Assembly (NCBI GenBank): GCA_030272585.1
Contig: BSYQ01000008.1
Coordinates: forward strand, 1,240,001-1,304,000
From: Bryopsis sp. KO-2023
Taxonomy: Eukaryota; Chlorophyta; Ulvophyceae; Bryopsidales; Bryopsidaceae
DNA length: 64,000 bases
Reading direction: 5' to 3'
This document shows positions 1 to 64,000 of this stretch, one piece after another (within the stretch, counting starts at the first letter, position 1; each line of letters opens with the position of its first letter). The notes under the pieces are model-generated. The model was not told the origin of the DNA. It made no database searches and saw only the letters and a program-made list of their open reading frames with translations. The position numbers were made by a program, and so were the translations under genes.

Positions 1-2771
1 CCATCAGTTTCAGGGTGATATCCCGATGACATGGCTAAACGAGTTCCCGCTAATTCCCACAGTTTTCGCCAAAACTGGCCTGTAAAACGAGTATCTCGAT
101 CGGAAATAATAGCCTCTGGCAACCCATGATGTCTGAAAATTGTATCAAAGAAAATTTCAGCTACCCCACTAGCTGTAACTGCAGTAGTGGTGGCTACCAA
201 GTGGATCATTCGACTAAAACGGTCGACCATAACCACTAAATAATCATGACCCTTTTGTGTCATAGGTAAAGGTCCCACAAAATCTAAACAAACTTCTTTC
301 CAGCGTTCGTCTGGAACTGGAATTGGCTGATATAACCCCAATGGTTTTTGAGTGCTAGACTTGTTTTTCTGACAACCAACACAAGTCCTAACATATCGTT
401 CGACATCCTCAGTGCATCTAGGCCAATAATATCTTTTTCGAACATTTGCGACAGTCTTGTGTCTCCCAAAATGTCCAGCCTGATCGTGACATTCAGCCAA
501 CACTGTTTGTCTAATTTCTTTGTCCTTTGGAATATACCAAAACCATTTGTCTTTCAGACTATACCACAATTTTGTGCCATCCCACCTATAACGCGGATCT
601 TTTTCACCAGCTTCCCAATTAGCTATAACTTCTCTGCAATGTTCATCCCCTTGATACGCAAGTCTAACCTGATCCTGAAATACTACGCCTGCTCGGACTT
701 TTGCCACAGCGTTTAATTCCATTTCCGACCTTCGACTTAATGCATCTGCAACTGTATTTTCTTTTCCAGGTTTGTATTTAATCTCAAAATCAAATTCCTG
801 TAAAGTTTCCATCCACCTAGCCTGTCTACTGGATAATTTAGGCTGCGTCTGAATATATTTCAGCGGAGCGTGGTCCGTGTGAACCACAAATTTCCTCGCC
901 CCCAAATAATGTCGCCAAGTTTTCAAACAATAGACTATCGCATACAGTTCTTTTTCGTGTGTCGGATAATTCCTCTCAGCTGAATTTAATTTCCGACTTT
1001 CAAACGCGGCTGGTTGTTGCCCCTGACCTTGATCTTGCGTCAAAACTCCTCCAATAGCAAAATCCGATGCGTCTGTAGTTACTTCAAAACTCAACTCCGG
1101 ATCTGGAATTATTAACACAGGTGCCTCCTGCATGCTCTTCTTTAGCGTCTGAAACGCTTTCTCCTGACTTTCAGTCCACTGCCATTTAACTTCCTTCCTT
1201 GTTAGTTCATGTAACGGCGTTGCAATCCCAGAGTATCCCTTAATAAATTTCCGATAATAATTCGCTAAACCCAAAAACGACCTAATATCCCGAACTGTCT
1301 GAGGTTGTGCCCACTCCTTAATGGCTAAAACTTTCTTAGGTACCACGGAGAGTCCCTTTCTTCCGACTATGTGTCCCAAAAATTCGACTTCTGTCATCCC
1401 CAAATCACATTTGTCCGGTGAAACGTAAAGTTTGTGTTTTTCGAGTAGCTGAAACACTTGTCTAAGATGTTCCTTGTGCTCTTCCCAGTTCCGACTGTAA
1501 ACTAAGATATCATCGAGATAAACTATAACAAACTTATCCAGATGTGGTCGAAAAACATCGTTCATCACATTCATAAAAGTTGCTGGTGCATTTGTCAAAC
1601 CCATTGGCATAACTGTGTATTCGTAAGATCCATATCTAGTTCGAAAAGCAGTTTTCGCCCAATCCTTTTTCGCCATCCTGACTTGATAGTATCCCGAACA
1701 CAAATCTATTTTTGAGAAGTATTTTGCGCCATGAAGCTGATCTATCAGTTCATCTATCCTCGGAATCGGATAAGCGTTTTTCACCGTCACCTTATTCAAT
1801 GCCCGATAATCTACACACATGCGTAGTTTCCCGTTCTTCTTCGGTACAAAAATTACCGGTGCTCCCCAAGGTGATCTACTCGGTCGAATAAACCCTTTTT
1901 CCGACATGGCTGCAATCTGAGTTTTCAGTTCTGCCATTTCCTTGATGCCTAGTCGATAAGGTGCTTTACTTTGTGGAACCGTGCCTGGTTCCAACTGGAT
2001 CGTGTGTTCGATACCTCTGGAAGGGGGTATCTCACTGGGTAATTCTTCCACAAAAGTGTTAGGAAATTCCTGTCTGATTTCTGCTGTAAGTTCAGCTTGT
2101 CTGGAAACATTTTGTTCAGAGTCAGTTCTGTTCAAACATGTTTCAAACACCATCAGCACACACTGTTCCTCTTCCTCCTCTCCGGGGTTTGCCGGAGGAA
2201 TCAAATGTTCTTTCAGCCCGTCTGAAACCACTACCTCATTCGTTCGAAAATCAACCCGGGGATTATGCTTAGCCAGCCAAGTTTTTCCCAATATAGCATC
2301 ATACTTAGCAAGAGACATTTCATGAAAAATCTCCCTACTAGCAAAATCTCCAAATCTGAGAGTAGCCCTGATCTTCCCTTTAGATTCTAAGGTACTTCCC
2401 CCAGCCAGGCTAACTTTTTCTTCTTGTGCTTCTAATTCCAGCTTATTTTTCTCGCAAAATTTCCGAGCCAAAAAACAATCAGTTGCTCCACAGTCTATTA
2501 ATATCTCAGCTGCAAAACCTGAGATTTCCCCTTTCACAGTAATCAGTTGTCTAGTTCGGTTATCAGTTTCAGCCACTGCTAGAAATCCGAACTTAGTCAT
2601 GTCTAAATCTGTCCCATCAAATGAATGGACTTCTAGGTTATCTTGGTTATCAGGTCTAGTCGGTTCCTTGGACGTTTCTTCCAACGAAAAATCCCTCGAA
2701 TTCCTAGAATTCCTCGAACTCGCAGGCTTCCCCTTAACTTCACACCCTGCGAGTTTACCTAACATACTCAT
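1..2771 (-). CDS. pol: Element A pol polyprotein (partial): protease-RT-RNase H-integrase
   Basis: The frame is open for about 923 codons from the ATG at 2771 to the window edge. In order I see a retropepsin motif [10 protein letters not shown] (near 2480), reverse transcriptase with [16 protein letters not shown] (near 1830) and catalytic YLDDILVYS (near 1515), RNase H starting [11 protein letters not shown] (near 1075), the HHCC zinc finger of integrase ending CVGCQ (near 380), then the integrase aspartates in LDFVGPLP (near 265) and ISDRDTRF (near 95). It ends at HPETDG, just before the expected catalytic Glu. Its ATG overlaps the gag stop as ATGA, so pol lies in the -1 frame. A chromodomain, if present, is outside the window. 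Confidence 0.93.
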
Positions 2772-3766
2772 TTTCGCGAGGGGCAGTCTCGAGCGTAATG
2801 CCCTCGACGCCCACTCTTGTAACACTTCACCTCTCCGTCTGCTTTTTCTTTCTTCCAGACTGGCTTATTTCTTTCTCTCTCTTTATCACCTCGCTGTTTC
2901 TGCTGTCTCTGTTGTCGCCTTCTTCCGACGTAGTCCAATTCCATGTGATCCGATCTGCGATTTCCGCCGCCGCCGCTGCTGCCGCCGCCGCCGCCGCGAT
3001 CTCGATTCAAGATCGAACTCCCAGATTGAGCTCCTCCCCACCTTTCCGCCACTCGAATAGCTTCATCCAAGGTCTTGGGGTTTTGGAGGTCGGTCTCGAT
3101 ACCAACCCTCCCTCGCAAACCATCGACGAACCTGTGTATTTTTTCGCCCTCTGATGCGTCGGAAATATACAACATCAGCTGCCTAAAGCGATGCGTGTAT
3201 TCCCGCACAGACATTCCGCCTTGGCGTAAATTCGCCCATTCTGTCCGTGTGCGGCGCAAAAAATGTGGTTCTCCGAACTGGTTTTTCAGCTCCTCACAGA
3301 AGTCCTCATACGTCGGCAAAGGTCGGCCTCCATCAGTCTCCGACTCCTCCACTCTTGTCCTCCACCATGTCGCGGCTGGCCCTCTCAGTAGAGATCCTGC
3401 CAGGCGGAGTTTCGAGACTCCATCTTCGACGTGGGTGGCGTCAAAATGCACTCGGAGGCTGAACAACCAGTCCTGGATAGGAGGGTCATTCTGCCTGCCT
3501 CCCCACAGATCAGGTCGGGCTGGCTTGCTTCTCAGGTCATTACCTCGACCACCACTTCCAGCCGCCGTTCCAGCCTGTGCTGCAGCTGCCGCCCCGATTG
3601 CTGTTCCCACTTTGTCGGTTAGTTGCTCCAAAATGGAGCTTCCCACAGCCTCATTGACCGCCGTGCTCAGCATTCCCGGTACTTCTTCGACCACGCCTTG
3701 CACTCGGTTCAACCTTCCCATTACCTCCTCATACGCCGCCCTCAACTCAGCCACCTGTTGCTCCAT
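2768..3766 (-). CDS. gag: Element A gag (332 aa)
   Basis: This capsid/nucleocapsid protein would package element RNA in the cytoplasm. It has a short N-terminal helical part, a poly-Ala/Gly linker, a Retrotrans_gag-type core ([36 protein letters not shown]) and a basic, Gly-rich tail. It ends in a nucleocapsid knuckle that reads [14 protein letters not shown]: the second Cys of the usual CX2CX4HX4C is Ser (AGT codon). The ATG at 3766 lies 7 nt after the stop of the preceding small ORF. The stop TGA (2770-2768) overlaps the pol ATG by two bases (ATGA). Confidence 0.9.
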
Positions 3767-3773
3767 CTCAGCC

Positions 3774-4133
3774 TCAAAAATCCTCGGTTAGGGTATTCCG
3801 CGGATAGGTAAATTCGGATACCCTAACTTTCTTCGACTGCCTTTTCCGATCAAGGAGCTCCACTGACTCTCCTTCAAGATTTACGAGGGTGTCTGGAACC
3901 CTCTTCCTCTCTGGATCTCCGGTGCACGTCCTCACGATCTGCCGCTCCTCTTGGGTCAGCTGCAGAAACTTGTCGCCAAACAAACCCAGAGGTCTGATAG
4001 TTGGGATTTCCAGACCCTCTGAGTTCACAACCGGCTCTTGCTCGTGCCCCCGTACGTTATGTACTCCTGGCTGCGCGAGCGTCCACTTTACTTGGTAGGT
4101 GTCGTTTAGTTCGTGGATCCTCTCCTCTTTCAT
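3774..4133 (-). CDS. Element A pre-gag ORF3 (119 aa), unknown
   Basis: This is a charged 119-residue protein that I do not recognise. It starts MKEERIHELNDTYQVKW and its C-terminal third is basic (LLDRKRQSKKVRVSEF). No zinc finger, membrane segment or signal peptide is visible. Its ATG (4133-4131) overlaps the stop of the preceding ORF as ATGA, and its own stop is 7 nt before the gag ATG. That tight packing, and placement wholly between primer-binding site and gag, suggests translation coupled to its neighbours. It could instead be a frameshifted piece of one longer ancestral protein. Confidence 0.55.
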   Translation of the reverse strand: MKEERIHELNDTYQVKWTLAQPGVHNVRGHEQEPVVNSEGLEIPTIRPLGLFGDKFLQLTQEERQIVRTCTGDPERKRVPDTLVNLEGESVELLDRKRQSKKVRVSEFTYPRNTLTEDF

Positions 4134-4429
4134 TGGTGAAAAAGCGATGTCAGGGCCAAGGAGTTCCGTTCCTCCTCGTCGTAGCGGTAAAACCTTGATG
4201 TAGTGGGAAAGTCGAGAGGTGACTCGGTAGTTGGGGTTGGCTGATTCTCCTTGTCAGCCTGTTCTTCCAGCTCTTTCAGGAAGCAGAGTAGGTCGAGTTC
4301 TTCGTAGTTCAACTGGACCTCGTTCCTCCTAGCTTCCCTCCGCACAATCGGTAATCCCAGCTCCTCGTCGGGATACTGCCACTCTACTCTGTAATAAAGA
4401 TCGAGAAGGTGAGCCAGCCAAGGGTCCAT
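4130..4429 (-). CDS. Element A pre-gag ORF2 (99 aa), unknown acidic protein
   Basis: This is a small acidic protein, MDPWLAHLLDLYYRVEW at its start, with a central ELDLLCFLKELEEQADKEN helix-like stretch and a Ser/Thr/Pro-rich part. I chose the ATG at 4429. The frame opens 15 nt earlier at a GTG that overlaps the stop of ORF1 (GTGA), so initiation could also be there. The stop TGA (4132-4130) overlaps the next ATG. The N-terminal spacing DP-x-L-x2-L-x-DL weakly resembles ORF1 (DPRLLLVDL), which could mean an ancient duplication. No family is recognised. Confidence 0.5.
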   Translation of the reverse strand: MDPWLAHLLDLYYRVEWQYPDEELGLPIVRREARRNEVQLNYEELDLLCFLKELEEQADKENQPTPTTESPLDFPTTSRFYRYDEEERNSLALTSLFHQ

Positions 4430-4440
4430 AGACAACGAAC

Positions 4441-4671
4441 TCACTGATGTTGGGGTTCCTCCTGAGTTGGGGTTTCAGGGGTAAGCGGAAGATCAACTGT
4501 CGCCTCCGTCTCAGTTCTCGATTCGCTTGATCCTGTGCTTTCAGTATCACTATTGTCTTCGCCTATGTGCAGAACTTCCAACGGGTTCTCTTCCAGCCAG
4601 AGGTCTACAAGCAGTAACCTAGGATCTCCTTCTTCGCCAAACCAGTATTCTTCTTCTCTGATTATAGGCAT
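4441..4671 (-). CDS. Element A pre-gag ORF1 (76 aa), unknown acidic protein
   Basis: A 76-residue strongly acidic protein begins at an ATG only 8 nt after the primer-binding site. It starts MPIIREEEYWFGEEGDPRLL and ends in a Ser/Thr/Glu/Pro-rich tail. It is the first ORF on the predicted genomic transcript, about 160 nt after the start expected from the LTR TATA box. It is followed at once by ORF2. No domain is recognised. Because it is first in the chain, its translation could set the rate at which ribosomes reach the later ORFs (inference). Confidence 0.5.
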   Translation of the reverse strand: MPIIREEEYWFGEEGDPRLLLVDLWLEENPLEVLHIGEDNSDTESTGSSESRTETEATVDLPLTPETPTQEEPQHQ

Positions 4672-4679
4672 AGAAACTC

Positions 4680-4691
4680 GCTCCGAAACCA
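4680..4691 (-). other. Element A primer-binding site
   Basis: TGGTTTCGGAGC on the minus strand lies 1 nt inside the 5' LTR. It begins TGG, as expected for pairing with a tRNA CCA end, and is identical to the sites of families B and C. It resembles but does not match the common initiator-Met site TGGTATCAGAGC. Confidence 0.75.
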
Positions 4692-4692
4692 G

Positions 4693-5277
4693 TGAAACGG
4701 ATTTGTTTCCTGAGGCTGAATACTTCCAGCCGCCACTTAACCCGTTCTTCACACACGTTGGGAGACGACCAGAAGTTCTGTAAGAAAGGTCTGAGACACG
4801 AGAGTATACAACTGAATCTTATTTCAACAAGCTTGTTCTTTACAACGATCCCCAGCCTTTTATACTCTCAGCCCAGAGCTTCTAGAAACTCCCAGCCCAT
4901 CTCCTAACCTTACAAATACTAGCTATCATCTAGCTCTCCCCAAAACGTCTCTATCATTTCTCAGCTCAGCCCTTCTAGCCAGAGCTCCGACTAACCCTTT
5001 ATAACCCTTGATAACCTCTAGACTAAGGACCCAGACTGAAGCTCCTTCCAGTCTGACTCCCGACTCTCTACCCAAACTCTCAGCCATCTGAGACCTGACA
5101 CTGAATATACTGAACCTGGTTCGAACTCTTTTCACTACGTTTCAGCCTCTCATTGAGCATCACGTAACTACCCCATTCCAGTCAGTCCGCGACTACCTGG
5201 AACTCTCAGACTGTAACCTCTGTTTTCCGCCTAGATCTTCGCCTACTAAGTCAGCCGTTTCACCAGGTCGCCCAACA
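4693..5277 (-). repeat. Element A 5' LTR (585 bp)
   Basis: The repeat starts TGTTGGGCGACC at 5277 and ends TTTCA at 4693 (minus strand), giving the TG...CA ends of an LTR. The right edge is set by the return of C1 gag homology at about 5279, and the left edge by the primer-binding site 1 nt further in. Only one LTR copy is in the window, so the boundaries rest on these two landmarks. Confidence 0.8.
4856..4864 (-). promoter_or_regulatory. TATA box in element A LTR
   Basis: TATAAAAGG on the minus strand is a strong match to a core promoter TATA box. Transcription would start near 4830, leaving a U3 of about 440 bp and a short R-U5, and giving a leader of about 160 nt before ORF1. Confidence 0.65.
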
Positions 5278-5808
5278 TCTTGATAGTCGGGTAGAGGGCG
5301 CTTGTTCCAGCATGGCTTCCCAAGTACATGATGTGTTGGACTCTACTCTACAGTCCCGCCATCACCAGATTGAAGGACAGCTCCATGAAAGGTTGGATGA
5401 GCGGATCCAAGATCTGGATGCTGCAGCCAAGGGAAGGCTCAGCCAAGTGGAAGCTGGCTTGGCGAATATCCGTGATGTCGCCCAGAAAGAGGTGGACGAA
5501 GCCAAAGAGGCTCAGCGGATATTGGCGGAACAAGTGGCCGACACGGACGAAAAAAGGAAGAAACTTGAAGAGGATTATGACCGGCAATATAACGACGCCC
5601 TTTGGGGGCTGGATACAGTCCAACAAGAACTGCGAGAGACGCAGGCGGAAATGGGTGCGGGTCAAGATAAACAGTTCAAGGAACTCGTTCGTGTTAAGTA
5701 TGATCTCAAAGAGACGCAAGAAAAAGCGGAAAGTTTTCAGATACAGCATCATGCGGAAGTAGCCTATTTGTTAAAGGAGGCAGCGGCTGCGAAAGAAGCG
5801 GCGGCTAG
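5278..5808 (+). mobile_element. Element C1, left remnant (old C-family copy)
   Basis: This is the left visible piece of the oldest element in the stack. It lies between the LTR of element A (ends 5277) and the 5' LTR of B1 (starts 5809). Its sequence continues at 36087, after B1, where the 5-bp target duplication GCTAG (5804-5808 and 36087-36091) is repeated. C1 is visibly diverged from the near-identical C2 and C3, so it is older or from another subfamily. Confidence 0.9.
5279..5808 (+). pseudogene. gag: C1 gag fragment, coiled-coil part
   Basis: The fragment matches roughly residues 147-323 of the 988-aa gag of C2 and C3. It is a long helical region, for example SRHHQIEGQLHERLDERIQD and ELVRVKYDLKETQEKAESFQ. 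The start codon and N-terminal part were cut off by element A, and the frame is broken at GCGGCTAG by B1. The remaining C-terminal part is at 36087-38087. No functional product can be expected. Confidence 0.9.
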
Positions 5809-6229
5809 TGTTAGTCTTTTAGCGCTCTACGAGGTAGTTTGGGATAGAGCCGAGGGTGGCTGACGCATGTGGGTTCACGAGTAAGACAGATTAGACCCAG
5901 AGTTTGGGGCATGCGTCAGCGTACTACACTTAGGGGTACTTAAGAGGCCCACTCGTTGTTTTGACACTCATAGTTACTTTGTAAGAACTCGGGATTCGTG
6001 GGATTGGTGTGTTCCCGCTTGTGTGTGTGTTTGTGTGTGTGTGTGTTAAGTGTTTGCCTGACGCAATCACTTCCCAACCTAAGTGCTCTAGTAGCGTTCA
6101 CAACCGCGCTAGCTAGAGAGTTGTCTAAACCAACAAACCCCACAAGTATACTTGCGTTAGCCAGCAAGTTATCACGAATCCAACCAACACAGCCGACCAC
6201 TATTGCGTCACCCACAAGCTTCACTATCA
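5809..6229 (+). repeat. B1 5' LTR (421 bp)
   Basis: Begins TGTTAGTC and ends CACTATCA. It contains a GT-rich microsatellite near 6018-6050, four TGACGCA/TGCGTCA motifs, and a perfect 10-bp inverted repeat CTGACGCATG/CATGCGTCAG (5860-5869, 5910-5919). The matching 3' LTR is 35666-36086. No clear TATA box is seen; CTTAAGAGG near 5939 is a weak candidate. Confidence 0.93.
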
Positions 6230-6231
6230 AT

Positions 6232-6243
6232 TGGTTTCGGAGC
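6232..6243 (+). other. B1 primer-binding site
   Basis: TGGTTTCGGAGC lies 2 nt after the LTR end and continues GAGG. It is the same 12-mer as in families A and C. Confidence 0.75.
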
Positions 6244-6374
6244 GAGGCAAGAACTTTAAGTTCTTGAGATCGAAACTTGTGAACGTGGCGCAACAAACGT
6301 TTTTGTTTGTTTGTTTGGTATAGAGAAACTCCAACCGTGGTTGTTGAGTACTCCCAAATAGTGGCTGAGAGACC

Positions 6375-9026
6375 ATGGCTGACCGTGAACACGCATTGGC
6401 AGTGCGCGAGCCTCAAGTTGAAGAGCCAGGGATTGAACCTGAGTTCGATGAGGAATTGCCTGACGCACCCAATGTGGTGTACCAACAAATAAACGTCCAG
6501 AACATCCACAATGTCCAGCAAGCAGCTGTCGACATAGACATGGGAGCTGATGCGGAAGCCTTAAGAGAGGATGTGGATGCGGTCCATGACCGTGTGGACG
6601 ATTTAGCCCACGGGCTAAGGGGTCACCTGCAGCAAGTTGACCAGACACTGGGGCAGAGGCTAGCCCATACTGAGGCCTCTGTGTCGAACCAACTGGCTGG
6701 CGCATCAGAGGTGATCGGGCAGGCGCTGGAAACACAGCACCAGCATGCGCAACAGGTTGAGGCCACACAGCATGCGGTGGTGTCGCAACAGGAGAAGCTG
6801 GATTCAGTAGCGGCTCAACATAGTCGATACGAGCAGAGGCTATTACGCCAAGATATCGATCATAGAAAAGAAAGAGCCGAGATCAGAGCTTCTGTGGATG
6901 CAATAACGAGGAGAATGGATGCCGCAGACATTCTAGCGGACTCTCGTTTTGCTGACCTAAAAGAAACGGCTGAAGCATCAGCACTTCAGTTAAAACAACT
7001 CTCCGAGTTATCCCTTGTTCAAGGGCGGAGAATTGAAGGCTTATTAGGAACTGTTGCGGATTCCAACGAAAAAGTCGAACGGACTCTAGAATTGTTTCGG
7101 GAGTCCTTGCACAAACAAGGTGCTGAGGTGAAGCGTTTGCAGAGCTCAAGAGTAGCAATTCAAAAAGATTTGATTGCCTTGGAGAAAAAGGCATCCAAGA
7201 CCTGGGATCAGCAGCAAGATGCCGCTGATGTGGTTGCCTTAAGATTATCTGGCCTGGAACAAAGCATGGAGGATGTGAGTGGCGGAAGTCAGAGTGCCCA
7301 AAGTGGAAGTGATGCTCGTGCAGTATCACCAGAGCGTGAAGAATCAACTTCCCCTGAGCCTGAGGACTCAGCCTTTGGGATGCCACTGCCGAAGAAATCA
7401 GTAAAGCAGTTGGCTGCATCATGGCCGCCACTAGACCAGAGCTTCGCGGTAGGAATGGTTGGGGCAGGAACCTCAACAATACCGGCTCCTCCAGCAGTAC
7501 AGGCCGAGGAGGGTGAAATTGTTGCTGCAGAAGCACCACCATGCACTGCAGTGGACAGCGCACCAGACGCTGATTTCACATTCCCTCAGTTGATACCTCC
7601 AAGTACAAGAGCTCAGCCTGGAGTACGCATCTCAGAACCCGACTCTGCCGATGGATCACGTAGACCCACACGAACTAACCCAAGAGTTCTCTCCTCAGCA
7701 GAAGTGTTATATCAAATTGACCTTGAGCGTGCTAAGGCACAGGTCAGAGAAGAGAAAGGAAAAGAACCCATGCAGATCCCCACACGTACTGGAAGATTGG
7801 GACTTGGGTTAAGTGCTTTGGGAGCAAGGGTAGAAAACAATCCCTTTGCTGCACTTGGTTCATATGAGTCTACTGGTGGACCCAGTCGAGTTCCGCGTAT
7901 GCGTGGAAACTTTGGAGACCCTGGTGATGACGACCCAGATGATGATGGCGGTGATGATTACCGCGACAGACGAAACCGCCCACCTTCCCGCATTCCAGGT
8001 GCGCCTGATGGCGGTGGAGGTGGTGGCGGCGGTGGAGATGGTGGAGGCGGTGGACCTCCCGGTGGACCTCCTGGTGGAGGTGGAGGTGGAGGTGGCGCTG
8101 GACCAGCAGGCCCAGGACCTCCTAGGCAAGGACAGTGGTTGCCTAGCACCGTCAAGTTGCAAATGCCTCGCGCATTTAACGGAAGTGGCGAACCAAAAGC
8201 CCGTAAATGGCAAGTGCTCATGACGCGGTACTTGAGAACCTGCGGAGTGCATGAAGCACAGTGGCAATCGATTATGGCCACTAACCTTTATGGGGCTGCC
8301 TCGGATTGGTTAACGATGCAAGAATTAAAAATTCACCGAGGTGAAAGACCACCCTTCCGTGGCTGGATGGACTTCATGGATGGCTTAGCTACAGCTTTCG
8401 AATTCTCTAGTGATCGAGATGAAGCGTGGCGTGACCTCCACAAACTCAAGCAGACTGGAACGGTGAAACAGTTCGTCAAAGAGTTTCAGCGCTTGATCTT
8501 GAGGATTCCAGACCTTGAAGAGGATCACCAATATTTACTCTTCGTTGATGGACTCAAGAGTGAAGTTCAGAAGCTGGTCGCTGCAACGGTACCTCGAGAT
8601 GTCGAGGCTGCCATCATATCTGCCGAAAGATTGGAAGCCCTTGGAGTTGGAACACAAGGCCAAGGAGGGCAAACCAATCAGAAAAAGAAAGGAGTCTGGC
8701 GTGGTGGAAGAAAGAAGAAAGGCCAGAATCAGGGTCAGCAGCAGCAGAACCCTACACCACCAGCCCAAGCACCACCACAAGCTGCCGCAGGAGTGCAACA
8801 GCAGCAGCAACAGCAACAAGGACGAGGAGGAGGACGTGGTGGTGGTGGACGTGGACGCGGTGGTGGTAACCGTGGAAGAGGACAAGCCAATCAGGGAAGA
8901 CAAAACCCCCAGGGGGGAGGGGGATATCATTGTTATCTTTGTGGAAAGAAGGGTCACCCTGTGAGGCAATGTCCTAGATTGGAGGAGGTGAAAAACCTCC
9001 CCGATGTAAAAAAAATGTTAAACTGA
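6375..9026 (+). CDS. gag: B1 gag (883 aa)
   Basis: This is a very large gag. Residues 1-300 are predicted helical/coiled coil (for example VDAVHDRVDDLAHGLRGHLQ), followed by an acidic Ser/Pro-rich region, then a Gly/Pro-rich linker. The Retrotrans_gag capsid core begins near residue 597 (PRAFNGSGEPKARKW) and includes FVKEFQRLILRIPDLEED. An RGG/poly-Gln basic tail leads to one CCHC knuckle, CYLCGKKGHPVRQC, near the end. The ATG at 6375 follows a 131-nt leader. The last codons hold two candidate -1 slippery heptamers before the TGA, leading into pol. An N-terminal motif PEFDEE is shared with C-family gag. Confidence 0.93.
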   Translation: MADREHALAVREPQVEEPGIEPEFDEELPDAPNVVYQQINVQNIHNVQQAAVDIDMGADAEALREDVDAVHDRVDDLAHGLRGHLQQVDQTLGQRLAHTEASVSNQLAGASEVIGQALETQHQHAQQVEATQHAVVSQQEKLDSVAAQHSRYEQRLLRQDIDHRKERAEIRASVDAITRRMDAADILADSRFADLKETAEASALQLKQLSELSLVQGRRIEGLLGTVADSNEKVERTLELFRESLHKQGAEVKRLQSSRVAIQKDLIALEKKASKTWDQQQDAADVVALRLSGLEQSMEDVSGGSQSAQSGSDARAVSPEREESTSPEPEDSAFGMPLPKKSVKQLAASWPPLDQSFAVGMVGAGTSTIPAPPAVQAEEGEIVAAEAPPCTAVDSAPDADFTFPQLIPPSTRAQPGVRISEPDSADGSRRPTRTNPRVLSSAEVLYQIDLERAKAQVREEKGKEPMQIPTRTGRLGLGLSALGARVENNPFAALGSYESTGGPSRVPRMRGNFGDPGDDDPDDDGGDDYRDRRNRPPSRIPGAPDGGGGGGGGGDGGGGGPPGGPPGGGGGGGGAGPAGPGPPRQGQWLPSTVKLQMPRAFNGSGEPKARKWQVLMTRYLRTCGVHEAQWQSIMATNLYGAASDWLTMQELKIHRGERPPFRGWMDFMDGLATAFEFSSDRDEAWRDLHKLKQTGTVKQFVKEFQRLILRIPDLEEDHQYLLFVDGLKSEVQKLVAATVPRDVEAAIISAERLEALGVGTQGQGGQTNQKKKGVWRGGRKKKGQNQGQQQQNPTPPAQAPPQAAAGVQQQQQQQQGRGGGRGGGGRGRGGGNRGRGQANQGRQNPQGGGGYHCYLCGKKGHPVRQCPRLEEVKNLPDVKKMLN
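9008..9023 (+). promoter_or_regulatory. Candidate -1 frameshift site, B1 gag-pol
   Basis: In the gag frame, A AAA AAA (9008-9014) and G TTA AAC (9017-9023) lie directly before the gag stop TGA at 9024. Pol is in the -1 frame and has no ATG until 9281, so a -1 slip here would give a Gag-Pol fusion. The same sequence is kept in B2. Confidence 0.6.
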
Positions 9027-12000
9027 CCGCCAGGCAGGAAACTGCTTCGTCTGAGCCTGGCCGACGCAAACGTCGTAAGCGAAATAGAGTTCGTAGGCGG
9101 CGTAGGAAGCTAAGATCAAAAGTAGGTGCCTCGAAAAAGGTTTGTACTCACAGCGGAAAACCTGGGGCGCGGACTAGTACACCGCGTGAAGAGAGAACAG
9201 AGACACTCTCCACATCTACCCAATCGGCACATGACAACTGCGATTGGAAAAATGAACAGAAGGAAAGCACACCGGATGAGATGGACGCGCCTCATGCGTC
9301 ATCTGCATCTCTTCCCTCTGTTAGTGAATCTGTGGGCTCATTGGAGTCGCAGAGTAGTCTACAGGAGTCCCTGCCTGCAGACGTAGACGATAGTGGGTCA
9401 GAAACAACCCAGCGGTCTACCACAGAGCGAGTTAATGTGTCAGAAGTTCGATCAACTTCGTCAACCAAGGGTGACACATGCCCTCTGTTAAAAATTCAAG
9501 AAGTGCCTGTGAGAGGGTACGAAGTAAAAGCACGGATCAAGACCACGGACCTTTATGCATTCATTGATTGTGGAAGTACCGCAAACTATATCAATGATAA
9601 GGTAGCGCGTGATCTCGGGTTGTCGATTACACCAAGCTCAAAGAGAGCAATGTTGGCAAACGGAGATATTAAAGAACTGGCTGGCAGCTGTAACAACCTC
9701 CGAGTAAAGATAGGAGGGCTGAAGTGCAAAATGAAAGCGGATCTGTTCCCAGACCTTGGTTATGACCTAATATTGGGCATGCCTTGGTTGCAGAAAGAAA
9801 ACCCCCGCATAGACTTTCAGCAAAATGAGATTTCAGTTTGCAAAAACAGTCAAGTGTTTCATCTCCCGTTGCGTCATCCAACCCAAGAGAGTATTGAACC
9901 TGAACGAAAAGTACAGTCGATACTGCAAGAAGTGCCAGTGACTGAGTGTTCAGCTAAGAGAATGATGCGTCATCTCAAAACAGAGACAGCATTCATGGTT
10001 GTAGTGCAAGAATCTGAAGAGAAAGCTTTAGGCCAACATGAATTGCCTGACGCAATAGAGCGAACACAGCCATTCAACACTGAGGATGAGATTGGCAAAC
10101 TTATTCGTTCAGACACCCCTGCCGAAATTAAAAAGGTGGTAGAAACACACCGTGGTGTGTTCCCTCGTGATTTACCCCCAGGGATCCCTCCGAAGAGAAA
10201 AGGTCATGAGTTTAAGATAGACCTGGAGGATCCAACACCTATCCATCGTCCAATATACAAGCTTTCACCAGCAGAGCTGGATGAAGTGAAAGCACAAGTG
10301 GACTACCTTCTGGAACAGAAGAAAATCAAACCATCCGAGTCCCCTTGGGGCGCGCCAATCCTGTTTGTACCGAAAAAGGATGGAGGCTTAAGGATGTGTG
10401 TGGATTACAGGTGGATCAATAAGGTGACGGTAAAAAACCGATATCCTTTACCCCTGCCAGAAGAATTGATGGATAGAGTGGTCAAAGCCAAAGTGTTCTC
10501 AAAGTTAGATCTGCGATCAGGCTATTGGCAATTTCCAGTAAGGCCATCTGATACAGATAAAACAGCGTTCCGCACGAGATACGGTCACTTTGAGTTTTTG
10601 GTAGCGCCTTTTGGGCTAACCAATTGCCCAGCGCAATTCCAAACTCTAGTGCAAGACCTACTCGCAGAGTTTTTAGATGATTTTGTTGTTGTCTTTATCG
10701 ATGACATACTCATCTTCTCTGAAAACATGGAACAGCATGCCGAACACTTAGAGAAAGTCCTGTCGCGACTAGCAGAATATCAGCTTTTTGCTAAGGCAAG
10801 TAAAAGTGAGCTGGCTGTCGCAACAGTAGACTATCTTGGCTACCGCATTAGCGGAAGTGGGTTAGAACCACAGGAACAAAAAGTGAAGGCAGTGAAGGAG
10901 TGGAAGGAACTACAGAGTGTTAGCGATGTACGTAGTTTCCTTGGAATGGTTTCATACTACAGGAAATTCATTCCCCAGTTTGCACATGTTGCTGGACCAC
11001 TCCATGACTTAGTGAAAAAAGACCATCCCTGGAGATGGGGACAGGTTGAGCGTGGCGCATTCAATGAACTGAAAAAGCGTTTAAGTCAAGCTCCCGTCCT
11101 TATTTTTCCAGATGCGTCACTGCCTTACACTGTGATCACTGATGCGTCGAATGAGGCCATCGGTGCCGTGTTAACACAGGATCACGGAGAGGGGCTACAG
11201 CCAATAGCTTACCTCTCACGTAGATTCAAGCCTGCCGAGCTTAACTATGCACCATACGACAAAGAGTTGTGTGCAATATGTTATGCGATGGTGCAGTGGA
11301 GACATTATCTAGAAGGTTGTGCGGGTGGAGTAACAGTGTTCACTGACCACCAACCTCTGACGCATATTCTGTCGCAGAGGAACCTTTCTAGAACCCAAGC
11401 AAGATGGCTTGAGGCGGGGTACCTGACTTCGATCAACCCCAAGATCTCCTATATCAAAGGCAAGGCTAATGTGTTAGCAGATGCTCTCTCCCGCAGTGTT
11501 CCTAAGCCCGTGGAAACTGCGATGAACATTTCCACTTGGCAAGTGCATCAAGCAAGCCAAGACGAGTGGAAACAAGCCCTCCAAGCTGATAACTCCTTGG
11601 TGAAGATATTGCGGAAGCTTGAGAGTGGCGAGGAAGTTGAGGGATATTTCCTCAGAGAGGGAATACTCTGGACGGTCCCAAAGAGAGGATTAGTCGAGAA
11701 AGTGGTGGTTCCTAAAGGCCAGCGCAATAAGATTATGAAGGAGTGCCATGAGACACCTTCAGCAGGCCATACAGGACCAGCGCGAACAGGAGAAATCCTA
11801 GCGCGGCGATATTGGTGGAAGGGGTGGATGAATGAGTTGAAGGCATTTGTGCGCGAATGCCCTGTGTGCCAACAAATAAAGGCTGACACACAGAAGCCTA
11901 TGGGCTTACTTCAACCCCTGCCAATACCTGAGCGGAAGTGGGAGCAAATTACCACTGACTTGGTGACAGATCTACCAGCATCCAATGGGTTTACTGCTGT

Positions 12001-13021
12001 AGCTGTCTTTGTCGATAGACTTACCAAGTTTGTGCATTTCGCCCCATGTACTAAAGAGATTACCGCTGCAGGATACGCCCAACTTTTTATCGAACATGTT
12101 TACCGCAACCATGGCCTACCTAAAGTGATTGTGTCTGATAGAGACCCTCGCTTTACCAGCAAGTTCTGGCAGACGCTTTTTAAAGCTCTGGGTACAGAGA
12201 TTCGTATGAGTACAGCTTACCACCCTCAAACGGATGGGCAGAGTGAGGTTACCATACGTACTCTGGAAAATTTCTTAAGGCCATATGCTGAGAGGTATCC
12301 CCATAAGTGGGTTGAGTATTTACCTACAGCAGAGTTTGCAGCAAACAATGCAGTGAATGCGAGTACAGGGTTCGCACCTGCATACTTGATGTATGGGTAC
12401 CATCCAGAAACACCAAACATTGGTGGGACGGCAACGCAATTTCAAGTGGAAGCAGTTAAGACTATGGTAGCACGGATGGCACAGGACTTAGATACCGCAA
12501 AAGCATATTACTCGAGAGCACAACACAGAATGTGTGTGAGTGCAAACAAGAAGAGGAAAGATATTGCTTTTGAGAAAGGGGATAAAGTCCTGATAAAAAG
12601 CCGTTTTATTCCGTTGGCTGCTTTGAACAAAGTGAGTCCAAAACTGCGCCGTCGATTTGTGGGTCCCTTTGAAATTGTGGAGCAAATATCAAAGGTGGCT
12701 TACAGAGTTCAACTTCCGGAAACATGGCTCATTCACCCAGTGTTTCATGTTTCTAAGTTCAAGCGTTATCACGCCTCGAGTGATAACAGCAGGCAAATAC
12801 AACCTCCAGAAGGAGAGTTGATTGGTAGCGAAGTAGAGTATGAGGTCGAAAATATCCTAAGGGCTAGAGGTAAACGCAATCGCGAATACCTAGTGCTGTG
12901 GAAAGGATACGATCTACTTGACGCTACTTGGGAACCTGAAGCTAATCTGGTTAACGCACCAGATATACTTCGCGCATTTAAAGAGAAAGAAAGAAAAGAG
13001 TTGCAGAAAGGAAGAGAATAG
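9014..13021 (+). CDS. pol: B1 pol polyprotein with chromodomain
   Basis: The -1 frame is open from the frameshift site to 13021 (about 1335 aa); the first ATG, at 9281, gives 1246 aa. Counting from that Met: retropepsin AFIDCGSTANYI (about 93), reverse transcriptase with [16 protein letters not shown] and catalytic FIDDILIFS (about 472), RNase H ITDASNEAIGAVL (about 617), integrase zinc finger HxxxxAGH...CPVCQQ (about 825-865), catalytic DDE residues in TTDLVTDLP, VSDRDPRF and HPQTDGQSE (about 892, 951, 988), and a C-terminal chromodomain YEVENILRARGKRNREYLVL...WKGYD (about 1187-1235). All catalytic motifs look intact. The chromodomain probably directs integration to marked heterochromatin (family knowledge). 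Confidence 0.95.
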   Translation, partial: NVKLTARQETASSEPGRRKRRKRNRVRRRRRKLRSKVGASKKVCTHSGKPGARTSTPREERTETLSTSTQSAHDNCDWKNEQKESTPDEMDAPHASSASLPSVSESVGSLESQSSLQESLPADVDDSGSETTQRSTTERVNVSEVRSTSSTKGDTCPLLKIQEVPVRGYEVKARIKTTDLYAFIDCGSTANYINDKVARDLGLSITPSSKRAMLANGDIKELAGSCNNLRVKIGGLKCKMKADLFPDLGYDLILGMPWLQKENPRIDFQQNEISVCKNSQVFHLPLRHPTQESIEPERKVQSILQEVPVTECSAKRMMRHLKTETAFMVVVQESEEKALGQHELPDAIERTQPFNTEDEIGKLIRSDTPAEIKKVVETHRGVFPRDLPPGIPPKRKGHEFKIDLEDPTPIHRPIYKLSPAELDEVKAQVDYLLEQKKIKPSESPWGAPILFVPKKDGGLRMCVDYRWINKVTVKNRYPLPLPEELMDRVVKAKVFSKLDLRSGYWQFPVRPSDTDKTAFRTRYGHFEFLVAPFGLTNCPAQFQTLVQDLLAEFLDDFVVVFIDDILIFSENMEQHAEHLEKVLSRLAEYQLFAKASKSELAVATVDYLGYRISGSGLEPQEQKVKAVKEWKELQSVSDVRSFLGMVSYYRKFIPQFAHVAGPLHDLVKKDHPWRWGQVERGAFNELKKRLSQAPVLIFPDASLPYTVITDASNEAIGAVLTQDHGEGLQPIAYLSRRFKPAELNYAPYDKELCAICYAMVQWRHYLEGCAGGVTVFTDHQPLTHILSQRNLSRTQARWLEAGYLTSINPKISYIKGKANVLADALSRSVPKPVETAMNISTWQVHQASQDEWKQALQADNSLVKILRKLESGEEVEGYFLREGILWTVPKRGLVEKVVVPKGQRNKIMKECHETPSAGHTGPARTGEILARRYWWKGWMNELKAFVRECPVCQQIKADTQKPMGLLQPLPIPERKWEQITTDLVTDLPASNGFTAVAVFVDRLTKFVHFAPCTKEITAAGYAQLFIEHVYRNHGLPKVIVSDRDPRFTSKFWQTLFKALGTEIRMSTAYHPQTDGQSEVTIRTLENFLRPYAERYPHKWVEYLPTAEFAANNAVNASTGFAPAYLMYGYHPETPNIGGTATQFQVEAVKTMVARMAQDLDTAKAYYSRAQHRMCVSANKKRKDIAFEKGDKVLIKSRFIPLAALNKVSPKLRRRFVGPFEIVEQISKVAYRVQLPETWLIHPVFHVSKFKRYHASSDNSRQIQPPEGELIGSEVEYEVENILRARGKRNREYLVLWKGYDLLDATWEPEANLVNAPDILRAFKEKERKELQKGRE

Positions 13022-13286
13022 GGAAACAGAGTGTTTGATGGCTAAGGTGGAACTCCTTATAGCAAGGGGGCGCGAAAAAGGATACCTTAGAAAAACTCTG
13101 TCGACTTCCAAACCAACTCTTTAACTTTAATGCGTTAGGTGCCTAAGTTATTTGGCTGGCGCAGTAAGTGTAGCTTCAGTAGTACTTTAGAAACCGGGCA
13201 AACGATGTCACATTCGAGATAGTGTGGTTGTTCCGAGAAAACCCCTATCAAGTGACGTGTTGAGGTGGTCTTGACGAGACTCCAAC

Positions 13287-13357
13287 TGATACACGATACG
13301 GGACGTTGGTGGACCGGCCCGCCCCCTTTGCGGGTTGTGCCGCTTTATCCCGTATCA
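13287..13357 (+). mobile_element. 71-bp mini-insertion with TG...CA ends and 5-bp target duplication
   Basis: B1 and B2 align across this spot except for 71 extra bases in B1, starting TGATACACGATACGGGACG and ending TATCCCGTATCA. The insertion is flanked by CCAAC on both sides (13282-13286 and 13358-13362), present once in B2. The ends are an inverted repeat (TGATAC/GTATCA) with a further GATACGGGA/TCCCGTATC pairing. A 5-bp duplication and TG...CA ends match Ty3-type integration, so it may be a tiny solo LTR or a MITE-like passenger. No coding capacity. Confidence 0.8.
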
Positions 13358-13426
13358 CCAACCGAGCAAAACGTTGGTGTCTCACCCCAATAACCCAACG
13401 AGGAAAGTGTACGAGTCACCCAGCCT

Positions 13427-13432
13427 TATAAG
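13427..13432 (+). promoter_or_regulatory. TATA-like box upstream of B1 third ORF
   Basis: TATAAG lies 121 nt before the ATG of the third ORF. Family C has TATAAA 118 nt before its equivalent ATG, which suggests an internal promoter. Confidence 0.45.
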
Positions 13433-13547
13433 CGCAGCCCTCGAACCATTTTGCCCTAGTGTTTGTGTAAACGGAGCGAGCTCCTGAGTGAAAAAAAAGT
13501 CTAAAGACGCACAAACCGTTGTTCTTTCTTTCTTTCCGACAAACATA

Positions 13548-15362
13548 ATGGCTGCCGATACACCCGCCGCAATTATTGCGAGGTTGGAAGCGGAGGTAGC
13601 ACAAAAAGAAGAGGAGCTGCAGCACTTTGTTACGACCGCAGAGGAGGTGCTGCAGAACAATGAGGCCTTAACCCGGCAGCTCGCAGAGTTGAGTGACCGG
13701 ACGAAAGCAGCTGAGGCTGCGAAGGAGGCAGCGGAGAAAGCCAAGGATAAGGCGGAGGCGGAAAAGAAAGAAGCGGAGGACAAGACTAAGGTCTTGGAGG
13801 AAAAATTGGAAGCCATGAAGCTGAAGAAGCAGCGGTTCCAATCTCACATGATGGCTAACCATCGTGAGAATGACCTCCGTAAACAAGCTCTCGGGGGAAT
13901 AGTGGATCGATTTACCGCGGTAGAGGAAACGCTGCAGCGAGCTGTAGCAACCGCGTGGAGTGCAGCAGCCAACAACCTTAAGAAGGAATTGGCAGAACAA
14001 GAGCTGCAGATCGATTTGCTGGGAGAGTCCCTCAGAGACGGCTCTGAAAAACTTCAAGTGCAGAGCGAAACAACGGACAAGATGCTGCGTTTGAACCCGG
14101 CGGTACCAGCCCCACGGGTACGCGAAGAACTGGATCGCCAAGTCCAAGTTCTGTTGTCAAACGCAACACTTGATCTGGAACCGTCCAAGGACGATGATGC
14201 GGGAGGCTCAAGCAAGGGCAAGGGGAAAGGGAAAAACAAACGCCCAAGCTCGCCGTGTAGGGATGCAGACCCACACGGGAAGAGAAGGCGAGAGGACGGT
14301 GACGATGAAGGTGGTGAGCCACCGAGGGATCGTATGCCTGGAGATGCAGCAAGAGCCAACTTGTTACTCAAGTTAAAGGCTGCCGCATTAAAGACTCCAG
14401 CACCCTCACAACCAGCACCAACAGTTCAGACTCCCGGAGATGAGGCTACCGCAATAGCACCGGGGGAGGACTTATTCGACATGAGAGAGGAGGAGCTTTT
14501 GGACTTGGATTTTAACGAAGAAATTGACTTCGGCAGTCCACCTCCTAGGCTCGAAGGTCCTAGTTCTGAACTGGAGGACGGGGAAATAAGGAATGATGAA
14601 GGGCCAAGCCAGGTGACAGAGGTTCAGCGTGCGGTCCATCCACCGTTGGAGTTAGCTCCAACAGAAGCAGCACTTCGGGCTTTCCGAGAAAAGGTTAAGC
14701 TCAGGAGATTAAGGGCGGCTGCTCAGGACAAAGTGGATGCTGCACCCGGTGAAGTGAACCTGTCACGGGAGGATATCGAGGAGGCTTGCAACCCCATCAC
14801 TGCGTCAGAGAAATGGCCGAAGGTTCAATATACTAACCCCAGGGACCGAGCCTTGCAAAATTACCGCGGCAACCGGCACTTTCACGAGTTGCCCATGTGC
14901 ATTTGGTGCGGGAGAAGCCCAATGCAGGCAAGTGCTCAGCGGCTGACGCAGAAGAAGTATTCCGTCCTTCCTTGTGGGTATCACCTCGTGTGTGATGCTC
15001 ATTGGTTGGCATACTCGATGCTGGGGCGCATCGTCACAGCGGTCCAAAAAGTCGCGGAAGTGGACAACAAGTCCATCGCCACCGTCTCCCCATTCTCTCT
15101 ACCTGCCCATATGTTAAAGCTGACACGCTCGACGTTCGAAGAAATCCCTTCGTTCCCGGCTGAGCACGAGAAGTTGCCACACTGCAACATGTGTGTGAAG
15201 CGGCAGCTCAAGGTGTCCGGCATCACAAGGGATCTGCCATTCCTTAAGTCCAAGAGGGTGGCTGCCGCATTTGATCCCTGTGTCCGGTATCGTGCAGTGC
15301 AGCAAGCGCATGCGCAGGAGCAGCGTGCTATCCAGCAAGCGCAAGCGCAGGAACAGTGTTAG
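13548..15362 (+). CDS. B1 third ORF (604 aa): coiled coil plus Cys/His-rich domain
   Basis: This sense ORF follows pol in the env position but has no signal peptide or membrane segment, so it is not an envelope gene. I chose the ATG at 13548 (MAADTPAAIIARLEAEVAQ). Residues 1-190 form long heptad-like helices rich in Ala, Glu and Lys. A low-complexity basic/acidic middle has a nuclear-localisation-like cluster (GKGKGKNKRP, GKRRRE). The C-terminal domain contains CIWC (about 450), CGYHLVCDAHW (about 479-489) and CNMC (about 545), a likely zinc-binding fold also present in family C. B2 is inserted at the last codon, so the frame now ends ...EQC in B2's LTR instead of the native Arg and stop; the loss is one residue. 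Function unknown. Confidence 0.8.
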   Translation: MAADTPAAIIARLEAEVAQKEEELQHFVTTAEEVLQNNEALTRQLAELSDRTKAAEAAKEAAEKAKDKAEAEKKEAEDKTKVLEEKLEAMKLKKQRFQSHMMANHRENDLRKQALGGIVDRFTAVEETLQRAVATAWSAAANNLKKELAEQELQIDLLGESLRDGSEKLQVQSETTDKMLRLNPAVPAPRVREELDRQVQVLLSNATLDLEPSKDDDAGGSSKGKGKGKNKRPSSPCRDADPHGKRRREDGDDEGGEPPRDRMPGDAARANLLLKLKAAALKTPAPSQPAPTVQTPGDEATAIAPGEDLFDMREEELLDLDFNEEIDFGSPPPRLEGPSSELEDGEIRNDEGPSQVTEVQRAVHPPLELAPTEAALRAFREKVKLRRLRAAAQDKVDAAPGEVNLSREDIEEACNPITASEKWPKVQYTNPRDRALQNYRGNRHFHELPMCIWCGRSPMQASAQRLTQKKYSVLPCGYHLVCDAHWLAYSMLGRIVTAVQKVAEVDNKSIATVSPFSLPAHMLKLTRSTFEEIPSFPAEHEKLPHCNMCVKRQLKVSGITRDLPFLKSKRVAAAFDPCVRYRAVQQAHAQEQRAIQQAQAQEQC

Positions 15363-15777
15363 TGAAGCTTGTGGGTGACGCAATAGTGGTCGGCTGTGTT
15401 GGTTGGATTCGTGATAACTTGCTGGCTAACGCAAGTATACTTGTGGGGTTTGTTGGTTTAGACAACTCTCTAGCTAGCGCGGTTGTGAACGCTACTAGAG
15501 CACTTGGTTGGATAAGTGATTGCGTCAGGCAAACACTTAGACACACACACACACAAACACACACACAAGCGGGAACACACCAATCCCACGAATCCCGAGT
15601 TCTTACAACTAGAATGGAATGTCAAAACAACGAGTGGGCCTCTTAAGTACCCCTAAGTGTAGTACGCTGACGCATGCCCCAAACTCTGGGTCTAATCTGT
15701 CTTACTCGTGAACCCACATGCGTCAGCCACCCTCGGCTCTATCCCAAACTACCTCGTATAGCGCTAAAAGACTAACA
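15357..15777 (-). repeat. B2 3' LTR (421 bp)
   Basis: On the minus strand it starts TGTTAGTC (15777) and ends CACTAACA (15357), a perfect TGTTAG/CTAACA terminal pair. It abuts the interrupted last codon of the B1 third ORF. Confidence 0.92.
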
Positions 15778-15785
15778 TAACGCTG

Positions 15786-17600
15786 TTAACGCTGTTCCTG
15801 CGCTTGCGCTTGCTGGATAGCACGCTGCTCCTGCGCATGCGCTTGCTGCACTGCACGATACCGGATACAGGGATCAAATGCGGCAGCCACCCTCTTGGAC
15901 TTTAGGAATGGCAGATCCCTTGTGATGCCGGACACCTTGAGCTGCCGCTTCACACACATGTTGCAGTGTGGCAACTTCTCGTGCTCAGCCGGGAACGGAG
16001 GGATTTCTTCGAACGTCGAGCGTGTCAGCTTCAACATATGGGCAGGTAGAGAGAATGGGGAGACGGTGGCGATGGACTTGTTGTCCACTTCCGCGACTTT
16101 TTGGACCGCCGTGACGATGCGCCCCAGCATCGAGTATGCCAACCAATGAGCATCACACACGAGGTGATACCCACAAGGAAGGACGGAATACTTCTTCTGC
16201 GTCAGCCGCTGAGCACTTGCCTGCATTGGGCTTCTCCCGCACCAAATGCACATGGGCAACTCGTGAAAGTGCCGGTTGCCGCGGTAATTTTGCAAGGCTC
16301 GGTCCCTGGGGTTAGTATATTGGACCTTCGGCCATTTCTCTGACGCAGTGATGGGGTTGCAAGCCTCCTCGATATCCTCCCGTGACAGGTTCACTTCGCT
16401 GGGTGCAGCATCCACTTTGTCCTGAGCAGCCGCCTTTAGTCTTCTAAGCTTAACCTTTTCTCGGAAAGCCCGAAGTGCTGCTTCTGTTGGAGCTAACTCC
16501 AACGGTGGATGGACCGCACGCTGAACCTCTGTCACCTGGCTTGGCCCTTCATCATTCCTTATTTCCCCGTCCTCCAGTTCAGAACTAGGACCTTCGAGCC
16601 TAGGAGGTGGACTGCCGAAGTCAATTTCTTCGTTAAAATCCAAGTCCAAAAGCTCCTCCTCTCTCATGTCGAATAAGTCCTCCCCCGGTGCTATTGCGGT
16701 AGCCTCATCTCCGGGAGTCTGAACTGTTGGTGCTGGTTGTGAGGGTGCTGGAGTCTTTAATGCGGCAGCCTTTAACTTGAGTAACAAGTTGGCTCTTGCT
16801 GCATCTCCAGGCATACGATCCCTCGGTGGCTCACCACCTTCATCGTCACCGTCCTCTCGCCTTCTCTTCCCGTGTGGGTCTGCATCCCTACACGGCGAGC
16901 TTGGGCGTTTGTTTTTCCCTTTCCCCTTGCCCTTGCTTGAGCCTCCCGCATCATCGTCCTTGGACGGTTCCAGATCAAGTGTTGCGTTTGACAACAGAAC
17001 TTGGACTTGACGATCCAGTTCTTCGCGTACCCGTGGTGCTGGTACCGGCGGGTTCAAACGCAGCATCTTGTCCGTTGTTTCGCTCTGCACTTGAAGTTTT
17101 TCAGAGCCGTCTCTGAGGGACTCTCCCAGCAAATCGATCTGCAGCTCTTGTTCTGCCAATTCCTTCTTAAGGTTGTTGGCTGCTGCACTCCACGCGGTTG
17201 CTACAGCTCGCTGCAGCGTTTCCTCTACCGCGGTAAATCGATCCACCATTCCCCCGAGAGCTTGCTTGCGGAGGTCATTCTCACGATGGTTAGCCATCAT
17301 GTGAGATTGGAACCTTTGCTTTTTCAGCTTCATGGCTTCCAATTTTTCTTCCAAGACCTTGGTCTTGTCCTCCGCTTCTTTCTTTTCCGCCTCCGCCTTT
17401 TCCTTGGCTTTCTCCGCTGCCTCCTTCGCAGCCTCAGCTGCTTTCGTCCGGTCACTCAACTCTGCGAGCTGCCGGGTTAAGGCCTCATTGTTCTGCAGCA
17501 CCTCCTCTGCGGTCGTAACAAAGTGCTGCAGCTCCTCTTCTTTTTGTGCTACCTCCGCTTCCAACCTCGCAATAATTGCGGCGGGTGTATCGGCAGCCAT
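15786..17600 (-). CDS. B2 third ORF (604 aa), intact
   Basis: This is the uninterrupted twin of the B1 third ORF, differing at a handful of residues. ATG at 17600, stop at 15786. Same layout: N-terminal coiled coil, basic middle (KGKGKNKRP), and C-terminal Cys/His domain with CIWC, CGYHLVCDAHW and CNMC. The native C-terminus is short EQ/QA repeats (HAQEQRAIQQAQAQEQR). The stop is followed by only 8 nt before the 3' LTR, an arrangement unlike B1. An intact frame in a second copy argues that the protein is under selection in the element rather than a chance ORF. Confidence 0.82.
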   Translation of the reverse strand: MAADTPAAIIARLEAEVAQKEEELQHFVTTAEEVLQNNEALTRQLAELSDRTKAAEAAKEAAEKAKEKAEAEKKEAEDKTKVLEEKLEAMKLKKQRFQSHMMANHRENDLRKQALGGMVDRFTAVEETLQRAVATAWSAAANNLKKELAEQELQIDLLGESLRDGSEKLQVQSETTDKMLRLNPPVPAPRVREELDRQVQVLLSNATLDLEPSKDDDAGGSSKGKGKGKNKRPSSPCRDADPHGKRRREDGDDEGGEPPRDRMPGDAARANLLLKLKAAALKTPAPSQPAPTVQTPGDEATAIAPGEDLFDMREEELLDLDFNEEIDFGSPPPRLEGPSSELEDGEIRNDEGPSQVTEVQRAVHPPLELAPTEAALRAFREKVKLRRLKAAAQDKVDAAPSEVNLSREDIEEACNPITASEKWPKVQYTNPRDRALQNYRGNRHFHELPMCIWCGRSPMQASAQRLTQKKYSVLPCGYHLVCDAHWLAYSMLGRIVTAVQKVAEVDNKSIATVSPFSLPAHMLKLTRSTFEEIPPFPAEHEKLPHCNMCVKRQLKVSGITRDLPFLKSKRVAAAFDPCIRYRAVQQAHAQEQRAIQQAQAQEQR

Positions 17601-17715
17601 TATGTTTGTCGGAAAGAAAGAAAGAACAACGGTTTGTGCGTCTTTAGACTTTTTTTTCACTCAGGAGCTCGCTCCGTTTACACAAACACTAGGGCAAAAT
17701 GGTTCGAGGGCTGCG

Positions 17716-17721
17716 CTTATA
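17716..17721 (-). promoter_or_regulatory. TATA-like box upstream of B2 third ORF
   Basis: TATAAG at the same 121-nt distance from the ATG as in B1. Confidence 0.4.
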
Positions 17722-18050
17722 AGGCTGGGTGACTCGTACACTTTCCTCGTTGGGTTATTGGGGTGAGACACCAACGTTTTGCTCGGTTGGAGTCTCGTCA
17801 AGACCACCTCAACACGTCACTTGATAGGGGTTTTCTCGGAACAACCACACTATCTCGAATGTGACATCGTTTGCCCGGTTCTTAAAGTACTACTGAAGCT
17901 ACACTTACTGCGCCAGCCAAATAACTTAGGCACCTAACGCATTAAAGATAAAGAGTTGGTTTGGAAGTCGACAGAGTTTTTCTAAGGTATCCTTTTTCGC
18001 GCCCCCTTGCTATAAGGAGTTCCACCTTAGCCATCAAACACTCTGCTTCC

Positions 18051-21000
18051 CTATTCTCTTCCTTTCTGCAACTCTTTTCTTTCTTTCTCTTTAAATGCGC
18101 GAAGTATATCTGGTGCGTTAACCAGATTAGCTTCAGGTTCCCAAGTAGCGTCAAGTAGATCGTATCCTTTCCACAGCACTAGGTATTCGCGATTGCGTTT
18201 ACCTCTAGCCCTTAGGATATTTTCGACCTCATACTCTACTTCGCTACCAATCAACTCTCCTTCTGGAGGTTGTATTTGCCTGCTGTTATCACTCGAGGCG
18301 TGATAACGCTTGAACTTAGAAACATGAAACACTGGGTGAATGAGCCATGTTTCCGGAAGTTGAACTCTGTAAGCCACCTTTGATATTTTCTCCACAATTT
18401 CAAAGGGACCCACAAATCGACGGCGCAGTTTGGGACTCACTTTGTTCAAAGCAGCCAACGGAATAAAACGGCTTTTTATCAGGACTTTATCCCCTTTCTC
18501 AAAAGCAATATCTTTTCTCTTCTTGTTTGCACTCACACACATTCTGTGTTGTGCTCTAGAGTAATATGCTTTTGCGGTATCTAAGTCCTGTGCCATCCGT
18601 GCTACCATAGTCTTAACTGCTTCCACCTGAAATTGCGTTGCCGTCCCACCAATGTTTGGTGTTTCTGGATGGTACCCGTACATCAAGTATGCAGGTGCGA
18701 ACCCTGTACTCGCATTCACTGCATTGTTTGCTGCAAACTCTGCTGTAGGTAAATACTCAACCCACTTATGGGGATACCTCTCAGCATATGGCCTTAAGAA
18801 ATTTTCCAGAGTACGTATGGTAACCTCACTCTGCCCATCCGTCTGAGGGTGGTAAGCTGTACTCATACGAATCTCTGTACCCAGAGCTTTAAAAAGCGTC
18901 TGCCAGAACTTGCTGGTAAAGCGAGGGTCTCTATCAGACACAATCACTTTAGGTAGGCCATGGTTGCGGTAAACATGTTCGATAAAAAGTTGGGCGTATC
19001 CTGCAGCGGTAATCTCTTTAGTACATGGGGCGAAATGCACAAACTTGGTAAGTCTATCGACAAAGACAGCTACAGCAGTAAACCCATTGGATGCTGGTAG
19101 ATCTGTCACCAAGTCAGTGGTAATTTGCTCCCACTTCCGCTCAGGTATTGGCAGGGGTTGAAGTAAGCCCATAGGCTTCTGTGTGTCAGCCTTTATTTGT
19201 TGGCACACAGGGCATTCGCGCACAAATGCCTTCAACTCATTCATCCACCCCTTCCACCAATATCGCCGCGCTAGGATTTCTCCTGTTCGCGCTGGTCCTG
19301 TATGGCCTGCTGAAGGTGTCTCATGGCACTCCTTCATAATCTTATTGCGCTGGCCTTTAGGAACCACCACTTTCTCGACTAATCCTTTTTTTGGGACCGT
19401 CCAGAGTATTCCCTCTCTGAGGAAATATCCCTCAACTTCCTCGCCACTCTCAAGCTTCCGCAATATCTTCACCAAGGAGTTATCAGCTTGGAGGGCTTGT
19501 TTCCACTCGTCTTGGCTTGCTTGATGCACTTGCCAAGTGGAAATGTTCATCGCAGTTTCCACGGGCTTAGGAACACTGCGGGAGAGAGCATCTGCTAACA
19601 CATTAGCCTTGCCTTTGATATAGGAGATCTTGGGGTTGATCGAAGTCAGGTACCCCGCCTCAAGCCATCTTGCTTGGGTTCTAGAAAGGTTCCTCTGCGA
19701 CAGAATATGCGTCAGAGGTTGGTGGTCAGTGAACACTGTTACTCCACCCGCACAACCTTCTAGATAATGTCTCCACTGCACCATCGCATAACATATTGCA
19801 CACAACTCTTTATCGTATGGTGCATAGTTAAGCTCGGCAGGCTTGAATCTACGTGAGAGGTAAGCTATTGGCTGTAGCCCCTCTCCGTGATCCTGTGTTA
19901 ACACGGCACCGATGGCCTCATTCGACGCATCAGTGATCACAGTGTAAGGCAGTGACGCATCTGGAAAAATAAGGACGGGAGCTTGACTTAGACGCTTTTT
20001 CAGTTCATTGAATGCGCCACGCTCCACCTGTCCCCATCTCCAGGGATGGTCTTTTTTCACTAGGTCATGGAGTGGTCCAGCAACATGTGCAAACTGGGGA
20101 ATGAATTTCCTGTAGTATGAAACCATTCCAAGGAAACTACGTACATCACTAACACTCTGTAGTTCCTTCCACTCCTTCACTGCCTTCACTTTTTGTTCCT
20201 GTGGTTTTAACCCACTTCCGCTAATGCGGTAGCCAAGATAGTCTACTGTTGCGACAGCCAGCTCACTTTTACTTGCCTTAGCAAAAAGCTGATATTCTGC
20301 TAGTCGCGACAGGACTTTCTCTAAGTGTTCGGCATGCTGTTCCATGTTTTCAGAGAAGATGAGTATGTCATCGATAAAGACAACAACAAAATCATCTAAA
20401 AACTCTGCGAGTAGGTCTTGCACTAGAGTTTGGAATTGCGCTGGGCAATTGGTTAGCCCAAAAGGCGCTACCAAAAACTCAAAGTGACCGTATCTCGTGC
20501 GGAACGCTGTTTTATCTGTATCAGATGGCCTTACTGGAAATTGCCAATAGCCTGATCGCAGATCTAACTTTGAGAACACTTTGGCTTTGACCACTCTATC
20601 CATCAATTCTTCTGGCAGGGGTAAAGGATATCGGTTTTTTACCGTCACCTTATTGATCCACCTGTAATCCACACACATCCTTAAGCCTCCATCCTTTTTC
20701 GGTACAAACAGGATTGGCGCGCCCCAAGGGGACTCGGATGGTTTGATTTTCTTCTGTTCCAGAAGGTAGTCCACTTGTGCTTTCACTTCATCCAGCTCTG
20801 CTGGTGAAAGCTTGTATATTGGACGATGGATAGGTGTTGGATCCTCCAGGTCTATCTTAAACTCATGACCTTTTCTCTTCGGAGGGATCCCTGGGGGTAA
20901 ATCACGAGGGAACACACCACGGTGTGTTTCTACCACCTTTTTAATTTCGGCAGGGGTGTCTGAACGAATAAGTTTGCCAATCTCATCCTCAGTGTTGAAT

Positions 21001-22058
21001 GGCTGTGTTCGCTCTATTGCGTCAGGCAATTCATGTTGGCCTAAAGCTTTCTCTTCAGATTCTTGCACTACAACCATGAATGCTGTCTCTGTTTTGAGAT
21101 GACGCATCATTCTCTTAGCTGAACACTCAGTCACTGGCACTTCTTGCAGTATCGACTGTACTTTTCGTTCAGGTTCAATACTCTCTTGGGTTGGATGACG
21201 CAACGGGAGATGAAACACTTGACTGTTTTTGCAAACTGAAATCTCATTTTGCTGAAAGTCTATGCGGGGGTTTTCTTTCTGCAACCAAGGCATGCCCAAT
21301 ATTAGGTCATAACCAAGGTCTGGGAACAGATCCGCTTTCATTTTGCACTTCAGCCCTCCTATCTTTACTCGGAGGTTGTTACAGCTGCCAGCCAGTTCTT
21401 TAATATCTCCGTTTGCCAACATTGCTCTCTTTGAGCTTGGTGTAATCGACAACCCGAGATCACGCGCTACCTTATCATTGATATAGTTTGCGGTACTTCC
21501 ACAATCAATGAATGCATAAAGGTCCGTGGTCTTGATCCGTGCTTTTACTTCGTACCCTCTCACAGGCACTTCTTGAATTTTTAACAGAGGGCATGTGTCA
21601 CCCTTGGTTGACGAAGTTGATCGAACTTCTGACACATTAACTCCCTCTGTGGTAGACCGCTGGGTTGTTTCTGACCCACTATCGTCTACGTCTGCAGGCA
21701 GGGACTCCTGTAGACTACTCTGCGACTCCAGTGAGCCCACAGATTCACTAACAGAGGGAAGAGATGCAGATGACGCATGAGGCGCGTCCATCTCATCCGG
21801 TGTGCTTTCCTTCTGTTCATTTTTCCAATCGCAGTTGTCATGTGCCGATTGGGTAGATGTGGAGAGTGTCTCTGTTCTCTCTTCACGCGGTGTACTAGTC
21901 CGCGCCTCAGGTTTTCCGCTGTGAGTACAAACCTTTTTCGAGGCACCTACTTTTGATCTTAGCTTCCTACGCCGCCTACGAACTCTGTTTCGCTTACGAC
22001 GTTTGCGTCGGCCAGGCTCAGACGAAGCAGTTTCCTGCCTGGCGGTCAGTTTAACATT
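18051..22058 (-). CDS. pol: B2 pol polyprotein with chromodomain
   Basis: Full-length frame almost identical to B1 pol (a few substitutions such as Glu-to-Lys near the RT C-terminus). The expected start is a -1 shift at A AAA AAA or G TTA AAC just before the gag stop; the first ATG is at 21791. Retropepsin DCGSTANYI, RT FIDDILIFS, RNase H, integrase HHCC and DDE, and C-terminal chromodomain are all present in order. No stop or frameshift is seen. Because C2 splits the upstream gag, this copy can no longer make a normal Gag-Pol from its own LTR. Confidence 0.93.
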   Translation of the reverse strand, partial: NVKLTARQETASSEPGRRKRRKRNRVRRRRRKLRSKVGASKKVCTHSGKPEARTSTPREERTETLSTSTQSAHDNCDWKNEQKESTPDEMDAPHASSASLPSVSESVGSLESQSSLQESLPADVDDSGSETTQRSTTEGVNVSEVRSTSSTKGDTCPLLKIQEVPVRGYEVKARIKTTDLYAFIDCGSTANYINDKVARDLGLSITPSSKRAMLANGDIKELAGSCNNLRVKIGGLKCKMKADLFPDLGYDLILGMPWLQKENPRIDFQQNEISVCKNSQVFHLPLRHPTQESIEPERKVQSILQEVPVTECSAKRMMRHLKTETAFMVVVQESEEKALGQHELPDAIERTQPFNTEDEIGKLIRSDTPAEIKKVVETHRGVFPRDLPPGIPPKRKGHEFKIDLEDPTPIHRPIYKLSPAELDEVKAQVDYLLEQKKIKPSESPWGAPILFVPKKDGGLRMCVDYRWINKVTVKNRYPLPLPEELMDRVVKAKVFSKLDLRSGYWQFPVRPSDTDKTAFRTRYGHFEFLVAPFGLTNCPAQFQTLVQDLLAEFLDDFVVVFIDDILIFSENMEQHAEHLEKVLSRLAEYQLFAKASKSELAVATVDYLGYRISGSGLKPQEQKVKAVKEWKELQSVSDVRSFLGMVSYYRKFIPQFAHVAGPLHDLVKKDHPWRWGQVERGAFNELKKRLSQAPVLIFPDASLPYTVITDASNEAIGAVLTQDHGEGLQPIAYLSRRFKPAELNYAPYDKELCAICYAMVQWRHYLEGCAGGVTVFTDHQPLTHILSQRNLSRTQARWLEAGYLTSINPKISYIKGKANVLADALSRSVPKPVETAMNISTWQVHQASQDEWKQALQADNSLVKILRKLESGEEVEGYFLREGILWTVPKKGLVEKVVVPKGQRNKIMKECHETPSAGHTGPARTGEILARRYWWKGWMNELKAFVRECPVCQQIKADTQKPMGLLQPLPIPERKWEQITTDLVTDLPASNGFTAVAVFVDRLTKFVHFAPCTKEITAAGYAQLFIEHVYRNHGLPKVIVSDRDPRFTSKFWQTLFKALGTEIRMSTAYHPQTDGQSEVTIRTLENFLRPYAERYPHKWVEYLPTAEFAANNAVNASTGFAPAYLMYGYHPETPNIGGTATQFQVEAVKTMVARMAQDLDTAKAYYSRAQHRMCVSANKKRKDIAFEKGDKVLIKSRFIPLAALNKVSPKLRRRFVGPFEIVEKISKVAYRVQLPETWLIHPVFHVSKFKRYHASSDNSRQIQPPEGELIGSEVEYEVENILRARGKRNREYLVLWKGYDLLDATWEPEANLVNAPDILRAFKEKERKELQKGRE

Positions 22059-22609
22059 TTTTTTACATCGGGGAGGTTTTTCACCTCCTCCAATCTAGGA
22101 CATTGCCTCACAGGATGACCCTTCTTTCCACAAAGATAACAATGATATCCCCCTCCCCCCTGGGGGTTCTGTCTTCCCTGATTGGCTTGTCCTCTTCCAC
22201 GGTTACCACCACCGCGTCCACGTCCACCACCACCACGTCCTTGTTGCTGTTGCTGCTGCTGTTGCACTCCTGCGGCAGCTTGTGGTGGTGCTTGAGCTGG
22301 TGGTGTAGGGTTCTGCTGCTGCTGACCCTGATTCTGGCCTTTCTTCTTTCTTCCACCACGCCAGACTCCTTTCTTTTTCTGATTGGTTTGCCCTCCTTGG
22401 CCTTGTGTTCCAACTCCAAGGGCTTCCAATCGTTCGGCGGATATGATGGCGGCCTCGACATCTCGAGGTACCGTTGCTGCGACTAACTTCTGAACTTCAC
22501 TTTTAAGTCCATCCACGAAGAGCAAATACTGGTGATCCTCTTCGAGGTCTGGAATCCTCAAGATTAACCGCTGAAACTCTTTGACGAACTGTTTCACGGT
22601 TCCAGTCTG
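22046..22609 (-). pseudogene. gag: B2 gag, C-terminal fragment
   Basis: This continues the gag broken by C2: it resumes at ACTGGAACCGTGAAACAGTT after the GTCTG duplication (22605-22609) and runs to the TGA at 22046. It carries the end of the capsid core, the Gln/RGG tail and the CCHC knuckle CYLCGKKGHPVRQC. The RGG tract is 5 residues shorter than in B1, a typical slippage difference. The N-terminal part is at 32810-34890. Confidence 0.9.
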
Positions 22610-22783
22610 TGTTAGGTCCCTGTAGGTTTTAGTGAGTCGTTGCTGAAGTTGAGACTGGGGTCACACACTTTCACAAACCAGAGAATTAATTTTACAAGGT
22701 GTTCTCTCTGAACTTAACCCCCTAGAACCCGTACTAACCCGTACTACACACTCGTACTGCAAAATGAGTGCGACAACGTATCA
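22610..22783 (-). repeat. C2 3' LTR (174 bp)
   Basis: Begins TGATACGTTG (22783) and ends GGGACCTAACA (22610) on the minus strand. It is unusually short for a chromovirus LTR and has no obvious TATA box. Confidence 0.93.
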
Positions 22784-22805
22784 ACTACTCCCCCCCCCCC
22801 CCCCC
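22784..22805 (-). other. C2 polypurine tract
   Basis: Sixteen G residues followed by AGTAGT lie directly before the 3' LTR on the minus strand, the expected place and composition for the plus-strand primer. Confidence 0.8.
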
Positions 22806-22934
22806 AAAGGGTGTCCACACCCGTAGAAGAACCCAAAAAGAAAGAAAAATAAAAGAAAAGAAAAGAAAAGAAAACCCCCAAGGAAAAACTGTCTCTGTCC
22901 GGCTCTGACTCTCTGGCTCTGGCTCCGCTCTCGC

Positions 22935-24761
22935 TCACTCTGTCTCCGAGTCCAAGCCCTCGAGATCCCACATCGTTCGTAGGATGTATGTCAGCCGGGA
23001 TCCAAGCTCCTTGACACCGGTTTTTGAAGGGAAGGCTGCGGATTTGACCCGACACACCTGACATGGTAAGGTGAGCTGATCAGTGGTATCCGGGGATGGA
23101 AGCGATGGGAGCGGAAGAAAATCCTCCGCACGTTTCCCGAGGCGAAGATGCTCCGCGGTCATATCGAGCGGCCGGATAGTTTTATCCGCGAGCCACCGAT
23201 TGATGACCCGATCCATTACATGATGATGGGGCCAGTGTGTAGGGCAAACGTAGTGTGCCCCACAACTGGTTTTTACCCCGACACCATGTTGCGTTCCCGC
23301 GCAGTAATAGCACTTCGTTCCCGCGAGTGCTGGATCGTGCGTGCCTTTGATCTTCTTGAGCGCTGCACGCAGCTCTTTCGCGTCCTTCGCGCGTGTGCGT
23401 TTCTTCCCCCGCTTGGTGCTTTTCTCCGCGCCCTTTTTTCCCGCTTCCTTCACTTTTTCCGCATCCGCCTGAGTCGACGGCTCCCCTTTCTTGGTTTCGG
23501 CGGTTGTCTTTTTCTCCGCGTCCGCCTTCTTTTGCTTTCCCGCGTCCGCGTGTGTTTTTCCCGCGTCCGCCTTCTGTTTTTCCGCAGCCGCCTTTTTCTC
23601 CGCGGCTGCTTTCTTTTTCTCCGCATCCGCCTCCGCGAGTGCTTTGAGCATTGCTGCTTTGACGAGTGCTTATGTTTGTGTGTCCTCCGCGCTCAGCGGT
23701 GGTTTTGAACCTGTCGGTTCTTCCGCTATGACGTCTTCGTTGTCGTCATCGTCAAGGGAACTCTGGGGTGGTTTCGCCAATTGCTTTGAGATATTCTCCG
23801 CTGCCCCGTCTATCCGGCTCAACCAGTCGTTCACTTGGTCCAAATTGTGCGCCTTCGTAAGGTCCACGTTCGTGATGGTGATCTCCTTGACCTTATGCAT
23901 ATCGACCTGATCTTTTATCCGGCCGTCTCGCACCAACTGCGCCTGCGCCTTCGCGGTATCCAGCCGTACTCCCACGAGTCCGTGTGAGAAACTCGCGAGT
24001 GACTGCGGGATGTCCATGAGGTTGGCCCGAAGCCGGTTGACCTCAACTTTGGACGCGACGAGTTCTGACATCAACACCCGGGCGGTCGTGCTGCTGCAGA
24101 AGTCGTCTCCCTTTTCCGCCTTGGCGAGAGCGGCTTTTGTGGCTGCCAACTCTTTTTGGACCGTGACGAGGTTGCGGTAGCGTTTCTCCGCCTCACTGAT
24201 GAGCTGCTTATTCTCCTTGTGATACCATTCGGTATCCGCCTGAGCTTTGGTGGCTGTTTTCCGGGACAGGGCCAGATCGGTGGTCAGCTGGGTAATTTCC
24301 TTGGCTTTCGCGGAAATTTCTTGATTCCGCGCGGAAATTACTTGATCCTTTGCGGAATTTTCTTCCTCTTGCGCGGATAACTCTCTTTTGATAGTCTTGA
24401 GTTCCGCTTCCGCACCGCGGGCTTTCACTTGAGCATCACTCAACTGCTGTTGAAGAGCCCGGTATCGATTGGTCCAATCCGCCTCCAGCTTAGTTTTTTC
24501 CGCCGCCCCTTCCTCTTTTGCTTCCCGGAGTTCCGCCGCCAGCTCACAGATTTCCGCCTCCTGCTCATCTCTTTTTGTCACACCCTCCTGAAGCTTCTTG
24601 TGTAATTTTTCGTAATCCGCCGCCACATTTGCATGTGATTCCACCGCCTCAGTTCCAGATTCTAAGGCTTCCGCGAGCTCCGTTTCCAAGGCCTCTGCCT
24701 TTGCTTTCCACTCATCCCTCTGCTGACGGAGTCGCTCCAAATGCTCGGATGTTCCAGACAT
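22935..24761 (-). pseudogene. C2 third ORF (about 607 aa) broken by one in-frame stop
   Basis: Reading from ATG 24761, one frame covers 609 codons to 22935, interrupted only by a TAA at 23672-23670 (context ...EDTQT stop ALVKAA). Upstream piece 363 aa: long coiled coil with repeated ISAKxxE-type heptads. Downstream: Lys/Ala-rich repeats (ADAEKKKAAAEKK), then a Cys/His domain with CYYC (about 484), CGAHYVCPTHW (about 500) and LPCQVC (about 566). The CxxC, CGxHxVCxxHW, CxxC order matches the B-family third ORF although the rest is unlike. Length and position after pol also match. A single nonsense change in an otherwise open frame suggests recent decay of a formerly functional gene. Confidence 0.75.
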
Positions 24762-25082
24762 TTTTATGCAAATGCTTTGAATGTGTTGCTCTGGTGGCGG
24801 TTGCTTCTGAAGGTTCAGTGCGCTCGGCGTAAACTTTTGACGAAATAGGGCTGGAGGGTTGCAGCCTAGCTAGTTTATACAAGTGATAGAGTCACTCACT
24901 TGTCACTGATGGAAGACTTCCTCTATTGAGTGTCGTCTCATCCAAGGTTCTAGCCCGCTTTGATATTACCCTCGCTATCTTGACTCAGCTCTCTGTAGCT
25001 CGCTCTTAGATGTATTTGATTATGGGTGAACTGATACCAACACATCAACCATCGTTCCCTTCCCCATATCAACCTGTATCAT
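24762..25082 (-). other. C2 spacer between pol and third ORF, with TATA box
   Basis: This 321-nt non-coding spacer carries TATAAA at 24879-24874 (minus strand, context TTGTATAAACTAG), 118 nt before the third-ORF ATG. Nothing else is recognised. Confidence 0.6.
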
Positions 25083-28000
25083 CTAAAGAGGTTGTTTCCG
25101 CCGCCTTGTCCGCCTTTCTTCCCGCTTAGAGCGGATTTCCTCTTTGGTCGGCAAGCGCGTGCGGTTTCTGAGATACTCTGCCAAGATATCGCTGGCATTG
25201 GCCAGGTGGGCTTCTGGCTCCCAGGTGGCTTCCATCAAATCATAGCCCTTCCACAGAATCAAGTACTCCCGACGGTTGGGTGTGCCTCGATCCCGCAGAA
25301 TACGCTCGACCTCATATTCAATGGCGCCATCCACCAACTCCCCTTCGGGAGGTTCCACCTCCCGCTCATCATCTTTTGACAAGCGGTTGTATGCCTTCAG
25401 CTTGGAGACATGGAAGGTAGAATGAATAGTCCAATGGGGTGGTAGTTGCAGGCGATAAGCGACTGTGGATATCGCTTTGTCCACTTTGAATGGCCCGACA
25501 AACCTCCGGCGGATTTTTGGTGGGATCTTTTGCAAGGATTGCAGCGGAATAAATGTACTCCGCACCAAAACTTCATCCCCTTCTTTGAAGATTACTTCCC
25601 GCCGCCGTTTGTTCGCTTGGACACACATCCGCTCTTGTGCGGTTGCATACTGCTGCTTTGCCTGCTGCAGTTGCTCGTCCATTCGTTTCACCATTTCGGT
25701 TGCCATTTCGGACTCTTCTTTCGCCGTTAACTTTTTCTGCACGGTAATTTGTCCCATATGTTGCCCATACAACAAGTGTGCTGGGGCATAGCCGGTTGAC
25801 ACATTGCGGGAGTTGTTGGCAGCAAATTCCGCTGTCGCCAAGAAATCAACCCAGCGGTCTGGATACCGCTCCACATAAGGCCGCAAAAAGTCTTCCAACA
25901 CCCGAATAGTAACCTCTGACTGCCCATCTGTTTGTGGGTGGTAGGCTGTGCTCATTCGGAGTTGGGTTCCCAGAAGTGAAAATAAAGACCGCCAGAAGGA
26001 ACTTGTGAATCTGGGGTCTCGATCGGAAATTATCACTTTGGGGAGGCCATAGTGTTTGTATATTTTGTCCACAAACAACTTAGCATATTCCGGGGCGGTT
26101 ATTTCCTTAGTGCAGGGTGCGAAGCGAACGTACTTGGTTAACCGATCAACAAATACCGCGATGGCGGTGAACCCACGTGACTTTGGTAAATCAGTCACGA
26201 GGTCAGTGGTGATCTGTTCCCACTTTGTTGTCGGTATTGGGAGTGGATGCAGAAGCCCTTTCTGCTTCGTCGTATCAGCTTTTGTCCGCTGACAGACAGG
26301 ACATGTCCGCACATATGCTTGGACATCCTTTCCAACTCCTTTCCACCAGTAGTATCGCTGTAGCACATCCGATGTCCGGGCGGCACCTGCGTGTCCAGCG
26401 CTCGGAACATCATGGAACTCCCCCATAACCTTTTTCCGGTATCCATTTGGAACCACTAGTACTTTGTCTGAGGTGGGAGTTGCTTGATAGTACAACCAGC
26501 CATCCTCGAACGAAAGTTTCGTGGGTTTACCCTCTTGGATTTTCGCGACTTCCGCTTGCAGTTTTTGATCTACTGCAATAGCGGTCTTCCATGCATCCGC
26601 TTCATCCACCACCCAGGCGGACAAAGCATGAATTTGATCCTGTGAATCAGGAAGGCTGCGGGATAACGCATCCGCCAGTACATTGGCTTTACCAGGCACA
26701 TAGACGATTTTTGGATCGATGGAATCAAAATACCCTGACGTATACCATCGGGATTGTGTCCGCGACATTTTAGCTTGGGTCATGAAGTGGGTTATCGGCT
26801 GATGGTCTGTCATAACCGTAACCTCCCCAGGCGCTCCTTCGAGGTAATGCCGCCATTGGCTGAGCGCATATGCTACAGCCCCCAGCTCCCGCTCATATGC
26901 GGAATATCGTGTCTCAGCTGGTTTTAATCGTCTTGAAAGGTAGGCTATTGGCTGTAGCCCCTTTCCATGGTCCTGACACAGAACTGCTCCATATGCAGTT
27001 CCTGATGCGTCCGTTATTACGGTGTACCTAAGAAGCGGATCGGGTAGGAGAAGTATGGGGGTGCGGGTGATCTTTTGCTTGAGTTTGCTGAAGGCTTCGC
27101 GCTGAATAGGCCCCCATGTCCACACATGATTCTTTTTGATCAGATCATGTAAGGGTCCTGCAATCCGCGCAAACTCTGGTATAAACTTACGATAGTAAGA
27201 TACCATGCCCAGAAAACTTCGCACATCCCCAACTGAGCTCAACTCCTTCCATTCTTGAATAGCCCGCACTTTATCACTCATTGGTTGCAGGCCTTTCCCT
27301 GACAAATGATATCCCAGATAATCGGTCTCGCTGACCCCCACTTCACACTTGCTCGCTTTCGCGTAGAGCTTGTGTTTGTGTAACCGCTCGAATACCTGTT
27401 TCAAATGATCGACATGTTCTTCCACTGAATTGGAAAACACCAGAATGTCGTCAATGAACACAACCACAAAGTGGTCCAAAAACTCCCCCAACAAATCCTG
27501 CACCATAGTTTGAAACTGGGCCGGACAGTTGGACATTCCGAAGGGACAAACGAGGAACTCGAAATGCCCGTATCGTGTGCGGAATGCAGTTTTTGGGGTA
27601 TCCTTTGGCCGGACTGGAAATTGCCAGTAGCCCGAGCGGAGGTCGATCTTGGTGTAGATCTTTGCTTTAGCGAGCCGGTCCATTAACTCTTCGGGGAGCG
27701 GAAGTGGATAGCGGTTTTTAATGGTGTAGTGGTTGATCCATCTGTAATCAACACACATCCGCAGTCCGCCGTCTTTCTTAGGGACAAAGAGTATGGGGGC
27801 TCCCCAGGGACTCTCTGACGGCCTAATCTTCCGTTGCTCGAGGAGATAATCCACTTGTGTCCGAACTTCATCCAATTCAGCCGGAGAAAGTTTGTACAGG
27901 GGACGGTGGATTGGGCTCATACTCTCATCCTCAAGGTCGATCTTAAATTCATGACCCTTGCGGACGGGAGGTATGCCAGGTGGGAGATCTTTTGGAAAAA

Positions 28001-29192
28001 TGTGGCTATATTCCTCCACCACAGAGCGGATATCCGGATGCATCTGATCATGCAGCAACTTCGGTACCTCCGTCTCTTGTGGTGTGTTGGTGCCCGCTGA
28101 AGTTTGAAGGCTATCAACGGTTACCCCTTCATACGGATATTGCATCAAGTGATTGCTATCCGTGGGGTCAGATTCACGCACCACCACCAAGTAAGCCAAA
28201 CTATCTGTGGCTTCAGTTTGCTTCTTGATGTAGCGGAATATCTTCTTGTGGGTGATGAGAGGTGTGGTTTCATTCGCAAGTTGAAGATAATCAGTCGGTC
28301 TTTCCTTTACCGGTACTGTTATCCAACCTTGACCTTGGCGAATGTTAATAGTTCCCTGTGCAAAGTCTATGGACGGGTTATTGGCGATGAGCCACGGTAA
28401 CCCTAACACGATGTCATACGTGAGATGAGGAAAAACATCCGCAGAAAACTGGGTTTTGTATCCGCCCAACTGCATGTTGATGTTTCCGCATCGTTTGTCC
28501 ACATTGCACACAGACCCGTTGGCTAATGAAACGGTCTTATTACACGAGGAGAACTCTAACCCCAAACGATCCACAAGTTTCTGCGCTACATAATTTTCCG
28601 TAGCTCCACAGTCCAAATAAGCGGAGATTGAAACTCCCCCTATCCGCCCCTTAAGCTCATATCCCATGAACTTAAGGTGGTGATTATTTACCAGCGGGTT
28701 AAAACTGTCTGGAAGGTAATCCCCACCTTCAACCCCCGGTTGTTTCTTTCTGTCCGATGCCTCCCTTGCATCGGCGTCAGACGGAACCCTTGGGCTGGTC
28801 CGGTCTAAACTTTTTACACTTCCTTCCGAAGCCTGTTTCTCTCCACAAGGCGGGACAGATTCCAGGTTGCTATCTCCGGAGGAACTTCCAGAGTCTTCAT
28901 GTACTGAACCAACACTTTCCGCCAACTCTCTGCCGGAAGTGCTTAGGATGACCGTACTTGAATCATCCATCCGCTCTTTGTCACCAAGTTTTGTACTCAT
29001 CAGCGGATTTTCAGCCCTCTGGGCGGGATTTCTTTTTGACTCTTTCTCGGTCTTTTTATTCCCCTCTCGTTCTCTTGCTCGTGACTCCCGGAGCTTCTGA
29101 CGTCTGCGATGTCTATATCTTCGGCGTCTGGCTCTTTTTCTTCTGGCCGCATGGAGTGAAGTCTCCTCTATGCGGCGTGATCTTTTAGCCAT
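25083..29192 (-). CDS. pol: C2 pol polyprotein with chromodomain (1369 aa)
   Basis: ATG at 29192 lies inside the end of gag (25-nt overlap, -1 frame). The first 100 residues are Arg/Lys-rich. Then retropepsin [30 protein letters not shown] and FIDDILVFS, RNase H ITDASGTAYGAVL, integrase zinc finger ending CPVCQRTKA, DDE motifs TTDLVTDLP, ISDRDPRF and HPQTDGQSE, and a C-terminal chromodomain with YEVERILRDRGTPNRREYL and LWKGYDLMEATWEPEAHL. No stop or missing catalytic residue is seen. The protein is clearly related to B pol, making B and C sister families. Confidence 0.95.
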   Translation of the reverse strand: MAKRSRRIEETSLHAARRKRARRRRYRHRRRQKLRESRAREREGNKKTEKESKRNPAQRAENPLMSTKLGDKERMDDSSTVILSTSGRELAESVGSVHEDSGSSSGDSNLESVPPCGEKQASEGSVKSLDRTSPRVPSDADAREASDRKKQPGVEGGDYLPDSFNPLVNNHHLKFMGYELKGRIGGVSISAYLDCGATENYVAQKLVDRLGLEFSSCNKTVSLANGSVCNVDKRCGNINMQLGGYKTQFSADVFPHLTYDIVLGLPWLIANNPSIDFAQGTINIRQGQGWITVPVKERPTDYLQLANETTPLITHKKIFRYIKKQTEATDSLAYLVVVRESDPTDSNHLMQYPYEGVTVDSLQTSAGTNTPQETEVPKLLHDQMHPDIRSVVEEYSHIFPKDLPPGIPPVRKGHEFKIDLEDESMSPIHRPLYKLSPAELDEVRTQVDYLLEQRKIRPSESPWGAPILFVPKKDGGLRMCVDYRWINHYTIKNRYPLPLPEELMDRLAKAKIYTKIDLRSGYWQFPVRPKDTPKTAFRTRYGHFEFLVCPFGMSNCPAQFQTMVQDLLGEFLDHFVVVFIDDILVFSNSVEEHVDHLKQVFERLHKHKLYAKASKCEVGVSETDYLGYHLSGKGLQPMSDKVRAIQEWKELSSVGDVRSFLGMVSYYRKFIPEFARIAGPLHDLIKKNHVWTWGPIQREAFSKLKQKITRTPILLLPDPLLRYTVITDASGTAYGAVLCQDHGKGLQPIAYLSRRLKPAETRYSAYERELGAVAYALSQWRHYLEGAPGEVTVMTDHQPITHFMTQAKMSRTQSRWYTSGYFDSIDPKIVYVPGKANVLADALSRSLPDSQDQIHALSAWVVDEADAWKTAIAVDQKLQAEVAKIQEGKPTKLSFEDGWLYYQATPTSDKVLVVPNGYRKKVMGEFHDVPSAGHAGAARTSDVLQRYYWWKGVGKDVQAYVRTCPVCQRTKADTTKQKGLLHPLPIPTTKWEQITTDLVTDLPKSRGFTAIAVFVDRLTKYVRFAPCTKEITAPEYAKLFVDKIYKHYGLPKVIISDRDPRFTSSFWRSLFSLLGTQLRMSTAYHPQTDGQSEVTIRVLEDFLRPYVERYPDRWVDFLATAEFAANNSRNVSTGYAPAHLLYGQHMGQITVQKKLTAKEESEMATEMVKRMDEQLQQAKQQYATAQERMCVQANKRRREVIFKEGDEVLVRSTFIPLQSLQKIPPKIRRRFVGPFKVDKAISTVAYRLQLPPHWTIHSTFHVSKLKAYNRLSKDDEREVEPPEGELVDGAIEYEVERILRDRGTPNRREYLILWKGYDLMEATWEPEAHLANASDILAEYLRNRTRLPTKEEIRSKREERRTRRRKQPL

Positions 29193-32134
29193 TTTTGAAA
29201 AGTTGGGCCTTTAGGACATTTTCCAAAGCCATGACCCACTTCACCGCAGATGTAACATGCGCCTCCGCCTCTAGCTCCGCCTTGTTGCTGCCTTCCGCCA
29301 CCACCTCGATTTCGTCCGCCACCTCGTCTTCCGCCTCTTCCGCGGCCACGGCCGCCGCCACCTCTGTTGCCTCCTCCCATTTGCTGATTTTGATCTTGGG
29401 GTGGAGGTGGTGGTTGCGGTTGCTGACCTTGCATTTGCTGGTTCTGATCAGCTTTGGGCTTGTTTTTCCAATTCCAGTTCCATCGCCCTCGTCCGCGACC
29501 ACGTCCGCGGTTGTTTTGAGATTGGCTACCCAACGAATCGATTCTTTCGGCAGTGACTATCGCCGCTTCCACTCCTTCTGTCACCATTGTAACAACTTGA
29601 TGTCGGATCTGGGGCCGTAGTCCGTCAACAAACGTCAAGTACTGCTCCTCCTCCGTCATATTCGGAATTCTGAGTATGAGATCCCGAAATGCGTTAATGT
29701 AGGAACGAACAGTCCCCGTTTGTTGAAGTTTCCGCAGCTTCCTACGCGAAACATCGGACATTCTTGTTGGTTCGAAAGCAATAGCTAACTCTTCCACAAG
29801 TTGTACCCAGTCCTGGAACATCGGACGAACTCCTTCCCGAATCCGCATCTCTTGCATATTCCGCCATGTGGCGGCTGAACCAGAGAGATTTGTGCGGAAT
29901 ACTTTAAGCCAAACAGACTCATCCAAATCATAAACTTTACAGAAGTTGGTGAGTTCTGCCTGCCAATCCCGAATCCAGCGATCTCCAGCGCCAGTATACG
30001 GTTTCGGCATCGGGAATTTGACCGCATTGGGAATGTGAAGCAAACGATTTTCTGGACGTGCATAGCCCATAAAATCTGGGACCCCACCTGGGGGACCAGG
30101 AGGTCCGCCTCCTCCGCCACCTCCACCACCACCATCTCCAGGACCGCCTCCTGGGTTCCTAGATGGTCCTTCTCCTCCTCCACCAATATGTGGTCCAGGT
30201 GCAGACCCACGGCCACTTCTGTCCGATGGGCCTCCGCCACTTCCATCACCGGAACCATCATCATCTCCACCTCCGCCTCCTCCGCCTCCTCCGCCTGCGC
30301 GTTGAGGAATACGCGGATAGGATCCCCATCCAACATAGGGGTTTCCGGATGATGGAGCTCCGTATACATTCACGGAGTGACCTAAGATAGAAGGCCGAAT
30401 GTATGATGCTCCCATGGCATAATAGCCGGGTGGTGAAATCATTGATGGATGTGATAACACTGGCTGAGAAACTGGTGGTGGCATGGGTAATGTTCTAGGT
30501 GGCTCGGGTGACGTGGTTGTTGGAGTTGTCAGCGGAACAGTTTGGACCACGGGAGAAGCCTGCGTACGCTGTGGCGGTTGTACTGGCTGTAATACCGCTG
30601 GTGGTCTTGTATTTGGTGTTTGTCCAAACACAGCGCTAGGCCTCACGATCGGCCTAGGTACATTTCCCTGTCCGCTGATTGCACTGCCTCGCCCCACTCC
30701 AGGAATAATGACTGGGGGTGATGCAGGTCGGGTAATCGGTCTATTTGCCCGCGGGAATACTGGTGGTATTGGCGGGAAACCTACCGAATCCGGGGCAAAG
30801 CCGGATGAGGTTTGGGGCGGTTGACCGAATGGAACTTGTACTTCGGCCAAGCTTGGTGGTTGTGCCACCGTTCTGGTTCCCGCTCCCGCCATAGCAGCCA
30901 CAAGAGGTGTTTGTTGAGCAGCGGATGCCATTTGTGTGGCAACTGCTGCAGCATCTTTCTTCCGCCAAAACTCAAAATTCGACGTGAACTTTGTGTCCGC
31001 TACATCCTCAAACACCTTCTTTAGCTCTTGCGCTGTTTCCGGATCTTGTAGCATTTCTTGTAGCATTTCCCGCGGCTCTCTGCTCCTTGTTGAGCTTCTC
31101 GATCTGCTTCTCCTTGAAGACCGACTTTGACTTCTTTTCAACTCCTCCATTTCCGCTTGTAATCTAGCCGCCGCTTCTTTCGCAGCCGCTGCCTCCTTTA
31201 ACAAATAGGCTACTTCCGCATGATGCTGTGTTTGAAAACTTTCCGCTCTGTCTTTAGTCGCTTCAAGATCATGCTTAACACGAATGAGTTCTTTGAACTG
31301 TTTACTCTGACCCGCATCCACTAGTGCCTGGGTCTCTCTCAGTTCTTGTTGAACCGTATCCAACCCCCAAAGGGCGTCGGCATGTTGCCGGTCAAACTCT
31401 TCTTCGAGTTTCCTTCTTTGCTCATCCGTGTCCGCTACTTGTTCAGCCAATATCCGCTGAGCCTCTTTGGCTTCGTCCACCTCTTTCTGGGCGACATCAC
31501 GGATATTCGCCAAGCCAGCTTCCATTTGGCTGAGCCTCCCCTTGGCTGCAGCATCCAGATCTTGTATCCGCTCATCCAACCTCTCACTGAGCTGTCCTTC
31601 GATCTGGTGATGGCGGGACTGTAGAGTAGAGTCCAACACATCATGTACTTGGGAAGCCATGCTTGAACAAGCTCCCTCCATCCGACTATCAAGGTGCTCG
31701 GCGACCTGGGCTGTCCGCTGGGCAGCCTCCTCGGACAATTGGCTGTATAACCGCTCTTGCGATTCATGGAGATCGCGCTCCTGCAGGCCATCGTTGTGCA
31801 CGTGCAGGGTCTGGTTATGCACGTTTACTTGGCTCTGTTGCAGGTGCTGCGTTTGTTGATTGATGAAGACTCCTGGTTCTTCCTCCATCTCCTCATCAAA
31901 CTCCGGGCCACTGTCCGCTTCCTCATCGCCTGCTTCCTCCACCATGTCCGGGTGTGCGGGGATACCGTATGCCTGTAATGGCCGGTCCATTTCTGCCTGT
32001 ATTGGCAGTCCGACAGCAGGTAATTCCTGGGCGACGATCAGCGGATATAGCGGCGGGCCATCTGGGGCGTCGCGCTCTTGCTGATTGTCTTCGATACCGT
32101 ATTCCAGGTATAGCTGCTCGTCGTGTCCGCTCAT
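29168..32134 (-). CDS. gag: C2 gag (988 aa)
   Basis: Very large gag, ATG at 32134. An acidic N-terminus with PEFDEEMEEEPG precedes a long coiled coil (residues about 70-340, with an RS-rich stretch SRSSRRSRSRSSTRSRE), a Pro-rich region, a Gly-rich linker, and the Retrotrans_gag core beginning near MPKPYTGAGDRWIRDWQ. A basic RGG tail and one CCHC knuckle CYICGEVGHGFGKC follow. It ends KWLKDHAA and overlaps the pol ATG by 25 nt. Near-identical to C3 gag. Confidence 0.94.
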   Translation of the reverse strand: MSGHDEQLYLEYGIEDNQQERDAPDGPPLYPLIVAQELPAVGLPIQAEMDRPLQAYGIPAHPDMVEEAGDEEADSGPEFDEEMEEEPGVFINQQTQHLQQSQVNVHNQTLHVHNDGLQERDLHESQERLYSQLSEEAAQRTAQVAEHLDSRMEGACSSMASQVHDVLDSTLQSRHHQIEGQLSERLDERIQDLDAAAKGRLSQMEAGLANIRDVAQKEVDEAKEAQRILAEQVADTDEQRRKLEEEFDRQHADALWGLDTVQQELRETQALVDAGQSKQFKELIRVKHDLEATKDRAESFQTQHHAEVAYLLKEAAAAKEAAARLQAEMEELKRSQSRSSRRSRSRSSTRSREPREMLQEMLQDPETAQELKKVFEDVADTKFTSNFEFWRKKDAAAVATQMASAAQQTPLVAAMAGAGTRTVAQPPSLAEVQVPFGQPPQTSSGFAPDSVGFPPIPPVFPRANRPITRPASPPVIIPGVGRGSAISGQGNVPRPIVRPSAVFGQTPNTRPPAVLQPVQPPQRTQASPVVQTVPLTTPTTTSPEPPRTLPMPPPVSQPVLSHPSMISPPGYYAMGASYIRPSILGHSVNVYGAPSSGNPYVGWGSYPRIPQRAGGGGGGGGGGDDDGSGDGSGGGPSDRSGRGSAPGPHIGGGGEGPSRNPGGGPGDGGGGGGGGGGPPGPPGGVPDFMGYARPENRLLHIPNAVKFPMPKPYTGAGDRWIRDWQAELTNFCKVYDLDESVWLKVFRTNLSGSAATWRNMQEMRIREGVRPMFQDWVQLVEELAIAFEPTRMSDVSRRKLRKLQQTGTVRSYINAFRDLILRIPNMTEEEQYLTFVDGLRPQIRHQVVTMVTEGVEAAIVTAERIDSLGSQSQNNRGRGRGRGRWNWNWKNKPKADQNQQMQGQQPQPPPPPQDQNQQMGGGNRGGGGRGRGRGGRRGGGRNRGGGGRQQQGGARGGGACYICGEVGHGFGKCPKGPTFQKWLKDHAA

Positions 32135-32635
32135 GGTGGATGTCTTGATTCGTCGGCGGTAGAATCACGTGTCCGTTTGGTGGATTCCGTTGGCGGGTAA
32201 TCCACGTGACTAATTGGTCACTCTTTGTCAGCGGTTTCTGGCAGCGGTTTCGGCACGTAATTTCTGGCGGAAACGTATTCGTCCGCAGAAACGTCCGCTG
32301 GCAGACTCGTTTTGTCCGCTCTGCGGTAACCGCGTGCAGTGTCGACAACTCTCCGACAAACGGAAGTACTACTACGCCGTGCTGTGGTCGTAGCGTCCAA
32401 GGATCTATAGATCCTGTGATCTTGAGAGGGATGATCGAGCGCAGCAACGTGCGTTCTCTTTCGTCCAGCGTTTGGTTGGTGCGCAGCAACACGAAGTAGG
32501 TTCCAGACACGAGGGGAAACCTTCTTCGACCTAGCCGACCCTGATCTTTTGCACCTCGACTGCAAAATCTCCTGTCGATCTCTTCCACTAAGTAGACTCG
32601 ACTTGCAGGTAGGGTGCTTCGGCTCCGAAACCAGT
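32135..32635 (-). other. C2 leader with palindrome
   Basis: The 5' untranslated leader between LTR and gag holds the 16-nt palindrome AGGATCTATAGATCCT (32400-32415), also present in C3, and two copies of a CCGCTGCCAGAAACCGCTG-like block. No ATG-initiated ORF of note. The palindrome is a candidate RNA dimer-initiation loop. Confidence 0.55.
32622..32633 (-). other. C2 primer-binding site
   Basis: TGGTTTCGGAGC, 2 nt inside the 5' LTR, followed by CGAAGC. Confidence 0.75.
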
Positions 32636-32809
32636 TGTTAGGTCCCTGTAGGTTTTAGTGAGTCGTTGCTGAAGTTGAGACTGGGGTCACACACTTTCAC
32701 AAACCAGAGAATTAATTTTACAAGGTGTTCTCTCTGAACTTAACCCCCTAGAACCCGTACTAACCCGTACTACACACTCGTACTGCAAAATGAGTGCGAC
32801 AACGTATCA
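32636..32809 (-). repeat. C2 5' LTR (174 bp)
   Basis: Same sequence as 22610-22783. Begins TGATACG at 32809, ends CTAACA at 32636. Confidence 0.93.
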
Positions 32810-34890
32810 GTCTGCTTGAGTTTGTGGAGGTCACGCCACGCTTCATCTCGATCACTAGAGAATTCGAAAGCTGTAGCTAAGCCATCCATGAAGTCCATCC
32901 AGTCACGGAAGGGTGGTCTTTCACCTCGGTGAATTTTCAACTCTTGCATCGTTAACCAATCCGAGGCAGCTCCATAAAGGTTAGTGGCCATAATCGATTG
33001 CCACTGTGCTTCATGCACTCCGCAGGTCCTCAAATACCGCGTCATGAGCACTTGCCATTTACGGGCTTTTGGTTCTCCACTTCCGTTAAATGCGCGAGGC
33101 ATTTGCAACTTGACGGTGCTAGGCAACCACTGTCCTTGCCTAGGAGGTCCTGGCCCTGCTGGTCCAGCGCCACCTCCACCTCCACCTCCACCAGGAGGTC
33201 CACCGGGAGGTCCACCGCCTCCACCATCTCCACCGCCGCCACCACCTCCACCGCCATCAGGCGCACCTGGAATGCGGGAAGGTGGGCGGTTTCGTCTGTC
33301 GCGGTAATCATCACCGCCATCATCATCTGGGTCGTCATCACCAGGGTCTCCAAAGTTACCTCGCATGCGAGGAACTCGACTGGGTCCACCAGTAGACTCA
33401 TATGAACCAAGTGCAGCAAAGGGGTTATTTTCTACCCTTGCTCCCAAAGCACTTAACCCAAGTCCCAATCTTCCAGTATGTGTGGGGATCTGCATGGGTT
33501 CTTTTCCTTTCTCTTCTCTGACCTGTGCCTTAGCACGCTCAAGGTCAATTTGATATAACACTTCTGCTGAGGAGAGAACTCTTGGGTTAGTTCGTGTGGG
33601 TCTACGTGATCCATCGGCAGAGTCGGGTTCTGAGATGCGTACTCCAGGCTGAGCTCTTGTACTTGGAGGTATCAATTGAGGGAATGTGAAATCAACGTCT
33701 GGTGCGCTGTCCACTGCAGTGCATGGTGGTGCTTCTGCAGCAACAATTTCACCCTCTTCGACCTGTACTGCTGGAGGAGCCGGTATTGTTGAGGTTCCTG
33801 CCCCAACCATTCCTACCGCGAAGCTCTGGTCCAGTGGCGGCCATGATGCAGCCAACTGCTTTACTGATTTCTTCGGCAGTGGCATCCCAAAGGCTGAGTC
33901 CTCAGGCTCAGGAGAAGTTGATTCTTCTCGCTCTGGTGATACTGCACGAGCATCACTTCCACTTTGGGCACTCTGACTTCCGCCACTCACATCCTCCATG
34001 CTTCGTTCCAGGCCAGATAATCTTAAGGCAACCACATCAGCTGCATCTTGCTGCTGATCCCAGGTTTTGGATGCCTTTTTCTCCAAGGCAATCAAATCTT
34101 TTTGAATTGCTACTCTTGAGCTCTGCAAACGCTTCACCTCAGCACCTTGTTTGTGCAAGGACTCCCGAAACAATTCTAGAGTCCGTTCGACTTTTTCGTT
34201 GGAATCCGCAACAGTTCCTAATAAGCCTTCAATTCTCCGCCCTTGAACAAGGGATAACTCGGAGAGTTGTTTTAACTGAAGTGCTGATGCTTCAGTTGCT
34301 TCTTTTAGGTCAGCAAAACGAGAGTCCGCTAGAACGTCTGCGGCATCCATTCTCCTCGTTATTGCATCCACAGAAGCTTTGATCTCGGCTCTTTCTTTCC
34401 TATGGTCGATATCTTGGCGTAGTAGCCTCTGCTCGTATCGACTATGTTGAGCCGCTACTGAATCCAGCTTCTGCTGTTGCGACACCACCGCATGCTGTGT
34501 GGCCTCAACCTGTTGCGCATGCTGGTGCTGTGTTTCCAGCGCCTGCCCGATCACCTCTGATGCGCCAGCCAGTTGGTTCGACACAGAGGCCTCAGCATGG
34601 GCTAGCCTCTGCCCCAGTGTCTGGTCAACTTGCTGCAGGTGACCCCTTAGCCCGTGGGCTAAATCGTCCACACGGTCATGGACCGCATCCACATCCTCTC
34701 TTAAGGCTTCCGCATCAGCTCCCATGTCTATGTCGACAGCTGCTTGCTGGACATTGTGGATGTTCTGGACGTTTATTTGTTGATACACAACATTGGGTGC
34801 GTCAGGCAATTCCTCATCGAACTCAGGTTCAATCCCTGGCTCTTCAACTTGAGGCTCGCGCACTACCAATGCGTGTTCACGGTCAGCCAT
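32810..34890 (-). pseudogene. gag: B2 gag, N-terminal part, cut by C2
   Basis: ATG at 34890 (MADREHALVVREPQVEEPG). It matches B1 gag through the coiled coil, Ser/Pro region, Gly/Pro linker and most of the capsid core, to HKLKQT, where C2 begins. Translation would now run into the C2 LTR for about 13 residues and stop at 32770. The remaining capsid end and CCHC knuckle lie at 22046-22609. Confidence 0.92.
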
Positions 34891-35021
34891 GGTCTCTCAG
34901 CCACTATTTGGGAGTACTCAACAACCACGGTTGGAGTTTCTCTCTACCAAACAAACAAACAAAAACGTTTGTTGCGCCACGTTCACAAGTTTCGATCTCA
35001 AGAACTTAAAGTTCTTGCCCC

Positions 35022-35033
35022 GCTCCGAAACCA
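35022..35033 (-). other. B2 primer-binding site
   Basis: TGGTTTCGGAGC on the minus strand, 2 nt inside the B2 5' LTR, followed by GGGGC (B1 has GAGGC). Confidence 0.72.
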
Positions 35034-35035
35034 AT

Positions 35036-35456
35036 TGTTAGTGAAGCTTGTGGGTGACGCAATAGTGGTCGGCTGTGTTGGTTGGATTCGTGATAACTTG
35101 CTGGCTAACGCAAGTATACTTGTGGGGTTTGTTGGTTTAGACAACTCTCTAGCTAGCGCGGTTGTGAACGCTACTAGAGCACTTGGTTGGATAAGTGATT
35201 GCGTCAGGCAAACACTTAGACACACACACACACAAACACACACACAAGCGGGAACACACCAATCCCACGAATCCCGAGTTCTTACAACTAGAATGGAATG
35301 TCAAAACAACGAGTGGGCCTCTTAAGTACCCCTAAGTGTAGTACGCTGACGCATGCCCCAAACTCTGGGTCTAATCTGTCTTACTCGTGAACCCACATGC
35401 GTCAGCCACCCTCGGCTCTATCCCAAACTACCTCGTATAGCGCTAAAAGACTAACA
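35036..35456 (-). repeat. B2 5' LTR (421 bp)
   Basis: Begins TGTTAGTC (35456) and ends CACTAACA (35036) on the minus strand. It matches the B2 3' LTR and is followed by the AACAG target duplication (35457-35461) and the resumed B1 sequence. Confidence 0.93.
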
Positions 35457-35461
35457 AACAG

Positions 35462-35665
35462 CGTTAAGGAGGAGGGAAAAGGAGTTATCGTCGACCAAGT
35501 GTGTGCGTGCAGCAGCTGTCAGAGACGTCAGAGCAAGAGACAGGTCCAAGACAGTTGGGTGTGGGTATGGGAGTGGGTGAGTTTTGTGTTTGTGTTTTTG
35601 TGTTTTTTTTGTTTTTCTTTGTGTTTTGGTGTGCGTGGGCGCCCACTTTTTGCGGGGGGGGCGTA
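35462..35665 (+). other. B1 third-ORF tail, 3' UTR and polypurine tract
   Basis: B1 resumes after B2: CGT then TAA (35462-35467) are the native last codon and stop of its third ORF. A 3' UTR with a T/G-rich stretch follows, then the G-rich tract at about 35652-35665, directly before the 3' LTR. B2 lacks this whole segment. Confidence 0.8.
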
Positions 35666-36086
35666 TGTTAGTCTTTTAGCGCTCTACGAGGTAGTTTGGG
35701 ATAGAGCCGAGGGTGGCTGACGCATGTGGGTTCACGAGTAAGACAGATTAGACCCAGAGTTTGGGGCATGCGTCAGCGTACTACACTTAGGGGTACTTAA
35801 GAGGCCCACTCGTTGTTTTGACACTCATAGTTACTTTGTAAGAACTCGGGATTCGTGGGATTGGTGTGTTCCCGCTTGTGTGTGTGTTTGTGTGTGTGTG
35901 TGTTAAGTGTTTGCCTGACGCAATCACTTCCCAACCTAAGTGCTCTAGTAGCGTTCACAACCGCGCTAGCTAGAGAGTTGTCTAAACCAACAAACCCCAC
36001 AAGTATACTTGCGTTAGCCAGCAAGTTATCACGAATCCAACCAACACAGCCGACCACTATTGCGTCACCCACAAGCTTCACTATCA
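35666..36086 (+). repeat. B1 3' LTR (421 bp)
   Basis: Matches 5809-6229 over its whole length as far as I can compare by eye. Starts TGTTAGTC, ends CACTATCA, followed by the GCTAG target duplication and C1 gag. Confidence 0.93.
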
Positions 36087-38087
36087 GCTAGATTACAAGC
36101 GGAAATGGAGGAGTTGAAAAGAAGTCAAAGTCGGTCTTCAAGGAGAAGCAGATCGAGAAGCTCAACAAGGAGCAGAGAGCCGCGGGAAATGTTGCAGGAA
36201 ATGCTACAAGATCCGGAAACAGCGCAAGAGCTAAAGAAGGTGTTTGAGGATGTAGCGGACACAAAGTTCACGTCGAACTTTGAGTTTTGGCGGAAGAAAG
36301 ATGCTGCAGCAGTTGCCACACACATGGCATCCGCCGCCCAACAAACACCTCTTGTGGCTGCTATGGCGGGAGCGGGAACCAGAACGGTGGCACAACCACC
36401 AAGATTGGCCGAAGTGCAAATTCCATTCGGTCAACCGCCCCAAACCTCATCCGGCTTTGCCCCGGATTCAGTAGGTTTCCCGCCAATACCACCAGTATTC
36501 CCGCGGGCAAATAGACCGATTACCCGACCTGCATCACCCCCAGTCATGATTCCTGGAGTGGGGCGAGGCAGTGCAATCAGCGGACAGGGAAATGTACCTA
36601 GGCCGACTGTGAGGCCTAGCGCTGTGTTTGGACAAACGCCAAATGCAAGACCACCAGCGGTATTACAGCCAGTACAACCGCCACAGCGTACGCAGGCTTC
36701 TCCCGTGGTACAAACTGTTCCGCTGACAACTCCAACAACCACGTCACCCGAGCCACCTAGAACATTACCCATGCCACCACCAGCTTCTCAGCCAGTGTTA
36801 TCACATCCATCAATGATTTCACCACCCGGCTATTATGCCATGGGAGCATCATACATTCGGCCTTCTATCTTAGGTCACTCCGTGAATGTATACGGAGCTC
36901 CATCATCCGGAAACCCCTATGTGGGATGGGGATCCTATCCGCGTATTCCTCAACGCGCAGGCGGAGGAGGCGGAGGAGGCGGAGGTGGAGATGATGATGG
37001 TTCCGGTGATGGAAGTGGCGGAGGCCCATCGGACAGAAGTGGCCGTGGGTCTGCACCTGGACCACATATTGGTGGAGGAAGAGAAGGACCATCTAGGAAC
37101 CCAGGAGGCGGTCCTGGAGATGGTGGTGGTGGAGGTGGCGGAGGAGGCGGACCTCCTGGTCCCCCAAGTGGGGACCCCGATTTTATGGGCTATGCACGTC
37201 CAGAAAATCGTTTGCTTCACATTCCCAATGCGGTCAAATTCCCGATGCCGAAACCGTATACTGGCGCTGGAGATCGCTGGATTCGGGATTGGCAGGCAGA
37301 ACTCACCAACTTCTGCAAAGTGTATGATTTGGATGAGTCTGTTTGGCTTAAAGTATTCCGCACAAATCTCTCTGGTTCAGCCGCCACATGGCGGAATATG
37401 CAAGAGATGCGGATTCGGGAAGGAGTTCGTCCGATGTTCCAGGACTGGATTCAACTTGTGGAGGAACTAGCCATTGCTTTTGAGCCCACAAGGATGTCCG
37501 ATGTTTCGCGTAGGAAGCTGCGGAAACTTCAACAAACAGGGAATGTTCGTTCCTACATCAACGCATTTCGGGATCTCATACTCAGAATTCCGAATATGAC
37601 GGAGGAGGAACAGTACCTACAGTTTGTTGACGGATTGAAACCCCAGATCCGACATCAAGTTGTTACAATGGTGACAGAAGGAGTGGAAGCGGCGATAGTC
37701 ACTGCCGAAAGAATCGATTCGTTGGGTGGCCAATCTCAAAACAACCGCGGACGTGGTCGCGGACGAGGGCGATGGAACTGGAATTGGAAAAACAAGCCCA
37801 AAGCTGACCAGAACCAGCAGATGGAGGGTCAGCAACCGCAACCACCACCTCCACCCCAAGATCAAAATCAGCAAATGGGAGGAGGCAACAGAGGTGGAGG
37901 CGGCCGTGGCCGCGGAAGAGGCGGAAGACGAGGTGGCGGACGAAATCGAGGTGGTGGCGGAAGGCAGCAACAAGGAGGAGCTAGAGGCGGAGGCGCATGT
38001 TACATCTGCGGCGAAGTGGGCCATGGTTTTGGGAAATGTCCCAAAGGTCCAACCTTTCAAAAGTGGCTAAAAGATCACGCCGCATAG
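36087..38087 (+). pseudogene. gag: C1 gag, C-terminal part
   Basis: The frame is open from the B1 junction to TAG at 38087: RS-rich segment, Pro-rich region, Gly linker, capsid core (KPYTGAGDRWIRDWQAELTN), RGG tail, and knuckle CYICGEVGHGFGKC. It is separated from its N-terminal part by 30 kb of inserted DNA. Differences from C2/C3 are scattered (for example NVRSYINAF where C2 has TVRSYINAF), consistent with an older copy. No stop codons have accumulated. Confidence 0.9.
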
Positions 38088-38307
38088 AGGGGACTTCACT
38101 CCATGCGGCCAGAAGGAAAAGAGCCAGACGCCGAAGATACAAGCATCGCAAACGTCAAAAGCTCCGGGAGTCACGAGAACGAGAACGGAAGGGGAAACAG
38201 AATAAGAAGCCAGAGAAAGAGTCAAGTAATCCCGCCCAGAGGGCTGAACATCCGCTAATGAGTACGAAACTTGGGGACAAAAAGCGGATGGACGATTCAA
38301 GTACAGT
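38063..38307 (+). pseudogene. pol: C1 pol, N-terminal fragment
   Basis: Basic N-terminal region equivalent to the start of C2/C3 pol (AKRSRRIEGTSLHAARRKRA). The codon that is ATG in C2 and C3 is GTG here. The frame is cut after MDDSSTV by the C3 LTR. Confidence 0.85.
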
Positions 38308-38481
38308 TGATACGTTGTCGCACTCATTTTGCAGTACGAGTGTGTAGTACGGGTTAGTACGGGTTCTAGGGGGTTAAGTTCAGAGAGAACACCTTGTAAA
38401 ATTAATTCTCTGGTTTGTGAAAGTGTGTGACCCCAGTCTCAACTTCAGCAACGACTCACTAAAACCTACAGGGACCTAACA
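38308..38481 (+). repeat. C3 5' LTR (174 bp)
   Basis: TGATACG...CCTAACA, same as the C2 LTRs by eye. Confidence 0.93.
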
Positions 38482-38483
38482 AC

Positions 38484-38495
38484 TGGTTTCGGAGC
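38484..38495 (+). other. C3 primer-binding site
   Basis: TGGTTTCGGAGC, 2 nt after the LTR, followed by CGAAGC as in C2. Confidence 0.75.
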
Positions 38496-38983
38496 CGAAG
38501 CACCCTACCTGCAAGTCGAGTCTACTTAGTGGAAGAGATCGACAGGAGATTTTGCAGTCGAGGTGCAAAAGATCAGGGTCGGCTAGGTCGAAGAAGGTTT
38601 CCCCTCGTGTCTGGAACCTACTTCGTGTTGCTGCGCACCAACCAAACGCTGGACGAAAGAGAACGCACGTTGCTGCGCTCGATCATCCCTCTCAAGATCA
38701 CAGGATCTATAGATCCTTGGACGCTACGACCACAGCACGGCGTAGTAGTACTTCCGTTTGTCGGAGAGTTGTCGACACTGCACGCGGTTACCGCAGAGCG
38801 GACAAAACGAGTCTGCCAGCGGACGTTTCTGCGGACGAATACGTTCCCGCCAGAAATTACGTGCCAGAAACCGCTGCCAGAAACCGCTGACAAAGAGTGA
38901 CCAATTAGTCACGTGGATTACCCGCCAACGGAATCCACCAAACGGACACGTGATTCTACCGCCGACGAATCAAGACATCCACC
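38496..38983 (+). other. C3 leader with palindrome
   Basis: Untranslated leader like that of C2, with the palindrome AGGATCTATAGATCCT at 38702-38717 and a tandem GCCAGAAACCGCT block near 38865. No clear coding. Confidence 0.55.
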
Positions 38984-41950
38984 ATGAGCGGACACGACGA
39001 GCAGCTATACCTGGAATACGGTATCGAAGACAATCAGCAAGAGCGCGACGCCCCAGATGGCCCGCCGCTATATCCGCTGATCGTCGCCCAGGAATTACCT
39101 GCTGTCGGACTGCCAATACAGGCAGAAATGGACCGGCCATTACAGGCATACGGTATCCCCGCACACCCGGACATGGTGGAGGAAGCAGGCGATGAGGAAG
39201 CGGACATTGGCCCGGAGTTTGATGAGGAGATGGAGGAAGAACCAGGAGTCTTCATCAATCAACAAACGCAGCACCTGCAACAGAGCCAAGTAAACGTGCA
39301 TAACCAGACCCTGCACGTGCACAACGATGGCCTGCAGGAGCGCGATCTCCATGAATCGCAAGAGCGGTTATACAGCCAATTGTCCGAGGAGGCTGCCCAG
39401 CGGACAGCCCAGGTCGCCGAGCACCTTGATAGTCGGATGGAGGGAGCTTGTTCAAGCATGGCTTCCCAAGTACATGATGTGTTGGACTCTACTCTACAGT
39501 CCCGCCATCACCAGATCGAAGGACAGCTCAGTGAGAGGTTGGATGAGCGGATACAAGATCTGGATGCTGCAGCCAAGGGGAGGCTCAGCCAAATGGAAGC
39601 TGGCTTGGCGAATATCCGTGATGTCGCCCAGAAAGAGGTGGACGAAGCCAAAGAGGCTCAGCGGATATTGGCTGAACAAGTAGCGGACACGGATGAGCAA
39701 AGAAGGAAACTCGAAGAAGAGTTTGACCGGCAACATGCCGACGCCCTTTGGGGGTTGGATACGGTTCAACAAGAACTGAGAGAGACCCAGGCACTAGTGG
39801 ATGCGGGTCAGAGTAAACAGTTCAAAGAACTCATTCGTGTTAAGCATGATCTTGAAGCGACTAAAGACAGAGCGGAAAGTTTTCAAACACAGCATCATGC
39901 GGAAGTAGCCTATTTGTTAAAGGAGGCAGCGGCTGCGAAAGAAGCGGCGGCTAGATTACAAGCGGAAATGGAGGAGTTGAAAAGAAGTCAAAGTCGGTCT
40001 TCAAGGAGAAGCAGATCGAGAAGCTCAACAAGGAGCAGAGAGCCGCGGGAAATGCTACAAGAAATGCTACAAGATCCGGAAACAGCGCAAGAGCTAAAGA
40101 AGGTGTTCGAGGATGTAGCGGACACAAAGTTCACGTCGAATTTTGAGTTTTGGCGGAAGAAAGATGCTGCAGCAGTTGCCACACAGATGGCATCCGCTGC
40201 TCAACAAACACCTCTTGTGGCTGCTATGGCGGGAGCGGGAACCAGAACGGTGGCACAACCACCAAGCTTGGCCGAAGTACAAGTTCCATTCGGTCAACCG
40301 CCCCAAACCTCATCCGGCTTTGCCCCGGATTCGGTAGGTTTCCCGCCAATACCACCAGTATTTCCGCGGGCAAATAGACCGATTACCCGACCTGCATCAC
40401 CCCCAGTCATTATTCCTGGAGTGGGGCGAGGCAGTGCAATCAGCGGACAGGGAAATGTACCTAGGCCGATCGTGAGGCCTAGCGCTGTGTTTGGACAAAC
40501 ACCAAATACAAGACCACCAGCGGTATTACAGCCAGTACAACCGCCACAGCGTACGCAGGCTTCTCCCGTGGTCCAAACTGTTCCGCTGACAACTCCAACA
40601 ACCACGTCACCCGAGCCACCTAGAACATTACCCATGCCACCACCAGTTTCTCAACCAGTGTTATCACATCCATCAATGATTTCACCACCCGGCTATTATG
40701 CCATGGGAGCATCATACATTCGGCCTTCTATCTTAGGTCACTCCGTGAATGTATACGGAGCTCCATCATCCGGAAACCCCTATGTTGGATGGGGATCCTA
40801 TCCGCGTATTCCTCAACGCGCAGGCGGAGGAGGCGGAGGAGGCGGAGGTGGAGATGATGATGGTTCCGGTGATGGAAGTGGCGGAGGCCCATCGGACAGA
40901 AGTGGCCGTGGGTCTGCACCTGGACCACATATTGGTGGAGGAGGAGAAGGACCATCTAGGAACCCAGGAGGCGGTCCTGGAGATGGTGGTGGTGGAGGTG
41001 GCGGAGGAGGCGGACCTCCTGGTCCCCCAGGTGGGGTCCCAGATTTTATGGGCTATGCACGTCCAGAAAATCGTTTGCTTCACATTCCCAATGCGGTCAA
41101 ATTCCCGATGCCGAAACCGTATACTGGCGCTGGAGATCGCTGGATTCGGGATTGGCAGGCAGAACTCACCAACTTCTGTAAAGTTTATGATTTGGATGAG
41201 TCTGTTTGGCTTAAAGTATTCCGCACAAATCTCTCTGGTTCAGCCGCCACATGGCGGAATATGCAAGAGATGCGGATTCGGGAAGGAGTTCGTCCGATGT
41301 TCCAGGACTGGGTACAACTTGTGGAAGAGTTAGCTATTGCTTTCGAACCAACAAGAATGTCCGATGTTTCACGTAGGAAGCTGCGGAAACTTCAACAAAC
41401 GGGGACTGTTCGTTCCTACATTAACGCATTTCGGGATCTCATACTCAGAATTCCGAATATGACGGAGGAGGAGCAGTACTTGACGTTTGTTGACGGATTA
41501 CGGCCCCAGATCCGACATCAAGTTGTTACAATGGTGACAGAAGGAGTGGAAGCGGCGATAGTCACTGCCGAAAGAATCGATTCGTTGGGTAGCCAATCTC
41601 AAAACAACCGCGGACGTGGTCGCGGACGAGGGCGATGGAACTGGAATTGGAAAAACAAGCCCAAAGCTGATCAGAACCAGCAAATGCAAGGTCAGCAACC
41701 GCAACCACCACCTCCACCCCAAGATCAAAATCAGCAAATGGGAGGAGGCAACAGAGGTGGCGGCGGCCGTGGCCGCGGAAGAGGCGGAAGACGAGGTGGC
41801 GGACGAAATCGAGGTGGTGGCGGAAGGCAGCAACAAGGCGGAGCTAGAGGCGGAGGCGCATGTTACATCTGCGGTGAAGTGGGTCATGGCTTTGGAAAAT
41901 GTCCTAAAGGCCCAACTTTTCAAAAATGGCTAAAAGATCACGCCGCATAG
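38984..41950 (+). CDS. gag: C3 gag (988 aa)
   Basis: Full-length gag nearly identical to that of C2: acidic N-terminus, coiled coil, RS-rich stretch, Pro and Gly linkers, capsid core, RGG tail and knuckle CYICGEVGHGFGKC. ATG at 38984, stop TAG at 41950, overlapping the pol ATG (41926) by 25 nt. It is the only intact gag of C type on this strand and may still be transcribed from the C3 LTR. Confidence 0.94.
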   Translation: MSGHDEQLYLEYGIEDNQQERDAPDGPPLYPLIVAQELPAVGLPIQAEMDRPLQAYGIPAHPDMVEEAGDEEADIGPEFDEEMEEEPGVFINQQTQHLQQSQVNVHNQTLHVHNDGLQERDLHESQERLYSQLSEEAAQRTAQVAEHLDSRMEGACSSMASQVHDVLDSTLQSRHHQIEGQLSERLDERIQDLDAAAKGRLSQMEAGLANIRDVAQKEVDEAKEAQRILAEQVADTDEQRRKLEEEFDRQHADALWGLDTVQQELRETQALVDAGQSKQFKELIRVKHDLEATKDRAESFQTQHHAEVAYLLKEAAAAKEAAARLQAEMEELKRSQSRSSRRSRSRSSTRSREPREMLQEMLQDPETAQELKKVFEDVADTKFTSNFEFWRKKDAAAVATQMASAAQQTPLVAAMAGAGTRTVAQPPSLAEVQVPFGQPPQTSSGFAPDSVGFPPIPPVFPRANRPITRPASPPVIIPGVGRGSAISGQGNVPRPIVRPSAVFGQTPNTRPPAVLQPVQPPQRTQASPVVQTVPLTTPTTTSPEPPRTLPMPPPVSQPVLSHPSMISPPGYYAMGASYIRPSILGHSVNVYGAPSSGNPYVGWGSYPRIPQRAGGGGGGGGGGDDDGSGDGSGGGPSDRSGRGSAPGPHIGGGGEGPSRNPGGGPGDGGGGGGGGGGPPGPPGGVPDFMGYARPENRLLHIPNAVKFPMPKPYTGAGDRWIRDWQAELTNFCKVYDLDESVWLKVFRTNLSGSAATWRNMQEMRIREGVRPMFQDWVQLVEELAIAFEPTRMSDVSRRKLRKLQQTGTVRSYINAFRDLILRIPNMTEEEQYLTFVDGLRPQIRHQVVTMVTEGVEAAIVTAERIDSLGSQSQNNRGRGRGRGRWNWNWKNKPKADQNQQMQGQQPQPPPPPQDQNQQMGGGNRGGGGRGRGRGGRRGGGRNRGGGGRQQQGGARGGGACYICGEVGHGFGKCPKGPTFQKWLKDHAA

Positions 41951-42888
41951 AGGAGACTTCACTCCATGCGGCCAGAAGAAAAAGAGCCAGACGCCGAAGA
42001 TATAGACATCGCAGACGTCAGAAGCTCCGGGAGTCACGAGCAAGAGAACGAGAGGGGAATAAAAAGACCGAGAAAGAGTCAAAAAGAAATCCCGCCCAGA
42101 GGGCTGAAAATCCGCTGATGAGTACAAAATTTGGTGACAAAGGGCGGATGGATGATTCAAGTACGGTCATCCTAAGCACTTCCGGCAGAGAGTTGGCGGA
42201 AAGTGTTGGTTCAGTACATGAAGACTCTGGAAGTTCCTCCGGAGATAGCAACCTGGAATCTATCCCGCCTTGTGGAGAGAAACAGGCTTCGGAAGGAAGT
42301 GTAAAAAGTTTAGACCGGACCAGCCCAAGGGTTCCGTCTGACGCCGATGCAAGGGGGGCATCGGACAGAAAGAAACAACCAGGGGTTGAAGGTGGGGATT
42401 ACCTTCAAGACAGTTTTAACCCGCTGGTAAATAATCACCACCTTAAGTTCATGGGATATGAGCTTAAGGGGCGGATAGGGGGAGTTTCAATCTCCGCTTA
42501 TTTGGACTGTGGAGCTACGGAAAATTATGTAGCGCAGAAACTTGTGGATCGTTTGGGGTTAGAGTTCTCCTCGTGTAATAAGACCGTTTCGTTAGCCAAC
42601 GGGTCTGTTTGCAATGTGGACAAACGATGCGGAAACATCAACATGCAGTTGGGCGGATACAAAACCCAGTTTTCTGCGGATGTTTTTCCTCATCTCACAT
42701 ATGACATTGTGTTAGGGTTACCGTGGCTCATCGCCAATAACCCGTCCATAGACTTTGCACAGGGAACTATCAACATTCGCCAAGGTCAAGGTTGGATAAC
42801 AGTACCGGTAAAGGAAAGACCGACTGATTATCTTCAACTTGCGAACGGGGCGCTGATAAGACGTGGAGTTAAACGCTCACCAGATTAA
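41926..42888 (+). pseudogene. pol: C3 pol, truncated after the protease
   Basis: Starts MAKRSRRIEETSLHAARR as in C2. The Arg-rich N-terminus and retropepsin (AYLDCGATENYV, LTYDIVLGLPWL) are complete. Homology ends at LQLAN (42845), and 14 foreign codons lead to a stop. RT, RNase H, integrase, chromodomain and third ORF are missing, so this copy cannot move on its own. Confidence 0.9.
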
Positions 42889-43320
42889 CAGCAACCGAAC
42901 ATGCGATGTGCCCGCGTGACTCACCTGCATCTCACCCGCGATCAATGATCGGTTCTTGACGCAGACGACCCACCGATCATGATCGGTGTTGCGCCGATCA
43001 TGATCGGCGCAAGCCGATTATAGTCGATCGCGCCGATCACGATCACGATCTCGATCAAGCGCCGCACCCTGTCGGCACCTGATCGGCAGTTTTTGATCGG
43101 CCGATCACGATCAGGCCGATCAAAAACTGCCGATCAAGTAGGGCGACCGATCAGATCGGTGATCGGCCGATCTTGATCGATGATCGGCCCTGCCAGACCT
43201 GATCGGCGACCGATCAGATCGGTGATCGGCCGATCACGATTTGATCGGTCGCACTGCTTGATCGGCGACCGATCAAATCGTGATCGGATCCATAGTATGC
43301 TTGCAGCTGGAATAGATCTT
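42846..43320. repeat. GATC-dense hairpin array
   Basis: About 34 GATC tetramers lie within roughly 400 bp, mostly as CCGATC/GATCGG. It includes palindromes such as CGCCGATCATGATCGGCG, a perfect 22-bp inverted repeat (43081-43102 with 43114-43135, 11-nt loop), and a 29-bp unit starting CGACCGATCAGATCGGTGAT repeated at 43144 and 43207. No coding is seen. It directly follows the broken end of C3. Confidence 0.85.
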
Positions 43321-43760
43321 TGAAGGAGGTTACAGACTTTTTCCAAAAAAAGGAAAAAGACAGGGGAAAAGATAACGTAAAAAAGAAGGTTTGGACATTC
43401 GGACAGGGAGTTGTGTCTGGTCTAGATTCAGTGGAGCATTTATTTCATGGTCAAGCCAGATTGGGCTTCCATGGTTAGCCAGCGCTTGATGTTTAGGACA
43501 TACGAAATTGAAATTGCCATGCAGACTACTTTTGTAAACAGAAATGTACAATTCAAATGAGTTTTTAAAAGAGTGGAGATATTCTTGATCGAAGGCTTTG
43601 CCTAAATAACAAACAATTCGTAGACTCAGAGAAAAGAGGTTCAATCAAAATTAAAGAGAATTAGAAAAAATTCCTCCATAAAAGTTCATCAACTTCACAC
43701 TTCATACCCAACAATAAATTTTGTCTGAAAAAAACAATCAAACTTGGAGCCAAGCCAAGC
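43321..43760. other. Spacer, nothing recognised
   Basis: AT-richer DNA between the GATC array and the 3' end of the next gene. It probably includes that gene's 3' UTR. No gene, RNA or repeat is recognised. Confidence 0.5.
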
Positions 43761-46700
43761 TCACTCCCTGGATCCATTCTGCAGGCGGCTGGCCAGCATC
43801 TCCATGTCCCTGGCAACTTGCTGCAACTCGCTGCTGCTGGACCTTTCTCTCCCTGATTGCCTGTTCTCTTCCTGAATTCTTCCAGGAATCTTTCCGTTGC
43901 GACTTGCGGCATATCGAGACCTACCACTCCTGGATGGTTGCCCAGAAGAGCTCCTATTGGCCTGCCTGATTTTGTTCATCAGGTGCTCTTGATGGACTCT
44001 CCACCTCTCCTCGACCTCGTGGACCGATCGCTCGACCACAGCCGGCGAAAAGATGCTTGGCAAGCTGTTGAGGTCGCTCTCAAACGATTCTGTGTACTGT
44101 CCGTGGTGATTGGCAGGTTGGAAGTGCTCCTCCCAGGCGGTGTGTCGTGGATATCGACTTTGTTCAGCTCCTCTCGGTGGATACACATTCATACCTCGTT
44201 GGTTCGAAGCGAAGCGCTCCATTGCCGCACCAGAAAAGCCATTGTGATACCGGCGATCGAATTCTTCGACAAAATGAGTGCTGTCATGAAAATCCCTGGA
44301 CCTGGAGTCTCTTGGAGACATGTTCCTTCTTGATTTGCCATTGTGTCCATTCTTCTGTTGATGTTTGAGTTGGCTTTGTTCTCTTTCTCTGATGTAGTGT
44401 GCTTCGTTGTGGTATCCTTCATGGGAATCTACTCGATTGTAGTACCCGTCCCTTTGGTAACTGTCTTGAAATCCTGGAGCTTCGGTTCTCACATACCGAC
44501 TGCTCTGGTAAAAGTCATCCTGCGCTCTCCTTGGATGAAACTCGTGGCTCATAATGGGTCGCCTCGGTGTCTCAGTGCTCTGGTCTGTATCTGTGGTGGG
44601 TTCGGACTCAGACATTTTTTGACATGCCTCCTGAACAGTCTCCCCCATTGTTTTGCACAACGACCGAAGTACATCCCATGACGCCTCTCCATTCTCAACT
44701 CGCTCGCCACCTCCGTCTGAATCGGGATTAGGCGGCCACGCTGGTGCAACTCCAAACGAGGGCTCCTTCAAAATGCTAGGTTGTCTATTTTCTTCCTTGG
44801 GAAAATGATGAATTGATGTATGCAAGGGTTGCTTGACATCCCTTGCTACCTCTGCACTCCTATTTTCAGCCTTCGTTTCGACTTTCGCATCCCTTAAAAG
44901 GGTTTCTTTCTCAGCGAAATGTAGGTGCAGGTGAAATTGATCTGGCACAACATTTGTGGTTGTGCTCTCGATTCCCTCCAGAGCGAATCGGTCGAGAAGC
45001 TCTTTTGGGATGATTTCAGATAGCCACTCCGCCCCTGATTGTCGATCCTTGAGGTCAAACTCAGTGCCATCCAGCAGTTTTTCCTTGGGGGGAGCTTGTG
45101 GAATGAGTTCTTTGCTTGACGTTTGTGTGGACGTGTCAAGCCTAACCTTCTCCTGTTTGTTTGCAGTTTCCGTCTTTCTCAAAAACAAAGATTCTCTTTC
45201 AGTCTGAATCCCGACTGTGCATGCGTTGGAAATCTCTCTTTCTTTTCGAGGCTTATCGATGCTTGTCTGGGAACCCCTCAAGGACTCTCTGATTTCAGCC
45301 TGAATCGCTGCCGACCTGGCCTTCACTACCTCCTCTTCATCCTCAAAGTTCCTCGAGTCCCTCAACACCGAAATAGCTCTGACGCTGGGGTAAGTCGTGG
45401 TATCGCTGCCTTTTTGAATCGCCTCAGTCGCTTGGGGCTTTCCTCCATCCGAAAAGGCCTGATCAGAAACGGGGAGAGACGCTTCCTCATGTAATTTTCT
45501 CCCGTGGGGTCCGATTTTCCCTGAGCTATCAATCGACATGGACTTCAAGCACTCTCTCTTATCGCTGGCCTTCTTACATCCCTCACTGGAGCTCGATTCC
45601 AGCACGTTGCGATTGCCCCCAGCGGTTACCGAATTCACATTTTCTTGTGACTCGCCAAGATGCCCTCCAAGCTTTGTCTCGGCGCTTCTCGATGCAGAAA
45701 ATGTAGACGGCACGGGTATAGCTGTGAACCTTTTCCTGTGGCCCCCGTCACTCGTCCAACAGTTCTCACGGTTGAACTGGGCTCGCAGGTCGTTGTCAGT
45801 GCTGGTTTTGGATTTGCAGAACTCTTTTGTCTCACAACTGTTCCCCATGCGTCCGTCGACATGGGACGTTAAGGGGACCTCCTTCCCTTTGTTCTGGTCG
45901 TCGGATGGGCCATCGTCGAAAAAACTGTAATACCCCTGTCAAAACAAAGATCGATGGCTCAGCGTGTACAAAATATGGTAGTCGAATTAAGACTCGGATC
46001 GATGTTTCTTTGTTTTTTTGTTCGTCGCTTTTTGTGCTGGTCGAGATACAGAAGCCATCTCTTAGCCCGGTTCATTGTCTGCTTTCTGGTTCCGTCCTGG
46101 AAATCGCCATACCTTCTCATCGAACTCGTCGGTTTTGTAATCGTCATCGCCACTTTCGAGCCAATGCATAGACGACTCGTCTCCCCTCGACTCGTCGCTT
46201 CCAAATTCATCGTAGTGCGCGTAGCGATATATGTGCCGGACGACCTAGATCCAAACGTGGCGCGAGTTTCTTTCATGTGGACGGAGCAGAATCCAAAGGA
46301 TAACAAGGAGACTTTTCCAAAACGACATACCTGGGGTTCAGATGGACGAAGCGGCTCCGTGAGATCGCTAGCCTGACGTTGCGGCCAGTCCTTTTGCCCG
46401 TGCTCCGACACACCGCCTGTGAGGGTGCTTTCCAAGGACGCAGCAAGGGCAACCTGCAGATGCAAATGAAAATTTTGACGTCGCTCGGAAACACCATAAG
46501 AAAAGCACCAGAATCGCTACGCACCTCGACATTGCGTGGGAGGGAGCAATGGTCAGACCCAACAGATGCCTCGTATTCATCCATGGACTCGGGTTTGTCC
46601 CCGCGCTGAACTGAGCCAGTCCTCGCCGAACCAGAATCGCACTCTCGTGATGCACCATCCAATTCGACCCCCTTTGCGATATGGACGTGGCGCTCCGAGG

Positions 46701-47654
46701 ATGCAGAGCCCACTCCGGAGCTCACTTGAGCTTGTGGCTGTGTGGAATGCAGAGGCTGGACGGAGAAGTCGGACACGCCCAACAGATTCCTGCACTTCGA
46801 CAAGAAATGAGACTCTCGAAGCTCTTCAAGCTGCTTCTTGACGACTTTTGTTTGCTCCAGCAACGCGCCGTTCGAGGGGGCTAGTATCTTTTGGCTTCTG
46901 GTGGTTTTGGAGGATCCCCCGCTGGAATCGCCTTGGGGTGACTGACGTCCCTCGCTGGGTCCATTCCTTGCCGCTCGAGGACTTGGGGGCCTGCCTTTTG
47001 CACGCTGCAGGAGCGCTCTGGCTCTTGCCGCATTGGAACTGGTGTTCCACGCTGCGCTCAAGGTTGCGTACGATTGGTTGTCGACAGAAGAGTCACGGGA
47101 AGGGCCTTGGCGATCCCACAGAGCACAGTAGTACCGACTGTACCCTTGCGGTCTTGTGCGGTCTTGTTCGCGCCCAAAAAAGCTCCCAAGATCTGTCCCT
47201 CTAGCCAGCCACTCGGAGACCTTGATGGACGAGTCGGACGTGGTATTGCTCCCTGCTGTTGCAGAAAAAAGCACGACAGCAGTGAACGCAAGGTGGTCCA
47301 GTCGACCAGACCAGACGTCAAAACCTTTTGACAGTAATCACTACAGGTGAGCTTGGCCGTCAAAAGTTCCACACCTCCACCATAGCGCTCCGTGCTGTCG
47401 CGCACCCGCTGCATGACCGCGTGGGGTCCTTGCAGCCCAAGCAGATCGCTGATGGCTTGTCTGCTCATTCGGATAGGCACTGTTGGAGCTGAAAGGTCAA
47501 GGTGCTGATGTCCTGGTGGGTCAATGCTTAAAGCCAAGCGCGGGGAGCATTGGCAGGGGCGACTGATGGAGATTGATTCTGTCAGTGCAAACATTTGGTT
47601 TGAGCGGTTGTGGTTGCTTTCAAGGAAATTGTGTGGCAAATTGAACAATGACAT
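43761..47654 (-). CDS. Unrecognised protein, three exons, about 1071 aa
   Basis: Proposed exons: 47654-47345, 47255-46525 and 45935-43761. The introns (GTAGTG...CAACAG and GTGCGT...TGACAG) keep phase and join the three frames into one of 1072 codons. The start could also be the Met at 47468 (MSRQAISDLLGLQ). The protein is largely polar and low in complexity: an N-terminal ordered part, a Ser/Arg/Gly-rich middle, acidic and Arg/His-rich regions, and a C-terminal helix (VHEVEERWRVHQEHLMNKIR) ending QQVARDMEMLASRLQNGSRE, possibly a coiled coil. No catalytic motif, signal peptide or membrane segment is seen. I do not recognise a family; a scaffold role is only a guess. Confidence 0.6.
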
Positions 47655-48363
47655 TCACGCAATCTGCAGAATTGGCAGTTTGGGGGGGGGGGAGGGCAGC
47701 AATTCTCGAATTCTTTGGAAGGCAATGCAACAAAGCAAAAATGGATACAATTTTTTTGATTTGTCTGTACTGCAACCACCTCACTTCAATCTCGGGTTCA
47801 CAACACAGGCATATTTTTTGGGGGGCCCACGACCAGTCAGAAAAAAACACGGTGAAGGAAAAAGGGAAAAAGATGGCAAACACACACACGATAGTTCAGG
47901 TTTAATCTACATCCATGTGACGTACAATTTATCCTATTCTGCATCTTTTTCTCTACGTGCTGAAAAACCGACCACCACAGTGCAAAAGCACCCAACCAAA
48001 TCATCGACACCACCTGTGGAAGCACTTATAAATGGGCTACTCTCAAATCAGGACGATAATCCCACACACAGCCTCTCCCCCCCCCCAAAAAAAAAGAAAA
48101 TTAGAAAAGAAAAGAAACCCCTCTGATTTTCAGTGAATTCTGAAAATGACCACCATCCATGATTGCATCGACACCTTTTCTTGCCATTATTATTGTTGTA
48201 TCAGGTACATTCTCCTCAACTGTATGTATATTCATGCAGAGGGTTTGTCCATGATTTGAATCAACCTCCTAACTGTTACAATTTCATTGTGGGAAGAAAG
48301 AAACAAACAAACAAGCAAAACGAAAGAAACCAAGAAAGGAGAAAGCAGAGGATAGATATATGA
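47655..48363. other. Intergenic region, no gene seen
   Basis: Between the start of the unrecognised gene and the 3' end of MZT1. Contains G- and A-runs and probably the promoter of the former gene and the 3' UTR of the latter. Open frames here are short and low in complexity. Confidence 0.5.
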
Positions 48364-49324
48364 TCATCGGAGCTGGTTCGGTCGATTTCCTGTAGTGTTT
48401 CCTTGTCTGAATTCTTTGACGATGGTTGCCAATGCCTGGAAAAAAAAAAACACCCACATTATTCACGATAATATCATTGCGCTTCCTTTTTGTTCATATT
48501 AAACAAACAGGACACCATAAAAAAAAAGTTGCAGATTTTTGCTCATGAAATAGATGTAGGAGGACCATAAAAAAAAAGTTGCAGATTTTTGCTCATGAAA
48601 TAGATGTAGGAGGACCCCCTTGCATTATTTAATCATTTATTCGAGGGTGTTGAAGGGTGAGGTAAAATGATGTATTGAAGAAAAAAAATCCTGAAAAAAA
48701 AACCTTGTAGCATTAACCACACCTCAGGGTTGACTCCATTTTCCACCAGCGCAACCAGAATACTCAAAGTATCTCTGCATTTCCACCAAACAAATTATTT
48801 TAACATCGCAAGCGAGTTGTTTTGTCTTCTTTTCTCCCTTTTTCAATCAAATATCATAGAAAATCGCCCCCCACCTCTTCAAAAAAAAAAAAAACGAAAG
48901 AAAGAAAGAAAGAAAGAATATGGACATTCAGCAAAAGAGTTGCCTATTTTTAAATCCTTTCCTTGAGTTTTTTTAAAACAAGCTCCTCCGAAAAAATGGA
49001 AGAAAAAAAGAAAGGACACCAACTTTCGCTAAAGCAGAAAAAAAAAACTTGTCCATATTTTCCAGGTGATCTTTTTCGTTTCACTTGTTTTATTTTTCCT
49101 TGTCGGAATTGGGACAGTCTGACACCTACTTGTCGAGCCCGGTGTCCAGCAGCTGCGAGATGTCATATATAACTGTGGGAAAAAAACAGCAAAAATGAAC
49201 GTCAAAGGAAGAGGATTGAGGGAAAATCCAAGGCAAGAACATGAGAAGAAACAAAGGCTGCTTGCTAAACCTTCGGCGTACTTTCCATGGCTTCCCTCGA
49301 TCGATGAACGGACAGCGAATCCAT
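48364..49324 (-). CDS. MZT1: Mitotic-spindle organizing protein 1 (MZT1/GIP1), 69 aa, four exons
   Basis: Small partner of GCP proteins that helps recruit and activate the gamma-tubulin ring complex at microtubule-organising centres. Exons 49324-49282, 49172-49130, 48774-48723 and 48435-48364 (43, 43, 52, 72 nt) join in phase into 70 codons; all three introns are GT-AG. Family hallmarks in order: SREAMEIIYDISQLLDTGLD, DTLSILVALVENGVNPE, and ALATIVKEFR, matching the helical MZT1 core. Length is close to the usual 70-80 aa. The gene was easy to miss because no exon exceeds 72 nt. Intron 3 contains a 50-bp tandem duplication. It lies head to head with IF-3, 257 bp between start codons. Confidence 0.88.
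48514..48613. repeat. Perfect 50-bp tandem duplication
   Basis: Two identical adjacent copies starting ACCATAAAAAAAAAGTTGCA (48514-48563, 48564-48613), inside MZT1 intron 3. Confidence 0.9.
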
Positions 49325-49581
49325 ATCGAAAAGACTAACACTCTATCCAACAGCCGTCGAGTTACACACACACACACGCACGAGCAGAAAAAAGAGTTTT
49401 CCCAAAAGGTGTCCTGAGGTTTCGGTTTTCTCTCCCCCCACCAGGCCGACGACTATGAACCGCTTTGTCGTCAGCTGATGACGTGGCAGGGAAAGTTTGG
49501 CGGAATTCCGCCAATTACGTTTTCTGTGTCGTTCATCTTGTGCTCCAGCGGAGATGTTTGGGCGCGCTTTCGTTTCGCAAA
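49325..49581. promoter_or_regulatory. Shared divergent promoter region of MZT1 and IF-3
   Basis: Only 257 bp separate the two start codons, so both promoters must lie here or inside the genes. A TGACGTGG motif (about 49480), of bZIP/CRE type, is the only recognisable site; no TATA box is clear. Confidence 0.5.
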
Positions 49582-52500
49582 ATGCGCAGTTCGTTACGGT
49601 TGAGCGTCTTTCGAAAATGTGTGGGTAAATATCTCGGCGAAGGCGGAGGTGAAGTCGTCGGAACGACGTTTCGGTGTTTAACGGGTGCGTGGCCTCCATC
49701 GGGCGACGCCTTTCCTGGTGGCAAAGGATGGGTGAGTTCAAGAGTTCCATTCAAGTTTGAAACGAAGATTGGTTATATTGTATTGAAGGGGAAGTGTGTA
49801 TTGTTGAGGAAGTTGAGGAGATGTTCTTTTTTCCCATCCCAAAAAAGGAGTTGATCAAAGACTTGGAAGTTGAAAATTAAGGGAAAAATAAATAAAGTTG
49901 AAAAATTAAAGTTAACTTTAAATTTGATTTCTTTGTTAAGTACTGGCGTCAACATAATTTTTTTTCTTTTTTTTTCACAACATCATTATTATTGGAAGGC
50001 TCCGGATGGTCGAACCAGTTACTGGCAAAATCATTTTCGTGGATATGGATCAAAATCCACAACGAAAACCGCAAAGGTATGTACACCATTCATCATTATT
50101 TTTGTTTTTCTGTTAAAAAAGTGTTCAAAACGAACTGGGAAAATGTTTTCGAATGTTGAAGTGTTCTTTTTCACACAAAATACCTTTCCAGCCAAAAGAG
50201 CGATTTTTTCATCCAGGCAGCATACATTAAAATAAAAAAAAGCAATCGTCAATCAGACATTTTCAAACAAAAATAAGTTTGTGTGATTGGCAGAATCTCC
50301 TTTGCCACATGCTTATTCACTCTGTTCTTCAATTTTTTGACGTGGATGCGTTTTGAACAAAGTCGAGTAGAATATTTGGATAAGATCGAGAAAAGAAGTA
50401 GAAAATATAAGTATTTGGTGAAGAGTTGGTGTGATTAGGTTTCTATATTTTGGGCTTTTTTTTTTTTTGACAAATTTTTGCCTTTTTGGTTTGGCCGATT
50501 GCAGATGTATGTTCGAAATGAAGATATAACTGCCCCTGAGTTAAGGGTTGTTCTACAGGATGGAACACACAAGGTTTGGTAAAAAGCAAAAAAGAAAAGA
50601 AAAAAAAAGTTATAGAATTAGTCATAATATTGGTTGTTAAAAAAAAAACATAGATTTCAAAAAAATTGAAGATACGCATGTTCAGAGGGTTTTTTTTGAA
50701 TCTTTTTCTCAAATGTTTTCGAACGTGATCCTGAAAGTTTTTTGTTTTTGGTCGTTTTCTTTTCCTGTGATGTTTTCTGTTTTTTGAAAAGCATTTTTTG
50801 TTTTCCTTTTTTTGGAATATTTCAGGTCATGTCCAGGGGGGAGGCTCTGCAACTTGTAATGACTCAGAAACTCGATTTAGTTCTGGTGAGAGGGACCGTT
50901 TCAACTCCATCTTCTCCTCTATATTGTTATTGTTGTTTTCTTAATTTATATTTTTTTATTATTCTTTTTTTTTTGCTGGTGAGAGTAAACGTTTCAACTC
51001 CATCATTCCTTTTTCAGTGTTGTTTTTGTTGTTTTTAATTATATTTTTAATTAATATTTACTTTTTTTGCTTTTTTGGGAGAGAGGAAGGGAGTGCTTTT
51101 GGCAATTGATTATAGTCTAAAAATATTTGCGTTTCTTTTTGAATTCTTCAACTTTCCTCAGATCCTCATTATGACATTCCTCTCATAAACGGTTGCATTT
51201 CCAAGATATGGAATTTAAATAAAAAACCTTTTTTCATAACAAGCTTTTTCTTTGATCATTTCAACCTCCCCTTCCAGCCTTTTACTTTTTTTGGGTTTTT
51301 TTTTTTCCTTTTTTTTTGGAGCCCATATAAAATTAAACACTGGGTGTGTGTTTTTTTTGATGTTTGCGTAGCTTAGATCACTGCAGACTCCGTTCCGCCA
51401 GTAGCAAAAATCATGAACTTCAGCAAATTCAAACACGGAAGGCAGACTGCAGAAAGGAAAATCGCGTCAGCAACGAGAGTCAGAGAGAAGCTCAAGGCAC
51501 CCAAGGAAGTCCGGGTGAGGTGCGATTTTTTTTCACCTCGGCTTTATTTCCGTAAGAAAAAAAGAAAGAAAATTAGAAAAAAGCAGTCGAGAATGAGAGA
51601 TAAGATTTGGCCGTTTTAAAAAGGAAGAATGGAGGAAAAAAGAAGGAGAAAAACAAGTCGGAAAACTCAGCAAAACCCAGTTTTTTGCCCTTTGTTGTGC
51701 AGTGAATATGTATTTTTGTTATGACAATGGTTTAGACAGGGGCAATCACCAAACTGTCAGACTGCGAGCTCTTCTTCTTTGTTTGTTTTTTTCCCTGGCC
51801 CCCACCCCCCCTCCTTTTGAAAAAATACATCCATATGTTGTTGAAATATATATTCTGATATGGACGTTCAGGCCGAGAATATCGGACCATGATTTGCAGC
51901 AGAAGCTGAAGAAAATATCTGAGTTTCTGGCAAAGGGATTCAAAGTGACGGTGGCCATCATGTTCAAAGGGGACCAGGAGAAAAAGATGGCGTCCGAAGC
52001 TCTCCATTTCATCGTGAAAATGGTTGAAGAAAACGATTCCGTGAGTATCTGCAGAAAAAAAAAGAAACGAAAACCCCCAACAAAAAACAATGAAATGAAC
52101 GATGCCATTATTTCCCCTCTGCAGCGGCCCCCCCCCCTCGCCAAGGAAGAAAAAAGTTGGAAAAAAACGGAAATAAGTCATAGTTGTTCAGCACTCCGTT
52201 TGGCCAACCAGTTCACGATTTTCTTTTCGTGATTGTGAGAATCGCTGATGGAAAAAAAGAAAGACTTCTTCGCACAGGTGGTGCCTTCCACCCTATTTTG
52301 ATGGCTCCTTTCTCTTTTCCCCATCCCCCCCCCCCCTTCCCAAACCCGCCCAATCCCTTGACATTTCACTGTATCTTGCCATCACATCGTTGATTAGAAT
52401 TTTTTTTACCATTATGCAGGTTGAGGTCTTGACGGCTCCAGATTCAGCGTCTCGCAGAAACTCCATTGCAGCAATGATATCTCCAGTGCCAGACAAAGGG

Positions 52501-52626
52501 CAGGAACCTCAGACCTCACCTCCAGAACAAGACGGTGTCACACCATCCACAACGGCCCCATCAACCCCAACCCCAACCCCCCCATCGCCACCACCGCCTC
52601 CACCGCCATCACCACCTGCGGACTGA
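49582..52626 (+). CDS. Organellar translation initiation factor IF-3, 291 aa, seven exons
   Basis: Bacterial-type IF-3 binds the small ribosomal subunit of an organelle and checks start-codon selection. Exons 49582-49731, 49999-50076, 50505-50573, 50826-50885, 51377-51519, 51872-52040 and 52420-52626 join in phase into 292 codons. The N-terminal 50 residues or so are Arg/Ser-rich and look like a transit peptide. The IF3 N-domain shows NEDITAPELRVVLQDGTHKV and PPVAKIMNFSKFKHG; the C-domain shows VRPRISDHDLQQKLKKISEF and VTVAIMFKGDQEKKMASEAL. The tail after VEVLTAP is Ser/Thr/Pro-rich with polyproline, longer than in bacteria. Plastid or mitochondrial targeting cannot be decided. Introns are strongly T-rich. 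Confidence 0.9.
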
Positions 52627-53649
52627 ACAGTAACAGTCAGCCACTGAAAGCTGAACATTTTGGAAGAAACCTCGTTTGTTTTTTGAGAGAGAGTTTGGGA
52701 TTGATCAGTTGGTGGGCGGGGGGTTGTCCTGGCAGAAGATGGTTACCCTGCAAAACTCGTGTGAATTTGGAATCTCGTCATTGCAGTTGAGCTTCCTCTG
52801 TCGCCGAAACAACAAAAAAGAATCGATAATTGTAATATTATTATTGAAATATGTTTTGAATGCAAGCCTTATGAGTCTTCTTGACTATCTCTGCTTCTGT
52901 TACATTTTGCTCCTCGCAGATGGAAAGGGTTCATTCCTTTGGCTGTGATTTTTTATCACTGATAGAACTGAGAACCCCCCTTCAAGAAGAACTAGAATCA
53001 AGGTGCTCGTGGTCCACCTCATCATCAACAACAACAGCAACAACAATAATTACATATAATTACCTCATCAACGCTTTGCTTTGGCAAAAATTCAAAAACA
53101 TGCTTACAAGAAAAAGGCACAGAGTTCGCCCGCTCATATCTAGTACTTTTTAGCACCACACGTCTAAAATCTTTGACGTTTGTTTTTAGAACCTCCTCAG
53201 ATTCTCTCGTTTTCACACACGCTCATTCTCTATCATTCCTATATCCAAATCCAGTTGAGCGAATTCACATGTACATGTGTTGAGTGTAACGGGTAGTTGC
53301 TGGAGGAGGCTTGCACAAGACAGTCGGTTTTGCCATCGCTGGGCTGTTGGAGCCCAGTCGTTTGTTCTGGTTATGATTTGCCGTTGGTTATGGACGGTTG
53401 GTGTTGACCTGGACAATACGAACTCGTGCTGTTGGGACACAGGACAGTAGCTTTTGTTTGCGGCCCATGTGACTGTCTCCTTCTCCGAAGTCTGTAATAT
53501 ATTCTTTGGGCCCATCATCAGCCCAAACTCAACACATGAAGTGTGCCATATTTTTACAGCAAAGCCCCCACTAGCTAATCTGTTGTTGTTACACACGCTT
53601 TTTTTCCCTCTAAACCACCAAGGCACAAAAACGAATCAAGCGAAGAACG
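52627..53649. other. Intergenic region, no gene seen
   Basis: Between the convergent 3' ends of IF-3 (plus) and the PGYTG-motif gene (minus). CAA/AAC-type simple repeat near 53023-53050. No coding frame with recognisable features. Confidence 0.5.
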
Positions 53650-55332
53650 TCAAAACCCCACATGCAGCTTAAAGGGATAGGCTCGTTTAGCGCTGGAGAC
53701 TTCCCCCAAGTCACGAGGTACCACCACGCCAGATGCTTTTGCGTCACCATATCCTTTCAAAACCGTTTCATTCTCGACAGTCCCTGGGTTGCCTTCCAAA
53801 GTCAATCCCCCAATTCGATCGCTGCACTTTGCGATACCCGCCTCAGCAGGAGGAAAACTGGTCGAATCGTTCGACTCCATTCGAATCGGTTTGCGCCAAA
53901 ACTCTTCTTCTTTCTCCTTCCCATCGGCGTCTGCGTCGAGCGGAATATTCTTGTCAGCAGTGATTTCCGTTCCGTCGTCGAACAGGCGGGGCTGCTGCTG
54001 GCTCGATTGTGGGCGGCCTAAGGCTGCAGCGAGGAAACAAAGCGTTGCATTTGATCAGCACTTCCAAAGGGGCCCACAGCGAAGAGACGGCGGACTTCTG
54101 GCTTTCGTAACGCTCAGTATCTCTCGGGGCGAAGGGTGTTTGGCTGAGACAAATCTCATACTCACTTGCACATGTGCTTGTTTCGATGGGTGCGTTTTCT
54201 CTTGTGGGCGGCTGGTGACCGGTGTATCCTGGGATTCCTTTGACACGAGGTCTGCGCCCATCAAACGCGTTAATCGCGTACAGTTGAGATGGCTGTGGCT
54301 CTTCGCTGGGACGCCAGGGTCGGATTCGGTCTGAAGGAGGCTGTGTACCAGTGTAACCAGGAATTCCTCTCGTTCTGGAACAAGAGATATTTTTATATTT
54401 AACGCCTGGAGCCCTTAACCAAAGAATTCATCTCCGAAGATGAGTGTGGATGTGCGGCGGGCTGGATGGATGTGGACGGATATGGCAAGGGAAGTTTGCA
54501 ATCTTTGTGAGGTTCCCCATGGTTATTTGGCAGCCCTCCAGTATAGGAAACGGGGCGATAATCATCGACAAACAAATTTTTTGGGGGGTGGGGGATGTTT
54601 GTGAGGGAGGCAGCTCTTCTTTTTGCGCACAGGTTATGATTAGGAAATGGAGCGCTTGCCTTGACTTTTCCTTCTCCTCTAAATCCCGAGGCGCCGTCTC
54701 GCAGTCTGGGACATAAAAGCCGACACCTTGTCCAAGGACTACGTTCGTCCGCTTATTGGCGTTTCCAGGGACATCTGAAAAACCAAAACACTGATTAGAA
54801 CAGAAAAAAAGCTGTAAGCATCAAGCTTGAGACATTGCTGACCTTTGGGTGGATCGCCTCCGTCGTGATCAAGGTAGATTGGATTTGAGGACGAAGAGGT
54901 GTCGCCTCCCTATCGACGAGATAACACCCGAACAAACAAAATGATGCGAGACATTCTCGAGGAGTATCAACATTTTTTTCACTCCCGTCAGCGAACCAGA
55001 CTCACCTGGGTGGATCTCCCTGTCCAATATTCTTCGATCGACGCATTGCACCGTTCATAGGTCGTCAGTTTCTGTTAAGGTAATCCAACAAGTAGCAATG
55101 TTACGACGGGAGAAAATTTGAGCCACGGGATGGTTTTTCTGGGTTCTTCAATGTATTGATTAGCGAGTCCATAAAAAGAAGACACCCCTTCGCCTTGCAA
55201 TGCAACCAGAAAATGTCTTCCCAGGATTCAACTCTTTTTTATTTGCTATGCAAAGCCTACCGATTGCGGATTTCCTTACCGGTCCCTGCAGCCCCTCCCC
55301 CGAAAGCATCCCAGTTTCATGTTTGGAGCGGC
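53650..55332 (-). CDS. PGYTG-motif protein, probable ciliary microtubule-associated; 5' end unresolved
   Basis: Exons 55332-55280, 55071-55006, 54909-54843, 54774-54660, 54374-54166 and 54023-53650 join in phase to give 293 residues and a stop at 53650. Two copies of GIPGYTGxQPP occur (RGIPGYTGTQPPSDRIRPW and KGIPGYTGHQPPTREN), plus INAFDGRRPRVKG between them. PGYTG motifs are typical of small proteins of ciliary doublet microtubules such as the FAM166/CIMIP2 and DUF2475 group (established knowledge); assignment here is inference. The fourth intron appears to use a GC donor (AG|GCAAGC); a GT donor 6 nt upstream keeps the same phase. The first coding exon was not found; open frames at 55394-55702 and 55750-56067 are candidates. 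Confidence 0.65.
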
Positions 55333-56540
55333 CTGAAAGACAGATGGGTGAGCAGGTGAACTTTCGAAAAGAATCGAGTGCAGGCCCCCACAACTAAGGC
55401 AACAAAAAACATAACCCAAAATTGACGTGTTTTAAGACGCAGCCGGTTTTTCGACGGCAAGGCTGTTTTGGTGTGGAAAGCACCTCAAGCGATGCTGTTG
55501 AGCTGTGCTCGGTGTTCACAGCTACGTAAACATCTCGACCTAGATTTGGTCGGTCCTGGTTGAGAAAGGTTCGTAGGTCTAATTCGAAGATCTGTTGTGC
55601 ACCTGGACACATGAAACGTCTGGAGTTGGGCCGCCAGAATCCCGATTGAGATGGGCTCTCGAACGCCATGGAACCGACAAGTGAAGACGCTGACTCGGTC
55701 ACAAGGGTCAGATTAGCGGCGGCTTGGCTATGGGTGAGTCCGTTCCTTGTTAAGAATTGTTGGGTGCAGGAGGTGAGTGTTGCGGGAAAGGTCTATGCTG
55801 GAGCGGAGAGTAGGTAGTCCAGATGGCGGCGACGCTATGAATTTTATGAGTTTCTGGATCATCAAATAAGCCGCACAAGAAAGTAAAAAATGCCTTTGTT
55901 TTGCGCTTCATTGGTAGAAGAATTGGACGATTCTGCATCGCGATGATATCAGAATCTGCACCTAGCCTGGTGACCTTCCCACAGGGACTAATTTTGAGTA
56001 ATTCCCTTCCAGTGGTGCGGTTGTCCATCGTAACCTTTATCATTTTTCGACGGTCGGGGCTCGACAATACTTATCAACAGAGAGAATCTTAAATCAGGCG
56101 GAGGACTGAGGCTGTGCCGGGATTTATGCCACTGGGATTTGTAACAAGTTGTATTTGTGGTGTTGAGAACGACATGGGGAGAAACTGTGTACTTCTGTGA
56201 ATCTGCAACAGCTGGCTCTTTCTCCCTGTTCTTGATATTCCACCTTTTCAGAGAATTGCTTTTTGGGGCCCTAGGTTGAACAGCAGCGAGGTTGGAGTCT
56301 ATAAAAGAGAGCCATGAAAACTGGTCTGATTTTCGGGTTGAGTCAGACTCAGGGATAAGCTGGTACTTAGACACCAATGGTTGTATTGAGATTGGATTCT
56401 TCTTTCACGTTTCTTCTGTTCTTCAAACGAGCTAACCCGCCTTAGCGGTTCCTAACTCCAGGATTTTACAGAGTCCAAGGGACAGCAGCTTTTGTTTGCA
56501 AATTGGGCACTGCTGTGGTGTGAATTCTTACTGTCGTGAA
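55333..56540. other. Region with possible unplaced 5' exons
   Basis: Minus-strand open frames at 55394-55702 (including SGFWRPNSRRFMCPGAQ) and 55750-56067 (including TTGRELLKISPCGKVTRLG) could be upstream exons of the PGYTG gene or of another gene. I could not join them with convincing splice sites. Confidence 0.3.
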
Positions 56541-57120
56541 AAATAATGTCAGACATTCATCCATGGATGTGCACCAGTGTATTTTTTTTCGATTTCACTG
56601 GCCCCAAAGTGGCCCTGAATTTGGCCATTTCATCTAGTTGTGGCCCTTTTGTGGCCCAATTTGTCCGAAAAAAATAGAATGTGGCCCCAACTTAAAAAAC
56701 AGAAATTACAAGGCTTGGTGTTTATATAGCATTTACTTAATGTTGTTGGTTTTGATTTTTGTGGAAACTCGATTGATTTCTTGGATGTGGCCCTGGCCTT
56801 ACAAAGTTTGGGTGAATGTGGCCCTTTTGTGGCCCCAAAATCATCTTGTAATAAAACGTTTTGGCCCTTTTGTGGCCCCAGAATTTGCCATTCTGATTTG
56901 TTTGGGGGCCAAAATGGGCCAAAAGGGCCACAATGGGCCACAAAAATATACACTGATGTGCACCAGCTTAATTTTTGTTTCAATTTCGCCGGCCCAAAAG
57001 TGGTCCGAAACTTTCTTTTAAAAAAAAAATTTGGCCCTTTTTTTATGGCCCCCAAATTTGTCCTTCGAAGCTTTTTAGGGGCCACAATGGGGACAAAAAA
57101 AAGAATACACTGATGTCCAC
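56541..57120. repeat. GGCCC/TTTTGTGGCCCC interspersed repeat block
   Basis: The words GTGGCCC, TTTGTGGCCCC and their complements recur more than a dozen times, with T- and A-runs between. A block starting GATGTGCACCAG occurs near 56573 and 56955, and a diverged one near 57112. Open frames across it are artefacts of the repeat. It may be a decayed minisatellite or a small transposon remnant. Confidence 0.6.
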
Positions 57121-58481
57121 ATGTGTAATGGAGTTGCATGTATTAGCATGGAAAGGCATTGGGGTGAAAATGTGCATGCGACATCCAAGATGTGTAATCT
57201 ACACTTCAATAAAGAACCTCCAGTGTGGCATTTTTCTACCAGACTCTGTGTGTAGGTGGCTTTTTATTCTGTGGGGGGATTATGTCGAAGAAGATTCGGA
57301 AAGAAACTGAATCGTTTTGAAAATACCTCTAAGAGTATGTCACCGAGAAAGAACAGTATGCCGAATTGAACAGAAAGCAAAGCTAAATAATTCTTTTTGT
57401 GCTGCAAGCTGCTGGTCAGACTCCCAGTTTTTTTGTATCTTTTCTCTGTTGGCAGACTTCCACAACTTCTCCACTAACTTCTTTATGAGTGCCCATGCTG
57501 CTCTGAGGAACGAAGGGACCTCTATTCAGATTTTACGTCTTTTACATCGGGCTTCATTTTGTGGAAACGTAGGTTTTCAAGACACTTTCCATGGCAGCGA
57601 TTCTTCTGAGAAAAAATAAAAAATGTGCATTTATCTTGTGAAGCGGGACTGGGGTGGATCTTCTCAACAGAACCTTGTCCCTCTCCTGTCGGTGGCTGGA
57701 TATGAAAATATGGCAGTGGTGGTCAATTTTATTCTCAGAAATTCCTCTAATTTTCGCAACTGATCAACTAGGCCCAAAAAGATGCACCCCACACCAGTAA
57801 GAAAGCTTCAACGAAAAAAAAAGCAGCATTGGGGCATGAACAGAGGGGGAAAAAAACCTTTGCATCGTTTTTCATGAATTGTCGATAATTGGGAAAAAAG
57901 AAACCAGGATGACCAAAAAGCGAAAGCGATTTCAAAAATCATGGGGCAACCCTTTCCCCAACCCCCCCCCAGATTTCCTTGATTGTTTTTTTTTTCTCCC
58001 TCTATCTATTTCCGAAGAGAGAACCCCATCAAGAATCCCACCCCCAAATTTCCCAAACTTTTTTTCTTTTCTTCTTGTTTTCTCCAGCAAATTAAACCCC
58101 TCATTTCCTCAATCAAAACGAAACAAAAGGGAATCCGTAAAACAAAAAAAAGAACACGCAAAAAAAAATTCCAACTGGCAATTTCTCCAGGCAAAGGCCC
58201 TTCCCCCTTTTCCAATTATATTTTTGGAATTTCCTCAAAAGAGAGAAAACTCGAAAAAAAAAAAAAAAAAAAGATAGGGAAATCCACCGCTTCAAATCTC
58301 TCACTCACTCTCACACTTTTTTTTTCACTCAGTCTAGCACAACCCTCACTCTGCTGAGAACCAGAGAAAAATAGGAAAACACACTAAATGGGAAAAACAC
58401 TCAGAAAAGTTTCAAGCCAGAGCAGGCTTTATATCTAGTATTCCTCAATTCCATCACTCGAGTCTTTCCCTGGCCTTGAAT
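57121..58481. other. Gene-poor stretch, nothing recognised
   Basis: A/T-rich DNA with long homopolymer runs (for example A-runs near 58252). The rightmost part probably contains the 3' UTR of the bS16 gene. No gene or RNA recognised. Confidence 0.45.
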
Positions 58482-58829
58482 TCAATCCTCCAGGACAAGA
58501 GCTTTTCTCAACAAGCCTGCCACGGTATCCGTGGGTTGCGCACCATAGCCCAACCATTTTTTGATGGCGGGTGCCCTCAAGTTGGTTTCGTCGTTGATAG
58601 GGTCGTGCCATCCCAAATATTCGAGAGGTTTAGTTTCCCTGGGCTTTCTGCTGTCCACCGCAACAATTCTGTAAAACGGCCTCTTTTTCCTGCCGAAACG
58701 GGAGAATCGGATTTTCACGGTGTCCTCCACGACGAGGGCGGCTCTGGATGGCTGCACGCATCGCTGCCCGCGGTTTGCGGAGAGCGCGCTGGCGCTGGAA
58801 ACGGAAGCTTTGAAAGTCAACGTGTTCAT
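58482..58829 (-). CDS. Plastid-type 30S ribosomal protein bS16, 115 aa
   Basis: Component of the bacterial-type small ribosomal subunit. The mature part begins TVKIRFSRFGRKKRPFYRIV and includes RKPRETKPLEYLGWHDPIND and LRAPAIKKWLGYGAQPTDTV, covering the full bS16 fold. I chose the ATG at 58829: the 36 or so residues before the core (MNTLTFKASVSSASALSANR...) are Ser/Ala/Arg-rich without acidic residues in the first part, a chloroplast transit peptide by composition. An in-frame ATG at 58982 would add 51 residues with no matching feature. No intron. No signal peptide precedes the transit peptide, which favours a primary plastid; mitochondrial targeting is the alternative. Confidence 0.88.
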   Translation of the reverse strand: MNTLTFKASVSSASALSANRGQRCVQPSRAALVVEDTVKIRFSRFGRKKRPFYRIVAVDSRKPRETKPLEYLGWHDPINDETNLRAPAIKKWLGYGAQPTDTVAGLLRKALVLED

Positions 58830-59446
58830 TTTCGAGAGAAAGAACCCGCAAACGGAGGTGGAAAGGGAGGGAAAAGGAACACGCAATGCTGGAGGGGGTG
58901 AATTTGAGATGAGGAAATCGGTAGGACTGGAAACCGTGGGCGGTGAACACGTGGGGTGCATACGTCGACGAAATGGTGTCATCCACTACACAATATTTCA
59001 TCAAGCCGCAGTCATCCGATGTTCTCCCAGCAGCCACCACATTCAAGCCTGTTGTTCACATCCCGCCTCCCCACAAAAAAAAACAAACCAGAAGTTGGAC
59101 TATTTTTCGCAAAAGACCAGAGATGGGTGGAGAATTTGCTTGACCATCTGATGGTGTACTCACAAACGCCCAAGTGTTGTTTCTTTTATCCTTCCTTCCT
59201 GTTTCTGGATGGTGGGAAAAAAGGGAGTTGAGGCTTGAAAAGATTTAAAAAAAATCAAAATCGGTGTCATACAGAAGAAGATCAGAATCCTATTCCCCAA
59301 TACAAATTCCCCCCCCCCCCCCGCCCACTACCAACTCGAACAAAATCTCTAACCCCATACAAGCTCTGAACACACGAACAGCCCACCCCCAAAACGCCAC
59401 AAAAAAGAATCCTCCTTGCAGGCCTCGAAAGGCCTTATGTACTAGC
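58830..59446. other. Intergenic region, bS16 promoter and dynein 3' UTR
   Basis: Separates two same-strand genes. Contains a C-rich run near 59308-59322. No coding feature seen. Confidence 0.45.
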
Positions 59447-62400
59447 CTATGATGCGAGAGAAAGCAAAAGCGCCGTCCCCCTCATTATCCAATGGTCTGG
59501 ATCCGCACTCCCAGATTTCAAATCGACGAAAATCATGAAAGAGGGACGTTCCCTGGACCCAGTTCTGATAGGATACATGTACAGAGGACACACGTATATT
59601 CCCTTCTGGGACCTCTTTTTGTTCTCCACTGGCCGAAACAACACTATTGGCATAGGCACGTACAGCTCCATGGGCTGCGGCTCGCAAAGACACCCGTTTT
59701 CAGAATCCCACCCAGCTCCCTCCAGGTACATCCCCTTGATATACACACCTTCTTTCGGCGCCTGCATGATCTCTTGCTCGTCGAGGTTAACTATCTGGAA
59801 CTCGAACGACAGAGTGTCGATGGGTATGGAATTTCTCCTAGCCGTGGTTTGTAACACAGCCGTCAAGAACCCAGTGGGGTAAGTGAATCCTGACAGCCAA
59901 TACACTCGTGGATAGGCGTCCTCCACCCAAAGCGCCAGCTGCTCGATTCTCTGCAAGAGGTCCCGCGTCCATGGTCCCAACGGTTTGAGTGAAGGGTATG
60001 CCTTGAGCCACGCCGCAGGAACTCTGGCGTTGTTGAGCGCGTCGAAAACCATGTCCAAGTCGGCGCTCATGACGACCAAACCCTTGATTCCCTTGAGAAG
60101 CTCCTCGCACGATTTTCTCACAGTGACCAGCAGTATGTTGTATCGCTCTATCTCCTGGAACAAGACGACGTGAAGCGCTGAGGGGTCGTCAGCTTTGGCT
60201 TTCATGACTTCCTCTAGATTGAACGCGCGGGGGGTCTGTTCCAGCAGATCCTGGGCGATTGAATAAACCACATCCTCCTTGCTGATACCGCTGCCCCCAT
60301 TGGAAGTCTGTGGCTGTAAGGACATTAAACTGTCCAGCACAATGCGACTGTCCTCCTTAAGGTACGAAATCTCGGCGTTTGGGTGCTGGCCGAAGGCTTC
60401 GGGACGGTCTGTTGACGGGAGGGTTATGATGTAGTCCTTGAAGCTCGACAGCTTGCCATTTTCGGGTATATAGTACGTCGTCAAGGGGGATAGAGGGTAG
60501 TTTGACACAGCAAGAGCTGGTTCGCAGTAGAATTTATTCAGATAGCTGTTCAGCACCCTCCTGTCGATTTCGTCAGTCACTCGCCCTCCATAGTTGGCTT
60601 CAGCAATGAGGTATTTCAAAGCATCCCACGGCGTGTCTTCGTAACTATCCAGATACGATTTCAGTAAATCGTCGGACACCTTGAAATCGGTGTCGTTGAA
60701 GTCATAGGGGATGTTGATACCAAGAGTGCGGAATTTCCTCCTCTCGAGCAAGACGCTGTGGAAGTATACGAGAGAAAAGAGGAGCTTCTGGTATTTTTGA
60801 TGCGTCTTGCACTCGGCGAAGCTTTCTTCCGTGACAGTGTTGTACAAACGCAGAAGATTGGCTCGCAGGCCCTTTGGCGGCTCAGTCGTCATTTTGACGC
60901 CTCGTTGCAAGATAGCCATGGGGAAGTGTGGAGAGGGGTTGCTGGACAACCAAAGACGGAAGCCCTCATGGGGGTTTTGGTTCTCCAAACCTGGACACAA
61001 CAAAGACTGTCGATTGAACGATTGAGCGTATAACACTTGAACAGTTCTATCCCAGCACTCCACCATACCTTCAATAATCTTGTCCAGCGTCGGAAGCCAG
61101 CTAGTCATCAAATGACAATTCGCCAGAAACACCCAATTTCCTTCCTTCTGTCCATCCTCGATCAACTTCTGAGCCACTGGTGCTTGTCCTTGCCCCAACG
61201 CCACAGGGAACAGCTTGTCAGCCATTCCGATTTCATTAGCTAGCTTTCTCAGGTTGTCAGTGGGATCCACACCAGGAGACAATACAAAAATCAGTGGCGC
61301 AGCCGGGGTGGAATCCTTGTATGTTTCTCCAAGATCTAGCACGGGAGGCTCTACGAACTTGCGACCCAAAGCATTGGCGACGTAAGTTGTGGCTGCGAAG
61401 ATAACTCGATCAGGTCTATGCACAACAAAACGAAGCGTCAGTCGGCCCCTTCCGAAAGGAATTTTACAACGAACCCCACGTCTTTTTACGGAGCTCCACA
61501 AATCCTACCTCAAACATCGCACAAGAACCATTCGCTGGAGTTCATTGCACTTTGAATCCCATTCCCCTGGAAGCTCGGCAGACTCGGGCTCTTGTTGTCG
61601 ATACCAACCCTCCCAGCGGGAGGGGTCAGATTCGAAACTGTCCACAATACCCTTGAAGTTAACTAGAGGCTCGAGCTCTGTGATATTGTCCCACGCCTCC
61701 TCAGACAGCCAAAAAGGGGCCGGATTCATTGGCTGCTGGGAGCGATCCAGGACAGACCCTCCCTTAAGGAAGAACTGCCACTCTTCGATGTTGATTTGCT
61801 TAGCTGATTCCAGGATCCTCATGCACATTTGCAGAGACAGCAGCAGTTTGTGTCTTTCGAACAAACCTCGTGACGTATACCTGAAAAAGCATTTGTTTCA
61901 GCCTTGAGGATCACCCCAGCATTTTTATCTTTTTAGACTTTGACAAAATCCTGCATATCTTTACCTGTACACAGAGTATGTGTGGTAGTCGTTCAAATGC
62001 TTGATCCTCTCGTGCACGTTGTCACTCTTTGGGCTGTTTTTGATGGACATGAGAAACAGGCCGTTGTATGTATCCAAAGAAAACTGGTACATAGGATCCA
62101 CCCCAGAGAGGTCATTGAGCACGAAATACAAGATCGAAGCCCTCAGAGCGCATGGTTGATATTGCTGTGAAGCTGTTTCGATCTTCTTGGACGTCTCCTC
62201 CGCAACCTTCACAAAGTGATCAAGTTCAATACACAGCGTGGGAAGGTTTGTGAAAAAACTGGGAAGCGCAAGCATCTTTCTCAGGGTTAAGTCCCGCCAG
62301 TTACCTTCAAGGATTCGTTGATCTCTTCCCAGGTTATCTTCGACTGATCAAGAGTGGTGATGAGTTCGACATTGTCCAACAGCGACCCCGTCGCCGTGGA

Positions 62401-63916
62401 CAAGAGAAACAAAATCTGATCCTCGAGCTCTGCCTGGGTTCTTTTCCCTTGTGCAACCTTCACGACGAGGTCGTTTTTCTGCTTGTCCAAGTCTGGCCTC
62501 TCGTTCTTCACGACTGTGTTTAGCAACTGTGCTTCCAACCCCTGCTCTTTCACTGCAAAGTTCACAATCATGACTTTGGTGGAGATCTCTGGGGTGTAGT
62601 GGGGGATCGCAAGTTTCGTGGTTATGTAGAGCTTGAAGTCGAAATTATAGTCCACTTCTTTGTCTCCCAGCTTGATCAGTGTCTGATTCCCTTGCTTGAT
62701 AAATGCCTTTGCCAACACCGGCTCCAACACTGGGTCGATTTCCTCCATGACATCCTTTGTAAACATACATCGTTTAGGTTCGAATTCAGGCAGAAAAAGT
62801 TCCTTGGAAAGCACCCGTACCAGTCCTCAAAGCGACCATCTGGTTGAATGACATCTCCACCTAATATCGCACCTGTAACAGAACTGGCTTTCCGAATTGT
62901 ATGGCAATCTCCATATGTCGAACCATATCAGACATCCCCAGATTCAGAACTTTCAAGCCATTGGCTGACTCCATATTCTTCACCCATTTGTTTGCTTGCG
63001 TCTGGGGATCAATCATGAGAGGCCATCGCCTTCCCCTTGTCACCATGACGCCGTTCTCAGTTGAGAAGGAGTCCGCAGGGAGGCCTTGGATATTCCAATC
63101 CCTTACATCAGATGGATTAGCCAGAAACAGAGCAAAATCGAAGTTTTCGGATGCTGGAATTCCAAGTCCTTTAACCTGCAGACATGCAAAACATTTTGAT
63201 GCAAGGGCCCTGCAATAATGGTGTGAGTCAACCTCACAAAGTCGGACAACTGAGACTACTGCAGTCTATCACTGGAACTGTAGGAAAGAGGTCACTACTT
63301 CTGGCTGAGAATATCAAGTTTCTTGTTCAATCTGTGAGATACCTGGGGCAGCCATGTGTTATTCACAAGCTCCTCCCGATACTCGCTTGGAAACGGTCCA
63401 GCATAAGACATAAACGCCGAAGCCACGACGACATCACCAGGAAGGCGCGCAATTTGATCCTCGAAGGACAAAATAGAGGCTTCCCATCGAGTTCTTTCGC
63501 CAGCCAAACCTTCATGGACGGAGTAAGACAGTCAGAAATTCAGAATGGTGACCTCACGCTTATCCAGGCCTTTCGCAGACTCTTCTGAAACCTGCTATAG
63601 AAAAGTAATGGGACTGATTCCCAAAACTGGTGAGCAGCCAACATACCAGTAACAAGCTTTTGTGCTCTTTCGAGCTTTCCCTCGAGATCCGCGAGCTCGT
63701 CCTCCAATGCCTTTTTCCGGGACGTAGAATCTTCATACTTCTCTCGAAGCGCCTGTACTTTTGCAAGCACCTCTGCTAATGCATCTTGCGCCGCCTTTAA
63801 AGCCGATTGCTTTTTCGCCAAGTTCTGCTGAGCGGCCTTCAACTTGGCTCGTTTCGGGGCCACTTCTTTCGCAACCCGACCGTAAACTTCCATTGCCCTC
63901 ACCCACAGACACATCC
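59447..63916 (-). CDS. Axonemal dynein heavy chain, C-terminal 1256 aa (partial)
   Basis: ATP-driven motor of ciliary inner or outer arms. Exons 63916-63647, 63509-63343, 63175-62873, 62754-62305, 62206-61965, 61880-61509 and 61415-59447 join in phase; the 5' part lies beyond 64000. Order: base of the stalk's second coiled-coil arm (MCLWVRAMEVYGRVAKEV), AAA5 (RRWPLMIDPQTQANKW, FGKPVLLQDVMEEIDPVLEP), linker to AAA6 (LFERHKLLLSLQMCMRIL, DRVIFAATTYVANALG, NWVFLANCHLM), then the C-terminal domain (LPREW-type region, CPLYMYPIRTGSRERPSF) ending DHWIMRGTALLLSLAS. The ending and the CPLYMYP block resemble DNAH2/inner-arm 1-beta chains more than others I know; this subtype call is tentative. All introns are short GT-AG. 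Confidence 0.93.
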
Positions 63917-64000
63917 CTACGGACCAAAATTGAAAGCTCAATGCACACTCACTGTTGATCTCCCACCAGACAGATACTCTCAAGGAAAGAAACATTCTGT

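Follow-up and report, generated by a model that had tools for sequence, protein, structure and literature searches.

It was found that four families of chromoviruses (B, C, D, and E) in the green alga Bryopsis sp. KO-2023 carry a third gene, ORF3, at the same position and of similar length, and that its product ends in a zinc-type domain with an eight-ligand pattern common to all four. ORF3 very probably encodes a selected accessory protein that is not an envelope. As shown in Table 1, three nested chromoviruses lie in the window (the whole stretch of 64,000 nucleotides analysed): C2 is inserted in B2, and B2 is inserted in B1. All three are bounded by LTRs and 5-bp target duplications, and have an ORF3 of about 600 codons in the sense orientation between pol and the 3′ LTR. 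The last codon and the stop codon of the B1 ORF3 come from the LTR of B2, because B2 inserted there. The elements have the features of chromoviruses, namely the order protease, reverse transcriptase, RNase H, and integrase, a C-terminal chromodomain, LTRs, and a target duplication, where the LTRs and duplications were assessed for B1, B2, and C2 only. The Chromo profile matched the pol of B1, C2, one D element, and one E element with 46.0 to 48.4 bits (cut-off 25.1). The window also holds a member of another Ty3 family at positions 3-2864, whose 3′ end lies outside the window.

Table 1. Features of the nested chromoviruses in the window
Feature	Positions	Strand	Remarks
ORF3 of B1	13548..15362	+	604 aa; zinc domain at about residues 441-570
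ORF3 of B2	15786..17600	-	604 aa
ORF3 of C2	22935..24761	-	interrupted by an in-frame stop codon (23670-23672); the piece beyond it, 22935-23651, holds the zinc domain
pol of B1	9281..13021	+	protease, RT, RNase H, integrase, chromodomain
pol of B2	18051..21791	-	17 nucleotide differences from pol of B1
pol of C2	25083..29192	-	with chromodomain
gag of B1	6375..9026	+	
gag of C2	29168..32134	-	
pol-ORF3 gap of B1	13022..13547	+	
5′ LTR of B1	5809..6229	+	421 bp; target duplication GCTAG at 5804-5808
3′ LTR of B1	35666..36086	+	beyond nested B2; target duplication GCTAG at 36087-36091
3′ LTR of B2	15357..15777	-	target duplication AACAG at 15352-15356
5′ LTR of B2	35036..35456	-	target duplication AACAG at 35457-35461
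3′ LTR of C2	22610..22783	-	174 bp, identical to the 5′ LTR of C2; target duplication GTCTG
5′ LTR of C2	32636..32809	-	identical to the 3′ LTR of C2

An earlier note on this DNA had described a sense ORF after pol with 604 amino acids in B1 and B2 and about 607 codons in C2. The position, orientation, and lengths are right, but a single in-frame stop codon in C2, which had gone unmentioned, splits its ORF3 into pieces of 363 and 238 amino acids. The frame is open in 12 other C copies. Is this gene common in the genome? The note had assigned it to two families and had named a lack of further copies as a point against itself. Other families and many copies were found, and the families number at least four, since an ORF3 of this kind is also present in D and E. 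An ORF3 of at least 540 open codons with the motif is present in 14 of 20 genome regions and absent from the other six. In family B, 72 of 73 scored copies are stop-free. All 62 near-full-length matches to the E domain are stop-free within the match, and for 48 of them the surrounding open frame is 540 codons or longer. Thus, ORF3 is an aORF-3S as defined for plants, namely a sense ORF that follows pol, precedes the 3′ LTR, and is retained by the majority of a family's copies.

The pattern common to the four families is C-x2-C / C-x2-H-x-V-C-x2-H-W / C-x2-C, with the ligand order C,C,C,H,C,H,C,C, a first spacing of 12 to 21 residues, and a second loop of 53 to 60 residues. The order CxxC, CGxHxVCxxHW, CxxC that had been reported for B and C is present in both, but its G is not conserved (CQSH in D, and CTSH or CTNH in E). 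The N-terminal parts of B and C are indeed unlike. In single-pair BLASTP comparisons, the E-values were 3e-41 (C-D), 5e-13 (D-E), 6e-12 (C-E), 2e-8 (B-E), 1e-6 (B-C), and 0.002 (B-D). Judging from the sequences, the ORF3s of C, D, and E are clearly homologous. None of 5000 free shuffles and none of 5000 shuffles that kept the ligands and W scored as high as the B2 domain did against E29, while 6 of 5000 that kept all C, H, and W residues did so; against C11, the respective counts were 0, 20, and 9 of 5000. With a profile of C, D, and E, the B domain scored 17.9 bits, above all 3000 free shuffles (maximum 9.3) and within the distribution of the shuffles that kept C, H, and W (maximum 29.4). These results support the B ORF3 as a probable remote homologue, placed in the group mainly by its C/H/W pattern. 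ORF3 also has a long region of heptad character, and basic clusters lie directly before the zinc domain in C, D, and E and in the middle of the protein in B. The earlier note had proposed structural models as a check for a common fold; the AlphaFold models of two window sequences were of low confidence (mean pLDDT 49.8 and 39.9).

RING fingers are defined by C-x2-C-x(9-39)-C-x(1-3)-H-x(2-3)-[CH]-x2-C-x(4-48)-C-x2-C. The zinc domain of ORF3 resembles them (zf-RING_5, PF14634) in the order C-x2-C, C-x2-H-x-V-C-x2-[H], C-x2-C and in most spacings, including the first, while it differs in that ligand 6 is His rather than Cys, the second loop is too long for the definition, and the score falls below the curated cut-off. 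The zf-RING_5 profile was touched by just two of seven domain members, both E members tested, over half of its length (E 0.04), with 14.3 bits on E29 against a cut-off of 27.9. A RING-like (cross-brace) fold may be proposed for the domain, at somewhat short of an even chance. In LIM domains, the ligands run C,C,H,C / C,C,C,[CHD] and the loops span some 16 to 23 residues; ORF3 departs from them in the ligand order and the second loop. A sequential, LIM-like arrangement of zinc sites is disfavoured only because the hydrophobic residue precedes ligand 5, as it does in RING fingers. The CCHC zinc knuckle of gag is C-x2-C-x4-H-x4-C; kinship with it was rejected, as the ligand pattern differs and BLASTP gave no match to the gag of B or C.

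Pfam scans gave no curated family above its cut-off for the zinc domain, and most weak Pfam matches of the whole ORF3, like the NCBIfam matches (SMC and the like), fall in the coiled-coil regions. Matches to PHROGs were weak, the best (E 0.054) covering 21 residues of D with a model of an HNH endonuclease, and no solved structure was matched in a sequence search with an E-value below 0.7. Among public proteins, the sole matches are two gene models of Bryopsis sp. KO-2023, which are pieces of B elements; these protein searches rely on shared words of five residues, so that remote relatives can be missed. The viral contigs searched contained no relative of ORF3 either, and thus none was found outside Bryopsis in either search.

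Since ORF3 occupies the env position in the sense orientation, with a similar length and a coiled coil, it might be a degenerate or derived envelope. In one copy from each of the four families, the best 19-residue Kyte-Doolittle average was only 0.71 to 1.01, which speaks against a membrane span, and the N-terminal 30 residues had a hydropathy of -0.03 to -1.75, which speaks against a hydrophobic N-terminus (these are hydropathy values and not the output of a dedicated predictor). The signal peptide and transmembrane anchor expected of an envelope are thus not seen by hydropathy, as the earlier note had stated. The Cys/His pattern with CxxC pairs is, moreover, typical of zinc sites. An envelope, ruled out by hydropathy in these four copies, is strongly disfavoured as an explanation of ORF3 and hardly credible.

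Selection on ORF3 was assessed with a set of 40 entries, 37 of them distinct (9 B, 12 C, 4 D, and 12 E); L001 equals B2, the first ORF3 of L024 equals L019, L044 equals L029, and the C entry L013 is short at its 5′ end. Only sequences with the first six ligands, V, and W were admitted, and ligand retention across the set therefore tests just the last CxxC and the spacing. The dN/dS of ORF3 is 0.06 to 0.19 across the reported pairs (0.136 for B1/B2), indicating purifying selection, while dN is biased down for L001-L020 and L042-L045, which are top-scoring matches; B1/B2, the D regions, and the E regions L025-L040 are less affected. Mean pN/pS, with the three duplicate entries included, is 0.110 for B, 0.138 for C, 0.139 for D, and 0.143 for E. 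For pol, dN/dS is 0.013 to 0.145. In each family, the summed ratio is lowest in the zinc domain (0.049 to 0.099, versus 0.095 to 0.177 elsewhere in ORF3); in the B1/B2 pair taken by itself, the ratio peaks in the C-terminal part, at 0.289, a value based on 3 + 3 changes. A dN/dS near 1, which would have told against a selected gene, was not observed. With many copies, a dN/dS of about 0.1, and no membrane span, the proposal of a selected accessory protein in the env position is supported.

In the LTR, gag, and pol, families C and D are 80-88% identical at the nucleotide level, while their ORF3s are unalignable as DNA. Between C2 and the D element L021, nucleotide identity is 85% through pol until shortly before ORF3; the alignment is lost across ORF3 and resumes after it. 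In all seven within-family pairs, synonymous divergence is higher in ORF3 than in pol; the six E pairs are those among L026, L029, L030, and L040, which have full pol and ORF3, and L036, with a shorter pol frame, and L033, with a broken ORF3, were excluded. This pattern fits the swapping of whole ORF3s among lineages, and such cassette-like divergence, which the earlier note had not described, is new here. A locally raised rate of mutation or template switching would be an unlikely alternative source of the excess divergence. It would account for the rise at shallow depth in B1/B2 and two of three E pairs (E29/E40 being the one without a clear rise), and for the fact that divergence is already raised in the last 250 nt of the pol-ORF3 gap (1.2-3.2%) and not sharply at the start codon. 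It agrees poorly with the preceding gap interval, where divergence is only 0.4-0.8% in E pairs, with the edges of the unaligned block at 82 nt before the ORF3 start and 113 nt past its stop codon, and with the synonymous sites between C and D, which are saturated in ORF3 (0.81 per site) against a dS of 0.64 in pol. The last comparison used the pol of C2 but the ORF3 of L011, because the C2 ORF3 is broken.

What might ORF3 do? The earlier note had speculated about RNA binding, silencing escape, or chromatin contact. The best explanation overall, still a tentative one, is an intracellular accessory protein that oligomerises, docks to the host via a RING-like zinc module, and is exchanged as a cassette. 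The heptad region would oligomerise the protein, and the basic clusters would carry it to the nucleus; it is probably nuclear, to judge from these clusters only. The putative two-zinc RING-like domain would then dock a protein of the host, for which the silencing or chromatin machinery is the likeliest source, and this protein would be removed or recruited to the benefit of the element. Strong conservation together with cassette exchange would give the element a replaceable host-interaction module. That ORF3 acts on host silencing or chromatin is conceivable, if rather doubtful. A bolder version, in which ORF3 is a putative self-encoded RING-type ubiquitin ligase or adaptor that forms a coiled-coil oligomer, removes a nuclear silencing or chromatin factor, and is traded as a counter-defence cassette like retroviral env, would be a long shot.

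ORF3 might instead be a particle protein that binds nucleic acid, a second nucleocapsid-like protein or RNA chaperone whose helices oligomerise and whose zinc domain binds the RNA or cDNA of the element. The helical heptad regions, the basic clusters adjoining the zinc domain in C, D, and E, and the CCHC motif in the gag of the same elements (Pfam zf-CCHC only E 0.1-0.2) are consistent with this. However, eight ligands with H-x-V-C-x2-H-W are unlike a CCHC knuckle, the best match to the gag of B or C has an E-value of 0.51 over 12 residues, and a structural protein is expected to track the descent of gag and pol, which ORF3 does not; such a role seems improbable. PHD/RING-type zinc domains often read chromatin, so ORF3 might also be a chromatin or integration-targeting factor that tethers the complex to particular chromatin together with the integrase chromodomain. 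The pol of all four families has a chromodomain, and the basic clusters would suit such a factor, but the chromodomain already provides targeting and the Pfam scans gave no sequence match to PHD or other chromatin readers. This possibility is quite unlikely.

Extra genes after pol are already known in LTR retrotransposons, and their function is mostly open. The aORF-3S of plant LTR retrotransposons lies between pol and the 3′ LTR, and the sense ones are described as env-like (PMC7264820). As far as that text goes, it shares with ORF3 the position, orientation, retention in most family copies, and unclear role, while ORF3 lacks a membrane span and ends in the eight-ligand zinc-type domain. In bdelloid rotifers, ORF3s of LTR retrotransposons include GDSL esterase, DEDDy exonuclease, coiled-coil, and membrane types (PMC5408684, in part). 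They are likewise non-env genes after pol, with types common to unlike elements, whereas Bryopsis has one zinc-type domain in four chromovirus families and no recognised enzyme family. The TRP28 ORFs of Retand, with a proposed regulatory role and probable DNA binding in the portion of PMC11963269 used here, are also conserved accessory ORFs between pol and the 3′ LTR; they differ in being antisense, in a non-chromovirus lineage, and in having a different named domain. The Chlamyvir chromoviruses are, like B to E, chromodomain-bearing Ty3/gypsy elements of algae, and the terms "additional ORF" and "extra ORF" have no occurrences in the available text of that paper (PMC6317226). In the open-licence literature, I found no published description of this ORF3 and, for siphonous green algae, no paper on retrotransposon counterparts of viral suppressors. 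If ORF3 counters silencing, it would be such a counterpart in these algae. The presence of ORF3 in four chromovirus families of one alga provides a natural set of homologous cassettes for studying the function of a non-envelope ORF3.

In each of the nested chromovirus LTR elements B1, B2, and C2, the sense ORF between pol and the 3′ LTR (ORF3, about 600 codons) lies 3′ of pol on the same strand, after a spacer of a few hundred bases. ORF3 is a 604-aa frame in both B1 and B2, and a stop splits that of C2 into 363 and 238 aa. The gag and pol genes (protease, RT, RNase H, integrase, and chromodomain) are present in B1 and C2, and the B2 pol differs from the B1 pol at 17 nucleotides. B1 appears to be inserted inside one flanking C-type element. 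In C2, a G-rich tract lies between ORF3 and the 3′ LTR. In family B, where the comparison of 3′ flanks rests on B1, B2, and the copies L002 and L004, a stretch of about 200 nt that ends in a G-rich tract comes after ORF3 in B1, L002, and L004, while the ORF3 stop of B2 is only 8 nt from the 3′ LTR. The G-rich tract of family B is a possible polypurine tract.

Nested elements and other features in the window
Feature	Position	Strand	Remarks
C2 element	32809 to 22610	-	two identical 174-bp LTRs; TSD GTCTG; inserted in gag of B2
B2 element	35456 to 15357	-	421-bp LTRs; TSD AACAG; inserted at very end of B1 ORF3
B1 element	5809-36086	+	421-bp LTRs; TSD GCTAG
Stretch 3′ of B1 ORF3	35468-35665
B2 ORF3 stop to 3′ LTR	15777-15786
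Further C-type element pieces	5263-5808, 36087-38304, 38308-42845		on both flanks of B1
Another Ty3-like pol	3-2864	-	about 38-43% identity to pols of families B to E; 3′ end outside the window
695-aa open frame	43764-45848	-	no Pfam match at E 1
Open frame	59447-61501	-	resembles, by eye, C-terminal part of dynein heavy chain

The C-terminal zinc domain of ORF3 has eight Cys/His ligands spaced as C-x2-C-x(12-21)-C-x2-H-x2-C-x2-H-x(53-60)-C-x2-C. In an alignment of seven natural ORF3s, both CxxC pairs and C-x2-H-x-V-C-x2-H-W are invariant, together with a few other columns including R, P, L, L, F, and P. The ORF3s of families C, D, and E, which match each other with BLASTP E-values of 3e-41 to 6e-12, are clearly homologous as judged from their sequences. 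The B ORF3 (2e-8 to E, 1e-6 to C, and 0.002 to D) is, on these scores, a remote relative. The B-versus-E score was reached by 0 of 5000 shuffles keeping the ligands and the W and by 6 of 5000 keeping all C, H, and W; for B versus C, the counts were 20 and 9 of 5000, respectively. Against a C/D/E profile, B scored no better than shuffles keeping C, H, and W. Thus, B is counted as a member for its ligand pattern, its position and length, and a modestly raised residue similarity.

The earlier note had claimed that the ORF3 product is not an envelope, and indeed ORF3 has no membrane span. Heptad-like stretches were found at residues 7-183 in B, 1-330 in C, 11-283 in D, and 124-218 in E, and most of the profile hits that fall elsewhere than in the zinc domain are coiled-coil ones. 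Clusters of basic residues precede the zinc domain in families C, D, and E; in B, they are at residue 245. The domain has a RING-like signature, and that of family E matches zf-RING_5 weakly and below the cut-off (E 0.04 over profile positions 2-29 of 43). However, it differs from RING in having His as ligand 6 and a long second loop, so that it is not classed as a RING and only perhaps works like one. AlphaFold models of the window ORF3 sequences have low pLDDT values (49.8 and 39.9). No ORF3 relatives outside Bryopsis were found in public proteins, solved structures (by sequence), or viral contigs.

The suggestion that ORF3 is a selected protein agrees with a dN/dS of 0.136 between B1 and B2 (17 synonymous and 8 non-synonymous changes). 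Within families, the mean pN/pS of ORF3 is 0.110 for B, 0.138 for C, 0.139 for D, and 0.143 for E, in a set that is biased toward good copies and includes three duplicate entries. Individual ORF3 pairs among those listed range from 0.063 to 0.19, and pol, for comparison, from 0.013 to 0.145. In all four families, the summed ratio is lowest in the zinc domain (B 0.049, C 0.080, D 0.075, and E 0.099), and the other parts of ORF3 are also constrained (0.095-0.177). The value of 0.289 for the C-terminal part in the B1/B2 pair alone carries little weight, because it comes from only three changes of each kind.

Many further ORF3 copies are present in the 91.1-Mb genome of the host, the marine green alga Bryopsis sp. 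KO-2023. With the C2 domain as the query, identities among the matches listed, partial ones included, are 81-100% in family C, 41-44% in D, and 31-34% in E. When 150 of 340 candidates were scored with the E domain, at least 62 near-full-length E copies were found; none of the 62 has a stop inside the matched 146 residues, and the open frame around the match reaches at least 540 codons in 48 of them but not in the other 14. For family B, 72 of 73 copies scored (from 298 candidates) lack a stop, and none of the best 150 of 274 candidates in a B-domain search has a stop within the match, some being in short open frames. A motif-bearing ORF3 with at least 540 open codons is present in 14 of 20 fetched regions of about 10 kb. 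Among the six exceptions, a natural deletion in the D element L031 fuses ORF3 to the RT part of pol in a single 1273-residue open frame (L031:4227-8045), L038 keeps a 583-codon frame but without the zinc domain, the frames of L033 and L039 are shortened, and no ORF3 frame of at least 540 codons was found in the scan of L032 and L034. In the scanned D and E copies, ORF3 comes after a chromodomain-bearing pol.

As far as 82 nt upstream of the ORF3 start, the pol regions of C2 and the D element L021 are 85% identical at the nucleotide level. The alignment resumes 113 nt past the ORF3 stop (147 nt at 79%), and no nucleotide alignment was found between these two points. Identity to C2 is 80% in the 5′ LTR and leader of the D copy that comes next in L021. 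For L031, which is 96.6-99.5% identical to L021 in the overlap, identity to C2 is 88% over a stretch that runs from the 5′ end across gag into part of pol. At the protein level, C2 and L021 are 91% identical in pol, and C and D are 43% identical in ORF3 across the 212 C-terminal residues aligned by BLASTP. The C-D dS is 0.64 in pol (0.33 to 0.97 in 150-codon windows), and synonymous differences in ORF3 are saturated (0.81 per site). Within families, dS is higher in ORF3 than in pol in all seven pairs (six E pairs and B1/B2), by a factor of 1.2 to 5.2. In 250-nt windows, the E copies E29/E30 and E29/E26 differ by 0-4.0% in pol and 2.0-10.0% in ORF3; in the gap between these genes, the next-to-last window differs by 0.4-0.8% and the last by 2.4-3.2%. 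E29/E40 has no clear rise toward ORF3. ORF3 exchange between lineages would best explain this pattern; the competing explanation is a local effect of mutation or template switching.

Additional ORFs after pol are already known. In plants, a known class of sense ORFs lies between pol and the 3′ LTR (PMC7264820); these ORFs share the place and strand of the Bryopsis ORF3 but are called env-like, while the latter has no membrane span. Non-envelope ORF3s common to unlike elements, as in Bryopsis, are described for bdelloid rotifers (PMC5408684). The ORFs of Retand elements, with a probable DNA-binding domain, are antisense (PMC11963269), unlike the sense ORF3. What is new in the alga is the chromovirus carriers, a zinc-type domain without a known family above the cut-off, the occurrence in four families, and signs, from sequence comparison, that ORF3 may be exchanged as a unit.

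On one contig (G000:C9), five B-domain matches at 272965, 283229, 293493, 303757, and 314021 (+) have an exact spacing of 10,264 bp, resembling a tandem array of B elements. At the L021 locus, D-domain matches are about 10.2 kb apart, and no more than about 20 nt after the 3′ LTR of one D copy, the LTR and 5′ region of a second one begin (L021:8467-9901). Two public gene models of Bryopsis sp. KO-2023 named hypothetical proteins, BSKO_06675 and BSKO_12629, resemble spliced fragments of B elements.
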